Source: Kineothrix sp. IPX-CK (GTDB lineage: Bacteria > Bacillota > Clostridia > Lachnospirales > Lachnospiraceae). From it: a DNA stretch of 64,000 bases. The stretch lies in contig NZ_CP146256.1 in the NCBI RefSeq assembly GCF_039134705.1, positions 1,798,001 through 1,862,000 of the forward strand, read 5' to 3'. Shown here piece after piece: positions 1-64,000 of this stretch. The translations under genes and the position numbers were made by a program. The stretch's first letter is position 1. Each line of letters starts with the position of its first letter. A model generated the notes under the pieces. The model was not told the DNA's origin and did no database searches. It saw only the letters and a list, made by a program, of their open reading frames with translations.

Positions 1-1107
1 GGAACCGGTAAGGTGCAGGAGGTCAAGGAATATGCGAAAGCCTTGGAGGTGGATATCGTTATTTTCGATGATTCGTTAACACCCTCCCAGCTTCGTAACC
101 TTCAAAAGGAACTGGAGAAGCCGGTGCTGGACAGAACAACTCTGATTCTGGACATTTTTTCCAAAAGGGCGAAGACGAGAGAGGCTAAACTGCAGGTGGA
201 GACGGCAAGGCTGCAATATCTTTTGTCCCGCTTGGTAGGAATGCATGAGGCTTTAACGAGGCAGGGCGGCGCCAGCGGTAGTATGAGCAGCAAGGGCGCC
301 GGCGAGAAGAAGCTGGAACTGGACAGACGAAAAATTGAGAAGCGTCTCGTGGAGCTCAGAAGGGAACTGGAAGAGGTTTCCAAAGAAAGAGAAGTCCAGA
401 GCAAGCGCAGACTGTCGGCGAGAATTCCCAAGGTTTCTCTGGTAGGATATACCAACGCCGGAAAGTCTACCCTGATGAATGCTATGATAGAGCAATATTT
501 ACAGGACGAGGAGAAGAAGGTCCTGGAAAAAGATATGCTGTTTGCCACGCTGGATACCACTGTCAGAAATATCAATACGGGAAATAATAAGGAATTTCTT
601 CTGTCCGATACGGTAGGCTTTATCCACAAGCTGCCTCACGGACTGGTAAAGGCCTTCCGTTCTACCTTGGAGGAGGTCAAGAACGCAGATTTGCTTTTAT
701 ACGTCATCGATTATTCGGATAAAGATTACAAACACCAGATAAGGGTGACGGAAGAGACCTTGCAGGAGATAGGCGCTGTGAATATTCCCGTCATTTATAT
801 TTATAATAAGGCCGATTTATGCGGTATGGATTCCTTGCCCAAACGGGTAGGAGATAATAAAATCTACATGTCGGCAAAGAGCGGGCAAGGACTTTTAGAA
901 CTGACCGAGATGATTTTGCAGGTTGTTTATGCGGACTATGTGCCGGCTGAATTTTTGATCCCTTATGATAAGGGGCAGCTTGTATCATATTTCATGGAAA
1001 ACGCTCAGGTATTCGAGCAGGAATATCTGGAAACTGGCATTCGCCTAAGCGTCAGCTGCCATGCTGCCGATGTCCGCAAATATGGGCAATACGTAAAAAT
1101 GTATTGA
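1..1107 (+). CDS. hflX: GTPase HflX (3' part, start outside window)
   Basis: Ribosome-associated GTPase of the HflX family; members split or rescue ribosomes under stress. The frame is open from base 1 (GTGKVQEV, a typical internal HflX stretch), so the true start lies upstream and the GTG at 13 is not it. Visible: the HflX N-terminal domain, a charged helical linker (roughly residues 95-140 of the visible part), then the G domain with P-loop GYTNAGKST, DTVGF (G3) and NKAD (G4). The C-terminal HflX subdomain is present and the protein ends normally at KYGQYVKMY. A T-box leader follows, so it is not in one operon with cysE unless transcription reads through. Confidence 0.95.
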   Translation, partial: GTGKVQEVKEYAKALEVDIVIFDDSLTPSQLRNLQKELEKPVLDRTTLILDIFSKRAKTREAKLQVETARLQYLLSRLVGMHEALTRQGGASGSMSSKGAGEKKLELDRRKIEKRLVELRRELEEVSKEREVQSKRRLSARIPKVSLVGYTNAGKSTLMNAMIEQYLQDEEKKVLEKDMLFATLDTTVRNINTGNNKEFLLSDTVGFIHKLPHGLVKAFRSTLEEVKNADLLLYVIDYSDKDYKHQIRVTEETLQEIGAVNIPVIYIYNKADLCGMDSLPKRVGDNKIYMSAKSGQGLLELTEMILQVVYADYVPAEFLIPYDKGQLVSYFMENAQVFEQEYLETGIRLSVSCHAADVRKYGQYVKMY

Positions 1108-1140
1108 CAAATACAGGGTTTTTGCATATGCTGAAATAAG

Positions 1141-1424
1141 AATTATGCTTCGTCTTAATAGGATAAAGGCTTCGAACAAAAAGAGTAAGTTATCTGACGA
1201 TGCCAGAGAGGGAATGTCATCGGCTGAAAGCAGTCCCGATACGAAGATAACCCAAGTGCATTTGTGAGCTGATCCGGAGAAAGAAGAATTTTGAGTATCC
1301 GGGTACGGAAAAGCACGTTACGCTACACAAGGGAAAGATGATTTTTGATCGTCTTTAATTAGAGTGGAACCGCGGATAACTTCGTCTCTTATAATTTATA
1401 TTCTTAGGAGGACGAAGTTTTTTT
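1141..1424 (+). promoter_or_regulatory. T-box leader, cysteine-specific, controlling cysE-cysS
   Basis: Contains the diagnostic T-box AGAGTGGAACCGCGG at 1361-1375 immediately before a terminator hairpin and upstream of a cysteine biosynthesis/charging operon. The stem I region shows an AGAGA bulge-like sequence (around 1205) and pairing GTTATC (1189-1194) with GATAAC (1244-1250). TGC at 1257-1259, just 3' of that pairing, is the likely specifier codon (Cys), in agreement with cysE and cysS downstream. Uncharged tRNA-Cys would stabilise the antiterminator and switch the operon on. Confidence 0.93.
1378..1424 (+). terminator. Rho-independent terminator of the T-box
   Basis: Stem AACTTCGTC (1378-1386) pairs with GACGAAGTT (1411-1419) and is followed by a T run. 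It overlaps the T-box sequence region, giving the usual antiterminator/terminator choice. Confidence 0.92.
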
Positions 1425-1440
1425 GATATGGAGGAATGAT

Positions 1441-2130
1441 ATGGGGTTTCTAAAAAGAGTGCGGGAAGAAATTGCCGTAATCAGAGAACGTGACCCGGCA
1501 ATTCATAGTTCAATGGAGGTTTTTTTATATCCCAGCTTCAAGGTAATGCTCCATTACAGGCTGGCGCACAAATTGTATCTAAAAAAACATTATTTTCTTG
1601 CCAGATGGGTATCCCAGCGAGGTGTTCGCAAGACGGGAATCGAGATCCATCCGGGAGCACAGATTGGAAAAGGCTTTTTCATTGACCACGGACACGGAGT
1701 TATCATCGGAGAGACGACGATTATCGGCGATAATGTGACGCTGTATCAGGGAGTTACGCTGGGAGGCACCGGAAAAGAATGCGGGAAGAGACATCCCACC
1801 GTAGGAAATAATGTAATGATAAGCGCCGGAGCCAAGGTGTTAGGCTCCTTTAAAATTGGAGATAATTCTAAAATAGGTGCGGGCAGCGTTGTTTTGGAGG
1901 AGGTTCCGGCAGGCTCTACGGTAGTAGGCGTTCCGGGACGGGTGGTGAAAAGAAATAATCAGGCACTGCCGCAGGAAGAGATGGACCAGATCAATCTTCC
2001 GGATCCGGTAAAAGAGGATATAGCCGGATTGCAGCGTGAGAACAGCGAGCTGGCAAACCGCATATTAGAGCTGGAGGCTTCTATGAGAGAGCTGAGACGG
2101 CAGATGCGTACAGAGCAGGAAAAAACATAA
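1441..2130 (+). CDS. cysE: Serine O-acetyltransferase
   Basis: Transfers acetyl from acetyl-CoA to L-serine to make O-acetylserine, the committed step of cysteine synthesis. The 229-residue protein has the N-terminal helical part (RDPAIHSSMEVFLYPSFK) and a left-handed beta-helix of hexapeptide repeats (IHPGAQIGKGFFIDHGHGVIIGE; GDNVTLYQGVTLGGTGK; GAGSVVLEEVPAGSTVVG). The catalytic D/H are in IDHGHG. The ATG at 1441 is chosen because GGAGG at 1430-1434 precedes it by 6 nt; the upstream in-frame TTG at 1423 lies inside the terminator. The C-terminal 40 residues form a coiled-coil-like tail. First gene of the T-box operon with cysS 45 bp downstream. Confidence 0.95.
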   Translation: MGFLKRVREEIAVIRERDPAIHSSMEVFLYPSFKVMLHYRLAHKLYLKKHYFLARWVSQRGVRKTGIEIHPGAQIGKGFFIDHGHGVIIGETTIIGDNVTLYQGVTLGGTGKECGKRHPTVGNNVMISAGAKVLGSFKIGDNSKIGAGSVVLEEVPAGSTVVGVPGRVVKRNNQALPQEEMDQINLPDPVKEDIAGLQRENSELANRILELEASMRELRRQMRTEQEKT

Positions 2131-2175
2131 TTAAAAGAAAAATGTCTTATGAGTAAATGAGAAAGGTTAAGAGAA

Positions 2176-3585
2176 ATGAAAATTTATAATACGTTATCCA
2201 AGAAAAAAGAAGAATTCGTGCCGATAGAGCCTGGAAAAGTAAAGATGTATGTCTGCGGACCTACCGTCTACAACTTGATTCATATCGGTAACGCAAGGCC
2301 GATGATCGTGTTCGATACTGTTAGACGTTATATGGAACATAAAGGTTACGAGGTGAATTTCGTTTCCAATTTCACCGATGTGGATGACAAAATTATTAAA
2401 AAGGCGTTAGATGAGGGTGTGGAAGCTGCGGTAATTTCCGAAAGGTATATTGCGGAATGTAAGAAGGATATGGCAGCGATGAACGTAAGGCCGGCCACCA
2501 CACATCCTCTTGCGACCAACGAAATCGATGGTATGCTGGAAATGATAGCAAGTCTGATCGAAAAGGGCTTTGCATATAAGGCCGCGGATGGTACCGTGTA
2601 TTTTAAAACTCGTAAATTCAAGGAATACGGAAAGCTTTCTCATAAGAATCTGGACGATTTGCAGGGCGGGAATCGGTCTCTGCGCGTGTCGGGAGAGGAT
2701 CAGAAAGAGGATCCCCTGGATTTCGTTCTCTGGAAGCCGAAGAAAAGTAACGAGCCGTACTGGGTGTCGCCTTGGTGCAATGGACGTCCTGGCTGGCATA
2801 TAGAATGTTCGGTGATGAGTAAGAAATACCTGGGAGATGAAATCGACATCCACGCAGGCGGCGAGGATCTTGTTTTTCCTCATCATGAAAATGAAATCGC
2901 GCAGTCCGAGGCTGCGAACGGCAAAACCTTTGCCAGATATTGGATGCACAATGCCTTTCTCAATATTGATAATAGAAAGATGTCCAAATCCGCGGGTAAT
3001 TTCTTTTCGGTAAGAGACATCGCTGAGAAATATGACTTGCAGGTGCTGAGATTCTTCATGTTGTCCGCGCATTACAGAAGTCCGTTGAATTTCAGTGCGG
3101 ATTTGATGAATGCGGCGAAGAGCGGATATGAGAGAATCGTGACCAGCGTAAGCAACCTAAGCTATCTGCTGGAAAATGCGTCTGCGGAACCTATGAGCGC
3201 GGAGGAGAAGGAATTGCAAAAAGTGGCTGAGGATTTCGTATGGAAGTTCGATGAGGCCATGGACGATGACTTCAATACGGCGGATGCGATTTCCGTAATT
3301 TTCGAGCTGGTAAAATTCATCAATACCAACGTAAGCGCATCGAATACGGCGGAATTTATAAAGGCGCTTAAGGAGGAAATTGTAAAGCTGTCCGATATCT
3401 GCGGCCTTATCGTAGAGAAGAATGAAGAGCTTCCAAGTGCTGATATTGAAAAGCTTATCGAGGAGAGGCAGACGGCACGAAAAGAGAAGAACTTTGCGAG
3501 GGCGGATGAAATCCGCGTCGAATTGCTGAATAAGGGTATTCTTCTGGAAGATACCCGCGAAGGTGTTAAATGGAAGAGAGTTTAA
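2176..3585 (+). CDS. cysS: Cysteine--tRNA ligase
   Basis: Charges tRNA-Cys with cysteine in the cytosol. Class I synthetase of normal length (469 aa) with CGPTVYN, the HIGH-type signature HIGN (residues about 37-40), zinc-binding GWHIECS and HHENE segments, and KMSKS. The C-terminal DALR/anticodon region ends in GVKWKRV. Cotranscribed with cysE under the cysteine T-box, so supply and use of cysteine are controlled together. Its last 16 bases overlap mrnC. Confidence 0.97.
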
Positions 3586-4004
3586 TTGTAAAACTAAAAA
3601 GGGAATTTAACTGTAAAGAGGTGGATATTAAAGAATATTCGCCTCTTGCGCTTGCTTATATCGGAGATAGTATTTATGATGTCATTGTAAGGACGGTTGT
3701 GGTAGAGCGAGGTAATCGTTCAGCCAACAATCTGCACAAGATGGCGGTAAAATACGTGAATGCTGCTACGCAGGCGGCTATGGGGGATGCCTTGCAGGAG
3801 GAGCTGACGGAGGAAGAGCTGGCGGTATACAGACGGGGCAGAAATGCTAAGTCGTATACGAAGGCGAAGAACGCCACACTGAACGATTATCGAAAGGCGA
3901 CGGGAGTGGAGGCTTTGCTCGGCTACCTCTATCTTCAGGATAATATGGACCGGATAATTGAACTGGTAAAGTTGGGTTTACATAAGATAAGCATAGAGTT
4001 GTAA
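3570..4004 (+). CDS. mrnC: Mini-ribonuclease 3
   Basis: Dimeric RNase III-like endonuclease without a dsRNA-binding domain; in Bacillus it matures 23S rRNA ends. At 144 aa it has the family length. The signature LALAYIGDSIYD carries the catalytic acidic residues of the RNase III fold, and EALLGYLYL supplies the second acidic motif. The start overlaps the end of cysS in another frame, the usual cysS-mrnC arrangement, suggesting translational coupling. Confidence 0.93.
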   Translation: MEESLIVKLKREFNCKEVDIKEYSPLALAYIGDSIYDVIVRTVVVERGNRSANNLHKMAVKYVNAATQAAMGDALQEELTEEELAVYRRGRNAKSYTKAKNATLNDYRKATGVEALLGYLYLQDNMDRIIELVKLGLHKISIEL

Positions 4005-4059
4005 ATATAATGACAAAAAGTTACTGTAAATATGACTGTATTTATTGCTGCAGATATTA

Positions 4060-4068
4060 TGCTATAAT
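4060..4068 (+). promoter_or_regulatory. Extended -10 promoter candidate for rlmB
   Basis: TG-C-TATAAT, a consensus extended -10 element, in the 183-bp gap between mrnC and rlmB. No good -35 is present at 16-18 bp, which extended -10 promoters tolerate. Would start transcription near 4075. Confidence 0.5.
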
Positions 4069-4187
4069 ATAATATGAATATTTGTTTAAGAAAAGCTTAA
4101 TTTTCCCAAAAGCTGTGGATGTTCGGAAAAGATATGAGATATAATTAAATAGGTTTATATAACCGGATGAGGCAGGATATTTGAAAT

Positions 4188-4928
4188 ATGAGATACGAGG
4201 AATTTACCATCGAAGGAAGAAATGCGGTCATAGAGGCATTCCGTTGCGGAAAACCGATAGATAAAATATTTATACTGGACGGATGTCAGGACGGGCCTAT
4301 TATGACGATAAAAAGAGAGGCAAAAAAGCAGAATGCTATCGTCAAGTTCGTAACGAGAGACAGGCTGGATCAGATGTCGGAGACCGGGAAACACCAAGGG
4401 GTAATCGCTTATGCCGCCGCATACGAATATGCGGAGGTGGAGGATATACTGAGGGCGGCAGAGAAAAAGGGAGAGCATCCTTTTATTTTCCTGCTGGATA
4501 ATATCGAGGATCCTCACAATCTGGGTGCAATTATCAGGACGGCGAATCTGGCAGGGGCTCATGGCGTTATTATCCCGAAGAACCGGGCAGCCGGGCTAAC
4601 GGCTACGGTAGCGCGCACTTCGGCGGGAGCGTTGAACTATACGCCGGTGGCGAAGGTTACCAACCTGACCAAGACGATCGAAGATTTGAAGAAGCTCGGA
4701 TTGTGGTTTGTCTGTGCCGACATGGAGGGAACCTCTATGTATAAGCTGGATTTGAAGGGCCCCATTGGCCTTGTGATAGGAAATGAAGGAGAGGGCGTAG
4801 GCAGACTGGTAAGAGAAAAGTGCGATTTCATAGCGTCCATTCCCATGAGGGGTGACATCGATTCCTTGAATGCATCGGTGGCGGCAGGAGTTCTCGCTTA
4901 TGAAATAGTCAGACAGCGTATGATTTAA
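4188..4928 (+). CDS. rlmB: 23S rRNA (guanosine-2'-O-)-methyltransferase RlmB
   Basis: SPOUT-class (TrmH/SpoU) methyltransferase that uses SAM to methylate a 23S rRNA guanosine. The 246-aa protein has the N-terminal substrate-binding domain (EGRNAVIEAF, KHQGVIA) and all three SPOUT motifs: DNIEDPHNLGAIIRTA, GLVIGNEGEGV and IPMRGDIDSLNASVAAGVL, which build the SAM-binding knot. Position after cysS-mrnC is the classic clostridial order. A more distant SpoU-family target cannot be excluded from motifs alone. Confidence 0.92.
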   Translation: MRYEEFTIEGRNAVIEAFRCGKPIDKIFILDGCQDGPIMTIKREAKKQNAIVKFVTRDRLDQMSETGKHQGVIAYAAAYEYAEVEDILRAAEKKGEHPFIFLLDNIEDPHNLGAIIRTANLAGAHGVIIPKNRAAGLTATVARTSAGALNYTPVAKVTNLTKTIEDLKKLGLWFVCADMEGTSMYKLDLKGPIGLVIGNEGEGVGRLVREKCDFIASIPMRGDIDSLNASVAAGVLAYEIVRQRMI

Positions 4929-4974
4929 TAACCGCAGGCTGCATAGGCTGTAAAATAATAATTAGGGGTAATTT

Positions 4975-6783
4975 ATGAAAAGGGATTCGTATCGTATTCA
5001 GAAAATTTTATTTTGGATTATGGCTATATTAGCTGTAATCCTTGCTGCATTGTTGATTCACAAGGGCTATACTTTGTATAAAGAAAGAATACATCAGGAA
5101 GAGCTGGATGTGAGGAATCAGGAAGTGCAGTCGGAAATAAACGATATGCAGACGCAGATTAAGGAACTGTCCGAGGACGGTGAAGCATTACAGAAATTTT
5201 TGGATGAAAAAATAAATAACGCGGCCGGACAAGGCCAACCGGTTCAGGAACCGCCTGTGCAGGAAGCGATGTCGGATTCTGTAGTAACGGATGGACAGCA
5301 GACGGAAGAAGTAGCGGAGCAGGGACAGTCAGTAACGGAAAATGGACAGTCTGCGGATGAATCGTACGGCGAGGACTCTGCAATTATAATAGATATACCT
5401 GAAAAGGCCAGATCGCAGGATATTGATGCATCAACCGGCGTTTCAGTTAATGATGCAGCTTTGCCGGAAACGCAAGAGGTCAATCCGACGGAAACCACAT
5501 CGGGAAATGGAATAGCCACAGACGACGGGCAGGAAACCATATCGGGAAATGCGCCGGCAGAGGCACCTCAGGAAACTGTATCGGGAAATGGAATAACAAC
5601 AGAAGACGGGCAAGAGACCATATCAGGAAATGCAGTGGTGGATGGTCAGGTGATCTCATTCCAGCATGAAGAAACGGAGACCACTTTAGAGGAAAAAAGA
5701 AATATTCGTGCCTCCTATCTGGAAACCATGATGGTAAATGGAGAGGATAAGGCGGTGATTTCCAATGGAACGATTGATTTCTCAGGTATGAAGATCGCTT
5801 GTCTCGGAGACAGCCTTACGGCAGGCGACAATATGAAGGATATTGAAGATTATCAGAAGTATGCTTATCCTTCTGTGTTGAAAAGCATATTAAATGCGGA
5901 AGAGGTTTATAATTTAGGAATCGGTGGTTCCTCCTACGGACGTTACTGGGACGAGGCTTTTGTTGACCGCTATGAAGAGATTCCGGAGGATTCGGATGTT
6001 ATTCTCGTTATGGGAGGCACTAACGACGGATTTTCAGCTTCAATTGACGAGATAGGAAACATAAATGAACGGAAGCCACGGACGTTTTACGGCGATGTGG
6101 ATGAACTGATGAGAGGATTAAAGGGGAATTATCCTGACGCGAAGATTATATTCGCTACTCCTTTGCCTAATATTTTACATGATTACTTGATGAGTCAGAG
6201 AGACTATCTCCTTCCGCAGAGCTTGTTTGTGAATGCGGTCAAGGAGCTGGCGGCGGAATATGGCATCGATGTGATTGATCTATATAATTCCAATATTCTC
6301 GATACTCATGATTCTCAGATTATTTCCTCCTATATGCCGGACGGAGTACATGGTAATCCGGCGGGTTATCAGATTCTTGCGGAACATTTTGCAAGCGAGG
6401 TTATTCATATTATGGAAAACGATGCTTTGCTTGGTACTGTCAGTGGGAATTCCCCTGAGGGTGAGACAGTCAGCGGCAACGGAACCGAATCGGCAGTGAG
6501 CGGCAATGAAGTGTCCGGAAATACCGTGAATACAGAGATTCAGGAGAATGAAGAAGCGCTTACCGGGGAAGAACCCTTAAGTGCGGAAGAATTACGGCAG
6601 ATAGAAGAAAATAATAAAAAGGCAGCTGACAGCGCCGTAATCGTCACTACGCCACCGGCACAAAGCGAGACATCCACCCCCCAAGGGTCTGCCCCTGTAT
6701 CGGGTGGTGAAGACAGTACAAATAAGAAACAGGAAACGAAGAATAGTTATGAATACGGCGGTGAAGCGATTATTATTAATTAA
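4975..6783 (+). CDS. Membrane-anchored SGNH/GDSL hydrolase with SGN repeats
   Basis: A 602-aa cell-surface esterase/acylhydrolase-like protein. Residues 10-33 form one transmembrane segment or uncleaved signal anchor, followed by a short coiled coil (38-85). A low-complexity acidic linker (about 85-225) holds repeated TISGN/TVSGN motifs. The SGNH domain (about 265-480) has GDS with Ser280, GGTND, and DGVHGNPAGY with Asp456/His459, so the catalytic triad looks intact. The C-terminal tail repeats SGN again and ends in a Ser/Thr/Pro-rich stretch without an LPXTG signal. Likely acts on wall or polysaccharide acyl groups, but the substrate is unknown. Confidence 0.85.
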   Translation: MKRDSYRIQKILFWIMAILAVILAALLIHKGYTLYKERIHQEELDVRNQEVQSEINDMQTQIKELSEDGEALQKFLDEKINNAAGQGQPVQEPPVQEAMSDSVVTDGQQTEEVAEQGQSVTENGQSADESYGEDSAIIIDIPEKARSQDIDASTGVSVNDAALPETQEVNPTETTSGNGIATDDGQETISGNAPAEAPQETVSGNGITTEDGQETISGNAVVDGQVISFQHEETETTLEEKRNIRASYLETMMVNGEDKAVISNGTIDFSGMKIACLGDSLTAGDNMKDIEDYQKYAYPSVLKSILNAEEVYNLGIGGSSYGRYWDEAFVDRYEEIPEDSDVILVMGGTNDGFSASIDEIGNINERKPRTFYGDVDELMRGLKGNYPDAKIIFATPLPNILHDYLMSQRDYLLPQSLFVNAVKELAAEYGIDVIDLYNSNILDTHDSQIISSYMPDGVHGNPAGYQILAEHFASEVIHIMENDALLGTVSGNSPEGETVSGNGTESAVSGNEVSGNTVNTEIQENEEALTGEEPLSAEELRQIEENNKKAADSAVIVTTPPAQSETSTPQGSAPVSGGEDSTNKKQETKNSYEYGGEAIIIN

Positions 6784-6837
6784 TAAATCTTTCGGCAACG
6801 ATCAGATTGCAAGCGGCTTGTTATAATAGGAGGGTAT

Positions 6838-7458
6838 ATGATGGATTCCTATGAACAAAATGGCGATGAAGAATTGATTTTACGTCTGAGAGACGGTGAA
6901 GAGAATATTACCGATTATATCATGGATAAATACAAAAATCTGGTAAAGAGTAAGGCGAAATCCATGTATATTCTGGGTGCCGACAGCGAAGACCTGATTC
7001 AGGAAGGAATGATAGGGCTTTTCAAGGCGATACGGGATTATGACAGCGGAAGAGATGCCAGCTTTTTTACCTTCGCGGATTTATGTATATCCAGACAGAT
7101 GTACACGGCAGTACAAGCATCGGTAAGGCAGAAGCACGCGCCCTTAAACACCTATATTTCGCTGTACAGCAGTGTCAAATCGAAAGATGAACCGGGAAGT
7201 GAAGAGGCAGAGCTTTTAAATGTCCTTGCCTCCAAGGCAGAGCTTAGCCCGGAGGAAATGGTGATTGATAAGGAAAATGTGGAAAACCTGGAAAAAACCA
7301 TAGAAAGAGAGCTCAGCATTTTTGAAAAACAAGTGCTGGATCTTTATATTACAGGAATGAGCTACGTGCAGATAGCGAAGGTGCTCGGAAAAGATGAAAA
7401 GTCTACGGACAATGCGCTCCAAAGAATTAAAGCTAAGCTTCGAAAGGCAATTCTCTAG
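6838..7458 (+). CDS. sigH: RNA polymerase sporulation sigma factor SigH
   Basis: Sigma-70 family factor for early sporulation and transition-state genes. The 206-aa protein has region 2 (YKNLVKSKAKSMY, EDLIQEGMIGLFKAIRDYD, FTFADLCISRQM) and region 4 helix-turn-helix (LYITGMSYVQIAKVLGKDEKSTDNALQRIKAKL). ATGs lie at 6838 and 6841; AGGAGGG at 6828-6834 is better spaced (6 nt) for 6841, so the protein may start one residue later. SigH identity rather than another group-3 sigma rests on region 2/4 similarity and on the rlmB neighbourhood common in Clostridia. Confidence 0.9.
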   Translation: MMDSYEQNGDEELILRLRDGEENITDYIMDKYKNLVKSKAKSMYILGADSEDLIQEGMIGLFKAIRDYDSGRDASFFTFADLCISRQMYTAVQASVRQKHAPLNTYISLYSSVKSKDEPGSEEAELLNVLASKAELSPEEMVIDKENVENLEKTIERELSIFEKQVLDLYITGMSYVQIAKVLGKDEKSTDNALQRIKAKLRKAIL

Positions 7459-7502
7459 TGTTATTACCATTTATCTCCTATTGTTTAATTGTTACGGAAT
7501 TG

Positions 7503-7519
7503 TTACAATCTATTTGTAG
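7503..7519 (+). promoter_or_regulatory. Inverted repeat / promoter region of peptide copy 1
   Basis: TTACAA-TCTAT-TTGTAG, one mismatch from the perfect repeat in copy 2. TTACAA could also serve as a -35 element with TAATAC 16 bp downstream as a weak -10. In copy 1 a second TTGTTAC lies 11 bp upstream, making a direct repeat. Confidence 0.45.
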
Positions 7520-7574
7520 TTAGCTAATACGAATAAAACAAAAAAATAAAAAAAACAATAAGGAGGACGAAACT

Positions 7575-7649
7575 ATGTGTTTAAATTTAAGTAGCTGTTC
7601 CGAGTTATATAAAGCTATATGTCAGTATTTAAGCTTAGGTTGTCAATAA
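7575..7649 (+). CDS. 24-residue four-cysteine peptide, copy 1
   Basis: ATG to TAA in 25 codons, preceded by AAGGAGG at about 7559-7565 with good spacing. The product begins MCLNLSSCSELYKAIC and ends in GCQ, with Cys at 2, 8, 16 and 23; it has no signal peptide or leader and is moderately hydrophobic. I do not recognise a family. The near identity of the two copies, their own ribosome sites and their own terminators argue that the peptide is made. A cysteine-rich secreted or metal-binding peptide, or a leaderless signal, are all possible. Confidence 0.7.
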   Translation: MCLNLSSCSELYKAICQYLSLGCQ

Positions 7650-7654
7650 AAAGC

Positions 7655-7689
7655 ATGGCCTGGATGAATGTCCGGGCCATATTTTTTTT
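7655..7689 (+). terminator. Terminator after peptide copy 1
   Basis: ATGGCCTGGA / TCCGGGCCAT stem with a TGAATG loop, followed by eight T's. Starts five bases after the peptide stop codon. Confidence 0.9.
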
Positions 7690-7741
7690 ATTTAAAAGTT
7701 TTTTACCATTTATCTCCTATTGCGTAAATATTACAGAATTG

Positions 7742-7758
7742 TTACAATCTATTTGTAA
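7742..7758 (+). promoter_or_regulatory. Perfect inverted repeat in leader of peptide copy 2
   Basis: TTACAA-TCTAT-TTGTAA, a perfect 6-bp inverted repeat with 5-bp spacer about 57 bp upstream of the start codon. Overlaps a possible TTACAA-16 bp-TAATAC promoter, so it could be an operator. Confidence 0.45.
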
Positions 7759-7814
7759 TCAGTTAATACGAATAAAACAAAATAAACAAAATAAGCAATA
7801 AGGAGGACGAAACT

Positions 7815-7889
7815 ATGTGTTTAAATTTAAGTAGCTGTTCCGAGTTATATAAAGCTATATGTCAGTATTTAAACTTAGGTTGTCAATAA
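7815..7889 (+). CDS. 24-residue four-cysteine peptide, copy 2
   Basis: Same length and sequence as the copy at 7575 except for one substitution (AGC to AAC, Ser20Asn). It has the same AAGGAGG ribosome site and its own terminator. Cys positions 2, 8, 16 and 23 are kept. Function unknown. Confidence 0.7.
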   Translation: MCLNLSSCSELYKAICQYLNLGCQ

Positions 7890-7892
7890 AAA

Positions 7893-7926
7893 CATGGCCC
7901 GGATGAATGTCCGGGCTGTTTTTTTA
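7893..7926 (+). terminator. Terminator after peptide copy 2
   Basis: GGCCCGGA-TGAATG-TCCGGGC stem followed by a seven-T run that leads straight into the palindrome hosting the MITE-like insertion. Confidence 0.88.
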
Positions 7927-7928
7927 TC

Positions 7929-8227
7929 TTATAGGATCAGGGTGTCAAAAGGTCCTTTATAAATACATTCTGGTCAATATGACCAAAACAAAAAGAACGA
8001 CTGCGCCTATGTAAATATTTAGAAGTTCTTTCTCTGGATATTTTTGCCATAACAGAAAACAAAACTGTTTGAGCGCAGCGAGTTTTTTGTTTTCTGGTAT
8101 GTTTGGCGCGAATAGACTGAGAATTAGAACTTCTTATATATTGGAATTCGGAGCAGGAGTCTTTTTGTTTTGAGCATATTGACTTGAGACGTTTGCAAAA
8201 GGACCTTTTGACACCCTAATCCTTATA
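7929..8227. mobile_element. MITE-like element, 289 bp, with TTATA target duplication
   Basis: Element 7934-8222 has terminal inverted repeats GGATcAGGGTGTCAAAAGG...CCTTTTGACACCCTaATCC that continue inward as an imperfect palindrome along nearly the whole length (for example GGTCAATATGACCAAAACAA against TTGTTTTGAGCATATTGAC). TTATA flanks it on both sides (7929-7933, 8223-8227). Removing the element and one TTATA restores a perfect hairpin, ATCTTATAGGA-AAGTACG-TCCTATAAGAT. It has no coding capacity, so it would need a transposase in trans. Confidence 0.75.
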
Positions 8228-8362
8228 GGAAAGTACGTCCTATAAGATAAAAGCCCTTCGGGCAGGATGCGCAGCTGCGCGCGGAACAAAAGCTGTACTG
8301 TCGAAATATTGGGCCGCGTGAGTATGCGAAGCACACTTTTGTTCTCTTATAGTTATACAGGC
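8228..8362. other. Hairpin-rich non-coding stretch upstream of the ABC operon
   Basis: No gene seen. Contains GCCC-TTCG-GGC (around 8252-8263), the palindrome GCGCAGCTGCGC and a GAACAAAAG / CTTTTGTTC pair about 60 bp apart, so a structured RNA or a second repeat unit is possible. Confidence 0.4.
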
Positions 8363-8369
8363 TGTTCGA

Positions 8370-8398
8370 TTGACTGTCTCTTTATATTCACGTATAAT
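8370..8398 (+). promoter_or_regulatory. Sigma-A promoter of the ABC importer operon
   Basis: TTGACT (8370-8375), 17-bp spacer, TATAAT (8393-8398); start of transcription expected near 8405, about 75 bp upstream of the first gene. Confidence 0.8.
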
Positions 8399-8479
8399 AG
8401 CACATGTATGTTATTTCATGAAAAAATGTTTGTTACAGAAGTAGATTTGGATAATTAATTTATTTTTACGGAGGAAGAG

Positions 8480-10075
8480 ATGAAAAAACTATTTGTGTTA
8501 GCATCATGTCTGATGTTGTTCGCTTCTTTGACAGGCTGTAGTAAGCAGACGGAGAATTACGATATATCCGGATTAAATAATAATCAGGATAATCCCAAGG
8601 ATTCGGTCGTTATAGTCATGGGCGTCACTTCGGAGCCGGAAGCCGGATTCGATCCTGCATATGGATGGGGGGCGGGTGAGCATGTGCATGAACCATTGAT
8701 TCAAAGCACATTGACCGTTACCACTAACGATCTGCAGATTGCTTATGATTTGGCGGAGGATATTTCCGTAAGCGGTGACGGACTGCTGTGGACTGTGAAA
8801 ATCAGGGAGGACGTTTTTTTTACAGATGGGGAAAAGTTGACGGCCGAGGACGTGGCATTTACATATAATACCGTTAAAGAGGAGAGTTCCGTTAATGATT
8901 TTACGATGCTTGACAGAGCCGAGGCCACAGACGATTACACGGTAGAGTTTTGCATGTCCAGGCCCTATTCCATATGGCCCTATACAATGGCTACAGTGGG
9001 TATCGTTCCCGCACATGCATATGGACCGGATTATGGCAGTAATCCTATAGGTTCCGGACGGTATATGCTGAAGCAGTGGGACAGGGGGCAGCAAGTCATC
9101 CTGGAAGCTAATCCGGATTATTACGGCGCTGAAATTCTTATGAAAAAGGTAACGATAGTATTTATGGAGGAGGAAGCTGCTTTTGCGGCGGTCAAAGCCG
9201 GACAGGTGGATTTGGCCTATACCGCGGCTTCTTATTCAGACCAGACGGTAGACGGTTATGAATTGCTTCGCTTTGAAAGTGTGGATAACCGTGGCTTTAA
9301 TTTACCGGCGATTCCGTCAGACGGAGGGATAGGAAATGATGTTACAAGCGATATTGCTGTTAGAAAGGCTATTAACATAGGTATCGACCGCCAAAAGATG
9401 ATCGATAATGTGCTGAACGGATATGGGACGCCCGCGTATAGCGTATGTGATAAAATGCCGTGGTTCAATGCCGGCACAGCGGTGGAATATGATTTGGGCC
9501 AAGCGGTCTCAATATTGGAGGCGGCCGGTTGGATTGCGGGAGAGGACGGCATCCGTTCCAAGGACGGCCTTAAGGCCCAGATAAATCTCCTTTATCCGGC
9601 AAGTGATTCGGTCAGGCAGGCTTTGGCCGCAGAGGCGGCAAATCAGATGAAAGCACTGGGGATTGCCGTGACAATTGAGGGCGTAGGATGGGATGTGGCT
9701 TATGACAGAGCTCAAGGCGAGCCTATGACATGGGGCTGGGGCGCTCATACGCCTATGGAGTTTTATAATATTTATCATACCATGTCTGAGACGGGCCTGG
9801 CCGAGTATTCTCCTTATTCCAACGAGACGGCAGACTCCTATATGGATCAGGCGCTGGCTTGTGAGAATATGGAGGAGTCGTACGAACTATGGCAGAAAGC
9901 GCAGTGGGACGGAAGTACAGGTACTGCGGAGGATGTACCGTGGGTGTGGCTGGTAAATATAGACCATCTTTATTGGGCGAAGGAAAATCTTCAGGTCGCG
10001 AAACAGAAGATTCATCCCCATGGGCACGGCTGGTCGATTGTAAATAATGTAGACCGGTGGAGCTTTGAACAATAA
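8480..10075 (+). CDS. ABC transporter substrate-binding lipoprotein (family 5, nickel/peptide type)
   Basis: Extracytoplasmic binding protein that delivers ligand to the permeases encoded just downstream. A signal peptide ends in the lipobox LTGC (Cys20), predicting a lipid anchor. The 531-aa body is SBP family 5: GFDPAYGWG near the N terminus, GLLWTVKIREDVFFTDGEKLTAEDVAFTYN, IGSGRYMLKQW and a VAYDRAQGEPMTWGWG segment. The C terminus has the His-rich KIHPHGHGW, as in NikA/CntA-like metal or metallophore carriers. Nickel, cobalt or a peptide/opine chelate are candidates; the ligand cannot be fixed from sequence. Good ribosome site GGAGG at 8471-8475. Confidence 0.88.
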   Translation: MKKLFVLASCLMLFASLTGCSKQTENYDISGLNNNQDNPKDSVVIVMGVTSEPEAGFDPAYGWGAGEHVHEPLIQSTLTVTTNDLQIAYDLAEDISVSGDGLLWTVKIREDVFFTDGEKLTAEDVAFTYNTVKEESSVNDFTMLDRAEATDDYTVEFCMSRPYSIWPYTMATVGIVPAHAYGPDYGSNPIGSGRYMLKQWDRGQQVILEANPDYYGAEILMKKVTIVFMEEEAAFAAVKAGQVDLAYTAASYSDQTVDGYELLRFESVDNRGFNLPAIPSDGGIGNDVTSDIAVRKAINIGIDRQKMIDNVLNGYGTPAYSVCDKMPWFNAGTAVEYDLGQAVSILEAAGWIAGEDGIRSKDGLKAQINLLYPASDSVRQALAAEAANQMKALGIAVTIEGVGWDVAYDRAQGEPMTWGWGAHTPMEFYNIYHTMSETGLAEYSPYSNETADSYMDQALACENMEESYELWQKAQWDGSTGTAEDVPWVWLVNIDHLYWAKENLQVAKQKIHPHGHGWSIVNNVDRWSFEQ

Positions 10076-10076
10076 G

Positions 10077-11066
10077 ATGAAAAAGTGGGTTTGGCATATT
10101 TTTAAAAAATTTATACGGATGCTTTTATTGCTGTTGTTTGTGAGCATTGGAGCATTTCTTCTGGTATCTTTGTCCCCGGTAGATCCACTTCAGGCCAATG
10201 TCGGACAGACGGCTCTAGGTGCACTCAGTCAGGAACAAGTCATTAAGCTGGAAACGTATTGGGGAGTAAACGAGCCTCCCCTTGAGCGTTATCTGGCATG
10301 GGTAGGCGACTTTCTGCGGGGTGATATGGGTGTTTCCCTTTTGTATAGGCAGAGCGTCTCATCTGTAATCGTGCAAAAGCTGTTAAATTCTCTATTGCTC
10401 ATGATTTTCGCATGGACGATTTCCGGGGGCTTAGGCTTTGTGCTTGGAATTATGTCCGGGATGAACAGAGGGAGGATGATTGATAAGATCATTAAGGGCT
10501 ATGCCCTGCTGACGGCAAGTACCCCAGCCTTTTGGCTCGCCCTCATATTTTTACTCCTGTTTTCGGTCTGGCTTAAGCTGTTTCCCATAGGCCTGAGCGT
10601 TCCTATGGGAATGGATGCTGCGGCAGTGGGGATTTCGGATAGACTGTGGCATGCTGCCCTTCCGGCACTTACGCTGAGTGTTACCGGCATATCGAATATT
10701 ATCCTTCATACGAGAGAAAAAATGATCGATGTGATGGAGAGCGAGTATGTGCTCTTTGCTGTTGCCCGGGGCGAAAGGAAGTGGGAGATATTTAAGAACC
10801 ATGGTTTTCGCAATGTTCTTTTGCCCGCCATTACGCTGCAATTTGCCTCTGTCAGTGAAATTTTCGGAGGGTCGATTCTGGTGGAGCAGGTTTTCTCCTA
10901 TCCGGGGCTTGGTCAGGCAGCGGTAACAGCGGGGTTGGGAGGTGACATTCCGCTGCTTCTTGGAATCGCAGTTATCAGTGCAGCCATCGTGTTTGCGGGA
11001 AACTTTATTGCGGACATCCTTTATGGAGTAATTGACCCCCGAATGAGAAAGGGGGTAAGGCAATGA
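10077..11066 (+). CDS. ABC transporter permease (NikB/DppB type)
   Basis: Inner-membrane channel subunit, about 329 aa with six predicted membrane segments (first at FIRMLLLLLFVSIGAFLLVSL). Has the family EAA loop region (AVARGERKWEIFKNHGFRNVLLPAITL) that docks on the ATPases. The ATG at 10077 is one base after the upstream stop; an in-frame TTG at 10065 overlaps the upstream gene and is the alternative. Translational coupling is likely because only a distant GGTGGAG (10056-10062) is present. Confidence 0.9.
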   Translation: MKKWVWHIFKKFIRMLLLLLFVSIGAFLLVSLSPVDPLQANVGQTALGALSQEQVIKLETYWGVNEPPLERYLAWVGDFLRGDMGVSLLYRQSVSSVIVQKLLNSLLLMIFAWTISGGLGFVLGIMSGMNRGRMIDKIIKGYALLTASTPAFWLALIFLLLFSVWLKLFPIGLSVPMGMDAAAVGISDRLWHAALPALTLSVTGISNIILHTREKMIDVMESEYVLFAVARGERKWEIFKNHGFRNVLLPAITLQFASVSEIFGGSILVEQVFSYPGLGQAAVTAGLGGDIPLLLGIAVISAAIVFAGNFIADILYGVIDPRMRKGVRQ

Positions 11067-11884
11067 GGTTTCATAGACGAAAGGTCGTAGTTCTGCTGCT
11101 CGCACTTGCTGCATCATTTCTTTTTTGTATTCTCATCATGGGGTTTTTATATGGGGACGCTGCTATGGAAACCGATTTTGCACGTAAAAATCAGCCTCCG
11201 TCTTTTAGATATCCTTTCGGTACAGATTGGATGGGGCGGGATATGTTCGCCCGTACTGCGGCAGGACTTTCCATGAGTATACGAATTGGTCTGTTTACGG
11301 CGACGGTAAGCGCAGTAACCGCTTTTGTACTGGGCTCTGCGGCGGCAGTCATGGGAAAAGCAGCGGATGCGATTATCGGGTGGCTTATTGACCTTATGAT
11401 GGGGATTCCGCATATTCTTTTGCTCATTCTCATTTCTTTTGCCTGCGGAAAAGGAGTTCGAGGAGTAGTGATCGGAGTATTATGTACTCACTGGATGTCC
11501 CTGGCCAGAGTAATACGCGGAGAGGTGCTGCAGCTTAAACAAAGCGGTTATGTGCAGACTGCGGCCAAACTGGGAACCGGCAGGAGTAAAATAATAACCA
11601 TGCATATGCTTCCGCACCTGATCCCTCAATTTATGACAGGCTTGATCTTATTGTTTCCTCACGCCATATTGCATGAAGCCGGCATCACCTTTTTGGGCTT
11701 TGGCCTGCCTCCGGAACAGCCCGCAATCGGAGTCATTCTTTCGGAGAGCATTCGCTATCTGCTTACGGGGAGCTGGTGGCTTGCGTTTTTTCCGGGCGTT
11801 TCTTTGGTGTTAGTGGTTATTTTATTCGATTATATCGGCAGTATGGCAAGACGGCTTCTTGCCCCGGCAAGCGTACATGAATGA
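11063..11884 (+). CDS. ABC transporter permease (NikC/DppC type)
   Basis: Second permease of the importer, 273 aa, overlapping the first by ATGA. N-terminal segment LLALAASFLFCILIMGFLYG, then the DppC-type motif YPFGTDWMGRDMFARTAAG, and an EAA loop (QTAAKLGTGRSKIITMHMLPHLIPQF). Pairs with the NikB-like subunit. Confidence 0.9.
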   Translation: MRFHRRKVVVLLLALAASFLFCILIMGFLYGDAAMETDFARKNQPPSFRYPFGTDWMGRDMFARTAAGLSMSIRIGLFTATVSAVTAFVLGSAAAVMGKAADAIIGWLIDLMMGIPHILLLILISFACGKGVRGVVIGVLCTHWMSLARVIRGEVLQLKQSGYVQTAAKLGTGRSKIITMHMLPHLIPQFMTGLILLFPHAILHEAGITFLGFGLPPEQPAIGVILSESIRYLLTGSWWLAFFPGVSLVLVVILFDYIGSMARRLLAPASVHE

Positions 11885-11895
11885 GGAGGGAGAGG

Positions 11896-12693
11896 ATGGA
11901 GAGAATACCGGTTCTTAATGTGGAGAATTTGTCTGTTTCATTTTCACAATACATGGGAGTGTTTAGAAAAAAGCAAATACAAACGATAAAGGATTTAAAT
12001 GTCAGACTCTATCAGGGAGAAATCGTAGCAGTGGTGGGTGCCAGCGGAAGCGGTAAAAGCCTGCTCGCTCACGCCATTTTAGGGATATTGCCATATAACG
12101 CCTCTATGGGAGGCAGGATAAGCTACTGTGGAGAGCTCCTGACACAAGAGCGAGTGGAGAAGCTTCGCGGGAAGGAAATTGCTTTGGTGCCGCAAAACGT
12201 ATCCTATTTAGACCCGCTGATGAAGGTGGGGCCTCAGATACGCAAAAATGCCAAAGATAAGCTTTCAAAAGAAAGGACTCTTAATACTTTGAAGCGCTAC
12301 GGATTGACAGAGGAGACGGAAAGACTCTATCCCTTCGAGCTTTCCGGCGGCATGGCGCGAAGAGTTCTGATTTCTACAGCGGTACAGGAAAGGCCGAAGC
12401 TGGTAATTGCGGACGAGCCTACGCCCGGATTGGATGCCGCGTCGGCAAAACGCGTGATGGGACACTTTCGGGAAATCGCTGATGATAACGCGGCAGTGCT
12501 GCTCATCACTCATGACTTGGAGCTGGCAATAGAGACGGCCGACCGGATAGTAGTATTTTATGCGGGAACGACCTTGGAGGAAGTGCGGGCTTCGGATCTT
12601 GCGGAGGGGTCTAAACTATATCACCCTTATACAAGGGCACTGTGGCAGGCGATGCCCCGGAATGGAATGCATGTAGAGGAGGCAAAATTATGA
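11896..12693 (+). CDS. ABC transporter ATP-binding protein (NikD/DppD type)
   Basis: ATPase that powers the importer. Walker A GASGSGKS, Q-loop VPQN, signature ELSGGMARR, Walker B LVIADEPT, D-loop GLDA and switch His in LITHDLE are all present. The start at 11896 is preferred: AGGAGGG at 11884-11890 precedes it by 5 nt, whereas the in-frame ATG at 11881 (overlapping the previous stop) has none. A C-terminal YHPYTRALWQAMP stretch, typical of oligopeptide/nickel ATPases, is kept. Confidence 0.9.
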   Translation: MERIPVLNVENLSVSFSQYMGVFRKKQIQTIKDLNVRLYQGEIVAVVGASGSGKSLLAHAILGILPYNASMGGRISYCGELLTQERVEKLRGKEIALVPQNVSYLDPLMKVGPQIRKNAKDKLSKERTLNTLKRYGLTEETERLYPFELSGGMARRVLISTAVQERPKLVIADEPTPGLDAASAKRVMGHFREIADDNAAVLLITHDLELAIETADRIVVFYAGTTLEEVRASDLAEGSKLYHPYTRALWQAMPRNGMHVEEAKL

Positions 12694-13301
12694 TACTAAA
12701 GGGAGAGGAGCTGTCATTTTGCTATCAGGATGGCGGAAGACAGATATTGAACCGCGTTTCCCTTTCGATAGAAAGCGGCGAAATCGTAGGGCTGTGTGCG
12801 CCCGGCGGTTTCGGAAAGACTACGCTGTGTAAAATTCTTGGAGGATACGTAGAACCGGATTTTGGAACTGTCACCTTGGACGGAAGGCCGGTTCAGGATT
12901 ATCGGGGCTATTGCCCGGTGCAGATGATCTGGCAGCATCCCGAACTCGTGATCAACCCACGGCTTAAAATGTCTCAGGTGCTTGCCGAGGCCGGAGCTAT
13001 CGATGAGTGTGTGATAGAGAAGCTTGGCATTGAAACGGAGTGGATGAACCGTTATCCCATAGAGCTTTCAGGCGGAGAACTTCAACGCTTCTGCATCGCA
13101 CGGGCACTGGGGACCGGGACAAGATTTCTCCTCGCTGATGAGATCACTACGATGCTGGACTTGATTATGCAGGCTAAGATATGGAATTTTCTAAAGGAGG
13201 AGAGTGCGAAACGAAATATTGGAATGCTGGTCGTAAGTCATTCGGATGAGCTTTTGGACAGGCTCTGTTCGCGGAGGATAGATATGCAGCTTCTTTCCTG
13301 A
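12690..13301 (+). CDS. ABC transporter ATP-binding protein (NikE/DppF type), short
   Basis: Second ATPase of the importer, 203 aa. Start at ATG 12690 (AGAGGAGG 7 nt upstream, ATGA overlap with the previous gene); a GTG at 12642 is in frame but has no ribosome site. Walker A is APGGFGKTT, with Ala for the first Gly; signature ELSGGELQR, Walker B LLADEITT, D-loop MLD and switch His in SHSDEL are recognisable. It ends shortly after the H-loop, without the C-terminal tail of NikE/DppF proteins, so the pair may be functionally asymmetric. Confidence 0.88.
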   Translation: MILKGEELSFCYQDGGRQILNRVSLSIESGEIVGLCAPGGFGKTTLCKILGGYVEPDFGTVTLDGRPVQDYRGYCPVQMIWQHPELVINPRLKMSQVLAEAGAIDECVIEKLGIETEWMNRYPIELSGGELQRFCIARALGTGTRFLLADEITTMLDLIMQAKIWNFLKEESAKRNIGMLVVSHSDELLDRLCSRRIDMQLLS

Positions 13302-13303
13302 AT

Positions 13304-14392
13304 TTAAACTCTTTCCGCGCTGCTAAATGTATTTTTACCGGCACATTTGGCGCGGTAAAGGGCAGCATCCGCTTGCTGTATAAGTTTCTTTTCATTCGAT
13401 GTAGTATCCGGATAAGAAGAAATTCCAATAGAGACGGTTACTTTATAACTTTCGCCAGATTCTAATTTATGGCGGTATTCCTCCGTGTTTTTCTGAATAC
13501 GTTTTGTTATTTCCTTTGCTTCGAGTAAGTCACAATCTACCAGTATGACCATAAACTCGTCTCCCCCTCTGCGGGATACAATATCAAAGCTCCTGCAAGT
13601 TTCAAGTAAGATGTTTCCGACAATTTTTAATACTTTGTCCCCCTCAGTGTGTCCATAAATATCATTAATTGTTTTAAAATTATCGATATCAATAAACAAA
13701 ATAGAAAGCTTTTTATTCTGTTCTTTTGCTTTTTTTATGGATTTGTTTAAGGATTCGTCCAGTTGCCTGAAATTAAACAGACCGGTCAAATAATCCTTTT
13801 TTGATTCTTCATATGCTTTTTCGTATGCGATATCTTCTGTTAAAAAAGAATTTATAAGATGAAAAAGCCCTATACTCAATAAGATCACACCTACAAAATA
13901 TGAGATAACAACAGTCCCATACATATCACAGTCTAAGGTTAAAATAAAACTGATATTGCCTACGATTAATATAAGAATATTTGTATAAATCCATTTATAA
14001 GACATTTTGGTTTGTATTTTCGATATTAGAATACACCCGATTGTTATGATAAGAACTACAATTGCCGCAGTAACCGACGTAAAATTAAGACCAAAATATG
14101 CTATCCGGAAAAAATTAATAACACAGGCTGAAGTTAATGCTGAAATAGCGGAAGAATATAGAGCCATAAGTACAATGGGCAATAACCTAAAATCTATGAT
14201 TTGTGTAGGTGTAACATGTACGCTATAAATCATCAGAACAATTCCTAAAAAGCCTGCCAAAATACCTACTATAAATTTAGAAATTATTTTATCGAGTAAA
14301 TAACTTAATTTTTTGACTAAAATATTACTGATAGATATTGATGCGATCAGTATCGTTGCATTAACAAATAAATCGCTAATTATTTGAATCAT
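13304..14392 (-). CDS. Diguanylate cyclase with N-terminal membrane sensor (5TM + GGDEF)
   Basis: Makes cyclic-di-GMP from two GTP. About 170 N-terminal residues form five to six membrane segments resembling the 5TMR-LYT sensor; the GGDEF domain follows, with DYLTGLFNFRQLDE, FIDIDNFKTINDIYGH and the intact active site RRGGDEF (about residues 273-279). No RxxD inhibitory site is evident just upstream. The ATG at 14392 is chosen because GAGAGG precedes it by 6 nt; the upstream in-frame ATG at 14464 lacks a ribosome site. Convergent with the ABC operon, with a gap of only 2 bp. Confidence 0.9.
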   Translation of the reverse strand: MIQIISDLFVNATILIASISISNILVKKLSYLLDKIISKFIVGILAGFLGIVLMIYSVHVTPTQIIDFRLLPIVLMALYSSAISALTSACVINFFRIAYFGLNFTSVTAAIVVLIITIGCILISKIQTKMSYKWIYTNILILIVGNISFILTLDCDMYGTVVISYFVGVILLSIGLFHLINSFLTEDIAYEKAYEESKKDYLTGLFNFRQLDESLNKSIKKAKEQNKKLSILFIDIDNFKTINDIYGHTEGDKVLKIVGNILLETCRSFDIVSRRGGDEFMVILVDCDLLEAKEITKRIQKNTEEYRHKLESGESYKVTVSIGISSYPDTTSNEKKLIQQADAALYRAKCAGKNTFSSAERV

Positions 14393-14535
14393 TTTAACCT
14401 CTCGTTTACACAAACTTTCATGCAGATGACGTTTTACCTTAATTATAGAAGTGATATCAAACAATAATATAACAAATTGTGTAGAATAAAGCTAGTTAAA
14501 TAATATTATGCCTAAGTCGCCGGACAAAAAATTCA

Positions 14536-14565
14536 TTACCATGCAGAAGTATGACATGCTATAAT
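14536..14565 (+). promoter_or_regulatory. Promoter with overlapping inverted repeat upstream of the pirin gene
   Basis: TTACCA (14536-14541), 18 bp, TATAAT (14560-14565) with an extended TGC. ATGCTAT (14556-14562) and ATAGCAT (14568-14574) form a perfect inverted repeat across the -10, a good place for a repressor. Confidence 0.65.
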
Positions 14566-14634
14566 GGATAGCATAAGAGCATAAATTAGTTTCATGATAT
14601 CATTTATTCCAAAAACAAAAGGAGCTGGATAGTT

Positions 14635-15660
14635 ATGGAGAATAAAATCATTAGTACCGGAAAACTTGGATTTCAAATGCAGGTAAAAAATCCTTTTATT
14701 GCGTGTATGCACCACCAGGATGCTTTCCCCATGGGTAACGATCAGATGGAACCCATAGTGCCCAGTAAAGAGAAACCTGCGGGAGGGGAATTCGATCACG
14801 ATGCTCCATGGCGCATGTATTACGGAGATACTGTTCCCGGATTTCCGGTACATCCTCATCGTGGATTTGAAACAGTAACGGTAGTATTAGAAGGATTTGT
14901 CGATCATGCCGACGGCCTTGGTGCCATGGGGCGTTATGGAAACGGTGATGTTCAGTGGATGACGGCAGGTGCAGGACTCCAGCATTCTGAAATGTTTCCT
15001 CTTTTGTCCAAGACTCAGCCCAATCCTATGGAACTGTTCCAAATTTGGATCAACCTTCCTGCAAAAAGTAAGTTTGTACCTCCTCATTATAAAATGTTGT
15101 GGGATGAAGAAATTCCTGTAATCCTTCATACCGACGACAAGGGGGGAAACACGCACATCCGCCTGATTTCGGGACAGTACGGACAGACAGAGAGTCCTGA
15201 GCCCAACCCGGATTCATGGGCCGGAGATAGAAATAACCATGTTGGAATCTGGCTCATAACTATGGAACCTGGGGCAGAATTCGTTATTCCAGGCATTTCA
15301 TCTACCTTGAGCAGAATGCTGTATTATTATGCAGGCAATACAATCCAGATTGAATCAACCCCTCTTTCTTCCGGTTATTTTTCCGAACTGGCCGGCGGAA
15401 AAAGCATTCTTCTGAAAAATGGAGAAAAAACAAGCAAACTATTGCTTTTAGAGGGTGAACCTATTCAGGAACCGGTAGCTGCTTACGGCCCGTTTGTAAT
15501 GAATACTCAGGAAGAAATCATACAGGCTTATGACGATTATCACAAGACCCAGTTCGGCGGATGGCCATGGCCACAGGATGGCCCTGTGTCTCCAAGAGAA
15601 AAAGGAAGATTTGCCCTTTATGAGAATGGGAGGGAAGAAACACCTCCACAAAAGGAATAG
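14635..15660 (+). CDS. Pirin family protein
   Basis: Bicupin of the pirin family, 341 aa. The metal-binding motif of the N-terminal cupin is visible as HPHRGFETVTVVLEG, followed by TAGAGLQHSEMF with the further His and Glu ligands; the C-terminal cupin has LSRMLYYYAGN. Some pirins are quercetin dioxygenases, others redox-sensitive regulators; which applies here is unknown. Strong ribosome site AAAAGGAG. Followed 4 bp later by a transporter gene, so the two form an operon. Confidence 0.88.
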   Translation: MENKIISTGKLGFQMQVKNPFIACMHHQDAFPMGNDQMEPIVPSKEKPAGGEFDHDAPWRMYYGDTVPGFPVHPHRGFETVTVVLEGFVDHADGLGAMGRYGNGDVQWMTAGAGLQHSEMFPLLSKTQPNPMELFQIWINLPAKSKFVPPHYKMLWDEEIPVILHTDDKGGNTHIRLISGQYGQTESPEPNPDSWAGDRNNHVGIWLITMEPGAEFVIPGISSTLSRMLYYYAGNTIQIESTPLSSGYFSELAGGKSILLKNGEKTSKLLLLEGEPIQEPVAAYGPFVMNTQEEIIQAYDDYHKTQFGGWPWPQDGPVSPREKGRFALYENGREETPPQKE

Positions 15661-15664
15661 TTAA

Positions 15665-16636
15665 ATGAGCAAATTTGAAAAATACCAAACACTAATTATA
15701 TTTGCAGCCATGCCGCTCGGTCTGTTACTCGGTCAGATTGGAATAATAGAACAATATGCAGAGAATCTTGTAACTCCATTTTTGTTTGTCATGTTGTTCG
15801 GCGCTTTTTTGAATATTCCGTTAAAGGACTATCGCAAAGCATTTACTAATGTACGGTTTTCCATTACAACTATTTTAATCAACTTTGTCTGGACACCAAT
15901 ATTGGTATGGATTTTAGGAAAAATATTCCTAACCGGCTCTCCGGTCATGCAGATTGGATTTATTATGTTAATGGTCACCCCCTGTACCGACTGGTATCTG
16001 ATATTCACCAATGTGGCAAAGGGAAACGTTCCTTTATCAACGACCGTTTTACCTGTCAATCTTGTTTTCCAGATAGTGTTGCTTCCGGTTTATCTTCTGA
16101 TTTTTGGCGGAGTAACAGGTACTGTTAACATTGAAGAAGTGATAAACAGCGTGATGATCATGCTTATTTTTCCCTTTTTAATGGCGCAAATCGGGAAATG
16201 GCTGTTAAACAAGATACAAAATAGTGACAAAAAAGAAAAAATATTCAGCATATTCACTGCCTTGCAGACTATACTGCTTGCCATGGCGATTATGGCAATG
16301 TTTGCTTCAAAGGGAAAAAATCTTTTAGCAAGCTTGAATGTTGTGGCGGTATTACTTATTCCGATCGTTTTGTTCTATATTATCAATTTCATTTTAGCGC
16401 AGGGAGTAGGAAAGGGTTTTCATTATTCCTATGAAGATACAGCCAGTCTGACATTGACGACGATTGCGAAAAATTCACCGATGACACTTGGTGTAGCGCT
16501 TATGGCTTTTCCGAACGAACCGCTTATACATTTGATTATGGTGATTGAGCCGCTCATTGAACTTCCGGCAATGATGCTCATTACAAGAATGCTGCTTATC
16601 ATTCGCAAGCGGCGTCCGGTAAATACGGGAATCTGA
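15665..16636 (+). CDS. ACR3/BASS-type transporter (arsenic resistance or organic anion)
   Basis: Integral membrane protein of 323 aa with about ten hydrophobic segments, in the bile acid:sodium symporter/ACR3 superfamily. MLMVTPCTDWYLIFTNVAKGN matches the ACR3-like segment with its conserved Cys, and a NSPMTLGVAL stretch occurs near the C terminus. No arsR, arsC or other ars gene is nearby, so arsenite export is only a family-level guess. Cotranscribed with the pirin gene. Confidence 0.8.
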   Translation: MSKFEKYQTLIIFAAMPLGLLLGQIGIIEQYAENLVTPFLFVMLFGAFLNIPLKDYRKAFTNVRFSITTILINFVWTPILVWILGKIFLTGSPVMQIGFIMLMVTPCTDWYLIFTNVAKGNVPLSTTVLPVNLVFQIVLLPVYLLIFGGVTGTVNIEEVINSVMIMLIFPFLMAQIGKWLLNKIQNSDKKEKIFSIFTALQTILLAMAIMAMFASKGKNLLASLNVVAVLLIPIVLFYIINFILAQGVGKGFHYSYEDTASLTLTTIAKNSPMTLGVALMAFPNEPLIHLIMVIEPLIELPAMMLITRMLLIIRKRRPVNTGI

Positions 16637-16724
16637 CTTTCAGCCGTTTTTGAAATTCATCTCGAATATGAGCCGGTTCTATATTAGAAATTTAAGGAGA
16701 ATATAGTAGTAGTAGAGAAAAAAC

Positions 16725-17606
16725 TTATGGGACAAGACGGTTACAAGTCAATAGGGGGAATTTTTTTTTCAGGAGTTCAATGGCAAGCTCGGCTCTCATT
16801 TGGCGCAAATATTCGTAAATGGTAGTATTGAAAACCTTCTTAAAGCCTGCTTTCAGTTTGAATTCATTCAAGGCAACCATGCGTGAAAGCGAGGGGATTG
16901 AAGGTGGATCACTCATTTGTTCTCTCAGAATAGAGGGAATACTACGGATTTGCTGAATATCAAATTTACTCAGCGTAACATTTGGGTGTGTGCGCTCTGC
17001 ATCACACAAACTGATAAGGTGTGCGGCGATAGCATAAATATTACTTTTTATAAATAGCTTTTTTGCAGTTTCCTTATAAGAGGAGTGGAGCATTTCCGCA
17101 AGAATAGGATAAAGTTCGTGCATAAAAGCCTGTTCGTCAAAGCTTTGGATAGTCTTTATAACATCAAAATATTGATCTGCATTATATTTCTCTGAGCAAT
17201 TGAGAAAAAATTCTTTAAATAAAATAACATTGACCGCATATATCGGCTTACCCGCTTTGCACACGCCATAAACAATACTATCTGAAGGAAGCGAACAACT
17301 TGTCCTCCAAGAATGTATATCTGAATCTGATCTATCAATCATGTTTTCACGGCATGAGTCAATTTCCACATAGGACATACCAATATAAGTATTCTCATCT
17401 TGTGTATAGGACATATCAATATCCAGTTTTGTTTGGGCATTGGTGATCCAGACCTGATATTTACCCGGAGAGTGAAACAATTCAAAAAAACCTTCACCAA
17501 TTTCCTGCGGCAATGTGTACCGGATATAATCGGATTCCATAGATTCTTTTATACCGAAGTAATGCTCTAAATAGGTCATATACTGTTTAATTCCGCAAAT
17601 TTCCAT
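16725..17606 (-). CDS. AraC-family regulator, C-terminally truncated
   Basis: 293 aa. The N-terminal three quarters is a ligand-sensing region like those of regulators beside siderophore-type transporters; the C terminus has the first HTH of an AraC domain (PPSIPSLSRMVALNEFKLKAGFKKVFNTTIYEYLRQMR shortened here to its signature pattern). It stops after AELAIELLKKK, just where the second HTH should begin. An A9 run (16761-16769 on the complementary strand) sits at the break. The other two frames also stop at once, so this is a loss of sequence rather than a simple frameshift. Divergent from the ABC pair it probably controlled. Confidence 0.8.
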   Translation of the reverse strand: MEICGIKQYMTYLEHYFGIKESMESDYIRYTLPQEIGEGFFELFHSPGKYQVWITNAQTKLDIDMSYTQDENTYIGMSYVEIDSCRENMIDRSDSDIHSWRTSCSLPSDSIVYGVCKAGKPIYAVNVILFKEFFLNCSEKYNADQYFDVIKTIQSFDEQAFMHELYPILAEMLHSSYKETAKKLFIKSNIYAIAAHLISLCDAERTHPNVTLSKFDIQQIRSIPSILREQMSDPPSIPSLSRMVALNEFKLKAGFKKVFNTTIYEYLRQMRAELAIELLKKKFPLLTCNRLVP

Positions 17607-17685
17607 AATAACAATCTACCTCCCATTTTTATTTGAACCAAAAGGAGCCTTTTGCGAACATGCGGGAATCCTTGCTCCGATCGTA

Positions 17686-17714
17686 TTGAAAAGTTTATAT
17701 TGTCTTTCTATACT
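17686..17714 (+). promoter_or_regulatory. Sigma-A promoter of the ABC pair
   Basis: TTGAAA (17686-17691), 17 bp, TATACT (17709-17714) in the 185-bp divergent region between the AraC-type gene and the transporter genes. Confidence 0.7.
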
Positions 17715-17791
17715 GATATTGGGTTAGATATAACTAACTATATTTTATATGATTGCAATCAAAATATCAACCAACGGAGGAGTAAAGTGTT

Positions 17792-19585
17792 ATGTACAAT
17801 CAAACAAATAAAAAGACCGGCAATATTAGCTGGCTGTTACAGCTGGCAGGCAAGAAAAAGGTGAATATACTGCTTGCCTGCCTGTTTTCTGTGTCCAGTG
17901 CGATACTTTCTTTTGTACCGTATATTTGTGTGTATTTTATTCTCAGAGAAATATTAAAAGCGCCAAATAATCCTGTGGGAATATCATTTGGTACTGCTGG
18001 TATTTATGCGTGGCTTGCATTGGGTGCAGTAGGCCTTGGACTTTTGTTCTCATTTATATCATCGGTTCTATCTCATGGAGCTGCCTATAAAATTCTATTT
18101 GAGCTGCGCATGAAGTTTGCTGAACACATAAGCGAACTGCCAATGGGGTTTCATACAAGTAATTCAACCGGAAAATTACGAAAACTTATGGATGAAAATG
18201 TCGAAAAAATAGAATTATTTATTGCCCATCAGCTTCCTGACGCGGTAGGCGCTCTGGCATCGCCTGTTGTTATGCTGATTGTTTTATTTCTGTTTGACTG
18301 GAGAATGGGTCTTGCCTGTCTTCTTCCTATCGTTCTTAGCTTTATTGCACAGGCCGGAAACTTATCCAATCCAAAGTCCAGAGAATTTATGGATAGTTTT
18401 CAGGATTTACAGGACAAAATGAACAGCTCGGCCGTGGAGTATGTACGAGGTATCTACGTGGTAAAAGCATTTAACCAAACCGTGTACTCTTTTCGTAAAT
18501 TCCACGATACAATCCTGGAATACAAAGACAGTGCTATCCGTTATACCCACTCGGTAAAAAATACTTACTGCGCCTTTCTTGTGCTTCTTAATTCCGTGTT
18601 TCTGTTTCTCCTTCCTGTGGGGATACTAATTGGAAGCCGTGAACGGGATTATCAGGCATTTGCAATATCTTTCTTATTCTATTTAATTTTTAGTATGGGC
18701 GTTGCCGGACCAGTGTCAAAGCTGATGTATGTGTTTGTACAAAGCTTCATGGTATTATCCAGTATCAAACGAGTGAAAGCTGTGTTCGATACGCCTGTTT
18801 TAAAAAGTGCTGTGAAAGGCGAAGAACCAAAAGGAAATGGCATTTCTTTTGAACATGTTTTCTTTTCTTACAATAAAGATGATGAAAATGAGACTCTTCA
18901 TGATGTGAGTTTTGTAGCAGAACCGGGGCAGGTTACCGCATTGGTGGGTCCCTCCGGCAGCGGCAAAAGTACTATCGCACAATTGATTCCCCGTTTCTGG
19001 GATATTGACAGCGGAAAGATAACCGTCGGAGGGGTAAATATTACGGATATAAAGCCCTCCGATCTGATGGGTGCGGTAAGTTTTGTATTTCAGGATGTTT
19101 TTCTTTTTAAGAAAAGTATTTTGGAAAATATTAAGATTGGAAACGAAAATGCTACTGACGTGCAAGCCATTGAGGCTGCAAAATCTGCCATGTGCCACGA
19201 GTTTATCGAGTCTCTGCCAAACGGATATCACTCCGTGCTGGGAAGTCGTGGGACATATCTTTCGGGTGGAGAACGACAGCGGATTATAATCGCACGGGCT
19301 ATATTAAAAAATGCGCCTATTGTCATTCTGGATGAAGCAACAGCCTTTGCTGACCCGGAGAATGAACGGAAGATCCAGATCGCGCTGGAAAAATTGATGG
19401 AAAATAAAACCGTCATTGTAATCGCTCATCGCCTTTCCACTATTAAAAATGCAGATAAGATCATCGTTGTGGACGATGGGAAGGTAGCGGAAGAAGGGAC
19501 TCACGAAGAACTTATACAGTATGGTGCAAAATACAAGCATATGTGGGATGTTTACAACAGAGCACTCACATGGAGTCTTGCATAA
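17792..19585 (+). CDS. ABC transporter, fused permease-ATPase, subunit 1
   Basis: Exporter-fold half-transporter, 597 aa: six membrane segments in residues about 20-310, then an ATPase domain with Walker A GPSGSGKST, signature YLSGGERQR, Walker B IVILDEATAFAD and the switch His in IAHRLS. DEATAFADPENE in place of DEATSALD is the form common in siderophore-type pairs such as YbtP/IrtA. An AraC-type regulator divergent to it fits that comparison. Forms a heterodimer with the next gene (13 bp apart). Transport of a siderophore or peptide is inferred, not shown. Confidence 0.88.
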   Translation: MYNQTNKKTGNISWLLQLAGKKKVNILLACLFSVSSAILSFVPYICVYFILREILKAPNNPVGISFGTAGIYAWLALGAVGLGLLFSFISSVLSHGAAYKILFELRMKFAEHISELPMGFHTSNSTGKLRKLMDENVEKIELFIAHQLPDAVGALASPVVMLIVLFLFDWRMGLACLLPIVLSFIAQAGNLSNPKSREFMDSFQDLQDKMNSSAVEYVRGIYVVKAFNQTVYSFRKFHDTILEYKDSAIRYTHSVKNTYCAFLVLLNSVFLFLLPVGILIGSRERDYQAFAISFLFYLIFSMGVAGPVSKLMYVFVQSFMVLSSIKRVKAVFDTPVLKSAVKGEEPKGNGISFEHVFFSYNKDDENETLHDVSFVAEPGQVTALVGPSGSGKSTIAQLIPRFWDIDSGKITVGGVNITDIKPSDLMGAVSFVFQDVFLFKKSILENIKIGNENATDVQAIEAAKSAMCHEFIESLPNGYHSVLGSRGTYLSGGERQRIIIARAILKNAPIVILDEATAFADPENERKIQIALEKLMENKTVIVIAHRLSTIKNADKIIVVDDGKVAEEGTHEELIQYGAKYKHMWDVYNRALTWSLA

Positions 19586-19597
19586 GGAGAGAATCAA

Positions 19598-21334
19598 ATG
19601 CTGAAAAAGGTACTTATTTTAACGGATCGATCAGATAAAGAACTAAAAAAATCAATACTTGCGTCTTTTCTCGCTCAACTCAGCTTATCGCTGCCGGTTA
19701 TGATTTTAATGATGACTTTTATGGAAATTTTGCAGCCTTTCTGGGGAAAAGAGGTTGGCTGGTGGAAACTTTGGGTATTGGCGTTTTCTTCTATTGCAGT
19801 TGTTGCGCTGGTGTTCGTGGTGCATCGCTATGAGTATGGAAAAACCTACGTCACTGCCTATGAAGCAGCCGAAGAAAAGCGTACAACTCTCGCCGAATAC
19901 TTGCGGAAACTGCCTCTTTCTTACTTTGGTAAAAAGGATCTAACGGAAATCACCATAAACATGATGAGTGACTGCGGAACCATAGAACAAAGCTTCTCCT
20001 CCATTATCCCGGCATTTGGCGGAACCATGCTCAATCTGCTTCTGACCTGCACATTACTGGCTGTTTTTGAGTGGCGAATGGCTTTGGCTATTTTTATCAG
20101 TGTTCCTGTTTCCTTTGGCTTTTTGTTGCTTTGCCGTAAAACACACGATTATATTGGGAAGATGCATCTGCAAAGTAAGCTTGATGCATCTGAGCAGATG
20201 CAGGAGTATCTGGAAGGTATTAAGGTGATCAAGGCATTCGGGCTGGGCGGTGACAAGTTTAAAAGCCTTGAGAATGCCTACCGAAATCTGATGAAAATAA
20301 GCACTAAGACGGAAACGGTGAATGGTGCACTTACTACTGTTTCCATGATGATGCTTCGCTTTGGTATTCCGCTTACTATTTTTGCGGGATTAAATCTTGT
20401 AGTATCGGAGAGCCTGGCACTTCCCTATTTTTTAATGTTCCTCATTTTTTCAAGCCGAATCTATTCAAGTCTTTCCACGCCCCTTGCCTTATGGAGAGAC
20501 TTACTTTATGCCATGCTTTCCATTAGAAGACTTCATTCTGTCTATGAGGAAAAGACCATGGGAGGAAGCGATACGCTTACCTTGACACATTATACAATTG
20601 AATTGGATAATGTCAGCTTCGGATATCAGAATAAATTAGTGATAAAGGACGTAAGTTTCTGTATTCCACAAGGAAAGGTCACGGCTTTGGTGGGACCTTC
20701 AGGTAGCGGAAAAAGCACTATATCCAAGCTTATTGCCCGGTTTTGGGATATAAATGCGGGCAGTATCCGCATTGGCGGGACAGATATACGGGACATTGAT
20801 CCTGAACATCTGTTTACGTGGATTTCTTTTGTATTTCAGGATGTGGTCTTATTTAACGATACTATATATAACAACATTGCTATTGGTAAGGCAGGGGCTT
20901 CTAAGGAAGAAGTTGAAGAGGCAGCCAGACGAGCCAATTGCCATGAATTTGTGTCACGACTGCCGGATAGATACGACACGCTTGTTGGAGAAAATGGTAA
21001 TACCCTGTCAGGAGGCGAACGGCAGCGTATCTCAATTGCCCGCGCCCTTTTAAAAGATGCTCCGATCATACTGCTGGATGAGGCGACAGCTTCCCTTGAC
21101 CCCGAAAATGAACTGGAAATACAAGGGGCTCTTTCACAGTTAATCAAGAACAAAACAGTAGTTGTGATTGCCCACAGGCTTCGTACCATAGCGGGAGCGG
21201 ACAACATTGTGGTATTGGAAAATGGGAAAGTGGTTCAACAGGGTGCCGGGGCAGAGCTTTTAAAGACCGGAGGGCTTTACGCAAGATTATTCGGCATACA
21301 GCAGGATAATGCCGAATGGTCTTTGGAATCGTAA
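19598..21334 (+). CDS. ABC transporter, fused permease-ATPase, subunit 2
   Basis: 578 aa, same architecture as subunit 1: transmembrane domain (residues about 15-290) and ATPase with GPSGSGKST, TLSGGERQR, IILLDEATASLDPE and IAHRLR. Both sites of the pair look catalytically competent. AAGGAGA at about 19583 is its ribosome site. The nearest comparison is YbtQ/IrtB. Confidence 0.88.
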   Translation: MLKKVLILTDRSDKELKKSILASFLAQLSLSLPVMILMMTFMEILQPFWGKEVGWWKLWVLAFSSIAVVALVFVVHRYEYGKTYVTAYEAAEEKRTTLAEYLRKLPLSYFGKKDLTEITINMMSDCGTIEQSFSSIIPAFGGTMLNLLLTCTLLAVFEWRMALAIFISVPVSFGFLLLCRKTHDYIGKMHLQSKLDASEQMQEYLEGIKVIKAFGLGGDKFKSLENAYRNLMKISTKTETVNGALTTVSMMMLRFGIPLTIFAGLNLVVSESLALPYFLMFLIFSSRIYSSLSTPLALWRDLLYAMLSIRRLHSVYEEKTMGGSDTLTLTHYTIELDNVSFGYQNKLVIKDVSFCIPQGKVTALVGPSGSGKSTISKLIARFWDINAGSIRIGGTDIRDIDPEHLFTWISFVFQDVVLFNDTIYNNIAIGKAGASKEEVEEAARRANCHEFVSRLPDRYDTLVGENGNTLSGGERQRISIARALLKDAPIILLDEATASLDPENELEIQGALSQLIKNKTVVVIAHRLRTIAGADNIVVLENGKVVQQGAGAELLKTGGLYARLFGIQQDNAEWSLES

Positions 21335-21477
21335 TTATGAATTGGCATATTGTTAAAACGGAATATAAAAACGGGACTAATCCTTAGCGAAAAAATAGCA
21401 GTTTGCTGAATAGGCTGTTCATATTCTATCCGTATTGCATAAAAGAATCTTTTTATAAAATAAAGAAGTAATAAATG
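21335..21477. other. Intergenic region between ABC pair and transketolase
   Basis: No gene or clear terminator hairpin seen; A/T-rich. The transketolase promoter begins at 21478. Confidence 0.4.
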
Positions 21478-21506
21478 TTGACAATAAGGAAATATAATGA
21501 TAGTAT
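21478..21506 (+). promoter_or_regulatory. Sigma-A promoter of the transketolase operon
   Basis: Consensus TTGACA (21478-21483), 17 bp, TAGTAT (21501-21506). Gives a leader of about 140 nt before the first start codon, long enough to hold regulation, though no known riboswitch was recognised in it. Confidence 0.75.
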
Positions 21507-21654
21507 CTGAATGAAAATAAATTTCATAAATTGAAATATATGAAATAAAATATCGCAAACATGTTATAAACCGTGAGAATTTTTGAGATTTTCGGGAATT
21601 ATAAAATTAGGATGAAATCATCGAATTACAGATGATTACAGATAGGAGGCTAAC

Positions 21655-22497
21655 ATGGAGCAAGAACAAAGAAAAAAAATGCTGTCGCTTGGAATGAAAA
21701 TACGCGAACAAGCGCTGAAGGCGGTACAGGTGCCAAATTCAGGACATATCGGAGGTTCGTTTTCAGAAGCGGATATTTTGGCAGTACTTTATTTTGACAA
21801 GATGAATATCGACCCTGAAAATCCAAGGATGCAGGATAGGGACCGTTTTGTATTGTCTAAGGGGCATGCCAGCCCGGGGCTGTATGCGACTTTGGCCCTG
21901 CGGGGGTTCTTTCCGGTGGAGGAACTGAAGACATTTAGAAATGTGGACAGCGATCTTTCCGGCCACGTAGAGATGACGAAAGTGCGCGGTGTGGATATGT
22001 CCGCAGGTTCCTTAGGACAAGGCCTTTCCGCTGCGGTTGGAATGGCTGTTTCCGGACAGATTTACCAAAAGGAGTATAGGGTATATGCGATGGTCGGTGA
22101 CGGAGAGATCCAGGAAGGACAGATATGGGAAGCAGTAATGGCAGCAGGAAATTATAAGCTGGACAACCTCATGCTGTTCGTGGACAACAATAATTTACAG
22201 ATTGACGGAACCGTAGAGGAGATCATGTCTCCCTATCCCATCGACGACAAGTTTAAAGCCTTTAACTGGAATGTGATATGCATAGACGGACACGATCCGG
22301 AAGCAATCGCGGACGCTGTAGAACAGGCGAAGTCCTTCAAGGGAAGGCCTACTGTGGCTATCGCAAAGACCGTAAAGGGCAAAGGCGTTTCCTTCATGGA
22401 AAACAACGTGAACTGGCATGGAAAAACCCCTTCCCCGGAACAATATGAGCAGGCTTTTAAAGAAATCCGGGAACAAATAGAAGAGCTGGAGGTATAG
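21655..22497 (+). CDS. Transketolase, N-terminal (TPP-binding) subunit
   Basis: 280 aa, the thiamine-diphosphate-binding half of transketolase, which moves two-carbon units in the pentose phosphate pathway. GHASPGLYATLALRGFF, SLGQGLSAAVGMA and the TPP motif GDGEIQEGQIWEA...DNNNLQIDG are present. In many Firmicutes and archaea the enzyme is made as two chains; the partner follows after 2 bp. Ribosome site AGGAGG at about 21644. Confidence 0.93.
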   Translation: MEQEQRKKMLSLGMKIREQALKAVQVPNSGHIGGSFSEADILAVLYFDKMNIDPENPRMQDRDRFVLSKGHASPGLYATLALRGFFPVEELKTFRNVDSDLSGHVEMTKVRGVDMSAGSLGQGLSAAVGMAVSGQIYQKEYRVYAMVGDGEIQEGQIWEAVMAAGNYKLDNLMLFVDNNNLQIDGTVEEIMSPYPIDDKFKAFNWNVICIDGHDPEAIADAVEQAKSFKGRPTVAIAKTVKGKGVSFMENNVNWHGKTPSPEQYEQAFKEIREQIEELEV

Positions 22498-22499
22498 AC

Positions 22500-23444
22500 A
22501 TGGGAGAAATAATTTCAACGAGGGAAGCCTATGGGCGCGCTCTTTGTGAATGCGGAGAGAATCCTGATATTGTGGCATTCGATGCAGACTTGACCATATG
22601 CACGATGTCATGCTATTTTGCGGAGAAATATCCGGAGAGATTTCGCAATGCCGGTATTGCGGAAGCAAATATGATAGGAATGTCTGCCGGGGTGGCAGCC
22701 ACGGGTAAAACGGTCTTCTGCCATACTTTTGCCATGTTCGCAGCAGGAAGAGGCTATGACCAGATTAGAAACTCTGTGGCATATCCGAGGCTGAATGTAA
22801 AAGTAGTAGGTACTCACGCAGGACTTTCGGTGGGAGAAGACGGAGCTACCCATCAATGTATTGAAGATTTAAGCTTGATGCGCACCATTCCGGGAATGGT
22901 AGTAATAAACCCATGCGATGCCAATGAGACTGAAGCAGCCGTAAAAGCTATGATTGAGTACGAAGGTCCGTGCTATCTCAGACTGGGACGCTCAGGGGTG
23001 GAAAATGTTACTCCTAATTTCAAGAACTATGATTTCCAGATAGGAAAGGGCGTTACCCTAAAAGAGGGCAATGACGTAACAATTATAGCCACCGGACTCA
23101 TGGTCCAGATTGCTTTGGAAGCAGCGGAGCTTTTGAAGGGAGATGGGATCGTGGCCAGAGTCATCGACATGCATACCATTAAGCCCATAGACAGGGATAT
23201 TATCGTAAAGGCGGCGAAAGAGACAGGTGCCATCGTAACGACAGAGGAGCACAACGTGATAGGAGGATTAGGAGCAGCAGTAGCGGAAGTGCTCGGCGAG
23301 ACCTACCCCGTTCCCCTGATCCGTCATGGCGTGGAGGATATATTCGGTCATTCGGGAACTGCGCAGGCGCTTATGGAGAAATACGGCCTGAATAAAAACA
23401 AGCTGGCTGAAAAGGTAAAACTGGCTGTCAGCATGAAAAGATAA
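22500..23444 (+). CDS. Transketolase, C-terminal (pyrimidine-binding) subunit
   Basis: 314 aa, supplies the Pyr domain (FDADLTICTM, FRNAGIAEANMIGMSAGVAATG with the conserved Glu, CHTFAMFAAGRGYDQIRNS, HAGLSVGEDGATHQ) and the C-terminal transketolase domain (VTTEEHNVIGGLGAAVAEVL). Works with the preceding subunit. Ribosome site GGAGG inside the end of the upstream gene. Confidence 0.93.
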   Translation: MGEIISTREAYGRALCECGENPDIVAFDADLTICTMSCYFAEKYPERFRNAGIAEANMIGMSAGVAATGKTVFCHTFAMFAAGRGYDQIRNSVAYPRLNVKVVGTHAGLSVGEDGATHQCIEDLSLMRTIPGMVVINPCDANETEAAVKAMIEYEGPCYLRLGRSGVENVTPNFKNYDFQIGKGVTLKEGNDVTIIATGLMVQIALEAAELLKGDGIVARVIDMHTIKPIDRDIIVKAAKETGAIVTTEEHNVIGGLGAAVAEVLGETYPVPLIRHGVEDIFGHSGTAQALMEKYGLNKNKLAEKVKLAVSMKR

Positions 23445-23505
23445 CCGGGAAATGGCATGCAAAATACAATGATAAAATTTGATATTTAAAAACGAAGAAA
23501 TTCTA

Positions 23506-23535
23506 AAAGGCGTGGTGGTTACCGCGCCTTTTTTG
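23506..23535 (+). terminator. Terminator of the transketolase operon
   Basis: AAGGCGTGGT-GGTT-ACCGCGCCTT with one T-G pair, followed by a T run. Confidence 0.88.
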
Positions 23536-23659
23536 TTTGTCCGCCATGAGCATGTCCTTCCGGAGCCATACAACAGGAACTGTTGTTTTTAACATATTAC
23601 AATCAAAAAGCATACTATTTATATAAGAAGGGTAATTGAAATCTTATAAAAAGGATGAA

Positions 23660-24610
23660 ATGATGGCCAATATAGTATTACAACTTCAAAAAAGTGATAA
23701 TAATAGTATTTTAAATAATAATAATTTTATATTTGATGAAATAGTCGATGCGATAGGAAATGTAAGTTATAATGATACGACAGGCGTTGTTACTATTTCT
23801 GAAAATGGTCTATATATGGTTGATTGGTGGGCGGCTATACAGGCAACTGCTGGTTCGCCCAGTGCTATCTTTAAATTGATTTCTGATAAGGGCCATGTAT
23901 TTGATAGTAATTCATCAAATAAAACAGGCGTTATGAGTGGAATCGCTGTTTTCAATGTTGATGATGCCCCTATTAATTTTTCATTAGTGAATCTTTCGAA
24001 CTCAGCTGTATTTTTTCCTAATACGGTAATCTCTAAAGCCAATCTGCGGGTTTTTTCTTTAAATAGTGATATTGCTGATAACAGCCGCTGTTTTGCTTTA
24101 GATCAATTCGCACATGTTTTAGAGCAAATAGTCACAATATATCAAGGCGCATCCGTTAGCATTTTCTCTAACAGGCTTGCCACAGTAACAGGAACGATCA
24201 ACTCGCTTTACAAAGCACCGGATGCCGGAAGTATACCGCTGCTTATTCTGGGGGATGAGCAGGTTGCTTTTAATATCGATAAAATAGCAATCCTTTATTT
24301 TCCGAATAGCGTGTATGATGACTCGATAACTTATTTAAATCCACCGGATCCGTTTCCTCAAAACTGTGATACGGACCTTATAAGGAACATCTACAATTAT
24401 GTTGCGGTTGGTGACAGCATATCGGTTACTACCGGCCCGACTACCAGTGCTTCCGGTGATGTTTATATTAATGAATACGGAATAATTGTTTTTGCAGATG
24501 ATACTTCAATGATATTTGTAATGACTCCGCATATTTTTTCAGTGGATATAAATGATGAAGTTGCTGGTATGCAAAGAGAAAACTCAATTTCAAATTCTTC
24601 TATTGTATAA
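23660..24610 (+). CDS. BclA-C/TNF-like jelly-roll protein, probably surface or spore associated
   Basis: About 316 aa. Residues around 25-135 (FDEIVDAIGNVSYNDTTG, ISENGLYMVDWWAA, ISKANLRVFSL) resemble the C-terminal beta-sandwich of exosporium protein BclA, a TNF-like trimer, but without a collagen-like GXY region. A second, less clear beta-rich part follows. No signal peptide. Start at ATG 23660 is preferred over an in-frame TTG at 23636; ATG 23663 is an alternative. Similar domains occur on clostridial spores, so a spore-surface role is plausible but unproven. Confidence 0.65.
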   Translation: MMANIVLQLQKSDNNSILNNNNFIFDEIVDAIGNVSYNDTTGVVTISENGLYMVDWWAAIQATAGSPSAIFKLISDKGHVFDSNSSNKTGVMSGIAVFNVDDAPINFSLVNLSNSAVFFPNTVISKANLRVFSLNSDIADNSRCFALDQFAHVLEQIVTIYQGASVSIFSNRLATVTGTINSLYKAPDAGSIPLLILGDEQVAFNIDKIAILYFPNSVYDDSITYLNPPDPFPQNCDTDLIRNIYNYVAVGDSISVTTGPTTSASGDVYINEYGIIVFADDTSMIFVMTPHIFSVDINDEVAGMQRENSISNSSIV

Positions 24611-24664
24611 GAGCATAAGCGACATCAAAGAGTCATGAGTCATGTAGCAAGAGCAAGTATCTGG

Positions 24665-24700
24665 GTGGACCTGTTTTGGCTGCTTTGTCAACAGGTCCAC
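24665..24700. other. Strong hairpin without T-run
   Basis: GTGGACCTGTT (24665-24675) pairs perfectly with AACAGGTCCAC (24690-24700). It sits between convergent genes and may end transcription from either side, but neither side has a proper T tract. Confidence 0.5.
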
Positions 24701-24770
24701 TTGAACGATTTCATTATAAATGTTCATTCATCAATTGGCAGGAACCCGTTTTCCCTCTTCTCACAACCTA

Positions 24771-24983
24771 TCATATCAACGGCCTCTTACTATATCTATC
24801 AATAAACCTAATATCAACATCACAATTCAAAAAGTCAGCAATACTTTCTATAAATGAAACTTTCATATCAGCCTTTAACCTTCTATTTATATTCTGTGGT
24901 GACTTATCCAACAAAAAAGCCAGCTGCCTTTCGTTTAATCTGCGTATCTTCAGTGCCTGTTTAATATACTCATACATATCCAT
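24771..24983 (-). CDS. Small HTH (Cro/CI-like) protein
   Basis: 70 aa, essentially a single helix-turn-helix: IKQALKIRRLNERQLAFLLDKSPQNINRRLK. The tail NCDVDIRFIDRYSKRPLI parallels the tail of the neighbouring 69-aa HTH protein (GCDVQVIARDSKKIFD), so the two look like diverged duplicates. Likely DNA-binding; no partner domain. Preceded by AGGGG. Confidence 0.65.
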   Translation of the reverse strand: MDMYEYIKQALKIRRLNERQLAFLLDKSPQNINRRLKADMKVSFIESIADFLNCDVDIRFIDRYSKRPLI

Positions 24984-25025
24984 AACCTATTCCCCTTTTC
25001 CTTTCGTATCTCCAAATCCACAATG

Positions 25026-25235
25026 TTAATCAAATATCTTTTTACTGTCTCTTGCTATGACCTGTACATCACATCCTAATATATCCAGCATTTCAATAAA
25101 ATCATCTAATCCATAACTTCCGCGACTGATCTTGTTTCTAAACGATTGTGTCTGCATTCCCAGCTTGGCGGCCATCCATTCATAATCAACGCCACGCTCT
25201 AACATTAGCTGACCTATAACTTTTTTACTATTCAT
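25026..25235 (-). CDS. Small HTH (XRE-like) protein
   Basis: 69 aa. HTH pattern ERGVDYEWMAAKLGMQTQSFRNKISRG then a short tail. AGGAGA lies 7 nt before the start and a consensus promoter further upstream; the second HTH gene follows 42 bp downstream in the same direction. Probable autoregulator, because a direct repeat overlaps its promoter. Confidence 0.68.
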   Translation of the reverse strand: MNSKKVIGQLMLERGVDYEWMAAKLGMQTQSFRNKISRGSYGLDDFIEMLDILGCDVQVIARDSKKIFD

Positions 25236-25255
25236 ATTAACATTCTCCTGTTAGT

Positions 25256-25289
25256 TTATAATTCTACTTATAATTCCGCTGTTTGTCAA
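25256..25289 (-). promoter_or_regulatory. Promoter and repeated operator of the small HTH genes
   Basis: On the minus strand TTGACA (25284-25289), 17 bp, TAGAAT (25261-25266). GAATTATAA occurs twice, 12 bp apart (plus-strand positions 25256-25264 and 25268-25276), covering the -10 region: a likely operator. Confidence 0.65.
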
Positions 25290-25720
25290 ATCAGTATTGA
25301 TTATATATATACTCACGAACTTCTATCAGACGGCTGAATCAGCTCAATTATGATTAAAAAAACCTGTCATAAGATTTATTCACCAGATGAATTGTACTAC
25401 TAATAAAAGGAAGATAAAAAACAGTATAAAAATATAGAGATAAAGTAAAACTGAAATAAGAGTCTATAAACAAGACTTCTTATTATTAATAAAATGTAAG
25501 CAGCCACACAAGCAACAAACAACAGACAGATCAGGAAGTATCATGAACCACCGCCAAACGGGACATAGTTAACGCTTTTGATTGTTAGTCATTCATTGAA
25601 AAATGCTAGTGGCTGCTTTTATGCATAAGTAATAAAACAAATTCGGCTTGCCAGAGGCAGAGGAGCTTGGAAGCACATGTTTATATTTAACTCATATAAT
25701 AATTAGAAGTAAATTTATTC
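25290..25720. other. Non-coding region with a long-range hairpin
   Basis: No gene seen in about 430 bp. AAGCAGCCAC (25498-25507) pairs with GTGGCTGCTT (25609-25618), the latter followed by TTTT, which could be the closing stem and end of a 120-nt small RNA or a large terminator structure. Confidence 0.35.
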
Positions 25721-25733
25721 AGGAGATGGTAAA

Positions 25734-26279
25734 TTGAATTATTATAGATATAACAACTATGGATATGGCATTAACAATCAGGAATTCCCTTACGTACCGG
25801 TGCTGGATATGTCTGCAACACAACAGCAGATTCAATCCGTCGGAATGTTCACATACCCCCAAAATCTTCAGAACGCTCTCGATTTAATCCAACAGGCACT
25901 CATAGGTGAAAATGAAGATAGGATGTTTTATAGCTGGTTGATAGAAAATGCTCCTTCGGATAAGGAAAAAGAAATAATCAGCGGTATTCGTGAAGCTGAA
26001 ATTGGTCATTTTGAATTATTTAATCAGATATACAATGAGGTATCAGGTATGATGCCGCAACAAGCTCCAGGTGAACAGTTTACTCCGCCCGAGAATTATT
26101 GCGTTGGATTGGAAAACGCTATACTTAAAGAAGAAAATGCTGTACAGAAATATCGAGAAATCCTTTACGCCATGCAGAATCGCGTGCATATCAATATGAT
26201 GACAGAAATCATAACAGATGCAATCAGGCACGGCATGCTTTATAATTATCTTTATGCTAAAAATAGCTGTAAAGGATGA
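25734..26279 (+). CDS. Ferritin-like domain protein
   Basis: 181 aa with a TTG start supported by AGGAGATGG 5-6 nt upstream; no in-frame ATG is close by. After a Tyr/Asn-rich N terminus, two helical pairs carry ferritin/rubrerythrin-like motifs: GENEDRMFYSWL, REAEIGHFELFNQIY (ExxH) and LKEENAVQKYREIL. The last helix lacks a clean second ExxH (IITDAIRHGM), so iron binding is uncertain. Related proteins in Clostridia are often linked to spores or oxidative stress. Confidence 0.7.
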   Translation: MNYYRYNNYGYGINNQEFPYVPVLDMSATQQQIQSVGMFTYPQNLQNALDLIQQALIGENEDRMFYSWLIENAPSDKEKEIISGIREAEIGHFELFNQIYNEVSGMMPQQAPGEQFTPPENYCVGLENAILKEENAVQKYREILYAMQNRVHINMMTEIITDAIRHGMLYNYLYAKNSCKG

Positions 26280-26305
26280 TCCATCAAAATAATATCTAAT
26301 ATAAA

Positions 26306-26337
26306 TGGCTGGCAGGATCAAGGATGTTTGCCAGCCA
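26306..26337 (+). terminator. Hairpin after the ferritin-like gene
   Basis: TGGCTGGCA (26306-26314) / TGCCAGCCA (26329-26337), 27 bp after the stop codon. It lacks a T-run (AAATCTATT follows), so termination is likely but weak. Confidence 0.5.
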
Positions 26338-26395
26338 AATCTATTAAATGAGATTATTGGATTCAAAAAGGTTTGATCAAGTGTAATTAAAAGCA

Positions 26396-26432
26396 ATAAA
26401 AAATCTGAAAACCTGCAATCAAGGCTTTCAGA
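26396..26432 (-). terminator. Minus-strand terminator next to the tRNA remnant
   Basis: On the minus strand TCTGAAAGCCT...AGGTTTTCAGA followed by TTTTTTA. It lies directly 3' of the tRNA-Thr-like remnant and is probably the original terminator of that host tRNA. Confidence 0.65.
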
Positions 26433-26444
26433 CTATTATAAGAC

Positions 26445-26474
26445 AAGCTGATGACGAGAATCGAACTCGTGACC
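26445..26474 (-). other. tRNA-Thr 3'-end remnant, putative prophage attachment site
   Basis: Minus strand reads GGTC-ACGAG-TTCGATT-CTCGT-CATCAGC: a perfect T arm (5-bp stem, 7-nt loop with TTCGATT) and the 3' strand of an acceptor stem that would pair with GCTGATG, as in many tRNA-Thr genes. No anticodon or D arm precedes it. Such a 3' fragment is what integration at a tRNA leaves at the far end of a prophage; phage genes begin to the right. The intact tRNA and integrase would be beyond 64 kb. Confidence 0.75.
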
Positions 26475-26522
26475 AACTTCAAAAACACTGTAAAATAGGG
26501 AGGTTTAAGCACATCGTCATCA

Positions 26523-26545
26523 AAGTGTAATCAAAAGTGTAATCA
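26523..26545. repeat. Direct repeats AAGTGTAATCA, possible integrase arm sites
   Basis: Two exact copies 12 bp apart (26523-26533, 26535-26545) about 50 bp inside the prophage end, with a one-mismatch copy on the other side of the remnant (26379-26389). Spacing and position suit integrase arm-type sites. Confidence 0.4.
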
Positions 26546-26660
26546 TTTTTATAACGCACATATGTAATTTGAATAACGTATTATAGTAATAATACTTGTT
26601 TTTTGTCTTGTGAGTGTACTATTATTATAATATGTTATTTAAGTGTTAGGAGAGAGTGTA

Positions 26661-26807
26661 ATGAAATTAAAAATAGTAAAAATCGAGAATCGAATTGTAA
26701 CATGTGAGAAGGATAAGGATGGTTCTTTCATTGATATAGCACGTAGATGGTTCGCGGAAGATATTCAGGAAGGGGATACAATAGAATTCGAATATAATGC
26801 ACCGTAG
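26661..26807 (+). CDS. 48-aa DUF3006-like protein
   Basis: Preceded by TTAGGAGAG. MKLKIVKIENRIVTCEKDKD, then IDIARRWFAEDIQEGDTIEF: the pattern of a small beta-barrel (DUF3006-like) protein found near phage and mobile genes. It lies just inside the prophage boundary on the opposite strand to the late operon, so it may be expressed in the lysogen. Function unknown. Confidence 0.6.
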   Translation: MKLKIVKIENRIVTCEKDKDGSFIDIARRWFAEDIQEGDTIEFEYNAP

Positions 26808-26832
26808 AGTATATGCTCATGCAAAATTCTTA

Positions 26833-26861
26833 TTTACAAATAGAACAAATGTTTGTATAAT
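26833..26861 (+). promoter_or_regulatory. Sigma-A promoter with LexA-like box in the spacer
   Basis: TTTACA (26833-26838), 17 bp, TATAAT (26856-26861). GAAC-AAAT-GTTT (26843-26854) fills the spacer, one mismatch from the Gram-positive SOS box GAAC-N4-GTTC and in the same position as the box of the polymerase gene at 48.2 kb. Confidence 0.65.
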
Positions 26862-26899
26862 CATATTTGTAGATAAATATGAAAGTAGAGGATGGCTAT

Positions 26900-27100
26900 A
26901 TGGTATTTTATAAAGACATAATTTTTGAAAACAAGAAATCCTTTTTAATTTATGAGCTATTAGTTAAAGACAATGCAAATATTCATTTACATCTCGCCAA
27001 AGATCAAGTGATAAAAGAAACGGATATGTTAGAGCTATGGAATTTAACAAATAAAGATAAGACACTTCTTCCAGTCTATAATTTAAAAATGCTTGATTAG
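26900..27100 (+). CDS. Small prophage protein, possibly SOS-controlled
   Basis: 66 aa from ATG 26900, which has AGAGG about 8 nt upstream; an in-frame ATG at 26879 lacks a ribosome site and is only about 11 nt from the expected transcription start. Begins MVFYKDIIFENKKSFLIYEL. No family recognised. Its promoter carries a LexA-like box, so expression on DNA damage is likely. Confidence 0.55.
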   Translation: MVFYKDIIFENKKSFLIYELLVKDNANIHLHLAKDQVIKETDMLELWNLTNKDKTLLPVYNLKMLD

Positions 27101-27159
27101 TGAATAAATATCAATTCTTGTCCATATACTATACTATTATAATTATTTGGAGGAAAATT

Positions 27160-27402
27160 ATGGCAGGAAGAAAACCTAAAAAATCCATCGAAGAAAGAAT
27201 AGTAGATAAGGAAGAATTAATAGCGGCATTATTAACAAGAATCAAATCAGAACAAAACGAGCTAGAAGCCCTCTATAGCGAGAAGAAACTCAAAGACTTG
27301 GAGTCCGTTAGCGAACTCATTAACACGTCTGGATTAAGCCCTGATGAGGTTACAGAGGCAATAAGAACATATACAGAGCAAAGAGAACAAGGTGCATCGT
27401 AA
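27160..27402 (+). CDS. Small helical phage protein
   Basis: 80 aa from ATG 27160 with TTGGAGG upstream. Starts MAGRKPKKSIEERIVDKEEL, followed by a charged helix likely to form a coiled coil and SGLSPDEVTEAIRTY. Basic N terminus could bind DNA. Function unknown; last plus-strand gene before the convergent late operon. Confidence 0.6.
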   Translation: MAGRKPKKSIEERIVDKEELIAALLTRIKSEQNELEALYSEKKLKDLESVSELINTSGLSPDEVTEAIRTYTEQREQGAS

Positions 27403-27458
27403 AAAATAGCCAGAAAGGATTTTAGTCGCATTGACCTATTTCCAATCTGGCTATTTTT
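27403..27458. terminator. Bidirectional terminator closing the late operon
   Basis: AATAGCCAGA (27405-27414) / TCTGGCTATT (27446-27455) with T-runs on both strands, between the plus-strand gene at 27160 and the leftward late operon whose last stop codon lies in it. Confidence 0.8.
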
Positions 27459-27732
27459 ATGTTACAGGCTCTTCGTTTTCTCCATCATCAATGGTAGGAG
27501 AGAAGAGTATATCAATTGTATATGTCTTATCAGACACCACGTAAATATCATTCCTTGAACGAGTCTGTAATAATTCCAATATTTTTGTTTCTAGTGTAAC
27601 TTCATCTTCAAATTCAGAAATCACTTCTTCAGATGTACCATCTTCATGTACAACAATCTCCGTTAAAAAATGGTACAAACTATTCACGCCGTTAACACCA
27701 CGGGTAGATCTTAATAATAATATCTTATACAT
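27457..27732 (-). CDS. Phage protein at the end of the lysis module
   Basis: 91 aa from the ATG at 27732 (AGGAGG 7 nt upstream; longer in-frame starts overlap the XhlA-like gene). MYKILLLRSTRGVNGVNSLY with an acidic C terminus (DDGENEEPVT). No membrane segment. Not recognised; last gene of the late operon. Confidence 0.55.
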   Translation of the reverse strand: MYKILLLRSTRGVNGVNSLYHFLTEIVVHEDGTSEEVISEFEDEVTLETKILELLQTRSRNDIYVVSDKTYTIDILFSPTIDDGENEEPVT

Positions 27733-27743
27733 ATCAGCACCTC

Positions 27744-28103
27744 CTACCAATTCACGATAGGAAGTATTTGGGACAATAGATATGTTACAATTCCTCCTAT
27801 AATAATCCACAACGCCTTATCTTTTATACCATCAACCTTTTTATAAGTTTCATTGGCCGGTTTATTTTCAAGGATATTTACTTTCTCCTTAACCCCACCA
27901 ATGTCTTGTTTTACTTCTGTAATATCACCCTTCATGATTCCCATCGTTTGGGTCATAAGTTGTATATTGGTATTAATATCATATATCGCTTTCTGCTCAG
28001 ATCGAATATCTGATATATCATTTTTAATTTCTTCAATCTGATGCGTGTTGGACTTGCAACGAGCATCGATCTCTCCTAGTTTAACCTTATCGTCTTCCGA
28101 CAT
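27744..28103 (-). CDS. XhlA-like lysis accessory protein (coiled coil + C-terminal membrane helix)
   Basis: 119 aa. A long amphipathic coiled coil (residues about 15-85, with IEEIKNDISDIRSEQKAIYD) ends in one membrane segment (ALWIIIGGIVTYLLSQILP), the layout of hemolysin XhlA/Bdr-type phage proteins that help the holin. GGGGGAA ribosome site. Lies between endolysin and the last operon gene. Confidence 0.72.
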   Translation of the reverse strand: MSEDDKVKLGEIDARCKSNTHQIEEIKNDISDIRSEQKAIYDINTNIQLMTQTMGIMKGDITEVKQDIGGVKEKVNILENKPANETYKKVDGIKDKALWIIIGGIVTYLLSQILPIVNW

Positions 28104-28119
28104 TTTGAGATTCCCCCAA

Positions 28120-29721
28120 TTATAATATTTTTATGTATTTCTTTGATACCCATCCTACACCTACAGTACCGTCTTCCAATTTGGCTTTGGCCTTGTACCA
28201 ACCGTTTTCTTCTTTTAGAAGATTGATTTCATCTCCCGGTTTTAATGTCTCAATTACATTGTCAATTTCTGACTCATTAGATTTCCTAAAATTTAACCCA
28301 CCGCAATTATACACTTGTCCAATAGCATCACATACATAACTTACTGAAATATATCCTTTATCAGTCTTATACCAGCCATTTGAGGTCTTTGCAATTAATT
28401 GAACAACAGAAGCTTTGGTATAGTAACCCAACTTTGTAGATGTAGTATTTGGTTGTGAACGAATAGTTAAATTGGATGAAGTGGTGGTGATTTTACCAAG
28501 AAGTGTAATAGAAGTTTCAGTAATAGAATTAGAAGGAGTAGTGGCAGGCTGTGTGCTTGAACTCGTATAATTATAAATTACATTCATATCTACATTTCCG
28601 TTAATACCAGAAACCTTACCTTTGGATGAATATTGCCATATATATTCGCCTATATTTGGTTTTAATGATTCTTTTACAGTACCATCATCGCTTGACGAAT
28701 ATCTTGCTATCCAGAATCTACATCCTAAGGCAGACAACTCGCTTGCGTTATACTTATTTTTATACCAATCTAAATTAGAATAAATATGGCATGTATAACC
28801 AAGAGATTTACATGTATTTACATATGTTTTTGCTATTGATGTAACTTTAGATTTTCCCAGAACACCCTGTGTTGCCCATTCTAAATCAAGATAAATTTCA
28901 ATATTTTTGCCGTTTAGTTTACTAATCATATTCTCGGCATCTTTTTTTGCAGTTGCTTCGTCGAGAGAATATGAGAAGTGATAAACTCCAATTATATTTA
29001 CGCCAGCGGATATTGCATTCCTATAATTTGTTTCAAAAGTAGTATCCATGTTTCCATTTTTAGTAACACCACGCAATATAGCTAGAGCGATACCGCTATT
29101 TTTTACTTGAGTCCAATTTATTACGCCTTGATATGAGCTGACATCAATACACTTTTGTGTTGATGCATTTACAGATGAAGTAGTAATAGATGAATTATAA
29201 GAAGAACCATTTTCAAGTGCCATTACCGTATGAGAGCCAGCTTTTACAAGAATATCTCCACGTCTTAAATAAGCATCGGTAGTAATGTATTTTGAATCTG
29301 TTAATACTTCAAATTCGCCTGTAGAAAGAAATGCGGATTTCATTGTAGAAGTAGTGGGGGCATTTGTGCTATTGTAAGGGATATTTATACCGGCAGCCTG
29401 TGCGCATACCGTCATAAAAGAACTACAATCACATTCACATGGAGTTGTTATTTTGCTTAAATCATAATTCACTTTTTGGGCTTGTGTGTTAAGAGAGTTT
29501 CTACTTCCCTGGTCGTATCCTATCGCGGCATTCGTGCATCCCTTTTCGCAAGCATTAGCCATTAATTCCGCCTTGTTAGAATCTTTACATCTTAGAACAA
29601 ATTGCCAAGGTTTAGAGTACCAAGAGCGTATGCAGACTTCTTTTTCGGTTTGATCTCCGGCAGCTCCGCCAGAAATTTTATTGTTTTCATCTATAGATGA
29701 GTGTCCGATTTTTATAGACAT
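28120..29721 (-). CDS. Bifunctional endolysin: NlpC/P60-like peptidase + GH25 muramidase + two SH3 domains
   Basis: 533 aa from ATG 29721 (GGGAGG 6 nt upstream; a further in-frame start at 29739 is less likely). Order: a papain-like NlpC/P60-type amidase/endopeptidase (about 1-180; catalytic Cys in CECDCSSF, His in GSHTVMALENG), a GH25 lysozyme (about 195-385; IDVSSYQGVINW, LDLEWA, WQYSSKG), and two SH3b wall-binding repeats (LTIRSQPNTTSTKLGYY; GLNFRKSNES). Cuts both peptide and glycan bonds of peptidoglycan at lysis. Confidence 0.88.
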   Translation of the reverse strand: MSIKIGHSSIDENNKISGGAAGDQTEKEVCIRSWYSKPWQFVLRCKDSNKAELMANACEKGCTNAAIGYDQGSRNSLNTQAQKVNYDLSKITTPCECDCSSFMTVCAQAAGINIPYNSTNAPTTSTMKSAFLSTGEFEVLTDSKYITTDAYLRRGDILVKAGSHTVMALENGSSYNSSITTSSVNASTQKCIDVSSYQGVINWTQVKNSGIALAILRGVTKNGNMDTTFETNYRNAISAGVNIIGVYHFSYSLDEATAKKDAENMISKLNGKNIEIYLDLEWATQGVLGKSKVTSIAKTYVNTCKSLGYTCHIYSNLDWYKNKYNASELSALGCRFWIARYSSSDDGTVKESLKPNIGEYIWQYSSKGKVSGINGNVDMNVIYNYTSSSTQPATTPSNSITETSITLLGKITTTSSNLTIRSQPNTTSTKLGYYTKASVVQLIAKTSNGWYKTDKGYISVSYVCDAIGQVYNCGGLNFRKSNESEIDNVIETLKPGDEINLLKEENGWYKAKAKLEDGTVGVGWVSKKYIKIL

Positions 29722-29731
29722 AATAACCTCC

Positions 29732-30409
29732 CTATTCATTGCGGTATAATATTGTCATTTTACACACGTTGCCTCCTCCAAGATATAAGTAACTTCCATA
29801 GTTGGCACTAATAACTCCAGTTGAAGCATTATAACTTGGTCTCATTCCATCTCTATAAACTGTTGGAACTCCTGGAGCTCCATACTTTGCAGCCGTCATA
29901 GCGTCAGTTTGTATGTATACTTCAGAATAAATGCCCAAATTATAGGATGAAGAATTAACAACTTCATAACCAGTTGTATCCCCAACAAACCATTCGCCGG
30001 GGCTGTCTGTAAGGCATATCTTTATAATTTCATAGGGATTACCCAATTTTTTTGGCACTGAATCAGCACCTACTACATACTTTCCGGTAGAATCTTCATA
30101 AAACCTCATTCCGCCTAATCTAGTGTTTATAGAATCAACTAAGTTTGACAAGCTCGTAATTAAATTAGATAACGATGTCTTAATACTCTTAACAAGAGTC
30201 ACATCTGCTGCATAACCAGCAACTTGATTTTCGTTTGTGGTTATACCTTTAAAACTTCCTATTTTGGTTTCTGCCGTAGTACCGTCATTAAACTCTACGT
30301 CACTGGCTTTCCCCCAAAAAGAATATCTTTCATAAACCTTATTTCCGGAGGTGTTATCTACACATTTTCTATATTTTCTTCCAGTTTTAATTGTTTCAGT
30401 AAATGCCAT
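29732..30409 (-). CDS. Phage tail fibre-type protein, distal
   Basis: 225 aa; begins MAFTETIKTGRKYRKCVDN with a short coiled coil (SLSNLITSLSNLVDSIN) in the middle and a beta-rich Gly/Tyr/Ser C-terminal half ending in YLGGGNVCKMTILYR. No named domain recognised. Position before the endolysin suggests a baseplate/receptor-binding accessory. Confidence 0.5.
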   Translation of the reverse strand: MAFTETIKTGRKYRKCVDNTSGNKVYERYSFWGKASDVEFNDGTTAETKIGSFKGITTNENQVAGYAADVTLVKSIKTSLSNLITSLSNLVDSINTRLGGMRFYEDSTGKYVVGADSVPKKLGNPYEIIKICLTDSPGEWFVGDTTGYEVVNSSSYNLGIYSEVYIQTDAMTAAKYGAPGVPTVYRDGMRPSYNASTGVISANYGSYLYLGGGNVCKMTILYRNE

Positions 30410-30426
30410 TTATTTCATCCTTTCGA

Positions 30427-30741
30427 TTAATTTATCCAAAACTCTCCAACTGACATGTCATCTGGATCAGTAGAAGAGTAGTGAAAAGGATTATATTTTT
30501 CTTTCTCTATAATCACTTGTTGCCATGTGCTAATTTTTGCTTCTATGTAATTAAATAAGTCAGCAGAATAGTTATGAATACCATTCTGTTGACTCAAAAA
30601 TACATTTGCATCTGTAAAGCTATTATTTTTAATTAGATTGTCATATGTTTCAACAACCGGTAAATTATCCAAATCGACATCATGAAAGTAAGTTCTTTCA
30701 TCAACACCATCTGGAAAAATAGAAGTATATGGGTATTGCAC
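30427..30741 (-). CDS. Small phage baseplate/fibre-associated protein
   Basis: 104 aa with a GTG start (GGAG 9 nt upstream). Contains PDGVDERTYFHDVDLDNLPV and ends in GEFWIN. No family recognised. Starts 5 bp after the preceding gene. Confidence 0.45.
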   Translation of the reverse strand: MQYPYTSIFPDGVDERTYFHDVDLDNLPVVETYDNLIKNNSFTDANVFLSQQNGIHNYSADLFNYIEAKISTWQQVIIEKEKYNPFHYSSTDPDDMSVGEFWIN

Positions 30742-30745
30742 TTAA

Positions 30746-31108
30746 TCACGCTCCAATCCAAATATCTTCTTTTGCCATAATTTCAGGCTCGTCATCGTCA
30801 GAATATATCAATTGGGATTTCTGAATAGTCATTATCTGACCATTTCTTATTTCCTCTTCAATAGTATTTATCGTTTCAGCTCCGCCGAGAGAATATTGGG
30901 CTAATACATCTTCATTTTCTTTTATCGTTTTACTAGCTAATTCGAATAATCCACGTTCCTTATACCCGTTTATTTCATTAATTAAAGACGCGACTGAATC
31001 GTCTGCGTCCTTGAAATTGTGCTGGGTTATTAAGCTGTATGGAAAATTGCTGTATTCGTGGGTGTATGAAGAAGCATTCGCGGTAATAAAATCATCTATA
31101 ATAATCAC
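30746..31108 (-). CDS. Small phage tail-module protein
   Basis: 120 aa, GTG start, acidic, mostly helical (VASLINEINGYKERGLFELASKTIKENEDVL). The C-terminal KEDIWIGA resembles the ends of neighbouring fibre proteins (GEFWIN, DDLWI), a shared tail-tip signature. Function unknown. Confidence 0.45.
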   Translation of the reverse strand: MIIIDDFITANASSYTHEYSNFPYSLITQHNFKDADDSVASLINEINGYKERGLFELASKTIKENEDVLAQYSLGGAETINTIEEEIRNGQIMTIQKSQLIYSDDDEPEIMAKEDIWIGA

Positions 31109-31158
31109 CTACCCTTGTTTAATAAATTTAATTACATTTGCCATAAAATCATACTCCC

Positions 31159-31830
31159 TTAATTTGATGAAAGGTACTCTATCCTAAACGAGCTTTTCCC
31201 TAGTGTTTGGGTAGCTGTCCAAAGGTTCTTTATTGCAACAAAATAATTATCATATTCTATACCACCAGTGGTTATCACTCCCGTTATTTTTTCGTAGGTC
31301 GTTACAGTACTGCCGTATTTGCTGAACGAACCTCTCATACGTATAGACGTAACATTTAGATTTAGTGAATGAGGAATTAGAATATTTTTATATACATTGG
31401 TATTGGCGGCGACATCAAAATCTCTGTCATCTACTTCTGTACCAGTCCAAATATGACCGTCCGTATACCACGTACCATAGTCTTTTATACTATAACTTCC
31501 CCCACCACTTCCGGCATCAATTAACGCCTTTAACTCTTTTCCTTGCTTTGCGCTTAGTGCTTTTGTAGAGTCATCCGTAGTCAGATTATCGACGACTTCT
31601 ATAGCTTCATTATCTATTGTCTCCCATACATTTCCATCAGATGTTTTGGTTAAAACTTGTCCAACATTTCCATCGATGGGAACGTGCAAAGCTGTATCTG
31701 CTAAATGTTCATCTACTTCTGTAAATTTATCCGATAATTTTGTTCCTTCATCATCCATAATAACAGCGTCAGCATGAGTATAGGGATAAATTCGTTCCTT
31801 TAGTTTGTTTACAATCCAATCAAATTTCAT
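31159..31830 (-). CDS. Phage tail fibre protein
   Basis: 223 aa. N terminus has YPYTHADAVIMDDEGTKLSD, common in phage fibres, then DDSTKALSAKQGKELKALID, a widespread tail-fibre trimer motif, and a beta-rich C-terminal domain. AGGAGGGG ribosome site. Likely part of the host-binding device. Confidence 0.7.
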   Translation of the reverse strand: MKFDWIVNKLKERIYPYTHADAVIMDDEGTKLSDKFTEVDEHLADTALHVPIDGNVGQVLTKTSDGNVWETIDNEAIEVVDNLTTDDSTKALSAKQGKELKALIDAGSGGGSYSIKDYGTWYTDGHIWTGTEVDDRDFDVAANTNVYKNILIPHSLNLNVTSIRMRGSFSKYGSTVTTYEKITGVITTGGIEYDNYFVAIKNLWTATQTLGKSSFRIEYLSSN

Positions 31831-31834
31831 TATT

Positions 31835-32494
31835 TTACCCCTCCTCTACCAAAGTTTCGCTCTCTAAATAAGCAGTTGTATCCTCTACCAATTCAAAGGC
31901 CGATTTTAAATCAGTAAGCTGAGATGTTAATAATTCAATTGACATCTGAATCTGATACAAATCTTCAAATTTGGTCATTAAATTAGCAACCCTTAAGTCA
32001 TTTGCTTGAATATGAGAGAGAAGAGATTGATACAAAGAAATGTCTCTTTCATCTATTTCTATCGCATCGTCGAGTCCGGGCAGTACATTCATCTCGGCAG
32101 AAAGAGTAGACCAACTATATGACATTCCCCTGTTATCAATTTCCTTCTTGAACTCAACTACAAAATATATCTTGCCTGATTTTTCTGTTACAAATTTCGA
32201 TATGTACCAGTCCAACACTATTGATTCTTCTTCAATTAATATATTTCTTACTGTATAGTTACCTCGGTGTTTAGCAGCGTTGTTGAAGGATATTGTGCAA
32301 TTACGCAAAGAAAAATCCTCTCCATCGAAGTAGCGAGGAATTCTTATTTTGACCATCTCTGCGTTATCATCTGCAACAACGGCAATGTTATATAATTCTG
32401 GTGGTACTGTTATTTCCCTTGTATCGGGATTTATTGTTATTTCTGGTTCTGTGTCTGGATTAACCAGCATTGGTGTTATTTCTATTTGAATCAC
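31835..32494 (-). CDS. Baseplate upper protein (BppU-like N-terminal domain)
   Basis: 219 aa, GTG start. The first half (ITVPPELYNIAVVADDNAEMVKIRIPRYFDGEDFS, quoted in part) matches the pattern of BppU-type domains that link receptor-binding proteins to the baseplate; the second half is a coiled coil (LQSLLSHIQANDLR, LELLTSQLTDLKSAFE regions). Confidence 0.65.
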   Translation of the reverse strand: MIQIEITPMLVNPDTEPEITINPDTREITVPPELYNIAVVADDNAEMVKIRIPRYFDGEDFSLRNCTISFNNAAKHRGNYTVRNILIEEESIVLDWYISKFVTEKSGKIYFVVEFKKEIDNRGMSYSWSTLSAEMNVLPGLDDAIEIDERDISLYQSLLSHIQANDLRVANLMTKFEDLYQIQMSIELLTSQLTDLKSAFELVEDTTAYLESETLVEEG

Positions 32495-32508
32495 TTCCTT
32501 TTTATGTT

Positions 32509-33429
32509 TTAAGATATGAAATGTATCTTAGCGATATTTACATCAATAGTTTCACTAGACAAGTCATCATCTTTATAATATCCTGCGGCTAACTTTGTGA
32601 CTCCTTCAACCGTATAAGAGCCTTGTACATTTAAAACTATCTTAATTTGATCTACAGACGTAAATGTAAATAATAATCCAATACCGCCTAAGTAAAAGGG
32701 ATTTGTACCGCCTACGCCCCAGTTGCTTGCAACTCCTATAGGTAGGGTTATGGAGTTGGCTTCTTGAAATACTTTGTTGTCTTCGGCATCTGACCCAAAC
32801 ACCTGAAATGTAGCAACTATCCATGCTGCATTTTGAGGAATTACGAATTGTTCTGTGGAATTATAACCGGGCAAATCGTAAGACGCTAAAATTTCTCCCG
32901 TAGCATGTGTATGGTCAATGGTTGCAGCATCCGTAATTCCATACCCACTTAATGTCGTAGGATTCGTACCATCCACAACGTGTCCTCTTTCGTCTACAGT
33001 AACGCTTTTATATGTATTAGGAATAACGCCGCTAATAGGATGTGTATAAACTGTATCAGTAAAAATTGCATCTTCAGGAACGGACTTTCCTATAGTGAAA
33101 CCACTATCTTTGAGACTATTCCCGTTACCATTAAAAACTGGTATTCCATTATCTGTTACAGTGGTTTGTACTGCCGGTATCTGCCGTTGATTAACAACAT
33201 TGCTAAGACCAATCTGTTCTTTTGTGACAGCGTGAGGATTATCTTTATTATTTATATGAGATTCTAAATCCGTCTGTTTAGCCAGTGTTGCATCTGTATT
33301 CTGCATTGTTTTGATAGTTGAATCCAATATGTCCATATTGGTATTTTGAACTTGAACACTATACAGTTCATCACTTGTTGGCTTTTGTAGATTTAGATTA
33401 GGTGTTTTGTTAATAGCTACCGCCTCCAA
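32509..33429 (-). CDS. Phage tail fibre / collar protein
   Basis: 306 aa. Has the phage tail-repeat NPHAVTKEQIGLSNVVN and a ISGVIPNTYKSVTVDERGHV segment typical of side-tail fibres, plus a C-terminal beta domain. No ATG start is present: TTG 33429 gives this length, but GGAGGCGG (33420-33427) lies 5 nt before an in-frame ATT at 33414, which would start the protein at the conserved NKTPNLNLQKP. Overlaps the end of the upstream gene. Confidence 0.72.
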   Translation of the reverse strand: MEAVAINKTPNLNLQKPTSDELYSVQVQNTNMDILDSTIKTMQNTDATLAKQTDLESHINNKDNPHAVTKEQIGLSNVVNQRQIPAVQTTVTDNGIPVFNGNGNSLKDSGFTIGKSVPEDAIFTDTVYTHPISGVIPNTYKSVTVDERGHVVDGTNPTTLSGYGITDAATIDHTHATGEILASYDLPGYNSTEQFVIPQNAAWIVATFQVFGSDAEDNKVFQEANSITLPIGVASNWGVGGTNPFYLGGIGLLFTFTSVDQIKIVLNVQGSYTVEGVTKLAAGYYKDDDLSSETIDVNIAKIHFIS

Positions 33430-35164
33430 TCATTTTAGTTAGCTCTTCGTGTGTGTACTTACCCAATACACCATGCTTATATCCAGAAAGAGCTTTATGA
33501 GTACCCATTTCTTTAACAATGTCATCATATAAAGGATAGAATTTATACATAGTTACGGTTGATGTCCAAGACGCTAAATCGTGATTTATGGACTTTATGA
33601 TATATTGCTCTTCCATATCAGAATCAGAATTTTGGTAAGACACCTTTATATTTACATCGTAAAAAGGAACAAGGTTGGTGGTTAAAGTAATACTGTCAGT
33701 CAATCTTGCGTTTTTCCAGTTTTCCCACTCGGCACGAGAAAGTGCGAGAGAGTCAGAGGTAATATTTTCATACTCTCCACCAGTTTTTACATCAAGTATT
33801 TCACCGATTTTTTGCACGGTAAAAGGAGAGTTCTGTACTGTTTGAAATTCTACGCTTTCGCAGTTGTATTTTTTCTGGAAATATTCTTTAGAGAACTTTG
33901 GTATAATAGTTCCATCCCCAAAAGTATAATTATCTCCGATTGTACCATCTGTTAAGACGTTCAATCCATGTGCTTGCCAATGACCGAGTAAATAAGCATA
34001 ATAAACGGTTTCATTGTTTATACGCTTAGTTTTAATCTTGAATACAAAAACAACGCCACTTTCTAGGATGTTATTCTTAATGGGAGTGTCTGTATTTTCA
34101 TCCATGATATCAATATTCCCAAGACTGTTAACGTTCAGCTTTGTTTCTGTTTCGTTCATGGAAGGAATTTTAATAGCAATAATATCTCCGTTATAATATT
34201 TGTCATCATATCCTTCAATGGTGCAGGAATATGTACTTCCGTCGTATGTACAATCTTCTGTGTAGAAATCAGCTTCAATAACCTTTCCCCATACCTCACA
34301 AATATTACGCACTTTATTTAATTCTGTGTTTACACCTTCAGATATTAAAACAGTCTGTAGAAACTCATTCGACAATACAATATCATCTCTATAGCAACTC
34401 GGAATCATCTGACATATAAACGTATTCTGCACATCAAAGAACATTTCATAATTTGAGTAAAGGTCACGGATTTTCTCTAAGATACTGAGAACAGAAATAC
34501 CGGAAGAAAACTCTAAATCATAAGGAATTGTGTTCCAAAGAGGATTTTCCAGTCTGTATTTTTGCCAGTCGTCATTATTCTGAGGCATGGCCTTGTATTC
34601 CCCGATGTCGTCTATCACGTAGTTATTTATATAACCCAACTGCGTTAGTACAGTTATCATAGCTTCGCGTATAATGTTATATTTGATAACCTCGCCTGTA
34701 TCTGGATTCTCTTCATAGGCTGGTATGAGAGTAGTAAGCGCACCTAATTGTCCATTCTTTGTACCGTCCAATTTAGCTATATAGTCATTACAGCTTATTG
34801 TTAGCTGATTAGTTGTTGCATCATAATTCCCGGAAGTATTAGTATAAACAAAATATCCCATTGGATAGTATTCATATTCTTGTTTTCTTAGGTCTAAAAC
34901 GCCAATATATAATCGTAACTCTTTGTTAATCCAGACAACACCTTCTTCGGATATTTTTGTATCATTACGATCAAATAATGTGGGAATCAAAGTGACTGAA
35001 AAAGTTCTACGAATAGAAGAGGTACTATCGATGGAGATAGATCCTCCAACAATAGTACCTTGTAACACGTCTAGTATAATCCCGTTTTCCTTTAAAATTT
35101 CTATTCTAACGTTGTAATTTATTGTGAGTTGAGTCATTAAATCTATATCATATTTAGTAATCAT
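33410..35164 (-). CDS. Baseplate/tail hub protein
   Basis: 584 aa from ATG 35164, overlapping the previous stop as ATGA; AGTGGTGG precedes it. N-terminal beta region (NYNVRIEILKENGIILDVLQ, SIRRTFSVTL) followed by YYPMGYFVYTN and hub-like segments resembles the DUF5048/gp27-like hub proteins of Gram-positive siphophages. Placed downstream of distal tail genes and upstream of fibres, as expected for the hub. Confidence 0.65.
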   Translation of the reverse strand: MITKYDIDLMTQLTINYNVRIEILKENGIILDVLQGTIVGGSISIDSTSSIRRTFSVTLIPTLFDRNDTKISEEGVVWINKELRLYIGVLDLRKQEYEYYPMGYFVYTNTSGNYDATTNQLTISCNDYIAKLDGTKNGQLGALTTLIPAYEENPDTGEVIKYNIIREAMITVLTQLGYINNYVIDDIGEYKAMPQNNDDWQKYRLENPLWNTIPYDLEFSSGISVLSILEKIRDLYSNYEMFFDVQNTFICQMIPSCYRDDIVLSNEFLQTVLISEGVNTELNKVRNICEVWGKVIEADFYTEDCTYDGSTYSCTIEGYDDKYYNGDIIAIKIPSMNETETKLNVNSLGNIDIMDENTDTPIKNNILESGVVFVFKIKTKRINNETVYYAYLLGHWQAHGLNVLTDGTIGDNYTFGDGTIIPKFSKEYFQKKYNCESVEFQTVQNSPFTVQKIGEILDVKTGGEYENITSDSLALSRAEWENWKNARLTDSITLTTNLVPFYDVNIKVSYQNSDSDMEEQYIIKSINHDLASWTSTVTMYKFYPLYDDIVKEMGTHKALSGYKHGVLGKYTHEELTKMIGGGSY

Positions 35165-36087
35165 AAATTCCACCACTCTTCAGTAACATCAGATAAATTA
35201 GACTTATACAAGTGCTCTTCGGATGCATAATTACCTATCTCTACCCACTCAAATGACACATCTCTATTATTGTAAGTAGAGTCTGCCGTATCCGATATAT
35301 CGCTTGTAATTTGAATTAGCCATATTCTACCATCGAAATGTTTAAGTAACTTTGGCATTCCATCGGAAAGAAAATCGATTACTTTTCTTTGGAATTTAAT
35401 TCGTTCTCCGTCCTCGATTTCAAATTCACAAGTCTCTTCGTCAAGATATAAAAATTTACCCTTGAACGAACCTTTATCATAATTAGCTTTTGTGTTACGG
35501 ATATAAGTAGGATATTTATTTAAAATGGTTACGCTGTTAGAAGATGGAAATACTCTTGCCGTGTCGCAAAATCCATCGGAGGCAGGAGAACCAACAATAT
35601 TGTTCTTCTCTGCGAAGAAAATAGAATCAAAAGTAGAATCTGCAAAAGTTGTATAGTATTCACTTTCAGTCCCGTATAAGGTGGAGAGTAGTGCATATTC
35701 ATACTGTGTGTTACTAGCATTAAAATAATCATTTGTGATTATACCGGAAGTAAAATCTTCAAGAGTATCTATTTTCTTAACAGCTATAGTAATCCATTTA
35801 TTATTCACGTTATCCCTACGCTTAATCAGTATGTGTGAGACTGTGTTCAGATTCCAGTTTACGTTACCAGCAGAAGTCGAGTTATTAAAATCGGCGTGAA
35901 AGATAGTATCAAAATTCCATTCATCAGGACAATCCATAGTAGGTTCTGACTGAGTTTCCTTGGTTATATACAAACAATCGAACAACCCATTTTGTAACAC
36001 TATATAAGTCATATTTTTAACCGACGTAGGGGTTAGTGGGAGCGTGTTGACATCTGCACCCAAAATATTATTTCCTATAAAAAACAT
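35161..36087 (-). CDS. Phage tail-tip structural protein
   Basis: 308 aa, beta-rich, starts MFFIGNNILGADVNTLPLTP. Contains CPDEWNFDTIFHADFNN and LIQITSDISD, typical of Lachnospiraceae siphophage proteins between distal tail and hub. Likely a distal-tail or hub-linking component; no enzyme motif. Confidence 0.55.
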   Translation of the reverse strand: MFFIGNNILGADVNTLPLTPTSVKNMTYIVLQNGLFDCLYITKETQSEPTMDCPDEWNFDTIFHADFNNSTSAGNVNWNLNTVSHILIKRRDNVNNKWITIAVKKIDTLEDFTSGIITNDYFNASNTQYEYALLSTLYGTESEYYTTFADSTFDSIFFAEKNNIVGSPASDGFCDTARVFPSSNSVTILNKYPTYIRNTKANYDKGSFKGKFLYLDEETCEFEIEDGERIKFQRKVIDFLSDGMPKLLKHFDGRIWLIQITSDISDTADSTYNNRDVSFEWVEIGNYASEEHLYKSNLSDVTEEWWNL

Positions 36088-36104
36088 ATTTCATCATCCC
36101 CTTT

Positions 36105-37313
36105 CTATATCCATAAGTCATCAATATTTATATTTTCTTCCGGTTCATCATCTGACGTATAGACCTTCATAACATCTTTATCCACTACGTATGTAAACAT
36201 ATCTTCCGTATCTATCCATGAATCATATAACTCGGGGTTACTTGGTAATTGCCTACCGTACCACATATTATTTTCAAGAGAGTAATCTTCTTCGATAAAC
36301 ACTTTCAAGCTGTAAACATCGTTAATTCTACGTACCCAAATACCAGCCATTGCGTTTTCGGCGAAGGATTCTGGATTGGAATACAATATATAATTTCCCA
36401 ACGGGTTTGGAACAGTAAGTTTGAACCTCGTTTTTCCGTCATCATGTAGATATGAACTAACTGTGATAGTGTATTGTGTATTGCTCATTTCAAGAATAGT
36501 AGCAGTCTGATTTAAGGCCATTCCACGAAGAATCAAAGTAAAATTATCAGGAATAACAAATCCCTCTTCGTAGTGAATCGCGTCATTTCTAAGGTCAATC
36601 ATTCCATCTTGAAAATTAAACATCTTATCATCACTACACTCAATAACGGTGATATTTGTATGTAGCTTGATATATCCGTGTTGTGGATCATTTTCCGCAT
36701 AAATTAAACCATAAGAAGAAGGAATCTTATAGTCGGTATAAATTTGAATATATCCAGTATCTACTTCCATACCGTTTACGGTATTACCAGAGCATCGAAT
36801 AAAATATTTAGTATGATTGTCTAGTGCCTTATAAGTATATTTGATATTATTTCCATCATATAAAGTATCACTTTCTGACAGCAAAGTTTTTGTACCATCA
36901 TATAAATAGAATTTGTATGACTGTATTTCCTCATAATCTGGTTGAAAATAATATATAATCGCTTCATAGGAAGCCGCCCTTATCGTCTGTTCATTTTCTA
37001 TATTATAAAAGTAAAATTCCGGCGTTTCATAAGTTATAAAAAAGATTTTATCCGACAGCTCGCTGGCAATATTCTCAATATCAAATACTTGGCATTGAGC
37101 GATATATTTCTTTCCATTTGTTAGAGTGTTTGAAGGAATTGTATGATTATATGTCATAGAAGTTACTTTTACATCATAGACAGTTGCCAAAGTGTTTGCT
37201 TCGTATATAATCAAACGATTGGCATAAGACTGGTTTCCTGACCACGAAAAACTAACCATCTTTTCCTTCATTCCGTCAAAAGGAGATATTCTAGTTAATA
37301 TAGGCTTTGCCAT
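36105..37313 (-). CDS. Phage tail protein with fibronectin/Ig-like folds
   Basis: 402 aa. Two or three tandem beta-sandwich repeats (MVSFSWSGNQSYANRLIIYEA; KKYIAQCQVFDIENIASELSD; KYFIRCSGNTVNGMEVDTGY) resemble fibronectin type III modules of tail proteins; the C terminus ends in INIDDLWI. Probably a distal-tail or decoration protein involved in carbohydrate contact. Confidence 0.55.
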   Translation of the reverse strand: MAKPILTRISPFDGMKEKMVSFSWSGNQSYANRLIIYEANTLATVYDVKVTSMTYNHTIPSNTLTNGKKYIAQCQVFDIENIASELSDKIFFITYETPEFYFYNIENEQTIRAASYEAIIYYFQPDYEEIQSYKFYLYDGTKTLLSESDTLYDGNNIKYTYKALDNHTKYFIRCSGNTVNGMEVDTGYIQIYTDYKIPSSYGLIYAENDPQHGYIKLHTNITVIECSDDKMFNFQDGMIDLRNDAIHYEEGFVIPDNFTLILRGMALNQTATILEMSNTQYTITVSSYLHDDGKTRFKLTVPNPLGNYILYSNPESFAENAMAGIWVRRINDVYSLKVFIEEDYSLENNMWYGRQLPSNPELYDSWIDTEDMFTYVVDKDVMKVYTSDDEPEENINIDDLWI

Positions 37314-37331
37314 ATAATCATCCTTTCTTTT

Positions 37332-37619
37332 TTAATTAATTCCACATATGTACATTCTCTCAATAATTCCACAAGGGATTTTCAACCATACGCTCTGACC
37401 TATGGTGAGTTGTGCATTTGGTATTGCACATTTAACTTTTCTATTTACACCTGATTCATCTTGAATGGTGTAGTAATTGACAGTTCCTTTTACAGTAATT
37501 TCTTTAACTACCGACAAAAAGGTTCTATCATAATTATGTTCGTGATTTTTAATAGCAGATACAATTTGTTCTACTAATAGCTTTACTGCTTGTATATCTT
37601 TATTTAAAATATCGCTCAT
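37332..37619 (-). CDS. Small phage tail protein
   Basis: 95 aa. N-terminal helix (DIQAVKLLVEQIVSAIKNHEHNYD) and a C-terminal small beta barrel (VKCAIPNAQLTIGQSVWLKIP) that looks OB-like. Function unknown; in the tail module after the tape measure. Confidence 0.5.
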   Translation of the reverse strand: MSDILNKDIQAVKLLVEQIVSAIKNHEHNYDRTFLSVVKEITVKGTVNYYTIQDESGVNRKVKCAIPNAQLTIGQSVWLKIPCGIIERMYICGIN

Positions 37620-37718
37620 TGGATTCCTTTCTTTTTCGGATGCAGAATATATGTTCAGTCTGTTATTTTAATAATAAACGTTATATAATATATTTAAATT
37701 TACTAAAGGGGAATGATT

Positions 37719-38240
37719 ATGGATTTACTACAAGAATACAAAGAACTATACAATCACGAGATGTCTTTTAACGACAGACTTAATTCTAAAATATCTAACG
37801 CTCTCGCAATAATAACCATTATAGGTACAGGTGAAGCAATTGTTTGGAAGGACTGTCTTGGAAATGGATTCAACATTATCTTTTTTGTTCTATGCATCGT
37901 TTCTCTCCAATGTTTCCTATTTACAATGTATAAATTTTATAGAGCATATTCCAATTATAAATACGGATACTATCCCATCAAGGAAACCGAAGACTTCGTA
38001 AAATTGACTTATAAAATAGGAAAAGAAAAACAAAAATCAGACGAAGTTATAGAAAATCATATAAGAAAAATAATGCGTGATAATTATATAAAAGCAGCAT
38101 CGATAAATCGTGCACAAAATTTAGCAAAAAGTAAGGCTCACAGAACTTTAAATAAATGGATGATAATTTCTATCGTTTCAGTTTTCATATGTTATGCTTG
38201 CGATATTATTATAAACAGTAGTTATTTAAAGTCATTATAA
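37719..38240 (+). CDS. Three-helix membrane protein on the opposite strand (moron)
   Basis: 173 aa from ATG 37719 (AAAGGGG 7 nt upstream). Hydrophobic segments: NALAIITIIGTGEAIVW (weak), NIIFFVLCIVSLQCFLFTMY and, near the C terminus, WMIISIVSVFICYACDIIIN. Between them lies a cytosolic charged helix. The layout is like SLATT/PycTM-type membrane effectors, but no diagnostic motif was recognised. Transcribed against the late operon with its own terminator, so probably expressed in the lysogen. Confidence 0.6.
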   Translation: MDLLQEYKELYNHEMSFNDRLNSKISNALAIITIIGTGEAIVWKDCLGNGFNIIFFVLCIVSLQCFLFTMYKFYRAYSNYKYGYYPIKETEDFVKLTYKIGKEKQKSDEVIENHIRKIMRDNYIKAASINRAQNLAKSKAHRTLNKWMIISIVSVFICYACDIIINSSYLKSL

Positions 38241-38253
38241 AAGGAGGAAAATC

Positions 38254-38382
38254 ATGGGATATAAAGACGATGATGATGATTTACCAGAAGCACCACCGAT
38301 TACTATGGTTACAGAAACATTCTCACGAGTAATCATCAAACCAGAAAGTGCATCGGATGAAAAAAGCAATGATGATGAATAA
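38254..38382 (+). CDS. 42-aa acidic protein with DLPEAPP motif
   Basis: Follows the membrane-protein gene by 13 bp with AAGGAGG. Begins MGYKDDDDDLPEAPPITMVT and continues ETFSRVIIKPE with an acidic tail. Shares a pattern with the convergent minus-strand gene at 38392-38538 (DDxDLPxAPxxxxxxETF). Cotranscribed with the membrane protein; function unknown. Confidence 0.6.
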   Translation: MGYKDDDDDLPEAPPITMVTETFSRVIIKPESASDEKSNDDE

Positions 38383-38410
38383 TAGAGGGAACTACCCTCT
38401 ATTATTTTTA
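38382..38410. terminator. Terminator between convergent small genes
   Basis: ATAGAGGG (38382-38389) / CCCTCTAT (38395-38402) followed by TATTTTTA on the plus strand; ends the 37719-38382 unit. Confidence 0.8.
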
Positions 38411-38538
38411 TACCATTCATCCGTAATATTTATTAAGTCTCCAAACGTCTCTTTATAGATCTCAAGTCTAGGTGCATCCGGAAGATCTGGATCATCGAAG
38501 GAATAACTGCAATTTCTATCATTTTTACTATCATCCAT
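38392..38538 (-). CDS. 48-aa phage protein with DLPDAPR motif
   Basis: ATG at 38538 with AGGAGG about 7 nt upstream, directly after the tape-measure stop. Sequence includes FDDPDLPDAPRLEIYKETFG and ends WYKNNRG. Resembles the small plus-strand protein just to its left. Function unknown; in the late operon. Confidence 0.6.
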   Translation of the reverse strand: MDDSKNDRNCSYSFDDPDLPDAPRLEIYKETFGDLINITDEWYKNNRG

Positions 38539-38542
38539 ACCA

Positions 38543-41500
38543 CTACCTCCTATGAAGTTCTTGTGCTAATGTATTGGGCAATCTTTCGATTATAGCACTA
38601 GAGAGACTATTTGTATCTTGAACACCTTGTAAATAAATATCTCCAACACTTACCTCAACATTTCTCATATTATTTGTGCTGTTATTTACTACATTACTAA
38701 TACTGTTTACCGAATCCGCAATATCACTTAATGGATTCTTCATAGTAGCAACAATATCGAGCGCGTTTGTATTTCTCTCCATATATTCCATAAACTTACG
38801 AAGGTTTTCATTCCCCGGGGCTGTATAGTCAATAGGAACAATGTTAGAACGAGAAGCAGTACCCTCTGCATAAGCATTGTTAGACGCAATCCCCTTACCG
38901 CTAAGAATCTTTTTAGTCTCATCTCCATCGTAAACAATACTGCCTTTTTTCAAGTCTGTAATAGTAGGAGTAGTGAATATCGAATACTGTCCAGTTTCAG
39001 GGTCTACAACCAATTCAGGAGCAACTTCACCAACTAAAGCATTCTTCTCATTACGTGGAAGTCCGTCAGAGCCTTTAGCGTATGCTTTTGCATTCGAAGG
39101 TTTACTAGAGCCACCACCATGACCACCAATACTAATAGATGAATTTAACGCCGTATCAGCCAGATCCTTTATAGCTTTTGCGGCAGCTTCGCACTGAGAC
39201 TGTATAGACGTAGCCATTTCAGTTACAATATCTTTAATGAGATTCGCAATACTTTGGATTGAATTTTCGCCAGTAGCAAATTCATTAAATGATGTTAACC
39301 ATGGGTCTTGTAATTTAGCGGATACTTCATCCCCGCCAGTCTGCATGATATCAACGATGCTACCATCGCCAGCAGATTCGGTTTTAGGTTTAGTATTGGA
39401 AGTAGTAGTTGTGTCCTTGTTTTCTTTAGAAGTTCCACCGCCGCCCACACCAATAATTTCACCAAGTCTAGTTTGCAAACTTTCCCAAGCAGGAACATAT
39501 GTGTCAGTAATATAACTAACCTGATCTTTAAAAGCATCATTTCCAGTTTGCAATGCAGTTTTTAGCTTATCCATCTGCGTTTCAATGATGATAACGGCGT
39601 TTGATATAGCAGTACCCAAACCAGTAAATCCAGTACTCTGAATGTCTTCTCCACCCGTTCCAATAATGGAAGAGAAATTAATCTGTTCAAACTCTTTGCA
39701 CTTAGTTGCTATATTTCCAAATGCCGTAGCAATAGCTTCAAGCTTCTGTGCATATCCTTCTTCTCCGGGAGTGGGGAACTCTAATTTACCAAACAGTGTT
39801 GTCAGTTCATCCAGTAAATCCTTTAATTTTTGAATCTCATCATTAAGTGGAGTAATACTTGCAGTAGTATTAGACGCATTAGTACCAATATCACCAACAG
39901 CAGTAGACGCTTCACCGGCAGATGTGGAAAGTCCTTCAACAGAAGTTGCCGTTTCTTCAACGTCAGTAGAAAGAGGATCAAGCGTTGTTGCTCCAAGATT
40001 CTCGAACGCTCCTTTTGTAGATTCAAGATAACTTACAGATTCTGCACTAACACCGGACAATTGAGATAGTTTACCTACGACCTCATCATTACTTCTGCTC
40101 ATGTCTGCAAGAATACCGACGTAACTATTCTTCAACTTATCAAATTCTTCTGACGAACCACTAAGTAGAACTTCCATGTTGATACCGAGTTCTTGAAGAG
40201 TGGCTTCCATTTGGGCGTTTTCGAAGACCTCACTAAGTTCAGTGAATTTCGACTTAGTTTCTTCTAAATTTAAAATCATGGAATCGAAGTGTTTTTCGAT
40301 CTTTTCGATTTCTGCGTCCCAATAAGCATTCGAAGCATCTAAAGCCTTTTCAAGAGCTTCTTGTTGTTCTTCCAGAACATCACGCTGTTTCTCCAAACCA
40401 TCGATAACCTTTTCAATAGTAGCGATTTCGATATCACGCTTTTTACTTTCAACTTCTTCACGCGCTTCTCGTATGCCAGAAGTGTCAGCTTCGTATGCCA
40501 TTTGACCATCTTTATATACAAGCTGAGTGTTTTGATTCTGCATACGCTCTAAATCGTACTGGGCTTTCTGAAGGTCTATCTCCCTTTGACGAGCATCGGC
40601 CGCCTCGTTTATGGCATCAATAAGTTCTTGTTTTGCGGAGATTTCCTTGTCAATGGCATCTATTTGCTCGTCTAACTCATCGATTTGATTTTGGTAGAAC
40701 TCTTCAGCGGCTTTTTTCTGGGCTTCCATGGACGCAATTTGAGCATCACTTTGTTTTTGGATAGAGTCAATTCGTTTATCAATTTGTTTTGTAATGTAGC
40801 TAAAAGCTGACTCGTATAGAGACTTCATACCTTGGAGATAATTTTTCTCTTGTTCCTGATACTCCTTTAAATACTTTTCTTTCTTGGCATAATATTTTAA
40901 ATACAATTTTCTTAAGCTGTCTAAATATGATTTTTCAGATAAAATGCCTATATCTTTTAACCGATTAAGCTCTGATAACTCGTCTTCAAAGGCTTCTATA
41001 TATTTATCGGCGGCTTCTTTTCCTGCACTTCCAGCCGAACCACTACCCACACTAGCAAAATCAATTTTCACATTATTAACAGAATCATTAATTTCTTTTT
41101 GCAGAGATGCTAGCTCATCATTATAATTAATTGGAACATGTCCGTCTTTATTAGCCTTTTCAAGATTGGCAATTCTTGCAGCAATAGCAGTTTGACCATA
41201 TGCAGTAGCAAGTTCTTTCAGTTTGGAAATTTTATCCTCTACGCTTAAATCAGTATCTCCAAAAACTTGTTCGGCAGATATTAGTTTAAACAGATATTGT
41301 CTAGCAGTTTCTGATGCCCCGGCATGATTTAGAAACGCTAATACTTCATCAGATGTTGCAGTTACTAATTCTTTACCTGTCTGAGCAGCAAACTGTTTTT
41401 CCAGCGCCAATCCTTCAACTTGTGAAGTAAGTTTAGCCATTACAACTTCTTCAGCATTTGCTACACCCAAAGATTCAAGCATAGACGTAACTAATTGTGC

Positions 41501-43096
41501 TGTACTTTCGTCCATGCCGTCAATTGCGTTTGTTCCATTAATTATAGAAGCCGCAAAAGTATCAAAAGCACTTTGAGCTTTAGTAGCAGTAGTGGCGGGA
41601 TTTGTAAGAACTTTTGCTAAATCATCAAAAGAAGATAAATCAATATCTATACCGTCAATTTCGTTTATCTCTTCAATAGCTGATTTGATGTCTTTAAGCA
41701 TAGAGAGATCAACGTTTTCTGGTGAAAATCCGTCCTCAGTGAAGATATTTTGATATGCTTTCTGCAAAGAATCAAATGCGGGTTTAAGTTGACTATTGAG
41801 TTGGTCGATGAGAGAAGATACAGATCCAATAGAAAGTGGAGTTTCATTTGTTTCCTCTACGCCAAGTTTAAGTTCTTCTACTTTGGCTTTTAAGTCTTCA
41901 ACTGAGGTAATAGAATCTGGGTCAACATCAAGTTCTAGTATTAATTTTAGATCTTCTTCGCTAAAAGTACCCATGTCTGAATCAGAAATGTTTCCAAACT
42001 TGTTAGAAGCTCTTCTTACTAATCCGTTTTTCTCACCCGGATTATATGTGTTAGTTGCCTTCTGAATAGAAAACTGAATACCCAAAGCATCTTGATACAT
42101 CTGATTCCAATAGTCTGCCATTTCTTGCGCAGATGCTAAATCTTTACCAGTGAGCAACCCACTATCGACAGCTTCTTGTGCGGTCTGGGCATTTTCAAGA
42201 TATTCACCTTGTTTAATGACTAATTCATCTTGATACTCTTGTAATTCTTTTAGAGAATTTGCCTCTTTTTCTTGTATAAAGGCCATTCTTCTTTCAAGAT
42301 ATTCACTCTTTGCAGTACGTCCTTCTTCTAATTCGCTTTGTTCTTTTACAAGATCTCTGAGCTTTTCTGATAAGCCTAAATACTTCTCGATTTCTTTTGT
42401 TGACCTTGTGGAAACACCGGCAAGATTATCGGCATCCGGTCTAGTATTTAACTCTCTCGATTTTTTATTAAGCAGACTGTCCTCATCAAATGCATCTGTC
42501 CAGTTACCTGTACCAATTTGCTCTTTATATAGTTGTTTTTGCTCAATCTCAAGAATTTGTTTGTCTAAATCTAATCTGCGTTCAAGATAAGATAATCTAT
42601 CTTTTTCATAGGACGATAAACTATCTTTCTCCTTTAATGAATCGTATTCACTATTTAATTCTTCGTAGGATGCTTTTAAAGAATCAACTTTGTCCCTTTG
42701 CTCTTCAACTGTTACATTTAAATTATCCCATACCTTTGATAGGGTTTGCACTGCAACATTTATTGCAAGCATGATTGCCATATTTGCGGCTACGGATTTA
42801 AGAGTTGCCGATACCTTTTTGAGATTGGCAGAAAAGGTGGAAGATGAATCAGAGGCCGATTTCAAGTATTGATTATATTTTTCTGTAACATCACCAGTAC
42901 CGTCCCATGTTTTAAGGAATTTCTTTAAGCTATCATCGGCAATTTCGAGTTCACCAACAAAACCATCAGTAAAATCAGGAGAAATGCCGATATCTAAACT
43001 TTCATTTACACTTTTTTGAATTTCAGATAATGTCTTTTTAGTTTCTTCACTTACTTCTGGCAGTTCAGTTTTTAATTTACTTAACCAAGTTGTCAC
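38543..43096 (-). CDS. Tape measure protein, C-terminal part (split gene)
   Basis: At least 1,517 aa of the protein that sets tail length and helps DNA entry. The open frame extends upstream to about 43150; the displayed GTG at 43096 has only a weak ribosome site. Features: hydrophobic stretch AANMAIMLAINVAVQTL near the N terminus, long coiled coils (residues about 120-330 and 720-950), and a low-complexity C terminus (GIASNNAYAEGTASRSNIVP). Together with the fragment at 49690-51423 it would make a tape measure of roughly 2,080 residues. In-frame joining of GLGLT to NFDKDGGVTTW would restore it. Confidence 0.85.
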   Translation of the reverse strand: MTTWLSKLKTELPEVSEETKKTLSEIQKSVNESLDIGISPDFTDGFVGELEIADDSLKKFLKTWDGTGDVTEKYNQYLKSASDSSSTFSANLKKVSATLKSVAANMAIMLAINVAVQTLSKVWDNLNVTVEEQRDKVDSLKASYEELNSEYDSLKEKDSLSSYEKDRLSYLERRLDLDKQILEIEQKQLYKEQIGTGNWTDAFDEDSLLNKKSRELNTRPDADNLAGVSTRSTKEIEKYLGLSEKLRDLVKEQSELEEGRTAKSEYLERRMAFIQEKEANSLKELQEYQDELVIKQGEYLENAQTAQEAVDSGLLTGKDLASAQEMADYWNQMYQDALGIQFSIQKATNTYNPGEKNGLVRRASNKFGNISDSDMGTFSEEDLKLILELDVDPDSITSVEDLKAKVEELKLGVEETNETPLSIGSVSSLIDQLNSQLKPAFDSLQKAYQNIFTEDGFSPENVDLSMLKDIKSAIEEINEIDGIDIDLSSFDDLAKVLTNPATTATKAQSAFDTFAASIINGTNAIDGMDESTAQLVTSMLESLGVANAEEVVMAKLTSQVEGLALEKQFAAQTGKELVTATSDEVLAFLNHAGASETARQYLFKLISAEQVFGDTDLSVEDKISKLKELATAYGQTAIAARIANLEKANKDGHVPINYNDELASLQKEINDSVNNVKIDFASVGSGSAGSAGKEAADKYIEAFEDELSELNRLKDIGILSEKSYLDSLRKLYLKYYAKKEKYLKEYQEQEKNYLQGMKSLYESAFSYITKQIDKRIDSIQKQSDAQIASMEAQKKAAEEFYQNQIDELDEQIDAIDKEISAKQELIDAINEAADARQREIDLQKAQYDLERMQNQNTQLVYKDGQMAYEADTSGIREAREEVESKKRDIEIATIEKVIDGLEKQRDVLEEQQEALEKALDASNAYWDAEIEKIEKHFDSMILNLEETKSKFTELSEVFENAQMEATLQELGINMEVLLSGSSEEFDKLKNSYVGILADMSRSNDEVVGKLSQLSGVSAESVSYLESTKGAFENLGATTLDPLSTDVEETATSVEGLSTSAGEASTAVGDIGTNASNTTASITPLNDEIQKLKDLLDELTTLFGKLEFPTPGEEGYAQKLEAIATAFGNIATKCKEFEQINFSSIIGTGGEDIQSTGFTGLGTAISNAVIIIETQMDKLKTALQTGNDAFKDQVSYITDTYVPAWESLQTRLGEIIGVGGGGTSKENKDTTTTSNTKPKTESAGDGSIVDIMQTGGDEVSAKLQDPWLTSFNEFATGENSIQSIANLIKDIVTEMATSIQSQCEAAAKAIKDLADTALNSSISIGGHGGGSSKPSNAKAYAKGSDGLPRNEKNALVGEVAPELVVDPETGQYSIFTTPTITDLKKGSIVYDGDETKKILSGKGIASNNAYAEGTASRSNIVPIDYTAPGNENLRKFMEYMERNTNALDIVATMKNPLSDIADSVNSISNVVNNSTNNMRNVEVSVGDIYLQGVQDTNSLSSAIIERLPNTLAQELHRR

Positions 43097-43107
43097 TCCA
43101 CCATCTT

Positions 43108-43124
43108 TGTCAAAGTTTACAACG
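43108..43124 (+). repeat. Left inverted repeat of the tape-measure insert
   Basis: TTGTCAAAGTTTACAAC; matches the minus strand at the other end (TTGTCAAAGTTTTACAAG) with one inserted T and one mismatch. Also holds the -35 of the promoter at 43117. Confidence 0.8.
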
Positions 43125-43145
43125 TTAATGTAAAATGGTATAATC
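43117..43145 (+). promoter_or_regulatory. Sigma-A promoter of the zinc-ribbon gene
   Basis: TTTACA (43117-43122), 17 bp, TATAAT (43140-43145). The -35 is part of the left inverted repeat. Confidence 0.75.
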
Positions 43146-43188
43146 TGTATATATTACTTGGAATAATAAATACAAATTTGGAGGGGAA

Positions 43189-43659
43189 ATGAAAGATAAC
43201 GATAAATTAGTAATTTGCAAAAAATGCATAAATGATTTTAAAGAAATTCCATATAGCAATCCATTTCAATATAGAGGATTATATACCAATTTTAAAGTTC
43301 CAGAAGATAATATTTGCTCAAAATGTAAAACTGAACTTTATGAAACAAAAGTTACAGGATCAGAAATAAAAATATTATTTAATACATCACACGATAACGT
43401 GTTTCTACAGGCTATGATTGATCTTAAAGAGTCCGACCCTATAGAATATCAATTAAAATTAACACAATTTAATTCACAAAATCAGACAAAGGAAATAGAA
43501 GAGGATAAAAATAATATCCCTAAATGTCCTACTTGTAATAGTACCAATTTAAAAAAGATATCAACCACAGCGAAAGCAACAAATACAATTATGTTTGGAC
43601 TGCTAGGAACTAAAAGACACAAATCGTTCCACTGTAATTCGTGTGGATATGAATGGTAG
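43189..43659 (+). CDS. Zinc-ribbon protein
   Basis: 156 aa. Two cysteine pairs in the N-terminal half (CKKC, CSKC) and a C-terminal zinc ribbon CPTCNSTNLKKIST...FHCNSCGYEW, a module widespread in Firmicute phage and chromosomal proteins. Function unknown; may bind nucleic acid or protein. GGAGGGG ribosome site; first gene of the rightward accessory unit. Confidence 0.7.
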   Translation: MKDNDKLVICKKCINDFKEIPYSNPFQYRGLYTNFKVPEDNICSKCKTELYETKVTGSEIKILFNTSHDNVFLQAMIDLKESDPIEYQLKLTQFNSQNQTKEIEEDKNNIPKCPTCNSTNLKKISTTAKATNTIMFGLLGTKRHKSFHCNSCGYEW

Positions 43660-43678
43660 GTAGAGGATAGGAGGGGTT

Positions 43679-44188
43679 ATGTCTTTTATAGATGAACTAA
43701 ATAAAAATACAAAAACACCAGAACAAGTAGCAGATGAAAAATGGGAAGCTGAAAAAGAAATAATATCAAATTGTGCTTATCGTGATTATTTTGGGATTAA
43801 ACAAGCACTTATCAATGAAGCCCAAAACGGAAAGTATTCTCTTATATCTAATAATAAAAAATGTGTATCTGCAAAATATGAATGTTCATATTTACGTGAA
43901 TGTATTAAAAAAACATGCTCTAGTAATCCTACTGGAAGAATTGGAACAAGTAATTACAAGTCCAACGAAAGAGTGGATTATAAAATCGAGAGATATAAAC
44001 AATACAATTGTTATATAGATACTATTAAAAATTTTGCCGTAAAAGATAACATAAAAATTGAACCTTCTTTTTATGAACTTGGTATTCTATCAAAAGAGAC
44101 GCGTATTAGTATGCCATATACATATAAGGGGTATGGAGTAATTACTCACAAAATAAAAGTATATTTATCTTGTAGCATTGAATATTAG
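43679..44188 (+). CDS. Accessory phage protein, unknown
   Basis: 169 aa, 19 bp after the zinc-ribbon gene with AGGAGGGG. Starts MSFIDELNKNTKTPEQVADE; a central Cys-rich stretch (CVSAKYECSYLRECIKKTC) could bind metal. Beta-rich C terminus. The start motif (Q-V-A-x-E-K-W-E-A) recurs in small phage-encoded proteins, but no function is known. Confidence 0.55.
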   Translation: MSFIDELNKNTKTPEQVADEKWEAEKEIISNCAYRDYFGIKQALINEAQNGKYSLISNNKKCVSAKYECSYLRECIKKTCSSNPTGRIGTSNYKSNERVDYKIERYKQYNCYIDTIKNFAVKDNIKIEPSFYELGILSKETRISMPYTYKGYGVITHKIKVYLSCSIEY

Positions 44189-44225
44189 TTGGGATGCGCT
44201 AATTGTAAACATTTAAATATCAAAA

Positions 44226-44259
44226 GAACCTCTAATTTTGATGTTAGAGGTTCCTTTTT
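44226..44259. terminator. Terminator after the 43189-44188 unit
   Basis: GAACCTCTAA (44226-44235) / TTAGAGGTTC (44244-44253) then CTTTTTG; may also act for the leftward gene at 44284. Confidence 0.85.
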
Positions 44260-44283
44260 GTATTATCCGAACAAAGGTTTTGG

Positions 44284-44475
44284 CTACCAATATATACCAA
44301 TATATGATAAAATTTTACATATAAACATTTTTAGCTTTGATTCTCCGAGATCACTTAATACATCGTAATACGTTTTAATAAAGCGGTTAATACTTTTTCG
44401 ACGTTCACATGATGGAATAAATCCATTAGCAATTTGATCATCAATTAAAATTTTTACGTCTGAGATATTTAACAT
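44284..44475 (-). CDS. 63-aa protein, unknown
   Basis: MLNISDVKILIDDQIANGFI..., with AGGAG 6-7 nt upstream of the ATG at 44475, which supports translation. Helical, no membrane segment. Its start lies only 12-25 bp from the divergent gene to the right, so the two leaders overlap. Confidence 0.5.
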   Translation of the reverse strand: MLNISDVKILIDDQIANGFIPSCERRKSINRFIKTYYDVLSDLGESKLKMFICKILSYIGIYW

Positions 44476-44499
44476 ATAAATTCTCCTATGGGTGTTAAT

Positions 44500-45264
44500 A
44501 TGAATAGTTTCAATGATTTTTATATGAATACATACAAAGAATTTTATAATGCTTGTAAAGACAATAGTGTTCTATCAAGCTCTCCGATACCTTGTGTAGT
44601 TGATAATACAATGCGTACGGGCGGAAAGCATGAGAATGGTACTGTGTTTTTGAAATCGGATAACATATCAGATAAAGATGCACAACAAGTTACCAGAAGC
44701 ACTATTTATCATGAATTAACGCATTATTATGATCAAAAAATGTTTGAAAAACATGGGTATTCAAATAAGGATATAAATACTTTGATGTTAACATTTTCAG
44801 AAATACACGCATCATACAATGCATTATTAGTGTTTTTGGGTTATAAAAATTTAGTTATAAATAGAAAAATAGCTATCACGAAAACTGTATATAAGGATTT
44901 TTCATTAATGCAGTTCGCTGCGTACAATGTGGCGACTCGTACAAATAATATGAATAACATCATTGGATTTAAAGAGTTTATGTATCTATTAGGAGAAAAA
45001 AGAGCCTTTGTCAAAGTATCATCCGACCCTCTAGTGATAAACAGGGCGTTTTCTACCAAACATTTACCACAACTTATACGTGATGAAATAGTGTCCATAG
45101 ACAAGCTTATTAATATCAATTCCTTTGAGAATATAGACGTGGATAAGATTTCTATCCTTAGATTAGGAGCTGAAAATAAACTTACGCAGTTAAGCTATAA
45201 GGAACTACTAAAAGATGCTCCGACCGATTTACAAAAGGAAATACAAGACTTATTTGGAATTTAA
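44500..45264 (+). CDS. Putative zinc metallopeptidase-like protein (HELTH)
   Basis: 254 aa from ATG 44500; an in-frame ATG at 44488 is possible and neither has a strong ribosome site. YHELTHYYDQ (His71, Glu72, His75) is an HExxH zinc site, with Glu101 in FSEIHASYNALL a possible third ligand, as in small gluzincins. No signal peptide, so it would act in the cytoplasm, in principle on regulators in the manner of ImmA, but no repressor partner is adjacent. Confidence 0.6.
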   Translation: MNSFNDFYMNTYKEFYNACKDNSVLSSSPIPCVVDNTMRTGGKHENGTVFLKSDNISDKDAQQVTRSTIYHELTHYYDQKMFEKHGYSNKDINTLMLTFSEIHASYNALLVFLGYKNLVINRKIAITKTVYKDFSLMQFAAYNVATRTNNMNNIIGFKEFMYLLGEKRAFVKVSSDPLVINRAFSTKHLPQLIRDEIVSIDKLININSFENIDVDKISILRLGAENKLTQLSYKELLKDAPTDLQKEIQDLFGI

Positions 45265-45270
45265 ATATTT

Positions 45271-45294
45271 AAGGACTGATTTAAATCAGTCCTT
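45271..45294. terminator. Perfect 24-bp palindrome after the metallopeptidase gene
   Basis: AAGGACTGATTT / AAATCAGTCCTT, 7 bp after the stop codon. Likely terminator for one or both convergent genes although the T-run is poor. Confidence 0.55.
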
Positions 45295-45330
45295 AATTTA
45301 TCATTTATAAGCAGCTTATATTATTATGTA

Positions 45331-45492
45331 TTAGACTATAATCACGCGCCAACGCAACGTATCTCTATATTGATTCTCTATTTCTGAAATTATATCCTTC
45401 GGAAAATATCCATCATTATGTATTTTTGCATAAATGCCTGAAATATCGAGAATAACAACTCTAGTCACATCACTTCTGATTTCAGCAACCAT
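45331..45492 (-). CDS. 53-aa protein, unknown
   Basis: GGAGG lies 7 nt before the ATG at 45492. MVAEIRSDVTRVVILDISGI... ending in RWRVIIV. No family recognised. Short beta-alpha-beta pattern. An AACATAT-N5-ATATGTT inverted repeat lies 31 bp upstream. Confidence 0.5.
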   Translation of the reverse strand: MVAEIRSDVTRVVILDISGIYAKIHNDGYFPKDIISEIENQYRDTLRWRVIIV

Positions 45493-45522
45493 TCTGCTAC
45501 CTCCACGTCAACACAAGTCTCA

Positions 45523-45541
45523 AACATATATTTCATATGTT
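45523..45541 (-). promoter_or_regulatory. Inverted repeat AACATAT-N5-ATATGTT
   Basis: Perfect 7-bp inverted repeat upstream of the 53-aa gene; candidate operator. Spacing differs from a LexA box. Confidence 0.4.
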
Positions 45542-45742
45542 CGTTTTATAGTTTAGTAGTTAACAATGGTGCGCCCCTTTGTATAGTTTAATTATATCAA
45601 AATATTCAGAATTTTCAATGGGGGATATTCGTAATGACTTGTTTCGATTGTGAAAATTACATATTTTTTGTTAAAGTTGCACAAATTGCCAACCGCTTAA
45701 GTTAAATTATCAACTTGAATGGTAAAATAAAGTTATTCTACA
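45542..45742. other. Non-coding gap
   Basis: A/T-rich, nothing recognisable apart from short A/T runs; separates the 53-aa gene from the LytTR pseudogene. Confidence 0.3.
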
Positions 45743-46493
45743 TCAAAATTTTCTACAGTGTCTTTTATATTTTTCAGTTAATTCTTTTATGAATCTCCTA
45801 GAAATAGGACATTCGCGCCCATTGTTCAGTATCGCGATTTGGCTAAAATTATTTATTGCCGTGATATGTTCTATGTTAACCACATATGATTTATGATTTA
45901 TGACATTGAAAAAATCTATCATCTAACTTGTCCAAAATAGAAGAGAGGTCATAAGATAAATTTGTTATTTTAGTTTTTTCAGCAATGGTAATTGTATGAG
46001 ATTCCGCTTTTATATAGTATATATCCGATAGGATAAAAATAACTGGTTTTTTAACAATTTCTAACACTAATGGCTTGGATAGATTTTCAACTTTTTTACT
46101 TAGGGTATAAGCTTCTGTTAAACATGATAGTATTCGATTATCAAATTCTTTAATATCTGATTTGTCTATAAAATCCATAGCTTGAATCCGATATTCAAAA
46201 GTCTTCATGTTTAATTCTGTATGTGATGTAATGATAACTATGCAAGCTCTTGGGTCTATTTTACGAATCCTTTGGGCAAGAACGAAACCGTCAATATCTG
46301 CTTTTAGATCAATATCAAGAAAATATAAAGAGTTTTTTCTATTATTACTTAAATATTCTAGTAATGTGTGTGGATTTGTAGTAGCACAAACCACCTTCAT
46401 ATCAAGATTTTTAATCTCTATATGCTTGTTAATTGTTCTTTTTATTTGTTCTAGTTTTTCTGGGATGTCTTCGCAAATATAAATTGGCAACAT
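45743..46493 (-). pseudogene. LytTR-family response regulator, broken by a 7-bp tandem duplication
   Basis: AgrA/ComE-type regulator: receiver domain (PIYICEDIPEKLEQIKR, phosphorylatable Asp in YFLDIDL, IVIITSHTEL) and LytTR DNA-binding domain (DIYYIKAESHTITI). The current frame stops after FFQCHKS at 45891. GATTTAT is present twice in tandem at 45888-45901; deleting one copy continues the frame as CHKSYVVNIEHITAINNFSQ to a stop at 45743, completing the LytTR fold. Start ATG 46493 follows AGGA. No histidine kinase is next to it. Confidence 0.82.
45888..45901. repeat. 7-bp tandem duplication inside the regulator gene
   Basis: GATTTAT-GATTTAT. The second unit shifts the reading frame; slipped-strand loss or gain of one unit would switch the gene on or off. 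Confidence 0.85.
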
Positions 46494-46551
46494 AATAGTC
46501 CTCATATTATAAGATAATGTTTTGCTTATACCTTACTATATGAGGACTATT
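46494..46551 (-). promoter_or_regulatory. 14-bp perfect inverted repeat at the regulator start
   Basis: AATAGTCCTCATAT (46494-46507) and ATATGAGGACTATT (46538-46551). The inner arm contains the ribosome-binding GAGGA of the LytTR gene, so a hairpin in its mRNA would hide it; alternatively a protein-binding site. Confidence 0.6.
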
Positions 46552-46575
46552 TGTTATAGTGGTAATATATGGTAT

Positions 46576-46887
46576 CTATATAACCATTACCCATCTACAC
46601 TCTATAGGGAAGAATACCAATTTAAATTCTTGCATGAGCCCTCCAATAATAGCCTTACATAGATATTCTATAGAGGGTATCCCAGAATAGTTTTTGCTTT
46701 CATGTGTAATAACTTTAATATTTTTAATGGTTTGAATTTCCCCGTCTTCACCTTCGAATTTTATGAGGATGGGACGAGAGTTACACTTACTCGTAAACCA
46801 ACAATCACAAGCAACCTCAAACTGCTTACCATTAATTGTTCCGGCATCAGTCATTTCTGTATTTATACCGATTCCAAATGCCGACAT
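46576..46887 (-). CDS. Protein encoded with the Y-family polymerase, unknown
   Basis: 103 aa, MSAFGIGINTEMTDAGTING, predicted beta-rich. GAGGAGG ribosome site; starts 12 bp after the polymerase stop, so it belongs to the same SOS-type operon. Similar short proteins follow UmuC-like genes in Firmicute mobile elements. Function unknown. Confidence 0.6.
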   Translation of the reverse strand: MSAFGIGINTEMTDAGTINGKQFEVACDCWFTSKCNSRPILIKFEGEDGEIQTIKNIKVITHESKNYSGIPSIEYLCKAIIGGLMQEFKLVFFPIECRWVMVI

Positions 46888-46899
46888 AATTAACCTCCT

Positions 46900-48162
46900 C
46901 TACATAACATCTATTTTACTATAATCAACAGTTCGTTTTTCTCGTGAAATTCCCCCTCCTAGATGATCGATAGGTGTATTTATAAAGGTTGCCCTTTTAA
47001 CCGCGTCAATCCCGTATCTCAAACGTATTTTGTCAATTGCTGTGTCCAGCCTTTCTTGCTTTTCAAAATCTATATTGTTAATAAAGGATAGTTGTCTTGC
47101 CTCACTGTCAGAAAAAATCCTAGTAGTATGAACTCCTAAATGTCTTATTGGACTACCATCCCATAATTCATCAAATAAAGTACACGCGTATTGGTGGATT
47201 TCATTTGTAATATTGGTTGGTGTTCCCATAACCATTTGATGTCCAGCATACCTAAACTCGGAATCCTTTATTCCTATTGAGATAACGCCGGCTTTGACCT
47301 TATCTTTTCTTAGTCTGGCAGCAACTGTTTCTGAAAGTGATAGTAGTACCTTTTTTGCGGTTACAGTGTCTTTTGCATCAAACGAGATTGTGGAGGAATT
47401 ACCATATCCTTTATTGTCTGGACGTATTGCTTCTACACTGGAAAAATCATAGCCATTTGCAAAAGCCCAAATAATTTCTCCGTGTTTTTTAAAGTAATGT
47501 CTTAACATAATAGGGTCTGAGTGTGCTAATTGTCCGATTGTAGTAATTCCTAGATTTAATAATTTCTTGTTTGTCGCCCTTCCTACATAAAACAAATCAG
47601 AAACTGGAAGATTCCACATCTTGTTCGGTATTTCATCGGGGAAAAGCGTGTGCACCAGATCAGGCTTTCGAAAGTCTCCCGCCATTTTCGCCAAGAGCTT
47701 GTTGGTCGATACACCGATGTTGACGGTAAATCCCAGTTCATCTCGGATTCTGTCTTTTATCTGATTAGCCACTTTTATCGGTTCACCCCAAAGTAAACGC
47801 GTACCAGTCATATCTATAAAACACTCATCAATGCTATACTGTTCTACGGTAGGAGAGTACTCACGTAAAATACTTACAAATGCTTTAGATGATTGCTCAT
47901 ATAAATTATAATTCGGCGGCACAATGACGAGATTAGGACATTTCTTAAGTGCTTCGGGGATAGATTCTCCTGTTTGTATTTTATATTTTTTAGCTGGAAT
48001 TGATTTCGCCAAAATAATACCATGCCTTTGTTCAATACTTCCACCAACCGCTGATGGTATGCTTCTTAAGTCGATTTTTGACATTAAATGTTTAAGTCTG
48101 TATACCGCTTCCCAAGATAAAAATGCCGAATTAGCATCGATATGATATATAATCCTTTCCAT
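46900..48162 (-). CDS. Y-family (UmuC/DinB-like) DNA polymerase
   Basis: Translesion polymerase, 420 aa from ATG 48162 (GAGGTGG 6 nt upstream; the longer open frame runs through the promoter). Catalytic motifs YHIDANSAFLSWE and YSIDECFIDMTG, VNIGVSTNKLLAKMAGDF, helix-hairpin-helix region (LLNLGITTIGQLAHSD) and little-finger domain. QLSFI near residue 365 may be a sliding-clamp motif. A perfect LexA box sits in its promoter. No umuD-like gene is present, so it works alone. Confidence 0.92.
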   Translation of the reverse strand: MERIIYHIDANSAFLSWEAVYRLKHLMSKIDLRSIPSAVGGSIEQRHGIILAKSIPAKKYKIQTGESIPEALKKCPNLVIVPPNYNLYEQSSKAFVSILREYSPTVEQYSIDECFIDMTGTRLLWGEPIKVANQIKDRIRDELGFTVNIGVSTNKLLAKMAGDFRKPDLVHTLFPDEIPNKMWNLPVSDLFYVGRATNKKLLNLGITTIGQLAHSDPIMLRHYFKKHGEIIWAFANGYDFSSVEAIRPDNKGYGNSSTISFDAKDTVTAKKVLLSLSETVAARLRKDKVKAGVISIGIKDSEFRYAGHQMVMGTPTNITNEIHQYACTLFDELWDGSPIRHLGVHTTRIFSDSEARQLSFINNIDFEKQERLDTAIDKIRLRYGIDAVKRATFINTPIDHLGGGISREKRTVDYSKIDVM

Positions 48163-48186
48163 ACTTGCCACCTCTTTATGAGGAAG

Positions 48187-48215
48187 ATTATATCGAACAT
48201 TTGTTCCTTTGGCAA
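48187..48215 (-). promoter_or_regulatory. SOS promoter of the Y-family polymerase with LexA box
   Basis: Minus strand TTGCCA (48210-48215), 17 bp, TATAAT (48187-48192). GAACAAATGTTC (48195-48206) is a perfect GAAC-N4-GTTC box occupying the spacer, so LexA would block RNA polymerase. Confidence 0.88.
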
Positions 48216-48251
48216 GTGGTAATTTTTTCTCATTATTTTTTAGTACAAAGT

Positions 48252-48280
48252 TTGACAATATTTACCATATTACTTATAAT
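48252..48280 (+). promoter_or_regulatory. Strong sigma-A promoter of the toxin gene
   Basis: Consensus TTGACA (48252-48257), 17 bp, TATAAT (48275-48280); divergent from the polymerase promoter. Confidence 0.82.
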
Positions 48281-48395
48281 TCTTACATAGAGTGCTACCA
48301 AATACGGGTAGGCGGTTATTCTCCAATCAGAGAGTAAAAGCTCTGTTCACATAGAAACCTTTCGGGGTATTTATACGAGAGGAGGACATTTTCTT

Positions 48396-48482
48396 ATGGT
48401 AAGTTTTTCGGATTTATTCACCTATACATTAGTGTTGATTGCCATTATTACATTATGTAATAGTAATAGAAAAGAAAAATAG
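48396..48482 (+). CDS. Type I holin-like toxin, 28 aa
   Basis: MVSFSDLFTYTLVLIAIITL followed by CNSNRKEK: a single membrane helix with a basic tail, as in Firmicute holin-like (TxpA/BsrG/Fst-type) toxins that depolarise the membrane. GAGAGGAGG lies about 9 nt upstream. A leader of about 110 nt precedes it, including CGGGTAGGCGGTTATT, which can pair with AATAGCCGCC at the stop codon and so may delay translation. An antisense promoter faces it. Confidence 0.78.
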   Translation: MVSFSDLFTYTLVLIAIITLCNSNRKEK

Positions 48483-48587
48483 CCGCCCCGTCCTGAGAAA
48501 ACGAGCGACTATGATTCTTTAGTCAATTTATTTTCAGAGCAACCGTCTTGCTTTACGGTAGCACTTTTATAACAAATTTAAATACTT
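48470..48587 (-). ncRNA. Antisense RNA antitoxin (predicted)
   Basis: From the minus-strand promoter at 48592-48620 toward the toxin 3' end; ends at a GC-rich hairpin (AGTCGCTCGT / ACGGGGCGGCT) followed by TATTTTTC, overlapping the last codons of the toxin. Length about 115 nt; would base-pair with toxin mRNA as in txpA/RatA. Confidence 0.65.
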
Positions 48588-48591
48588 AATA

Positions 48592-48620
48592 AGTATAGAA
48601 TATTTTCTAAATAATTTCAA
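48592..48620 (-). promoter_or_regulatory. Antisense promoter opposite the toxin
   Basis: Minus strand TTGAAA (48615-48620), 17 bp, TATACT (48592-48597). Near consensus, just beyond the SRAP gene stop and pointing at the toxin. Confidence 0.75.
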
Positions 48621-48629
48621 GTGCCAATC

Positions 48630-49211
48630 TTATATAATTAAAGAAGTTTGCTCATACTCGCGTATCTGTTTAAGCTGTACGGGGGTTTTATGAAGAATAA
48701 AGTCGGTAAATCCGTTGTCATATATCCAATTTTCTAATTCATTATTCTCCAATATTAAGGGCATACGGTCATGTATATTTACCACAGATTCGTTTGCGTT
48801 AGTAGTTAATATGACAAACCTATTTTCGTCATCATATGATTTCCATATTCCGGCCATATATAAGATATTATTGTCTCTTCTCTCAAAACGTATCTTATTT
48901 TTTGATGAATCCCACTCGTAAAAACCTGCGGCTGGCACTATACATCGAGTCTCCATAATGGGCTTACTAAAAGTCCTCTTTTCTTTGACAGTCTCACTCC
49001 GGGCATTAATGATTACGCCTTTTTTCGCATAGTTAGGAAAGCCCCACATCATAGTAGATAATGCAAGAGAATCCAGATTGTTATGGATAATCGGGACTTG
49101 GTTCGTTGGATAAACATCGCCTTTCTTATGCGCCAACTTCTCGCTTACTTGGCGTACAATTTTCTCTATTTCGTCAACAGTTTCGTCGCTAATATAATAC
49201 CTTCCGCACAT
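48630..49211 (-). CDS. SRAP domain protein (YedK/HMCES type)
   Basis: Crosslinks to abasic sites in single-stranded DNA and shields them from breakage. 193 aa with every key residue: Cys2 (MCGRY), Asn69 (NARSE), Glu99 (GFYEW) and His147 (IHDRMP). The N-terminal Met must be removed so that Cys2 is free. Lies next to a translesion polymerase and a toxin gene, in keeping with reported links of SRAP genes to SOS functions. Has an extended -10 promoter (49253-49261). Confidence 0.93.
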   Translation of the reverse strand: MCGRYYISDETVDEIEKIVRQVSEKLAHKKGDVYPTNQVPIIHNNLDSLALSTMMWGFPNYAKKGVIINARSETVKEKRTFSKPIMETRCIVPAAGFYEWDSSKNKIRFERRDNNILYMAGIWKSYDDENRFVILTTNANESVVNIHDRMPLILENNELENWIYDNGFTDFILHKTPVQLKQIREYEQTSLII

Positions 49212-49252
49212 AGTTTCACCTCACTATATGATTATTATGTCCATTTATGATG

Positions 49253-49261
49253 ATTATAGCA
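49253..49261 (-). promoter_or_regulatory. Extended -10 promoter of the SRAP gene
   Basis: Minus strand TG-C-TATAAT. AAACAATTGTTT (49268-49279), a palindrome resembling a degenerate LexA box, lies just upstream. Confidence 0.5.
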
Positions 49262-49294
49262 GAAGATAAAACAATTGTTTGTTAATTTATAAGT

Positions 49295-49715
49295 CAATTT
49301 ACCTCTTATACTTCCAAGATATAAGGGGATTGTGTAATATGTGCAAGTAGGGCAGTAGAAAATACTGTTCGCATCCCTATTCGCTTCTCAGGGCTTTTCG
49401 CCCAGGTTACGGATCATGTATATTGCAATAGAATATAATTACGCCTATATTCCATCGTGTCTTGTCAGCCTCTCGCGCGATATATTATGAAATTACACTT
49501 TCAATCTAACATATATCGCGTCGGTGATTACCATTTTCGTACAATATGTACTTAGTGCGTTATAGATTTACTATAACGATACCCATTATAGGCTTACGGC
49601 TTCCCCCGATATTCGACATTTTTAGGATTAATTAATCCAAGGATTAGTCTGCTCGATGTACGACCAAATCGCAGATCATTTCTATTCGGTTATATAGCAT
49701 TATTATAAAACCTTA
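49295..49715 (-). ncRNA. Hairpin-rich non-coding region, candidate large structured RNA
   Basis: About 400 bp without a gene, between the SRAP gene and the tape-measure break. On the minus strand: CGTTATAG-TAAAT-CTATAACG; GCGATATAT...ATATATCGC (49477-49520); GGGC-GAAA-AGCCC; AGGG...CAGTA-TTTTC-TACTG-CCCT; GGATTAATTAATCC. It would be transcribed by the late operon directly after the tape-measure N-terminal part. I could not match it to a known class: no clear group I P7 or group II domain V was seen. Confidence 0.45.
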
Positions 49716-51423
49716 TGTAAATGGGCTTGTAAAACTTTGACAAGTAAATTGTTAACCCTAATCCCTTTGCGCCTAATACAGCGCCTATTCCAGACAATAG
49801 TGGTGTTAAAATACCAACTTTATCAATTATAGAATCTATGATATTAATAGCACCCGTTCCGGAATCTACAATACCTTTCAGAAAATTGGAGTTTAGTATA
49901 GTCTGAGATAACGACTCGAACGCAGCTTCAAATTGTTTTGTCTTTGCCTCAAGTGAATCCATCCATTTTTCTTGTTCTGCATATGCTGAACCAGCAGAAG
50001 CCATAGTTGCATCTAATGCCTTTTGTACTTGTCCAGACTGAAAGGCCTGAAGAATAGCCGCACCTTGATTACCCCTTTGCTTACCAAACAATGTCTCTAG
50101 CAAATCGGCTTGTGTAGTCTGGTCTAGTTTATCATATACCTCTGATACATCTTCCAAAATATCATAATAATCTTTGAACTTAGTTGGGTCAGCTTCATTC
50201 ATAATATCCACTTGACCTTGTGTAAGATTTAAAATATGTGTTTGAATCTTGCTGACAGACTCTAAATCTTCATATTCTTCGCCAAGTTCTTCTAATGCGC
50301 CCTTCATACCCATTACGCGCATCTGACCCACCTTCAAGGCGTTGCCTAACTCACCTGCTTCTTGAGTAATTTCTGCACCACCAGTAAGTAGAGCCAGAGT
50401 TTTTTCTAATGTCATACCACCAAGAGCCATAGCAGATGCAGCATTACTTACCCCATCACCCAGACCCGCCGCCGTCACAGCAAATTCATTTCCTAATTTA
50501 TTAAAAGAATCGACTATTGTAATAGCATCCGATGTTTCAAGATTAAATGCCTTCATAGTTGTAACGATATCTGATACTGCCGTATCATCGTCTACTTCTC
50601 CTACGTTTGCATAAATAGAAGATATTTCTGCGAGTTTTGCTGAATCATCAATTGAAAACCCAAGTTTCGCCCAGTTAGCAGATTGCTCCACTAAACTAGA
50701 AACAGAACGTCCTAATTTTTGCGCTTTATCGTTGGCACTGTCAAGAAACTGATTATATTTAATACTTGTTTCGTCAGTTACTTTATACAAATTTGTCATT
50801 GCTGTATCTACTTTAAAAACAGCATCTGACATTTTTCGCAATGAGTTAACAGCCCCCATTACAATCGAAGTAGCACTAACCCATGTAGCAAAAGAACCAA
50901 TTCCACTAGCGATAGAATCTTTTAAAGAACGTCCTAGTTTCCCTGTCGTTCTCATTTGTGAATCAAGAGTTTTAAATTGAGTATTAATATTTCTTATGTC
51001 GTCTTTTGTTAAATCATCAGCAGATTCTATAGTATGTATCCATTCTAATAGCTGATTTTTAGCGTCTTTTGTTATCTTGGTATTATTCGACATGTAATTC
51101 TGGAACTTCGTCATAGCGGAAACACGATCCATTTCGGAGGCTAGTTTTTTAGCTGCGACATTAGCTTCATTCATAGATACGGTTAACGCCTTAAAAACAT
51201 CATTCCCGGATATTTTAAAATCTCCACCAAGCGAATTATTTAAGGTGTTCGCAATTAGTTTGCTAACTTCTTTTAAGTTGTTTTTAATAGAAGCGGTTTC
51301 TAATTGGGGAACAATCTTTACCATATTGTTATTTACAATCTTTTGAACTTCCGATATTTCTTTTGTAATGCCGGATTTCTCTAAAACAGTTTGTATAATA
51401 ACTGAAAATTGGTTTGAATCCAT
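49690..51423 (-). CDS. Tape measure protein, N-terminal part (split gene)
   Basis: 577 aa. The N-terminal phage tape-measure region (MTNLYKVTDETSIKYNQFLD, QANWAKLGFSIDDSAKLAEIS-like core, GMKGALEELGEEYEDLESVS, LLETLFGKQRGNQGAAILQAF) is clearly of the TP901-type family. It stays native to about GAVLGAKGLGLT, then enters the insert and ends after 19 foreign codons. As it stands it lacks the long coiled-coil rod, which is encoded at 38543-43096, so the tail could not assemble unless the two parts are rejoined or assemble as two chains. Confidence 0.85.
   Translation of the reverse strand: MDSNQFSVIIQTVLEKSGITKEISEVQKIVNNNMVKIVPQLETASIKNNLKEVSKLIANTLNNSLGGDFKISGNDVFKALTVSMNEANVAAKKLASEMDRVSAMTKFQNYMSNNTKITKDAKNQLLEWIHTIESADDLTKDDIRNINTQFKTLDSQMRTTGKLGRSLKDSIASGIGSFATWVSATSIVMGAVNSLRKMSDAVFKVDTAMTNLYKVTDETSIKYNQFLDSANDKAQKLGRSVSSLVEQSANWAKLGFSIDDSAKLAEISSIYANVGEVDDDTAVSDIVTTMKAFNLETSDAITIVDSFNKLGNEFAVTAAGLGDGVSNAASAMALGGMTLEKTLALLTGGAEITQEAGELGNALKVGQMRVMGMKGALEELGEEYEDLESVSKIQTHILNLTQGQVDIMNEADPTKFKDYYDILEDVSEVYDKLDQTTQADLLETLFGKQRGNQGAAILQAFQSGQVQKALDATMASAGSAYAEQEKWMDSLEAKTKQFEAAFESLSQTILNSNFLKGIVDSGTGAINIIDSIIDKVGILTPLLSGIGAVLGAKGLGLTIYLSKFYKPIYIRFYNNAI
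49727..49743 (-). repeat. Right inverted repeat of the tape-measure insert
   Basis: Minus strand TTGTCAAAGTTTTACAA. In the late transcript it would pair with GTTGTAAACTTTGACAA at the other end of the insert, bringing the two coding parts together. Confidence 0.8.
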
Positions 51424-51459
51424 ATTTTATATATTTCTCCTTTCTTAAATTTGGACATA

Positions 51460-51495
51460 AAAATAGCCCTCCAAAATAGGAGAGCAATAGCTACA
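51460..51495 (-). terminator. Attenuator-like hairpin before the tape measure
   Basis: Minus strand CTATTGCTCTCC-TATTTT-GGAGGGCTATTTTT; sits in the 74-bp gap between two late genes and probably lowers, rather than stops, read-through. Confidence 0.55.
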
Positions 51496-51497
51496 AC

Positions 51498-51689
51498 TTA
51501 TTTCATTCCATCTAAGTTAAGAGATGTTTTACAAAAGGTTCTAATATCTTCAATTGACTTGTTTTCGTCACACATTTTCAATACAGCGCCAAGTATTCCA
51601 GAAGCGCCAATTTTCATTCCTTGAAACCTAGCATCTTTTAAATGGCTTTCAAATTTGTCCAGTAATTCTTTTTCTTGTTTCTTTGTCAA
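51498..51689 (-). CDS. Small phage protein
   Basis: 63 aa with a TTG start about 9 nt after AGGAGG. LLDKFESHLKDARFQGMKIGASGILGAV recurs in Firmicute siphophages just upstream of the tape measure. Function unknown. Confidence 0.55.
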   Translation of the reverse strand: MTKKQEKELLDKFESHLKDARFQGMKIGASGILGAVLKMCDENKSIEDIRTFCKTSLNLDGMK

Positions 51690-51738
51690 TTCACATAACC
51701 TCCTATGATTTCTTATGAAAGAACCGATTCATCAGTTC

Positions 51739-52158
51739 TTATTTCACGTTCAATCCTTGTTTTCTTAATTCTTCTTTTAGTATTTTCAATGCATTTTCTT
51801 CACAATACTCAACAAACCTTTTAAAGAAATGCCCGTCTTCATAAATATAGGCAGATCCGTGATATCCGGCATCTGCCATATATAATTGTGTTTCACCATC
51901 CCAATATGCCCCATAGTTCATAGCGTTTTCATCCATAAATATTTCACCAGATGTCTTATTCAGCATTTTCGTAGTGGCAGATTTCCAGAATTGATATGTA
52001 CGCCGATAGTATTCTGGTTCATATTTATCATAGTATTCTGAATCAATAAACTCCTGTAGAGTACCTAGCAGTCTATTACAAGCATTTTCGATGGCCTTTT
52101 CACAAGCTTTCTCCATATATTTCTGCAAGTCAATAGTAGTTCTAAATACTTTAGCCAT
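51739..52158 (-). CDS. Head-tail/HK97 gp10-like phage protein
   Basis: 139 aa. Helical N terminus (LQKYMEKACEKAIENACNRLL) then YYRRTYQFWKSATTKML, a pattern of tail-completion/gp10-like proteins. Its ATG overlaps the previous stop (TAATG), so translation is coupled. Function by resemblance only. Confidence 0.5.
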   Translation of the reverse strand: MAKVFRTTIDLQKYMEKACEKAIENACNRLLGTLQEFIDSEYYDKYEPEYYRRTYQFWKSATTKMLNKTSGEIFMDENAMNYGAYWDGETQLYMADAGYHGSAYIYEDGHFFKRFVEYCEENALKILKEELRKQGLNVK

Positions 52159-52382
52159 TATTTCTTATCCGTATCTTTCGTATCGTCCTTATGAACAGAA
52201 TCATGAATTACACCGGCTAATTCTTTTAAAAATTCTTTCTTTACTTCTTCGGCAGTCATATCTTTAGATGCAATTGCAAGTTTGGTAAGCATCTCAATAT
52301 AGGCATTACTTTGAGAGAATGCTTTAAAGATTTCAATTTTAAGTTTCGCATAGAATAGCTTAGATTTAATATATGTAATCAT
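52158..52382 (-). CDS. Small phage protein, helical
   Basis: 74 aa, AAAGGAA ribosome site. Begins MITYIKSKLFYAKLKIEIFK, with a charged C terminus (DTKDTDKK). Unknown. Confidence 0.5.
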   Translation of the reverse strand: MITYIKSKLFYAKLKIEIFKAFSQSNAYIEMLTKLAIASKDMTAEEVKKEFLKELAGVIHDSVHKDDTKDTDKK

Positions 52383-52399
52383 ATTTTATTTCCTTTCAT

Positions 52400-52969
52400 T
52401 CACATGGGTATGTAATTATTATTGAAAAAATTTTTCAAATTATATCTATAATTTGTTCTTAACAGAGTGCTTTCGATTTCAAATGGATTCATTAGTAACA
52501 CATCGTTAATATTAATAGACTTTTTAGATAACATATTCGTGTATCCAATAAAATCATTAATATCTACAAAATATGTTTTGTTTGATTTGCTTCGAAAGTT
52601 GAAAATAAATCCAAATACTCCTACGTGGTTACTCCATTTTTCTAACCCTTTAATCTGATTCTTCTTGATGTTAAAGCTGCATTTCTTTTCTTTATCTTCA
52701 AAATCTTCACGCCAATATGTAAGAGATCCTATCGTGGACTTTAATTCAAGTCCATAAAAGGTTCTTGTTGTATCATCAAACATAATGAAGTCACATTCAT
52801 TAGTAGCTGTAAATCTTGTCCCAGATCCGCCGTTCCATGATGATGCTCCATCATTTAATCTTTTAACCAATACGTGAGAGGGTACAGAATTTACAAAACT
52901 ATCTTCAAATATCTTCCCTGGATTTTTTGCTATGTTATTCACATCCTTTTTTATATAATAAAACTCCAC
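52400..52969 (-). CDS. RecU-like Holliday-junction resolvase / PD-(D/E)XK nuclease
   Basis: 189 aa. NPGKIFEDSF, RLNDGAS, ECDFIMFDD and YGLELKST form the RecU-type PD-(D/E)XK active site (Asp and E-x-K), followed by IKKNQIKGLEKW. Probably resolves branched phage DNA before packaging. Starts at GTG 52969 without a strong ribosome site. An early-type gene placed inside the late operon. Confidence 0.78.
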   Translation of the reverse strand: MEFYYIKKDVNNIAKNPGKIFEDSFVNSVPSHVLVKRLNDGASSWNGGSGTRFTATNECDFIMFDDTTRTFYGLELKSTIGSLTYWREDFEDKEKKCSFNIKKNQIKGLEKWSNHVGVFGFIFNFRSKSNKTYFVDINDFIGYTNMLSKKSININDVLLMNPFEIESTLLRTNYRYNLKNFFNNNYIPM

Positions 52970-53005
52970 TAGATTTCTCTAATGGAGTCCAATCATTTTA
53001 ATTCT

Positions 53006-53776
53006 CTATTCAGTAATCGGATTGTCATAATATCCATCTTTACGAAGAAGCTTTCTGATATATTCTAATCCTTTTTTAGTTGCATATGTAACAGGTCTAT
53101 ATTTACCATCCGCGCATGGAGTTTCCTTTATTGCAAACAGATTTTGATTCATAAATCTCTGGTATGGAACATTCACATTATCTTGGTAGAATAATATCTT
53201 CTTATCCCTAAGGTATGAAAGCATTTTATTTCTACCTATTTTTAGTTGTTTTGAGACAAGATTCATGTGATATAACCCTTCTGTATTTAATAAATCATTG
53301 TAAAATTCCTGCAATTCATCGACCTTAACTTGTAATTCTTTTACCATCATTAATTTTACATCATCACTAAATGAAGAAAAATAGTATTCAATCATTTTTT
53401 CCTCATTCCCGCGTGGTATAGCGGCACCCGTTAAGCGAATTGATTTAAGATACTTCTTTATTTCATTCTTCATCTCCTTGGCTATAGCCTTAGTAGATCT
53501 CATGCAACATTCATACAAGCCGTCTTCTGTTAAAGCCCACGTTTCTTGAATTCCACCAAGGGTCATAAAACTTTTAAGTCCCTTTTCACCTTCATCAACC
53601 TTTTTAACCATATTTGTAATTTGATATTTGCCGTTGACTCCTTTGGAATAGTCAATCCACTCCGCTACATCTTTGGCCATAAACCACGGAAATTCTATAC
53701 TGCCATATAATTTAATTGTACGACCAAGAATTTCGACTTCTGTGACCATTTCTAAAACATTACTTTCTTTACTCAT
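53006..53776 (-). CDS. Phage antirepressor (BRO-N domain)
   Basis: 256 aa from ATG 53776 (GGAGG 8 nt upstream). N-terminal BRO-N domain (IKLYGSIEFPWFMAKDVAEWIDYSKG, ALTEDGLYECCMRST) and a C-terminal KilAC-like region (LYHMNLVSKQLKIGRNKMLSYLRDKKIL). Such proteins relieve repression during induction. Two terminators lie just upstream, so it likely has its own transcript. Confidence 0.82.
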   Translation of the reverse strand: MSKESNVLEMVTEVEILGRTIKLYGSIEFPWFMAKDVAEWIDYSKGVNGKYQITNMVKKVDEGEKGLKSFMTLGGIQETWALTEDGLYECCMRSTKAIAKEMKNEIKKYLKSIRLTGAAIPRGNEEKMIEYYFSSFSDDVKLMMVKELQVKVDELQEFYNDLLNTEGLYHMNLVSKQLKIGRNKMLSYLRDKKILFYQDNVNVPYQRFMNQNLFAIKETPCADGKYRPVTYATKKGLEYIRKLLRKDGYYDNPITE

Positions 53777-53914
53777 TATAAATTCCTCCATTTTTTATCC
53801 TCTGATATCAGTAGTAGAGTGGCGAACGTGGTCAGAGGAGTTCCACTTCATCGGGTAATTACGCCGATTATTCACCACCCAAGAGATGAGTTCAATAACC
53901 TCTCATCTATCAGA
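53777..53914. other. Leader of the antirepressor gene
   Basis: No gene seen. GATGAG / CTCATC and other short stems suggest structured RNA; a promoter is expected but no consensus was found. Confidence 0.3.
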
Positions 53915-53959
53915 TATAAAAAATAACTGTATCGACCTATTGCCGCCCATACAGTTATT
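53915..53959 (-). terminator. Strong terminator upstream of the antirepressor
   Basis: Minus strand AATAACTGTAT / ATACAGTTATT (53922-53932, 53949-53959) followed by TTTTTTA. Confidence 0.85.
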
Positions 53960-53975
53960 CTCTGTTTAGACATAT

Positions 53976-54008
53976 AAAAAGAGCGAAATCATTCAAATGA
54001 AATCGCCC
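53976..54008 (-). terminator. Second terminator upstream of the antirepressor
   Basis: Minus strand GGGCGATTTCAT-TTGA-ATGATTTCGCTC followed by TTTTTATA. Ends the holin-type unit to the right. Confidence 0.75.
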
Positions 54009-54017
54009 TTTCATAAG

Positions 54018-54116
54018 TTAAGCACCTTTATATAATTCTTTTACAATCTTAATAATAGTAGCCAAAGATATGCCTTTGGTCTTATATTCTTTTATAACAG
54101 CTTGTAATTCTTCCAT
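54018..54116 (-). CDS. 32-aa phage protein
   Basis: MEELQAVIKEYKTKGISLAT then IIKIVKELYKGA, with TGAGGTAG ribosome site. Helical, no membrane segment. Last gene before the two terminators. Confidence 0.5.
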   Translation of the reverse strand: MEELQAVIKEYKTKGISLATIIKIVKELYKGA

Positions 54117-54124
54117 GAGCTACC

Positions 54125-54478
54125 TCATACATTTCCGCCATCAACTAACTGTTTAACCGCCTCGTTCGTCTCCAAAAGCTTTCTCATTTCTTCCAATGCT
54201 TCATCTACCCATGTGCTAAACGTTTCAAAACTTACAATCTTAGCCACAACGGGGAATTTAGTTACAAACATATCATAAACTGCTCGTAACTTCAGTGACC
54301 CCGTATTACTACCCAATTCAGATTCAGCAACAGTAACGGCATAAAGAAGCCATTCTTTTATCTTCGTAATTTGTTCCTTGGTCGGAAGTCCAGCAAACTT
54401 ATAAACAGATACTCCAATGACCACCAATATCGCTAAAACAGCGACAATAACATACCAGTAATTTATCAAAAATTCCAT
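54125..54478 (-). CDS. Phage holin (LL-H type)
   Basis: 117 aa. One N-terminal membrane helix (YWYVIVAVLAILVVIGVSVYKF) then a soluble helical part with AVTVAESELGSNTGSLKLRAVYDMF and FETFSTWVDEALEEM, the LL-H holin pattern. Releases or triggers the endolysin, although it lies 24 kb from it in the head-tail part of the operon. Confidence 0.8.
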   Translation of the reverse strand: MEFLINYWYVIVAVLAILVVIGVSVYKFAGLPTKEQITKIKEWLLYAVTVAESELGSNTGSLKLRAVYDMFVTKFPVVAKIVSFETFSTWVDEALEEMRKLLETNEAVKQLVDGGNV

Positions 54479-54487
54479 AATTTCTCC

Positions 54488-54928
54488 TTATCCAACAGAG
54501 TCTTCTTCTCCCGTAAACACAGAAACAGGAATAATCTGTTGCTGATTCTCATTTATTTTAGTTTCTATTTCAGATAATTGTACTTCATTTTTCTTCTCGA
54601 AAAATGTTTCAAAGAAAGCTTTAATTAAATACCCTAAAACCGTAGCAATAACAGTAGTACATACTGTTTGTGATAGTGTCTCGGCTATTGAGTATTTGCC
54701 CATATATGCTAGGTGATATGACATTGTAATCCATATGCACCCAAACCATAACAGCCGATTAATCCACTTTTTTGTAAACGTATCTACTCTAATAACCTTA
54801 CTTCCATTTTTTATGTAATCAATAGCATTAAATAAAAGATAATGTTTCGTTTTTACAATATCAAATTTCAGCTTCTTTTCTTCAAATCTCATTTCCGCGA
54901 TACGTTTCTTACGTTCCAAATCACGCAT
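54488..54928 (-). CDS. Membrane protein next to the holin
   Basis: 146 aa, two hydrophobic segments (RLLWFGCIWITMSYHLAY; TVCTTVIATVLGYLIKAFF) between charged ends. Adjacent to the holin, so perhaps a second holin or pinholin-like partner. No family recognised. Confidence 0.55.
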   Translation of the reverse strand: MRDLERKKRIAEMRFEEKKLKFDIVKTKHYLLFNAIDYIKNGSKVIRVDTFTKKWINRLLWFGCIWITMSYHLAYMGKYSIAETLSQTVCTTVIATVLGYLIKAFFETFFEKKNEVQLSEIETKINENQQQIIPVSVFTGEEDSVG

Positions 54929-55086
54929 AATATCATCGTGGGTTATGTATTTTGGTATTTAAATCACCGCCTTAATAATAAATAGGAAATAGTAATAGAC
55001 TTGCTCGAATGTTCCGCTGCTCATGGTGGCTTGGTCACGAGTACGCCATTTACTTTTACGTACATTGTCTTGTACAACCCCTTTAA
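54929..55086. other. Gap with a start-less open frame
   Basis: Minus strand is open from 55102 to a stop at 54959 (contains RKSKWRTRDQATMSSGTFEQ) but has no ATG, GTG or TTG before an internal ATG. It overlaps the end of the 55087 gene in the -1 frame; no slippery heptamer was seen. Confidence 0.35.
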
Positions 55087-55284
55087 CTAAACCTCGTACT
55101 TCTTATCTGAATACATCTCTGAGAGAGTATCCCATAACTCCTTTGTTTTTCTGAATTTCCACACAGATACTCCTTCATCATTTGTAAATACCCATGTATA
55201 TCTAATTCCTTTGGACTTAAGAAAAGTCACTTCGTTCAAGAACGATGTTGCATACTCTTTATCCCATTTATTCTTATTTTCCAT
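55087..55284 (-). CDS. Small phage protein
   Basis: 65 aa, NKWDKEYATSFLNEVTFLKS... with IRYTWVFTNDEGVSVWKFRK. Unknown; weak ribosome site. Confidence 0.5.
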   Translation of the reverse strand: MENKNKWDKEYATSFLNEVTFLKSKGIRYTWVFTNDEGVSVWKFRKTKELWDTLSEMYSDKKYEV

Positions 55285-55360
55285 ATATTCATCATCGTAA
55301 AAAAAATGGGTATACTAAACTAACAATCACAGATTATGTTAGAGTTTAATATACCCATCC

Positions 55361-55651
55361 CTAGTCAATCTGCTCACTTTCTTCTTCATTTTTAATCTTT
55401 ACTTTTCTAGCCCTCTTTGGTTTCTCTAAGACTATTTTAGCATCATCAGAAGAAATCTCTTTTTTTTCTTCCACAACAACTATTGTCTCTTTATTTCTCG
55501 CGCTTATAACCATATCAAAATATTTTGATGCACATTCTTGAGAGCAAGCTACGGATCTCCAATGGAAAACTCCTTTGTTGTTTTCACAATCTGCACATGG
55601 CGTATATAATTTCCCACATACTTTACATGGCTTTTGAACTTTATATCCCAT
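55361..55651 (-). CDS. Zinc-finger-like phage protein
   Basis: 96 aa. CKVCGKLYTPCADCENN and CSQECASKYF suggest one or two zinc sites; the C-terminal half is a basic/acidic tail (KPKRARKVKIKNEEESEQID). TGAGGAA ribosome site. Possibly a DNA-binding or assembly factor between tail tube and holin genes. Confidence 0.55.
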   Translation of the reverse strand: MGYKVQKPCKVCGKLYTPCADCENNKGVFHWRSVACSQECASKYFDMVISARNKETIVVVEEKKEISSDDAKIVLEKPKRARKVKIKNEEESEQID

Positions 55652-55671
55652 TTTTATTCCTCATTGATAGA

Positions 55672-55705
55672 AGTGGAGAGTGAGGTTGTCACTCTCCACT
55701 CTTTT
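55672..55705. terminator. Hairpin after the tail tube gene
   Basis: AGTGGAGAGTG / CACTCTCCACT, perfect 11-bp stem without a minus-strand T-run; probably protects or trims the abundant tail-tube mRNA. Confidence 0.55.
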
Positions 55706-55710
55706 CATAG

Positions 55711-56487
55711 TTAATAAACGATTAAATCCCATAAATTCGTCGAACCAGTACATCCACCGGCAAGAGATTCAGCTTCAAACGCCTGAGTGGTAGGATCAGA
55801 ACCCATAACAAGATCGAAAGTTCCATTAAAGTCGCCCCTCTGAATGATAAACTGTCCATGATAAGCATTATCGCAATTATCCTGAGCCGTAACATCAATA
55901 TAAAGCTTCAGCGTTTTACTATACTTTTCAGAATCATTAGAAATCTTTGCCGATTCAACCTCGATATCATAGAAGGCTACAACCTCTGCACCGTCAGCCA
56001 CATCACCTGCAAATAATGTAACCGCTTTGCTTGTGGGATTGTATGTAAATTCTCCCGTAGCAGGGTCAGCGGCAACCTGTGTAAGTTTAGTCCCCAAAGA
56101 ACCGTTGCTATTTTTCTTGTATAGTGTTCCAATTTCTGCCCCAACTGTACCAACAGCAGTTTTCTCTGTTGCGGTTGCATTAGACGTTACAGTCATTACA
56201 TCCGTAACCCTTACCTTAAAAGTACCATTCTCAATTTCAGTACCAGTCTGTGCCGCCAACGCGCCACCTACCAATACTCCATTAGTACCACTAATTGTTA
56301 CCGCTTTATTCTTCTTAAGGGAACCAATCTTTCTTCCCCCTTTACCAGTAATATCAACCTTCTCTTCACTGTTTGCTATAGTTGTATCCTGCAATTCGTC
56401 AAGGATAAATTCTAACTCACCAGCGTTATTAAAAGCTGTAATCTGGTCAACCTGTGTAATTATTAATTTGTTTACATCGACAGCCAT
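55711..56487 (-). CDS. Major tail (tube) protein
   Basis: 258 aa from ATG 56487 (AAGGAGG upstream; the longer frame start is unlikely). Beta-rich, starts MAVDVNKLIITQVDQITAF with KVDITGKGGRKIGSLKKNKAVTISG and GTFDLVMGSDPTTQAF, a pattern of siphophage tube proteins. Flanked by hairpins on both sides, as is common for the strongly expressed tube gene. Confidence 0.75.
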   Translation of the reverse strand: MAVDVNKLIITQVDQITAFNNAGELEFILDELQDTTIANSEEKVDITGKGGRKIGSLKKNKAVTISGTNGVLVGGALAAQTGTEIENGTFKVRVTDVMTVTSNATATEKTAVGTVGAEIGTLYKKNSNGSLGTKLTQVAADPATGEFTYNPTSKAVTLFAGDVADGAEVVAFYDIEVESAKISNDSEKYSKTLKLYIDVTAQDNCDNAYHGQFIIQRGDFNGTFDLVMGSDPTTQAFEAESLAGGCTGSTNLWDLIVY

Positions 56488-56510
56488 TTTTGCCTCCTTA
56501 ATTTTATAAA

Positions 56511-56540
56511 CTAAAAAAGACACGAATAATTTCGCGTCTT
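56511..56540 (-). terminator. Terminator/attenuator before the tail tube gene
   Basis: Minus strand AAGACGCGAA / TTCGTGTCTT followed by TTTTTTA in the gap between two late genes. Confidence 0.75.
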
Positions 56541-56556
56541 GAGTAACCTTTATTAC

Positions 56557-57297
56557 TTATTTAATTGATGGAATCCATGACAAGCATGATTTATCTTTTA
56601 ACTTGGACGTATCAACCGTTCCAGAATAAACCCCAATCATCGTATTATCAAAAGTAATACTAGATTGTATCTGTTTAAAACTATGATTAAACTTATAGAT
56701 AGATAAATCCATAGTTTCTTCATAGTTATATTTAAATTCTGGCCTATTAACTAACGCGATTATCAATTTTTCCAAATAAGAACCATGCTTATTATTTGCA
56801 TTCCTCTTTTGTTTTTTTCGCTCTTTTTCAAGCAAGTATTTCTTTGCTTCTTCATTTCCCGGCTTGGTTTTAACACGTTCCGTAAGATTTACTTTCCTTA
56901 TTGCATCAACCAAAATCGAATAAACATATTCATCTATAATTATATCGTTTTTACGACTGTAAATAATATTTGTATCATTTTCAGGATTATAAGATACTGC
57001 GAAGTCTGTTGTGTCTAAATCTCCGAATACCAAAGTTAAATCTTCTTTAGCAAATGACGGAAATAACATTAGAAACAAGTCATAATCAGATATGGACGTA
57101 TAATCAACGCCCATGTCATCTAGTTGAACCATATACTGAAATGGTGTTCCAGTAAGAGAAGTAGTTATATTATAGTAAGACTGCTCATTATCTAATATTT
57201 CGCCAACAGAAGGGATTCTAATAGACATCTTCGGTGTTATGGGAATTACCTTAGAATTTAATAAGCTTTTATTATTTTCCATACTTCGCACCATCAT
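56557..57297 (-). CDS. Phage tail/head completion protein, unknown
   Basis: 246 aa; in-frame starts at ATG 57297, 57294 and 57282. Contains PSVGEILDNEQSYYNITTSL, MGVDYTSISDYDLFLMLF and a basic helix (EKERKKQKRNANNKHGSYLE). Overlaps the upstream gene by 26 bp at most. Similar proteins lie between connectors and tube in Lachnospiraceae siphophages; role unknown. Confidence 0.55.
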   Translation of the reverse strand: MMVRSMENNKSLLNSKVIPITPKMSIRIPSVGEILDNEQSYYNITTSLTGTPFQYMVQLDDMGVDYTSISDYDLFLMLFPSFAKEDLTLVFGDLDTTDFAVSYNPENDTNIIYSRKNDIIIDEYVYSILVDAIRKVNLTERVKTKPGNEEAKKYLLEKERKKQKRNANNKHGSYLEKLIIALVNRPEFKYNYEETMDLSIYKFNHSFKQIQSSITFDNTMIGVYSGTVDTSKLKDKSCLSWIPSIK

Positions 57298-57715
57298 TAA
57301 AGTCTTTTACTACAAACTTTAGTAGTCGTCCTTTGAAATTTTTTTGTGGAGAATATGGGACATTGTCCACCAGAACAGTAGTTCCAATGCCAAGTATATT
57401 TTTATTGCAAAAAATACTATCTAATTCACAAACAATCTTATCATACCAGAGACAAATTCTGCCATTTTCTATATACTTAACTACATCCTGATGACACAAC
57501 ACATAGAAATATACTGTTACATTTTTATATACATCATTTCTCGAATCGTTAGAAGTGCTAATATCGAAATTAATATATTTATTTGTTTCCGTTATGGTTT
57601 CAGGAATATATTCATGAGGAAAGCACCATTTATAAGGAATGATATCTTCTGGATATTCTGCATCAGCTTCACCTAAGAGTTTTATTAGCTCTTTTGAACG
57701 GCAAATTTGATCCAT
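57272..57715 (-). CDS. Phage neck/tail-terminator-type protein
   Basis: 147 aa from ATG 57715. IKLLGEADAEYPEDIIPYKWCFPHEYIPET followed by a beta-rich domain (NVTVYFYVLCHQDVV) is typical of small neck proteins. The frame is open further upstream (RSYEIIEYRKLI) but without a start codon, and no good ribosome site precedes 57715; an unusual start is possible. Confidence 0.55.
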   Translation of the reverse strand: MDQICRSKELIKLLGEADAEYPEDIIPYKWCFPHEYIPETITETNKYINFDISTSNDSRNDVYKNVTVYFYVLCHQDVVKYIENGRICLWYDKIVCELDSIFCNKNILGIGTTVLVDNVPYSPQKNFKGRLLKFVVKDFNDGAKYGK

Positions 57716-57774
57716 AATAAGCTTACGATATTCGATTATTTCATAACTTCTTGCCTTACCTATTCCGTCACCCC

Positions 57775-58818
57775 CTAAAATCCTTCAACAATATTTATTG
57801 TCAGTTCTGATATGACAACTCCCGACACGATTATAGACACCAAAAAAGACTCTCCAATTAGAGAATCATCTTCAACTTTCAATTTAATTTTATTACCGTC
57901 AGCCGTTTGATTTATCTTGTCGGAAAAATCACTTGTAATATTCCACTCAAATTCAACATCGTCGACTACACTTCCATCCAAATCCTTAAATGATACGGTA
58001 TACATTCTTTCGTATCCAATTTTTAGATTGGTGTTTCCACTTATCGAAACGGATAAATCTGTCGTTTCATCCGGTGGAGTGGGAGAGGGAGAGAAGTAAT
58101 CACAAATCCAGACTTCTTTACCATTATCAAGAGTAATTAATTTATCTGTTGTCTTATTAAATGCATCATAAGACATCGTAAATATAATGGTTCCACCTTT
58201 GTTTGAGTCTTGATAATTGCCAGATACAACCTTTCGATTAGTTAGCCTATAAACATCCGGGGTTTCAGCTTCATCGAAATCAATAGGGAAACGCATATCT
58301 CTTTTTAAAAGTTTTACTTCTTCGTCAATTGGCAGTATTAGTCTATACTGATCATCTCCAATGGCAATTGTTTCATTTTCAGAAACACCACTAGAACCCC
58401 TCGAAAACACTTCGGAATGCGATAATCTTTCTATAATTACTCCGTCATGGTTTTGCCACCTTAATTTAAAATTACATAGAGAAGCGGTTATCTTTTCATA
58501 AGACTTGTTATTTCCAGGATATCCAATTAACAGCCAATAAGCACCTTCAAAGAAAACATATTTACCGGCAACAGAAGTTCCTATCGGAAATAGTATAGTA
58601 CGTTCAGTTGACTTCTCCTTTGTATCAGATATATTACCTTGCACAACACAGTTAATAATAGAAAATTCAGATAAATCACTATTGTATATAGTTACCTTAT
58701 CAGAAAATGTAGTCTCCAAAACATCAGTAAAATTACTCTGAGCATATTCAGTAATAGTATCTGATTCATATCCAGAAACAATATTTGGGGAGGGTGTGGT
58801 TAAGTACCATGATTTCAT
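57775..58818 (-). CDS. Head-closure-type protein with C-terminal Ig-like domain
   Basis: 347 aa from ATG 58818 (GGGGG 6-7 nt upstream). N-terminal part (VTIYNSDLSEFSIINCVVQGN, FPIGTSVAGKYVFFEGAYWLLIGY) resembles stopper/head-closure proteins; after a PSPTPPDE linker, an 80-residue Ig-like fold (DLSVSISGNTNLKIGYERMY) is added, as often displayed on phage particles. Confidence 0.6.
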   Translation of the reverse strand: MKSWYLTTPSPNIVSGYESDTITEYAQSNFTDVLETTFSDKVTIYNSDLSEFSIINCVVQGNISDTKEKSTERTILFPIGTSVAGKYVFFEGAYWLLIGYPGNNKSYEKITASLCNFKLRWQNHDGVIIERLSHSEVFSRGSSGVSENETIAIGDDQYRLILPIDEEVKLLKRDMRFPIDFDEAETPDVYRLTNRKVVSGNYQDSNKGGTIIFTMSYDAFNKTTDKLITLDNGKEVWICDYFSPSPTPPDETTDLSVSISGNTNLKIGYERMYTVSFKDLDGSVVDDVEFEWNITSDFSDKINQTADGNKIKLKVEDDSLIGESFLVSIIVSGVVISELTINIVEGF

Positions 58819-58831
58819 GTTATACCCCCAA

Positions 58832-59221
58832 TCAGTTATAAGCGGTGGGCTTAAGATTGTCAAACATTTCTAACAAGTCCGCTTTCGTCTTTTTCAGTTC
58901 ATCCTCTGTATACTTTGATAAATTACTGTTACCATTAATACTCAAATCTTTTCCGACAATAGACGCTATTTTATTCACTCTTGAATATTCTCTTTCAAGA
59001 TAGTAAACCTTAATTGTGGTGGCTAATACATCTATTGTATATTGGTCTAAGTCAAAACCGAATTCTTCCAATACAGAGTCAAAGATAAGTGGGCTTATTT
59101 CTACTCCATAATTTCCAATAGCCTTAATCAGCCACATTTTTTCTAATGACTCTGGAATTTCTTTTTTGTCCATAAAAGAGGACTCAAACGATTCTATTAC
59201 GTCAAAAAATGTTGTAGCCAT
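58832..59221 (-). CDS. Head-tail connector protein
   Basis: 129 aa, all helical (ATTFFDVIESFESSFMDKKEI, YTIDVLATTIKVYYLEREYSRVNKIASIVG), the fold of gp6/gp15-like adaptors. AAGGAGG ribosome site. Located right after the capsid group as expected. Confidence 0.65.
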   Translation of the reverse strand: MATTFFDVIESFESSFMDKKEIPESLEKMWLIKAIGNYGVEISPLIFDSVLEEFGFDLDQYTIDVLATTIKVYYLEREYSRVNKIASIVGKDLSINGNSNLSKYTEDELKKTKADLLEMFDNLKPTAYN

Positions 59222-59236
59222 CGTCCGCCTCCTTAT

Positions 59237-59710
59237 TTAGTTACCTCTTAAAGTAAATTTACAGTAATCTTTGCAAAATTGTATTTTTTCATATGAGTCC
59301 AGTTTAAGATCGTCAATCGATTTTAATAGATAAGCTTTTTCTGCTCTGGTCTTTACATTCTCTTTGATATTTTTTTCAAAAGCTGACAATGTTTTTAACT
59401 CAAACCACTTTTGTATTTTGTCTTTTGAAATAACAGACTGAGTTCGTTTACCATCTTCTGAATCAAATTCAAAATATCTTCTTGTGTCAGAATCTTCAAT
59501 ATAAATAGTGGCATGAGAACCATATGAATCCAATCCCGTCAACAATTTATTACCAGCGCTAATTTGGTCTGAAAGTTCATCCCTTTTGATTCTGGTTGTT
59601 CCATTTGGTGCAATAGTGGTGTCTCCCCGACCTACCATGTTAGGAAATCCAACACTCCACGGTGCAATATTTCTAACCGTGACCTTTTCGTCCATATTAA
59701 TTTCAATCAT
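59237..59710 (-). CDS. Phage capsid-module protein, unknown
   Basis: 157 aa. KVTVRNIAPWSVGFPNMVGRGDTTI, beta barrel-like first part, then charged helices (LKTLSAFEKNIKENVKTRAEKAY in outline). Possibly head fibre or packaging-related; no family recognised. Confidence 0.5.
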   Translation of the reverse strand: MIEINMDEKVTVRNIAPWSVGFPNMVGRGDTTIAPNGTTRIKRDELSDQISAGNKLLTGLDSYGSHATIYIEDSDTRRYFEFDSEDGKRTQSVISKDKIQKWFELKTLSAFEKNIKENVKTRAEKAYLLKSIDDLKLDSYEKIQFCKDYCKFTLRGN

Positions 59711-59739
59711 TTCTTTTCCCTTTCAACTATGTAGAAGTT

Positions 59740-59925
59740 TCAATTATAACTGTGCTTTATGCTGTTATACATTTGAATAGCCGAATCTAGCTTTTCTGAT
59801 TTTATATAAGTCCAATATTTTTTATTTGTATTATGATTGATACTTATAGAAACATATTGGAACTTCATGGAAGCTAAGAAATTCTGCAATCTCACTGAAT
59901 AACAATAAAATATATTGTTTTCCAT
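59740..59925 (-). CDS. DUF5659-like small phage protein
   Basis: 61 aa. MENNIFYCYSVRLQNFLASM then FQYVSISINHNTNKKYWTYI matches the small DUF5659-type pattern frequent downstream of phage capsid genes. Function unknown. AAAGGAA ribosome site. Confidence 0.6.
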   Translation of the reverse strand: MENNIFYCYSVRLQNFLASMKFQYVSISINHNTNKKYWTYIKSEKLDSAIQMYNSIKHSYN

Positions 59926-59947
59926 TAAACTATTTTCCTTTAGAAAT

Positions 59948-59971
59948 AGAGAGTGGAAGAATCCACCCTCT
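59948..59971 (-). terminator. Hairpin after the capsid gene
   Basis: Minus strand GAGGGTGG-ATTCTT-CCACTCTC followed by TATTTC; partial terminator below the major capsid gene. Confidence 0.5.
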
Positions 59972-59984
59972 AAATTAAACTATT

Positions 59985-61097
59985 TTACAGTTGATCAAGA
60001 TTTGTATCATGAATAATTGCAATGCATTCAGGGGCTGCAACGCCAACGGCAATTTTCAAATCAAATCTGGTCATAATTTCCCCAGTAGACACGGAATTAC
60101 CAGAGAAACTTGTCATTCCACCAATACTAAAGGACTGAACCGGAGCAATTCCATTTGCAGGAGCCGCAGGAGTTACAATACCAAGACCAGCGGGTAATAA
60201 TACATCGTAATTCTTCTCGCCTTCACCATCTGTTACAATCTTATTAAAATTGTATCCATTAGGAATTTCAACAAGAACTGATCCGTTATAAGAACCAATA
60301 ATACCATTATCTGCAATTTCATCTAACAGTTTCTGGGAAACGCCTGTAATAGCATTAGAACCAAGCGTTCCGGCATATCCAATCCAAGGAAGGAACTGTG
60401 CCAGAAGAGCATAGTCGCCATGTACATTTGGCTTTCCATACCTTCTAATTTTAGTTAACAATGCGTCAACACTTGCTTTAGCAAGTCCTGCATTTTCATA
60501 GAAATATCTAACCCCAGTAGCACTTTCAACTGCTTTAAATACAGTTTCCAGAACATACATAGTAGCTTTATTTCTAATCTCTTTTCTAACTTCCTCCATA
60601 AGAGTATTTTCAGTTGTCATATCACCAAGTTCAATTTCTCTATAATCAGACTTATGACCACCAGAAATTGTAATTGGAGCGAGAGGAGACTTGCTCTTCC
60701 TGGAGAACGCCGTAGAAACATCCTGACCTTCCGCTTGAATATCAGATCTTATATTTTCGTATGTAATCTTTTCAAGATAAGCAGTGTCGTTCCAACCTAA
60801 AGGCTTATAAGAACCAAATACTGATAACAGTTTAATTTCCTGTAAAAGCTTTGGATTCATTACAAATTTTCTGATTTCGTTCAACTCAGAAATTGCAACA
60901 GGATCATTCAGTGCCGCTTTTGCTCCCAAATCCTTAATAAACTTAACTGCTGCGTCAGCCTTTTTGCCAAATTTCCCAACCTCTTCTCCATTTACCATCG
61001 CAGAGAAAACCTCTACAACCGGCGATTTTTCTGTAACTCTACCACTAGAAAATGTAGCATCATTTCTAGCATTGTTTAATTCAAAAGAATAATTCAT
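59985..61097 (-). CDS. Major capsid protein
   Basis: 370 aa. VVEVFSAMVNGEEVGKFGKK, TTENTLMEEVRKEIRNKATMYVLETVFK, ALLAQFLPWIGYAGTLGS and a C-terminal MTRFDLKIAVGVAAPECIAII fit HK97-fold capsid proteins of Gram-positive siphophages. GGAGGAAA ribosome site. Follows the scaffold gene and a small decoration-type gene. Confidence 0.82.
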   Translation of the reverse strand: MNYSFELNNARNDATFSSGRVTEKSPVVEVFSAMVNGEEVGKFGKKADAAVKFIKDLGAKAALNDPVAISELNEIRKFVMNPKLLQEIKLLSVFGSYKPLGWNDTAYLEKITYENIRSDIQAEGQDVSTAFSRKSKSPLAPITISGGHKSDYREIELGDMTTENTLMEEVRKEIRNKATMYVLETVFKAVESATGVRYFYENAGLAKASVDALLTKIRRYGKPNVHGDYALLAQFLPWIGYAGTLGSNAITGVSQKLLDEIADNGIIGSYNGSVLVEIPNGYNFNKIVTDGEGEKNYDVLLPAGLGIVTPAAPANGIAPVQSFSIGGMTSFSGNSVSTGEIMTRFDLKIAVGVAAPECIAIIHDTNLDQL

Positions 61098-61121
61098 TTA
61101 TATTTCCTCCAATCAAAATTG

Positions 61122-61532
61122 TTATTTTACGATTTTTGCCCTGCATCCATAGCTGGTAGGTTCAATTACTTCAAGATACTTTTCAGTGGGCGCAGTACCC
61201 GGTACGGCTAAAGTTCCATTCGCAACAGAAACCAGTTTGTCGCCCTTTGCATAAGATGCCGGTAACTGAGCAGTAGTAATATTAACAATCTGTCCACTTA
61301 CAATAGATAAATCTGCAATTCTTGCGGGAGTATCTTTATTAATCTTATAATCATCACTCTTAGCATCATCACCGTCTTCCAAATTCATAATGGTATAAAA
61401 ACCAGTTGCTCCAGCAGTGAATACTCCATTTACAACCGTTCCAAAAGTACCATTTACATACTCGGCAGCAAGAGTAGCATCCACAAAAGGATAATTCTTC
61501 TCCGTAGCTGATAATTTTTCAAATCTTACCAT
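61122..61532 (-). CDS. Head decoration-type protein
   Basis: 136 aa, beta-rich (FTAGATGFYTIMNLEDGDDAKS, PARIADLSIVSGQIVNITTA), AAGGAGG ribosome site, directly before the capsid gene: typical size and place of a capsid decoration protein. Confidence 0.6.
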   Translation of the reverse strand: MVRFEKLSATEKNYPFVDATLAAEYVNGTFGTVVNGVFTAGATGFYTIMNLEDGDDAKSDDYKINKDTPARIADLSIVSGQIVNITTAQLPASYAKGDKLVSVANGTLAVPGTAPTEKYLEVIEPTSYGCRAKIVK

Positions 61533-61546
61533 ACTTTTATTCCTCC

Positions 61547-62107
61547 TTAAAAAATGTTTACATCTTCATTATCATCATCTTCAGCGCTGTTAATTTCGCT
61601 GAAAATATCAACTGTTTCTGTGTTTGCAGAATTTTGTTCTGCAACCTTTGCATCCGCTTCTGCCTTTTTCTGTCTCTCTACAATTGCGGTGCAAATCTTT
61701 GCCTTAATTGAATTGATTTCAGAAGTAAAAGATTCGAATTCCTCTACCTTTGCACAAGCTTCAATATTAGCCTTTAAAGTATTAATGTCTTCTTTAACTG
61801 GTTCCTGCTCTGCTTCATTAAATTCTCCAATAGTGGAGTCTAGTTCACCTAACTTAGTTGCAACTTTTGCTTTTACAAGCTCTTTTTCAAGAAGATCTCG
61901 TTCTTGCCAGTAGGTTTCGTGTTCCGCTTTTAAGTCGTCCAGCGCCTTTTGTAATTGAGAGACTGAGGCATTTAGCTCAAAGATTTCCCCTTCTTTATCA
62001 CTCAATTGCGTATTAAGTTCATCAATCTTTGTAGTCAATTCATCATTTTTACTATTTGATTCCGAAATGGCACTCTGGATTAACGCCTTTAATTCTTTTT
62101 CTTCCAT
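61547..62107 (-). CDS. Nested scaffold protein (internal start)
   Basis: In-frame ATG at 62107 (residue 211 of the longer protein) has AAGGAGG at 62119-62125, 11 nt upstream, embedded in the coding sequence. It would yield a 186-aa coiled-coil scaffold, as with lambda C/Nu3. Spacing is a little long, so efficiency is uncertain. Confidence 0.5.
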   Translation of the reverse strand: MEEKELKALIQSAISESNSKNDELTTKIDELNTQLSDKEGEIFELNASVSQLQKALDDLKAEHETYWQERDLLEKELVKAKVATKLGELDSTIGEFNEAEQEPVKEDINTLKANIEACAKVEEFESFTSEINSIKAKICTAIVERQKKAEADAKVAEQNSANTETVDIFSEINSAEDDDNEDVNIF

Positions 62108-62737
62108 ATTAAATTTTTCCTCCTTGTTAATTTTCTGTGCTACTTCAAGTAAAATTGCATTAGAATCTGCTGGAAGAACGGAAAGGATTGCTGTCCCAGA
62201 AAAAACAAACTCCGAAGGAGTTCTAAATTCTTCCGTAGGAGTTTCTTCTAAATATTTAAGTTGGTTATTATTAGAAGGTAATCCCATCAATTCTATAGAC
62301 GTATCTATCTTTCCTAATGCAAAGTTTTCTCGTACCCATTTCACAAAATTTGGATAGCGTTGCATATATAGATAGCCGGTTCCTGCGAGTACCTTTATTT
62401 CAGAGTTATCAACTGTAACAGTTTCTATTTCTGTGCTTTCTATTACGCCAACAGTCTCGCTATTTTCAAATACTGGCTCCTGAATACCGTCATCCGTTAA
62501 AATTGTTCCTGTGTACCCATGATCCAACGGCGTGCTCTTTGTTTCATCAACAAAAGAAACGCAAATGGGCATTAACTTTGCACTATCCTTTGCATTTAAG
62601 ACACATGTTTCATCCCAATGTAGACCGTTGTCATTTGTCTCGTTCGGGTCGTCATGTATTTTTAGAAGAGCAATTTTAATTGGGACTCTGCCCCCTTTAA
62701 TAGCACGTTTTGAAATCTCGAGGATTCTAGTAAACAT
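61547..62737 (-). CDS. Prohead protease-scaffold fusion
   Basis: 396 aa. The N-terminal half (PIKIALLKIHDDPNETNDNG, LDHGYTGTILTDDG, YPNFVKWVRENFALGKIDTSIELMG) looks like a phage protease/head-processing domain; residues from about 211 form a long acidic coiled coil (ELTTKIDELNTQLSDKEGEI...) like a scaffold, ending in an acidic tail. No catalytic triad was assigned with confidence. An internal ribosome site allows the scaffold to be made alone. Confidence 0.7.
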   Translation of the reverse strand: MFTRILEISKRAIKGGRVPIKIALLKIHDDPNETNDNGLHWDETCVLNAKDSAKLMPICVSFVDETKSTPLDHGYTGTILTDDGIQEPVFENSETVGVIESTEIETVTVDNSEIKVLAGTGYLYMQRYPNFVKWVRENFALGKIDTSIELMGLPSNNNQLKYLEETPTEEFRTPSEFVFSGTAILSVLPADSNAILLEVAQKINKEEKFNMEEKELKALIQSAISESNSKNDELTTKIDELNTQLSDKEGEIFELNASVSQLQKALDDLKAEHETYWQERDLLEKELVKAKVATKLGELDSTIGEFNEAEQEPVKEDINTLKANIEACAKVEEFESFTSEINSIKAKICTAIVERQKKAEADAKVAEQNSANTETVDIFSEINSAEDDDNEDVNIF

Positions 62738-62764
62738 TTTTAATCCTCCTTATTTTTGTATATA

Positions 62765-62795
62765 AAAAGAGAGCAGCATTAACCGCTCTCTAATT
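62765..62795 (-). terminator. Hairpin between portal and scaffold genes
   Basis: AGAGAGC-N10-GCTCTCT in the 65-bp gap; minus strand continues TTTTTATA, so partial termination is likely. Confidence 0.55.
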
Positions 62796-62802
62796 ATTAG
62801 AA

Positions 62803-64000
62803 TTATTTTTTGTCGCTTGGACTAGGTAATGAATTTCCACCTTTATTTTCTTCTGGATTATCTCCCGTAGGTCTACCGCCAACGTTATCATCTTTTGAAA
62901 CTGTTGCACTTGTAAGGTGTGGTAAGTACTTTTCAAAATATCCCTTATCTACTTCTGAATCCAATACATTTAAATATATCTCTGGGTCAATTCCCGAGGA
63001 AGCAATAAGAAATGTTAGGCTGCCACCTGCCTGAGTGTACAACATACTCATCATCTCAAAAAATTCTTTTCGATTTACAAAAGAGGTAGGAAAGTAGTAA
63101 ATATCTACTGCGTTCTTTTCGTCATTGATGATATTTTTATTTATTACATGTACAAGTTCATTTTTCCATAAGCAGATCCATGTATATAATTGACTTGTTA
63201 TCATTTCAAGATTTTGACTACCGGCCGCATAGTTACCGGTGGACATAGCGCCGATTAATGATGCTGATATTCCCAAATCAACGGCAATATCGTTATTTAG
63301 GTTAGCTTCGTTCTTTTCATCAAAAATATCCGTTGATGTATCTACAGAGTCAAGCTCAGTACCAGCCGCAAGAGATATAAATGTAGTACCACCACGACTG
63401 TTTTTATTCATAATTGCCTTTTTAACGGTGTCATGCTGATTTTGTTGCTGCGTCTGATTTAAACTAGAACCATTGCCCTGTTTATTCTCGGGGAAAACTT
63501 CGTATACAACTTTATTACTTATTTCATCTAATGTCTTTCTTTTGGTATCTGTAAAATAATCCTTATAAAGAACATCGGATAAAGCGGCAATAATTAAACT
63601 TCTACCCCACGCCTCATTGTCTTTGCATTTAATTTTTACACACATCGTTTTATTATTATCTAGTACAAGCCAATTACCCTTGCGAGTCTTATCATTATAT
63701 CCGTCAACAATTTCTTTAGGATACTTACGAAGTTTCCTGTTTAAACTCTCTCCGTTATAAGTATTAAAATATTGTAAATTAAAAGCTAACACATATCTAC
63801 TGTTTTTTTTGCCGACTATTTTCGTGTACTCCCACGGCAGAGTGATGATAGAAGCATTAATACCCAGTTCGTTAATTTCCACAATATTTTCCACCTCATA
63901 ATCAGACATGAATTTTGATTTGTCTGATGCTTTTTTAGTGGTCTCAAAGTAGTAAAATGCTATACCATCAAGCATATCAGTAAACAAACCGTCTCTAATA
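62803..64000 (-). CDS. Portal protein (5' part beyond window)
   Basis: About 399 visible codons; the frame is still open at the window end (IRDGLFTDMLDGIAFYYFE), so the start lies past 64000. Segments VENIVEINELGINASIITLPWEYT, DEKNEANLNNDIAVDLGISASLIG and YAAGSQNLEMITSQLYTW are typical of phage portal proteins; the C terminus (GGRPTGDNPEENKGG) is the usual Pro/Gly-rich tail. Terminase genes should lie immediately upstream. Confidence 0.85.
   Translation of the reverse strand, partial: IRDGLFTDMLDGIAFYYFETTKKASDKSKFMSDYEVENIVEINELGINASIITLPWEYTKIVGKKNSRYVLAFNLQYFNTYNGESLNRKLRKYPKEIVDGYNDKTRKGNWLVLDNNKTMCVKIKCKDNEAWGRSLIIAALSDVLYKDYFTDTKRKTLDEISNKVVYEVFPENKQGNGSSLNQTQQQNQHDTVKKAIMNKNSRGGTTFISLAAGTELDSVDTSTDIFDEKNEANLNNDIAVDLGISASLIGAMSTGNYAAGSQNLEMITSQLYTWICLWKNELVHVINKNIINDEKNAVDIYYFPTSFVNRKEFFEMMSMLYTQAGGSLTFLIASSGIDPEIYLNVLDSEVDKGYFEKYLPHLTSATVSKDDNVGGRPTGDNPEENKGGNSLPSPSDKK

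Follow-up and report, generated by a model that had tools for sequence, protein, structure and literature searches.

How a prophage could produce a tape measure protein from a gene that is cut in two is the question raised by this locus. The window, i.e., the whole 64,000-nt stretch of DNA that was analysed, contains an SPbeta-like prophage whose tape measure gene is split by a 6,632-nt insert. The split claimed in the original prediction is borne out by family matches on both sides: the N part (49690-51423) matches the tape measure families PF10145 (3.7e-23) and phrog_4211 (3.3e-73), and the C part (38543-43096) matches phrog_167 (2.3e-11). Among the explanations then offered (a dead prophage, reunion of the parts by splicing or excision, and a tape measure of two chains), splicing at the RNA level is the best supported on comparative sequence grounds, excision and two chains are disfavoured, and a dead copy is less likely than RNA splicing. 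The insert is very probably a group I intron with cargo genes, and the tape measure gene would be organized as follows:

49755..51423, minus strand: exon 1 of the tape measure gene, 556 codons plus 1 nt, 3′ end ...GGGATTAGGGT
43123..49754, minus strand: putative group I intron, 6,632 nt, preceded by U and ending with G
38543..43122, minus strand: exon 2 of the tape measure gene, first letters TTGTAAACTTTGAC

The ends of the coding break are corrected from GLGLT and NFDKDGG to GLG/FVNFDKDGG, so that exon 1 ends at 49755 and exon 2 starts at 43122. The idea that the parts are in the same phase on the chromosome did not hold: 6,632 nt is not a multiple of 3, and the two parts are thus out of a common frame there, sharing one only once this stretch is removed. 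Both exons are open and, when joined at GGGU/UUGUAAAC, form one frame of 2,082 codons with no stop (1669 + 4580 nt). A U before the 5′ site and a G at the 3′ end are found in 5/5 introns of the same subtype with both ends (those of the window, L038, L021, L075, and L086), the count leaving out L078, which is of this subtype and is without the second end. The splice sites were chosen within a few bases by these U/G rules and by homology, and therefore are not independent of the frame, while the P1 and P10 pairings considered below are.

Two long open frames would also be expected of a two-chain tape measure encoded by separate genes, which is nevertheless a highly improbable arrangement, as P1 and P10 pair with exon sequence and continuous homologues exist: the gene is uninterrupted in the relatives L002, L003, L073, and L074. 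Moreover, relatives have their tape measure genes interrupted at several positions, in some cases inside the conserved domain. Among 18 loci found via the N part, the frame ended at or near the same spot in 13, was continuous in 4, and could not be judged in one (L072). Nothing points to a loss of coding sequence between the parts; in the uninterrupted gene of L003, 207 nt lie between the match end at N residue 556 and the match start at C-part residue 76.

The elements that would bring the exons together are found at both ends of the insert:

49727..49743, minus strand: intron strand of the extended P10, TTGTCAAAGTTTTACAA, adjoining the guide GCCC on its 5′ side
49723-49726, minus strand: guide sequence GCCC, pairing with exon 1 GGGU (P1), the terminal U of the exon opposite the G of the guide
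43107..43122, minus strand: exon 2 strand of the extended P10, TTGTAAACTTTGACAA

Upon late transcription, the RNA of the insert would fold so that GGGU of exon 1 pairs with the guide GCCC to form P1. GTP bound in P7 would cut after the U at the end of exon 1, and the freed exon 1 would attack after the terminal G of the intron, guided by the long P10 that exon 2 forms with the intron; the exons would thereby be joined into a single tape measure mRNA of 2,082 codons. Transcription must pass six terminator-like sites in the interval 43000-49900, where 2.9 would be expected; a single one (45807-45820) is on the tape measure strand.

The inverted repeats reported earlier at both ends of the insert are the predicted P10 helix, formed by exon 2 with the intron beside the guide sequence. 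Their score was reached by 1/40 dinucleotide shuffles and, at the exact place, by 0/2000 plain shuffles of exon 2. Within the window subtype, the own exon 2 is the best partner in 5/5 introns (shuffle P 0.0005-0.0015). Within the sister subtype, P was 0.002 in 7/8 introns tested and 0.09 in L060; exon 2 is identical in four of these eight, and the L026 intron pairs slightly better with the L064 exon than with its own (20.6 vs 20.1), so a preference for the own exon is not discriminating in this subtype. P1 varies in concert with the exon: the exon/guide pair is GCU/GGC in L004, L028, L047, and L066, GAU/GUC in L026 and L060, GGU/GCC in L046 and L052, and GGU/GUC, via G.U, in L059. Exon and guide thus vary together in 9/11 sister-subtype loci tried, the guide not having been located in L061 and L064.

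These tests at exact junctions (13 introns in all) replaced loosely placed windows, where end pairing exceeded the 95% level of swapped controls in 5/34 cases and the 99% level in 3/34. In the corresponding shuffle test (n = 34, 40 shuffles), L026, L042, L046, and L052 lay beyond all 40; the score was reached once in the window, L034, L047, and L064, twice in L028, and at least five times in the other 25, including L038, L075, L021, and L004, in which a helix was found at the exact junction despite the poor result with loose windows.

Elements of the skin and spsM types are excised by a recombinase, and inverted repeats at the insert ends could point to a similar event at the DNA level, with a recombinase removing the insert at induction. 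In L004 and L005, a Phage_integrase gene is indeed the immediate upstream neighbour of the tape measure gene, and the window's prophage has one at a distance of about 20 kb from exon 1 (L079 7489-8439). Such excision is, however, very unlikely. No recombinase or homing endonuclease family was detected among the 8 insert proteins scanned, in line with the earlier claim that the island has no recombinase, and no recombinase family appeared for the cargo of other loci among the 67 of 69 family rows listed. A short direct repeat, TTAAC, is seen at either end and creates a stop codon if used. The inverted repeat sits where P10 is expected, with one arm in exon 2 and the other in the intron next to the guide, and tracks the exon sequence. 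Tyrosine recombinase genes are present elsewhere in these phages.

The assignment to group I involves, in addition, a predicted fold near the 5′ end of the insert:

49411..49623, minus strand: ribozyme core P3-P4-P5-P6-P7-P3′-P8-P7′, alignment-derived fold
49466-49470, minus strand: GGCTG, 5′ strand of P7, part of the core
49412-49418, minus strand: CATGATC, P7′, part of the core

The core was aligned for 6 sequences of the window subtype and 11 of the sister subtype; other gaps are called introns by analogy. In the sister subtype, 97.6% of the cells of the P3-P8 fold are paired, with double changes in 36/72 pairs (3/5 in P3, 1/5 in P7) and a covariation of 0.405 vs 0.169 shuffled and 0.058-0.080 slid; in the window subtype, 96.2% are paired, with double changes in 7/40 pairs, none of them in P3 or P7, and a covariation of 0.223 vs 0.142, the folds having been derived from the same sequences on which the pairs were counted. 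The count of further pair types is within the shuffle range (31/500 in the sister subtype, 41/500 in the window subtype). Rfam group I models gave no match at the gathering threshold in seven loci and none at E up to 5 in the window (42500-50300 and 49200-49790) or in L004 (11540-12130), so the class assignment rests on junctions, pairing, and fold. The model R1 of the window subtype, which predates the discovery of L086, yielded no additional member from 45 sources (one match at E 0.89 was dropped), one, G314, among 392 genomes of the order, and none among 391 genomes of the class, a genome search covering the window subtype only; by these searches, this subtype is a rare one.

A large insert with a structured 5′ RNA could also be a group II intron or an IStron, and an IS200-type TnpA gene is found elsewhere in the same prophage (L080 402-809). 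Yet there is no group II match in Rfam, the insert is without a reverse transcriptase, TnpA and TnpB are absent from its proteins, and P1, P10, and the fold fit group I, making either of these extremely improbable; nor is the insert an intein, because it contains in-frame stop codons.

More weight should be given to the possibility, still an unlikely one, that a group I intron has lost splicing and left the prophage without a full tape measure. P7′ is CAUGAUC in the window and L038 instead of CAGUC, as in L021, L075, L078, and L086, and its five pairs are then kept only with two bulged bases; besides, the LytTR regulator gene in the cargo is frameshifted. Against such decay, the same P7′ variant occurs in L038, where the N part of the tape measure is about 34% identical in protein sequence and the core 76% identical, P8 differs and by eye still pairs except for one mismatch, and P10 is adapted to the own exon; both exons of the window are also open.

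If the insert is removed from the mRNA by RNA splicing, it offers room for genes of either orientation while the tail gene stays intact. The ORFs confirm the earlier observation of genes on both strands of the interruption:

48630..49211, minus strand: SRAP-family protein, 193 aa (PF02586, 1.5e-42)
46900..48258, minus strand: Y-family DNA polymerase (ImpB/MucB/SamB family), 452 aa (phrog_1268, 3e-95)
46576..46887, minus strand: 103-aa protein, family searches without a match
45891..46505, minus strand: LytTR response regulator, frame broken at a tandem CATAAAT repeat, the remainder of the LytTR domain in another frame
44488..45264, plus strand: HExxH protein, 258 aa, weak M76 peptidase match (E 0.0023, under the curated cut-off)
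44284..44475, minus strand: 63-aa ORF, family searches without a match
43679..44188, plus strand: ORF for a 169-aa protein, with a 49% relative beside a zinc-ribbon gene adjoining tape measure matches in L022/L023
43189..43659, plus strand: antisense zinc-ribbon gene, 156 aa, recurrent at related loci
43116..43144, plus strand: promoter-like site TTTACA-17-TATAAT ahead of the zinc-ribbon gene, with TTTACA lying in exon 2 and TATAAT in the intron

The cargo of this prophage comprises genes resembling those of DNA repair, regulatory genes, and the zinc-ribbon gene; it probably has promoters of its own that allow expression in the lysogen.

At related loci, 34 records, some of them related to each other (e.g., L068, L069, and L071), have gaps of 0.4-10 kb at or near the same site with varying genes on both strands; the gap ends are approximate, and the large gaps of L030 and L034 may hold a further exon. 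L037 and L062, with no long second frame, were left out, and L040, L058, and L078 end before the second frame. Introns with both ends set measure 0.9-7.7 kb. Cargo families among the matches listed include Abi_2, ToxN, GmrSD, KwaB, MazF, and repressors. The antisense zinc-ribbon gene adjoins exon 2 in 32/34 records, though L021-L060 were found through this very gene and its frequency there therefore proves nothing; of the 12 records found via the N part (L004, L005, L061, L063-L071), 10 carry it. Of the 69 family rows obtained at E up to 0.001 for a further 85 cargo ORFs (85 aa or longer), the 67 listed include no homing endonuclease family, nor did a crude endonuclease motif screen of 125 cargo ORFs reveal any. 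A GIY-YIG gene is located elsewhere in the window's prophage, outside the insert.

Defence or moron hot spots of P2/P4-type prophages likewise hold changing defence-like genes in both directions at one site; what sets the present site apart is its place in a late structural gene, within an intron-like gap. That tape measure genes can be spliced is already known, which reduces the novelty claimed in the original prediction: in the ICP1 study, several introns of the tape measure gene are spliced, as demonstrated by RNA-seq and RT-PCR, their content varies between isolates while the junctions are constant, and they carry HNH homing endonuclease genes (PMC10448857). In contrast, the present introns hold several cargo genes on both strands and the antisense zinc-ribbon gene, with no classical endonuclease family listed. 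Cluster J mycobacteriophages carry group I introns within capsid and tail genes, with U before the 5′ site and a terminal G, proven by RT-PCR; in LittleE, the endonuclease gene is on the opposite strand, but these introns are of 265 and ~820 bp with one endonuclease gene or none (PMC3706429). The IStron CdISt1 also combines a group I ribozyme with a long non-ribozyme part (PMC3984707); IStron cargo consists of IS605-type transposases, none of which is found in the present insert. Phage group I introns are described, in the available parts of these sources, as ribozymes with at most 1-2 endonuclease genes (PMC3984707, PMC10448857). Multi-gene cargo within a tape measure intron was not found in the literature searched, and such cargo on both strands without a classical homing endonuclease gene seems to be new.

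The chances are about even for a wider reading, in which the tape measure intron has become a permanent docking place in large SPbeta-like phages, mostly of Clostridia. One end would consist of a self-splicing stretch of ~450 nt and the other of the antisense zinc-ribbon gene, whose promoter crosses the 3′ splice site in some of these phages; exchangeable genes for lysogeny and anti-phage defence would lie between them. An essential late gene would thus shelter the accessory island, whose cargo may be under selection, and a homing endonuclease would be replaced by the zinc-ribbon protein as a built-in partner in mobility, immunity, or splicing control. If so, islands of several kilobases, with genes on either strand and many of them defence-type, could be housed in spliced-out space, which would be a new way of fitting accessory genes into a packed phage genome; tail genes that look broken when prophages are annotated would become whole, and those seeking defence genes would have a marked place to look. 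The recurrence of the antisense zinc-ribbon gene raises a testable question on its role. The window's protein has a weak match to the IS1595 zinc-ribbon model (E 0.0099, below the cut-off), the sole match named for a transposase among the insert proteins scanned, and a profile search of the PDB with a family alignment including one non-zinc-ribbon row (L064:12442-12999) gave weak, generic matches of zinc-finger type.

The original prediction described a tape measure gene interrupted by a 6.6-kb insert that carries genes on both strands, has inverted repeats at its ends, and contains no recombinase; all of these features are present in the sequence. The repeats, placed at 43108 and 49743, lie at most one base from the outer ends of a P10 helix, formed by exon 2 and the intron strand beside the guide. 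The insert is very probably a group I intron with cargo, judging by its sequence, and its RNA would be spliced in the cell.

The intron ends were set with the help of homologous exons, and the junction residues were read by eye. A U before the intron and a G at its end are found in all five loci of the window subtype listed below.

Proposed splice junctions of the window subtype (slash, position of the intron)
Window: GGGATTAGGGT / intron / TTGTAAACTTTGAC, residues GLG / FVNFD
L038 (related locus): GLG / FVNND
L075 (related locus): GWG / IVNYD
L021 (related locus): GSG / IFNYD
L086 (related locus): GIG / IVQYD

When the five introns were scored against the five exons 2, each intron gave its top P10 score with its own exon 2 (15.5, 15.0, 11.5, 14.8, and 14.0), and each exon 2 likewise scored highest with the intron of its own locus (second-best scores 13.5, 10.1, 10.5, 13.5, and 7.3); the long P10 is exon-specific. 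In a sister subtype, guide and exon covary across loci, and the frame at the junction reads KNF(A/D/G) or close to it before the intron and (Q/R/H)LK after it, the uninterrupted gene of the viral contig L003 having KNFEQLK.

The fold is conserved within both subtypes. The six window-subtype sequences share 26 nt, TCGAATATCGGGGGAAGCCGTAAGCC (with a single substitution or other change in L086), and GAGAGRCUGAC (6/6), while AAYAUACAGUCC occurs in four of them and is replaced by AAUAUACAUGAUCC in the window and L038. Helices P3 to P8 can be drawn, with 96.2% of 236 cells paired and double changes in 7 of 40 pairs, all outside P3 and P7; for the 11 sister-subtype sequences, 97.6% of 790 cells are paired and 36 of 72 pairs show double changes. 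P7' of the window and L038 bears two extra bases. This variant is probably functional, since the cores of the window and L038 share 76% identity, their P8 sequences differ but on visual inspection retain the pairing (apart from one mismatch in L038), and both P10 helices match the exons of their own loci.

A search with the N part of the protein retrieved four viral contigs, two with a whole tape measure gene (L002, 2517 aa; L003, 2139 aa) and two (L004 and L005) with the gene broken at approximately the same place as in the window. The gap genes differ: L004 encodes a protein with a choline-binding repeat, and L005 a 306-aa protein, taken for the Abi_2 member of the cargo family scan. A zinc-ribbon gene on the opposite strand is common to the window and both contigs. 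An alignment search with the N part added 14 bacterial contigs; among these 18 loci, the frame ends at or near the window's spot in 13 (counting L062, where the second tape measure part was not found), and is continuous in four, and the one remaining record ends too early. Searching with a 19-nt motif from the RNA of the window gave four viral stretches, all adjoining a tape measure N part. The zinc-ribbon family search yielded 40 viral loci, in many of which the tape measure gene is interrupted at one or more sites. A second tape measure match in the genome of the window (L018, 3137008-3138168) has a frame of only 438 aa and a zinc-ribbon match downstream on the opposite strand, and may be a further instance of this organisation in a different prophage.

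The cargo changes between loci. The window intron holds eight ORFs, for SRAP, Y-family polymerase, 103-aa, LytTR, 63-aa, HExxH, 169-aa, and zinc-ribbon proteins, of which one is frameshifted.

Frameshifted gene in the window insert
45891-46505, remainder down to about 45740: LytTR response regulator, frameshifted at a tandem CATAAAT repeat, rest of the domain in another frame

This frameshift may reflect either decay of the gene or an on/off switch driven by the repeat. Where both intron ends could be placed, lengths range from 864 nt (L060) to 7,728 nt (L038). Across 34 records the gap, whose ends are approximate, spans 0.4-10.2 kb and contains between 0 and 12 ORFs of 85 aa or more; L061 has a sister-subtype core and no such ORF. 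Family scans covered 125 cargo ORFs and then 85 of them, leaving aside seven from the window and 33 zinc-ribbon or nearest antisense ORFs. Defence here is called by family name. The matches listed include Abi_2, ToxN, two AAA_15/AAA_21 ATPases, two GmrSD_N, KwaB, AIPR, and five PemK/MazF, as well as NYN, PBECR nucleases, two S24 repressors, two KilAC antirepressors, and acetyltransferases, and PADLOC gave OLD, GajA, and other names among the matches listed. The cargo would be expressed in the lysogen and may be of benefit.

No HNH, GIY-YIG, or LAGLIDADG family appears among the 67 family matches listed, out of 69, for the 85 cargo ORFs. In contrast, 8 of 11 gaps at other places in these genes (near residues 255, 372, and 441, and one more) contain a sense ORF 300 aa or longer.

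Gaps at other sites, one longer sense ORF each, homing-endonuclease-like or of unknown type
L025 11430-12637
L026 15957-17243
L028 12500-14087
L042 14002-16491
L052 13854-15297
L058 1355-2791
L059 10936-12760
L070 11138-12788

NUMOD1/I-HmuI-type domains were found in one of the eight and DUF4379, CapR, or DUF723 above cut-off in three, with nothing above cut-off in four; several of these gaps look like usual homing introns. A multi-gene, non-endonuclease cargo in a group I intron was not found in the accessible portions of the literature searched, mostly outside subscription journals and preprints (compared: PMC10448857, PMC3984707, PMC3706429, PMC4299906, PMC3073962, PMC11878797, PMC8541194, PMC3888941, PMC11318856).

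An antisense ORF lies near exon 2 in 33 of the 34 records, a frequency biased because most were recruited via the zinc-ribbon gene itself; 32 of the 33 have a terminal zinc ribbon and begin no more than about 100 nt from where the second frame starts. Among the 12 N-part-recruited records of the same table, the gene is present in 10 and missing from L061 and L063. A promoter-like site straddles the proposed 3′ splice site in the window (11 of 12); the scores elsewhere are 11 in L021, 10 in L038, 9 in L075 and L086 (reached by 13% and 28% of shuffles), and 7 in L005 (75%). Three tandem zinc-ribbon paralogues stand beside exon 2 in L021 (8552-10441), as if a specificity gene were undergoing duplication, and in L022 (about 9799-17987) several zinc-ribbon genes lie between pieces that match the beginning of part C, which would suit a gene with multiple introns of this kind or with duplicated exons.

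The window lies at 1798001-1862000 within one 4.72-Mb contig. The N part of the tape measure protein matches PF10145 and tape measure PHROGs, with distant relatives (tblastn) that include phages of Bacillus, Lactococcus, Enterococcus, and Enterocloster and an SPbeta-like Staphylococcus phage. A tyrosine recombinase gene lies further along the prophage, which is labelled SPbeta-like because of these relatives, the recombinase, and the first three genes below.

Genes of the same prophage (L079, L080) and of viral contigs L004 and L005
L079 13355-14209, minus: free-standing GIY-YIG/NUMOD3 gene, about 26 kb from exon 1
L079 14387-16444, minus: 686-aa protein matching the RdRP family (1.1e-06)
L080 402-809, minus: IS200-type TnpA (Y1_Tnp 7.9e-42)
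L004 8060-9376 and L005 8649-9701: Phage_integrase gene in each contig, with its end immediately ahead of the tape measure gene

Transcription would have to pass terminator-like sites inside the intron. The gene with the RdRP match presumably corresponds to the YonO RNA polymerase of SPbeta, and a phage enzyme of this type, we assume, might read through such sites. As to how such an intron may move, the GIY-YIG gene could act in trans on endonuclease-free introns, as in the collaborative homing described in PMC10448857. The ORF adjoining tnpA in L080 resembles TnpB by eye.
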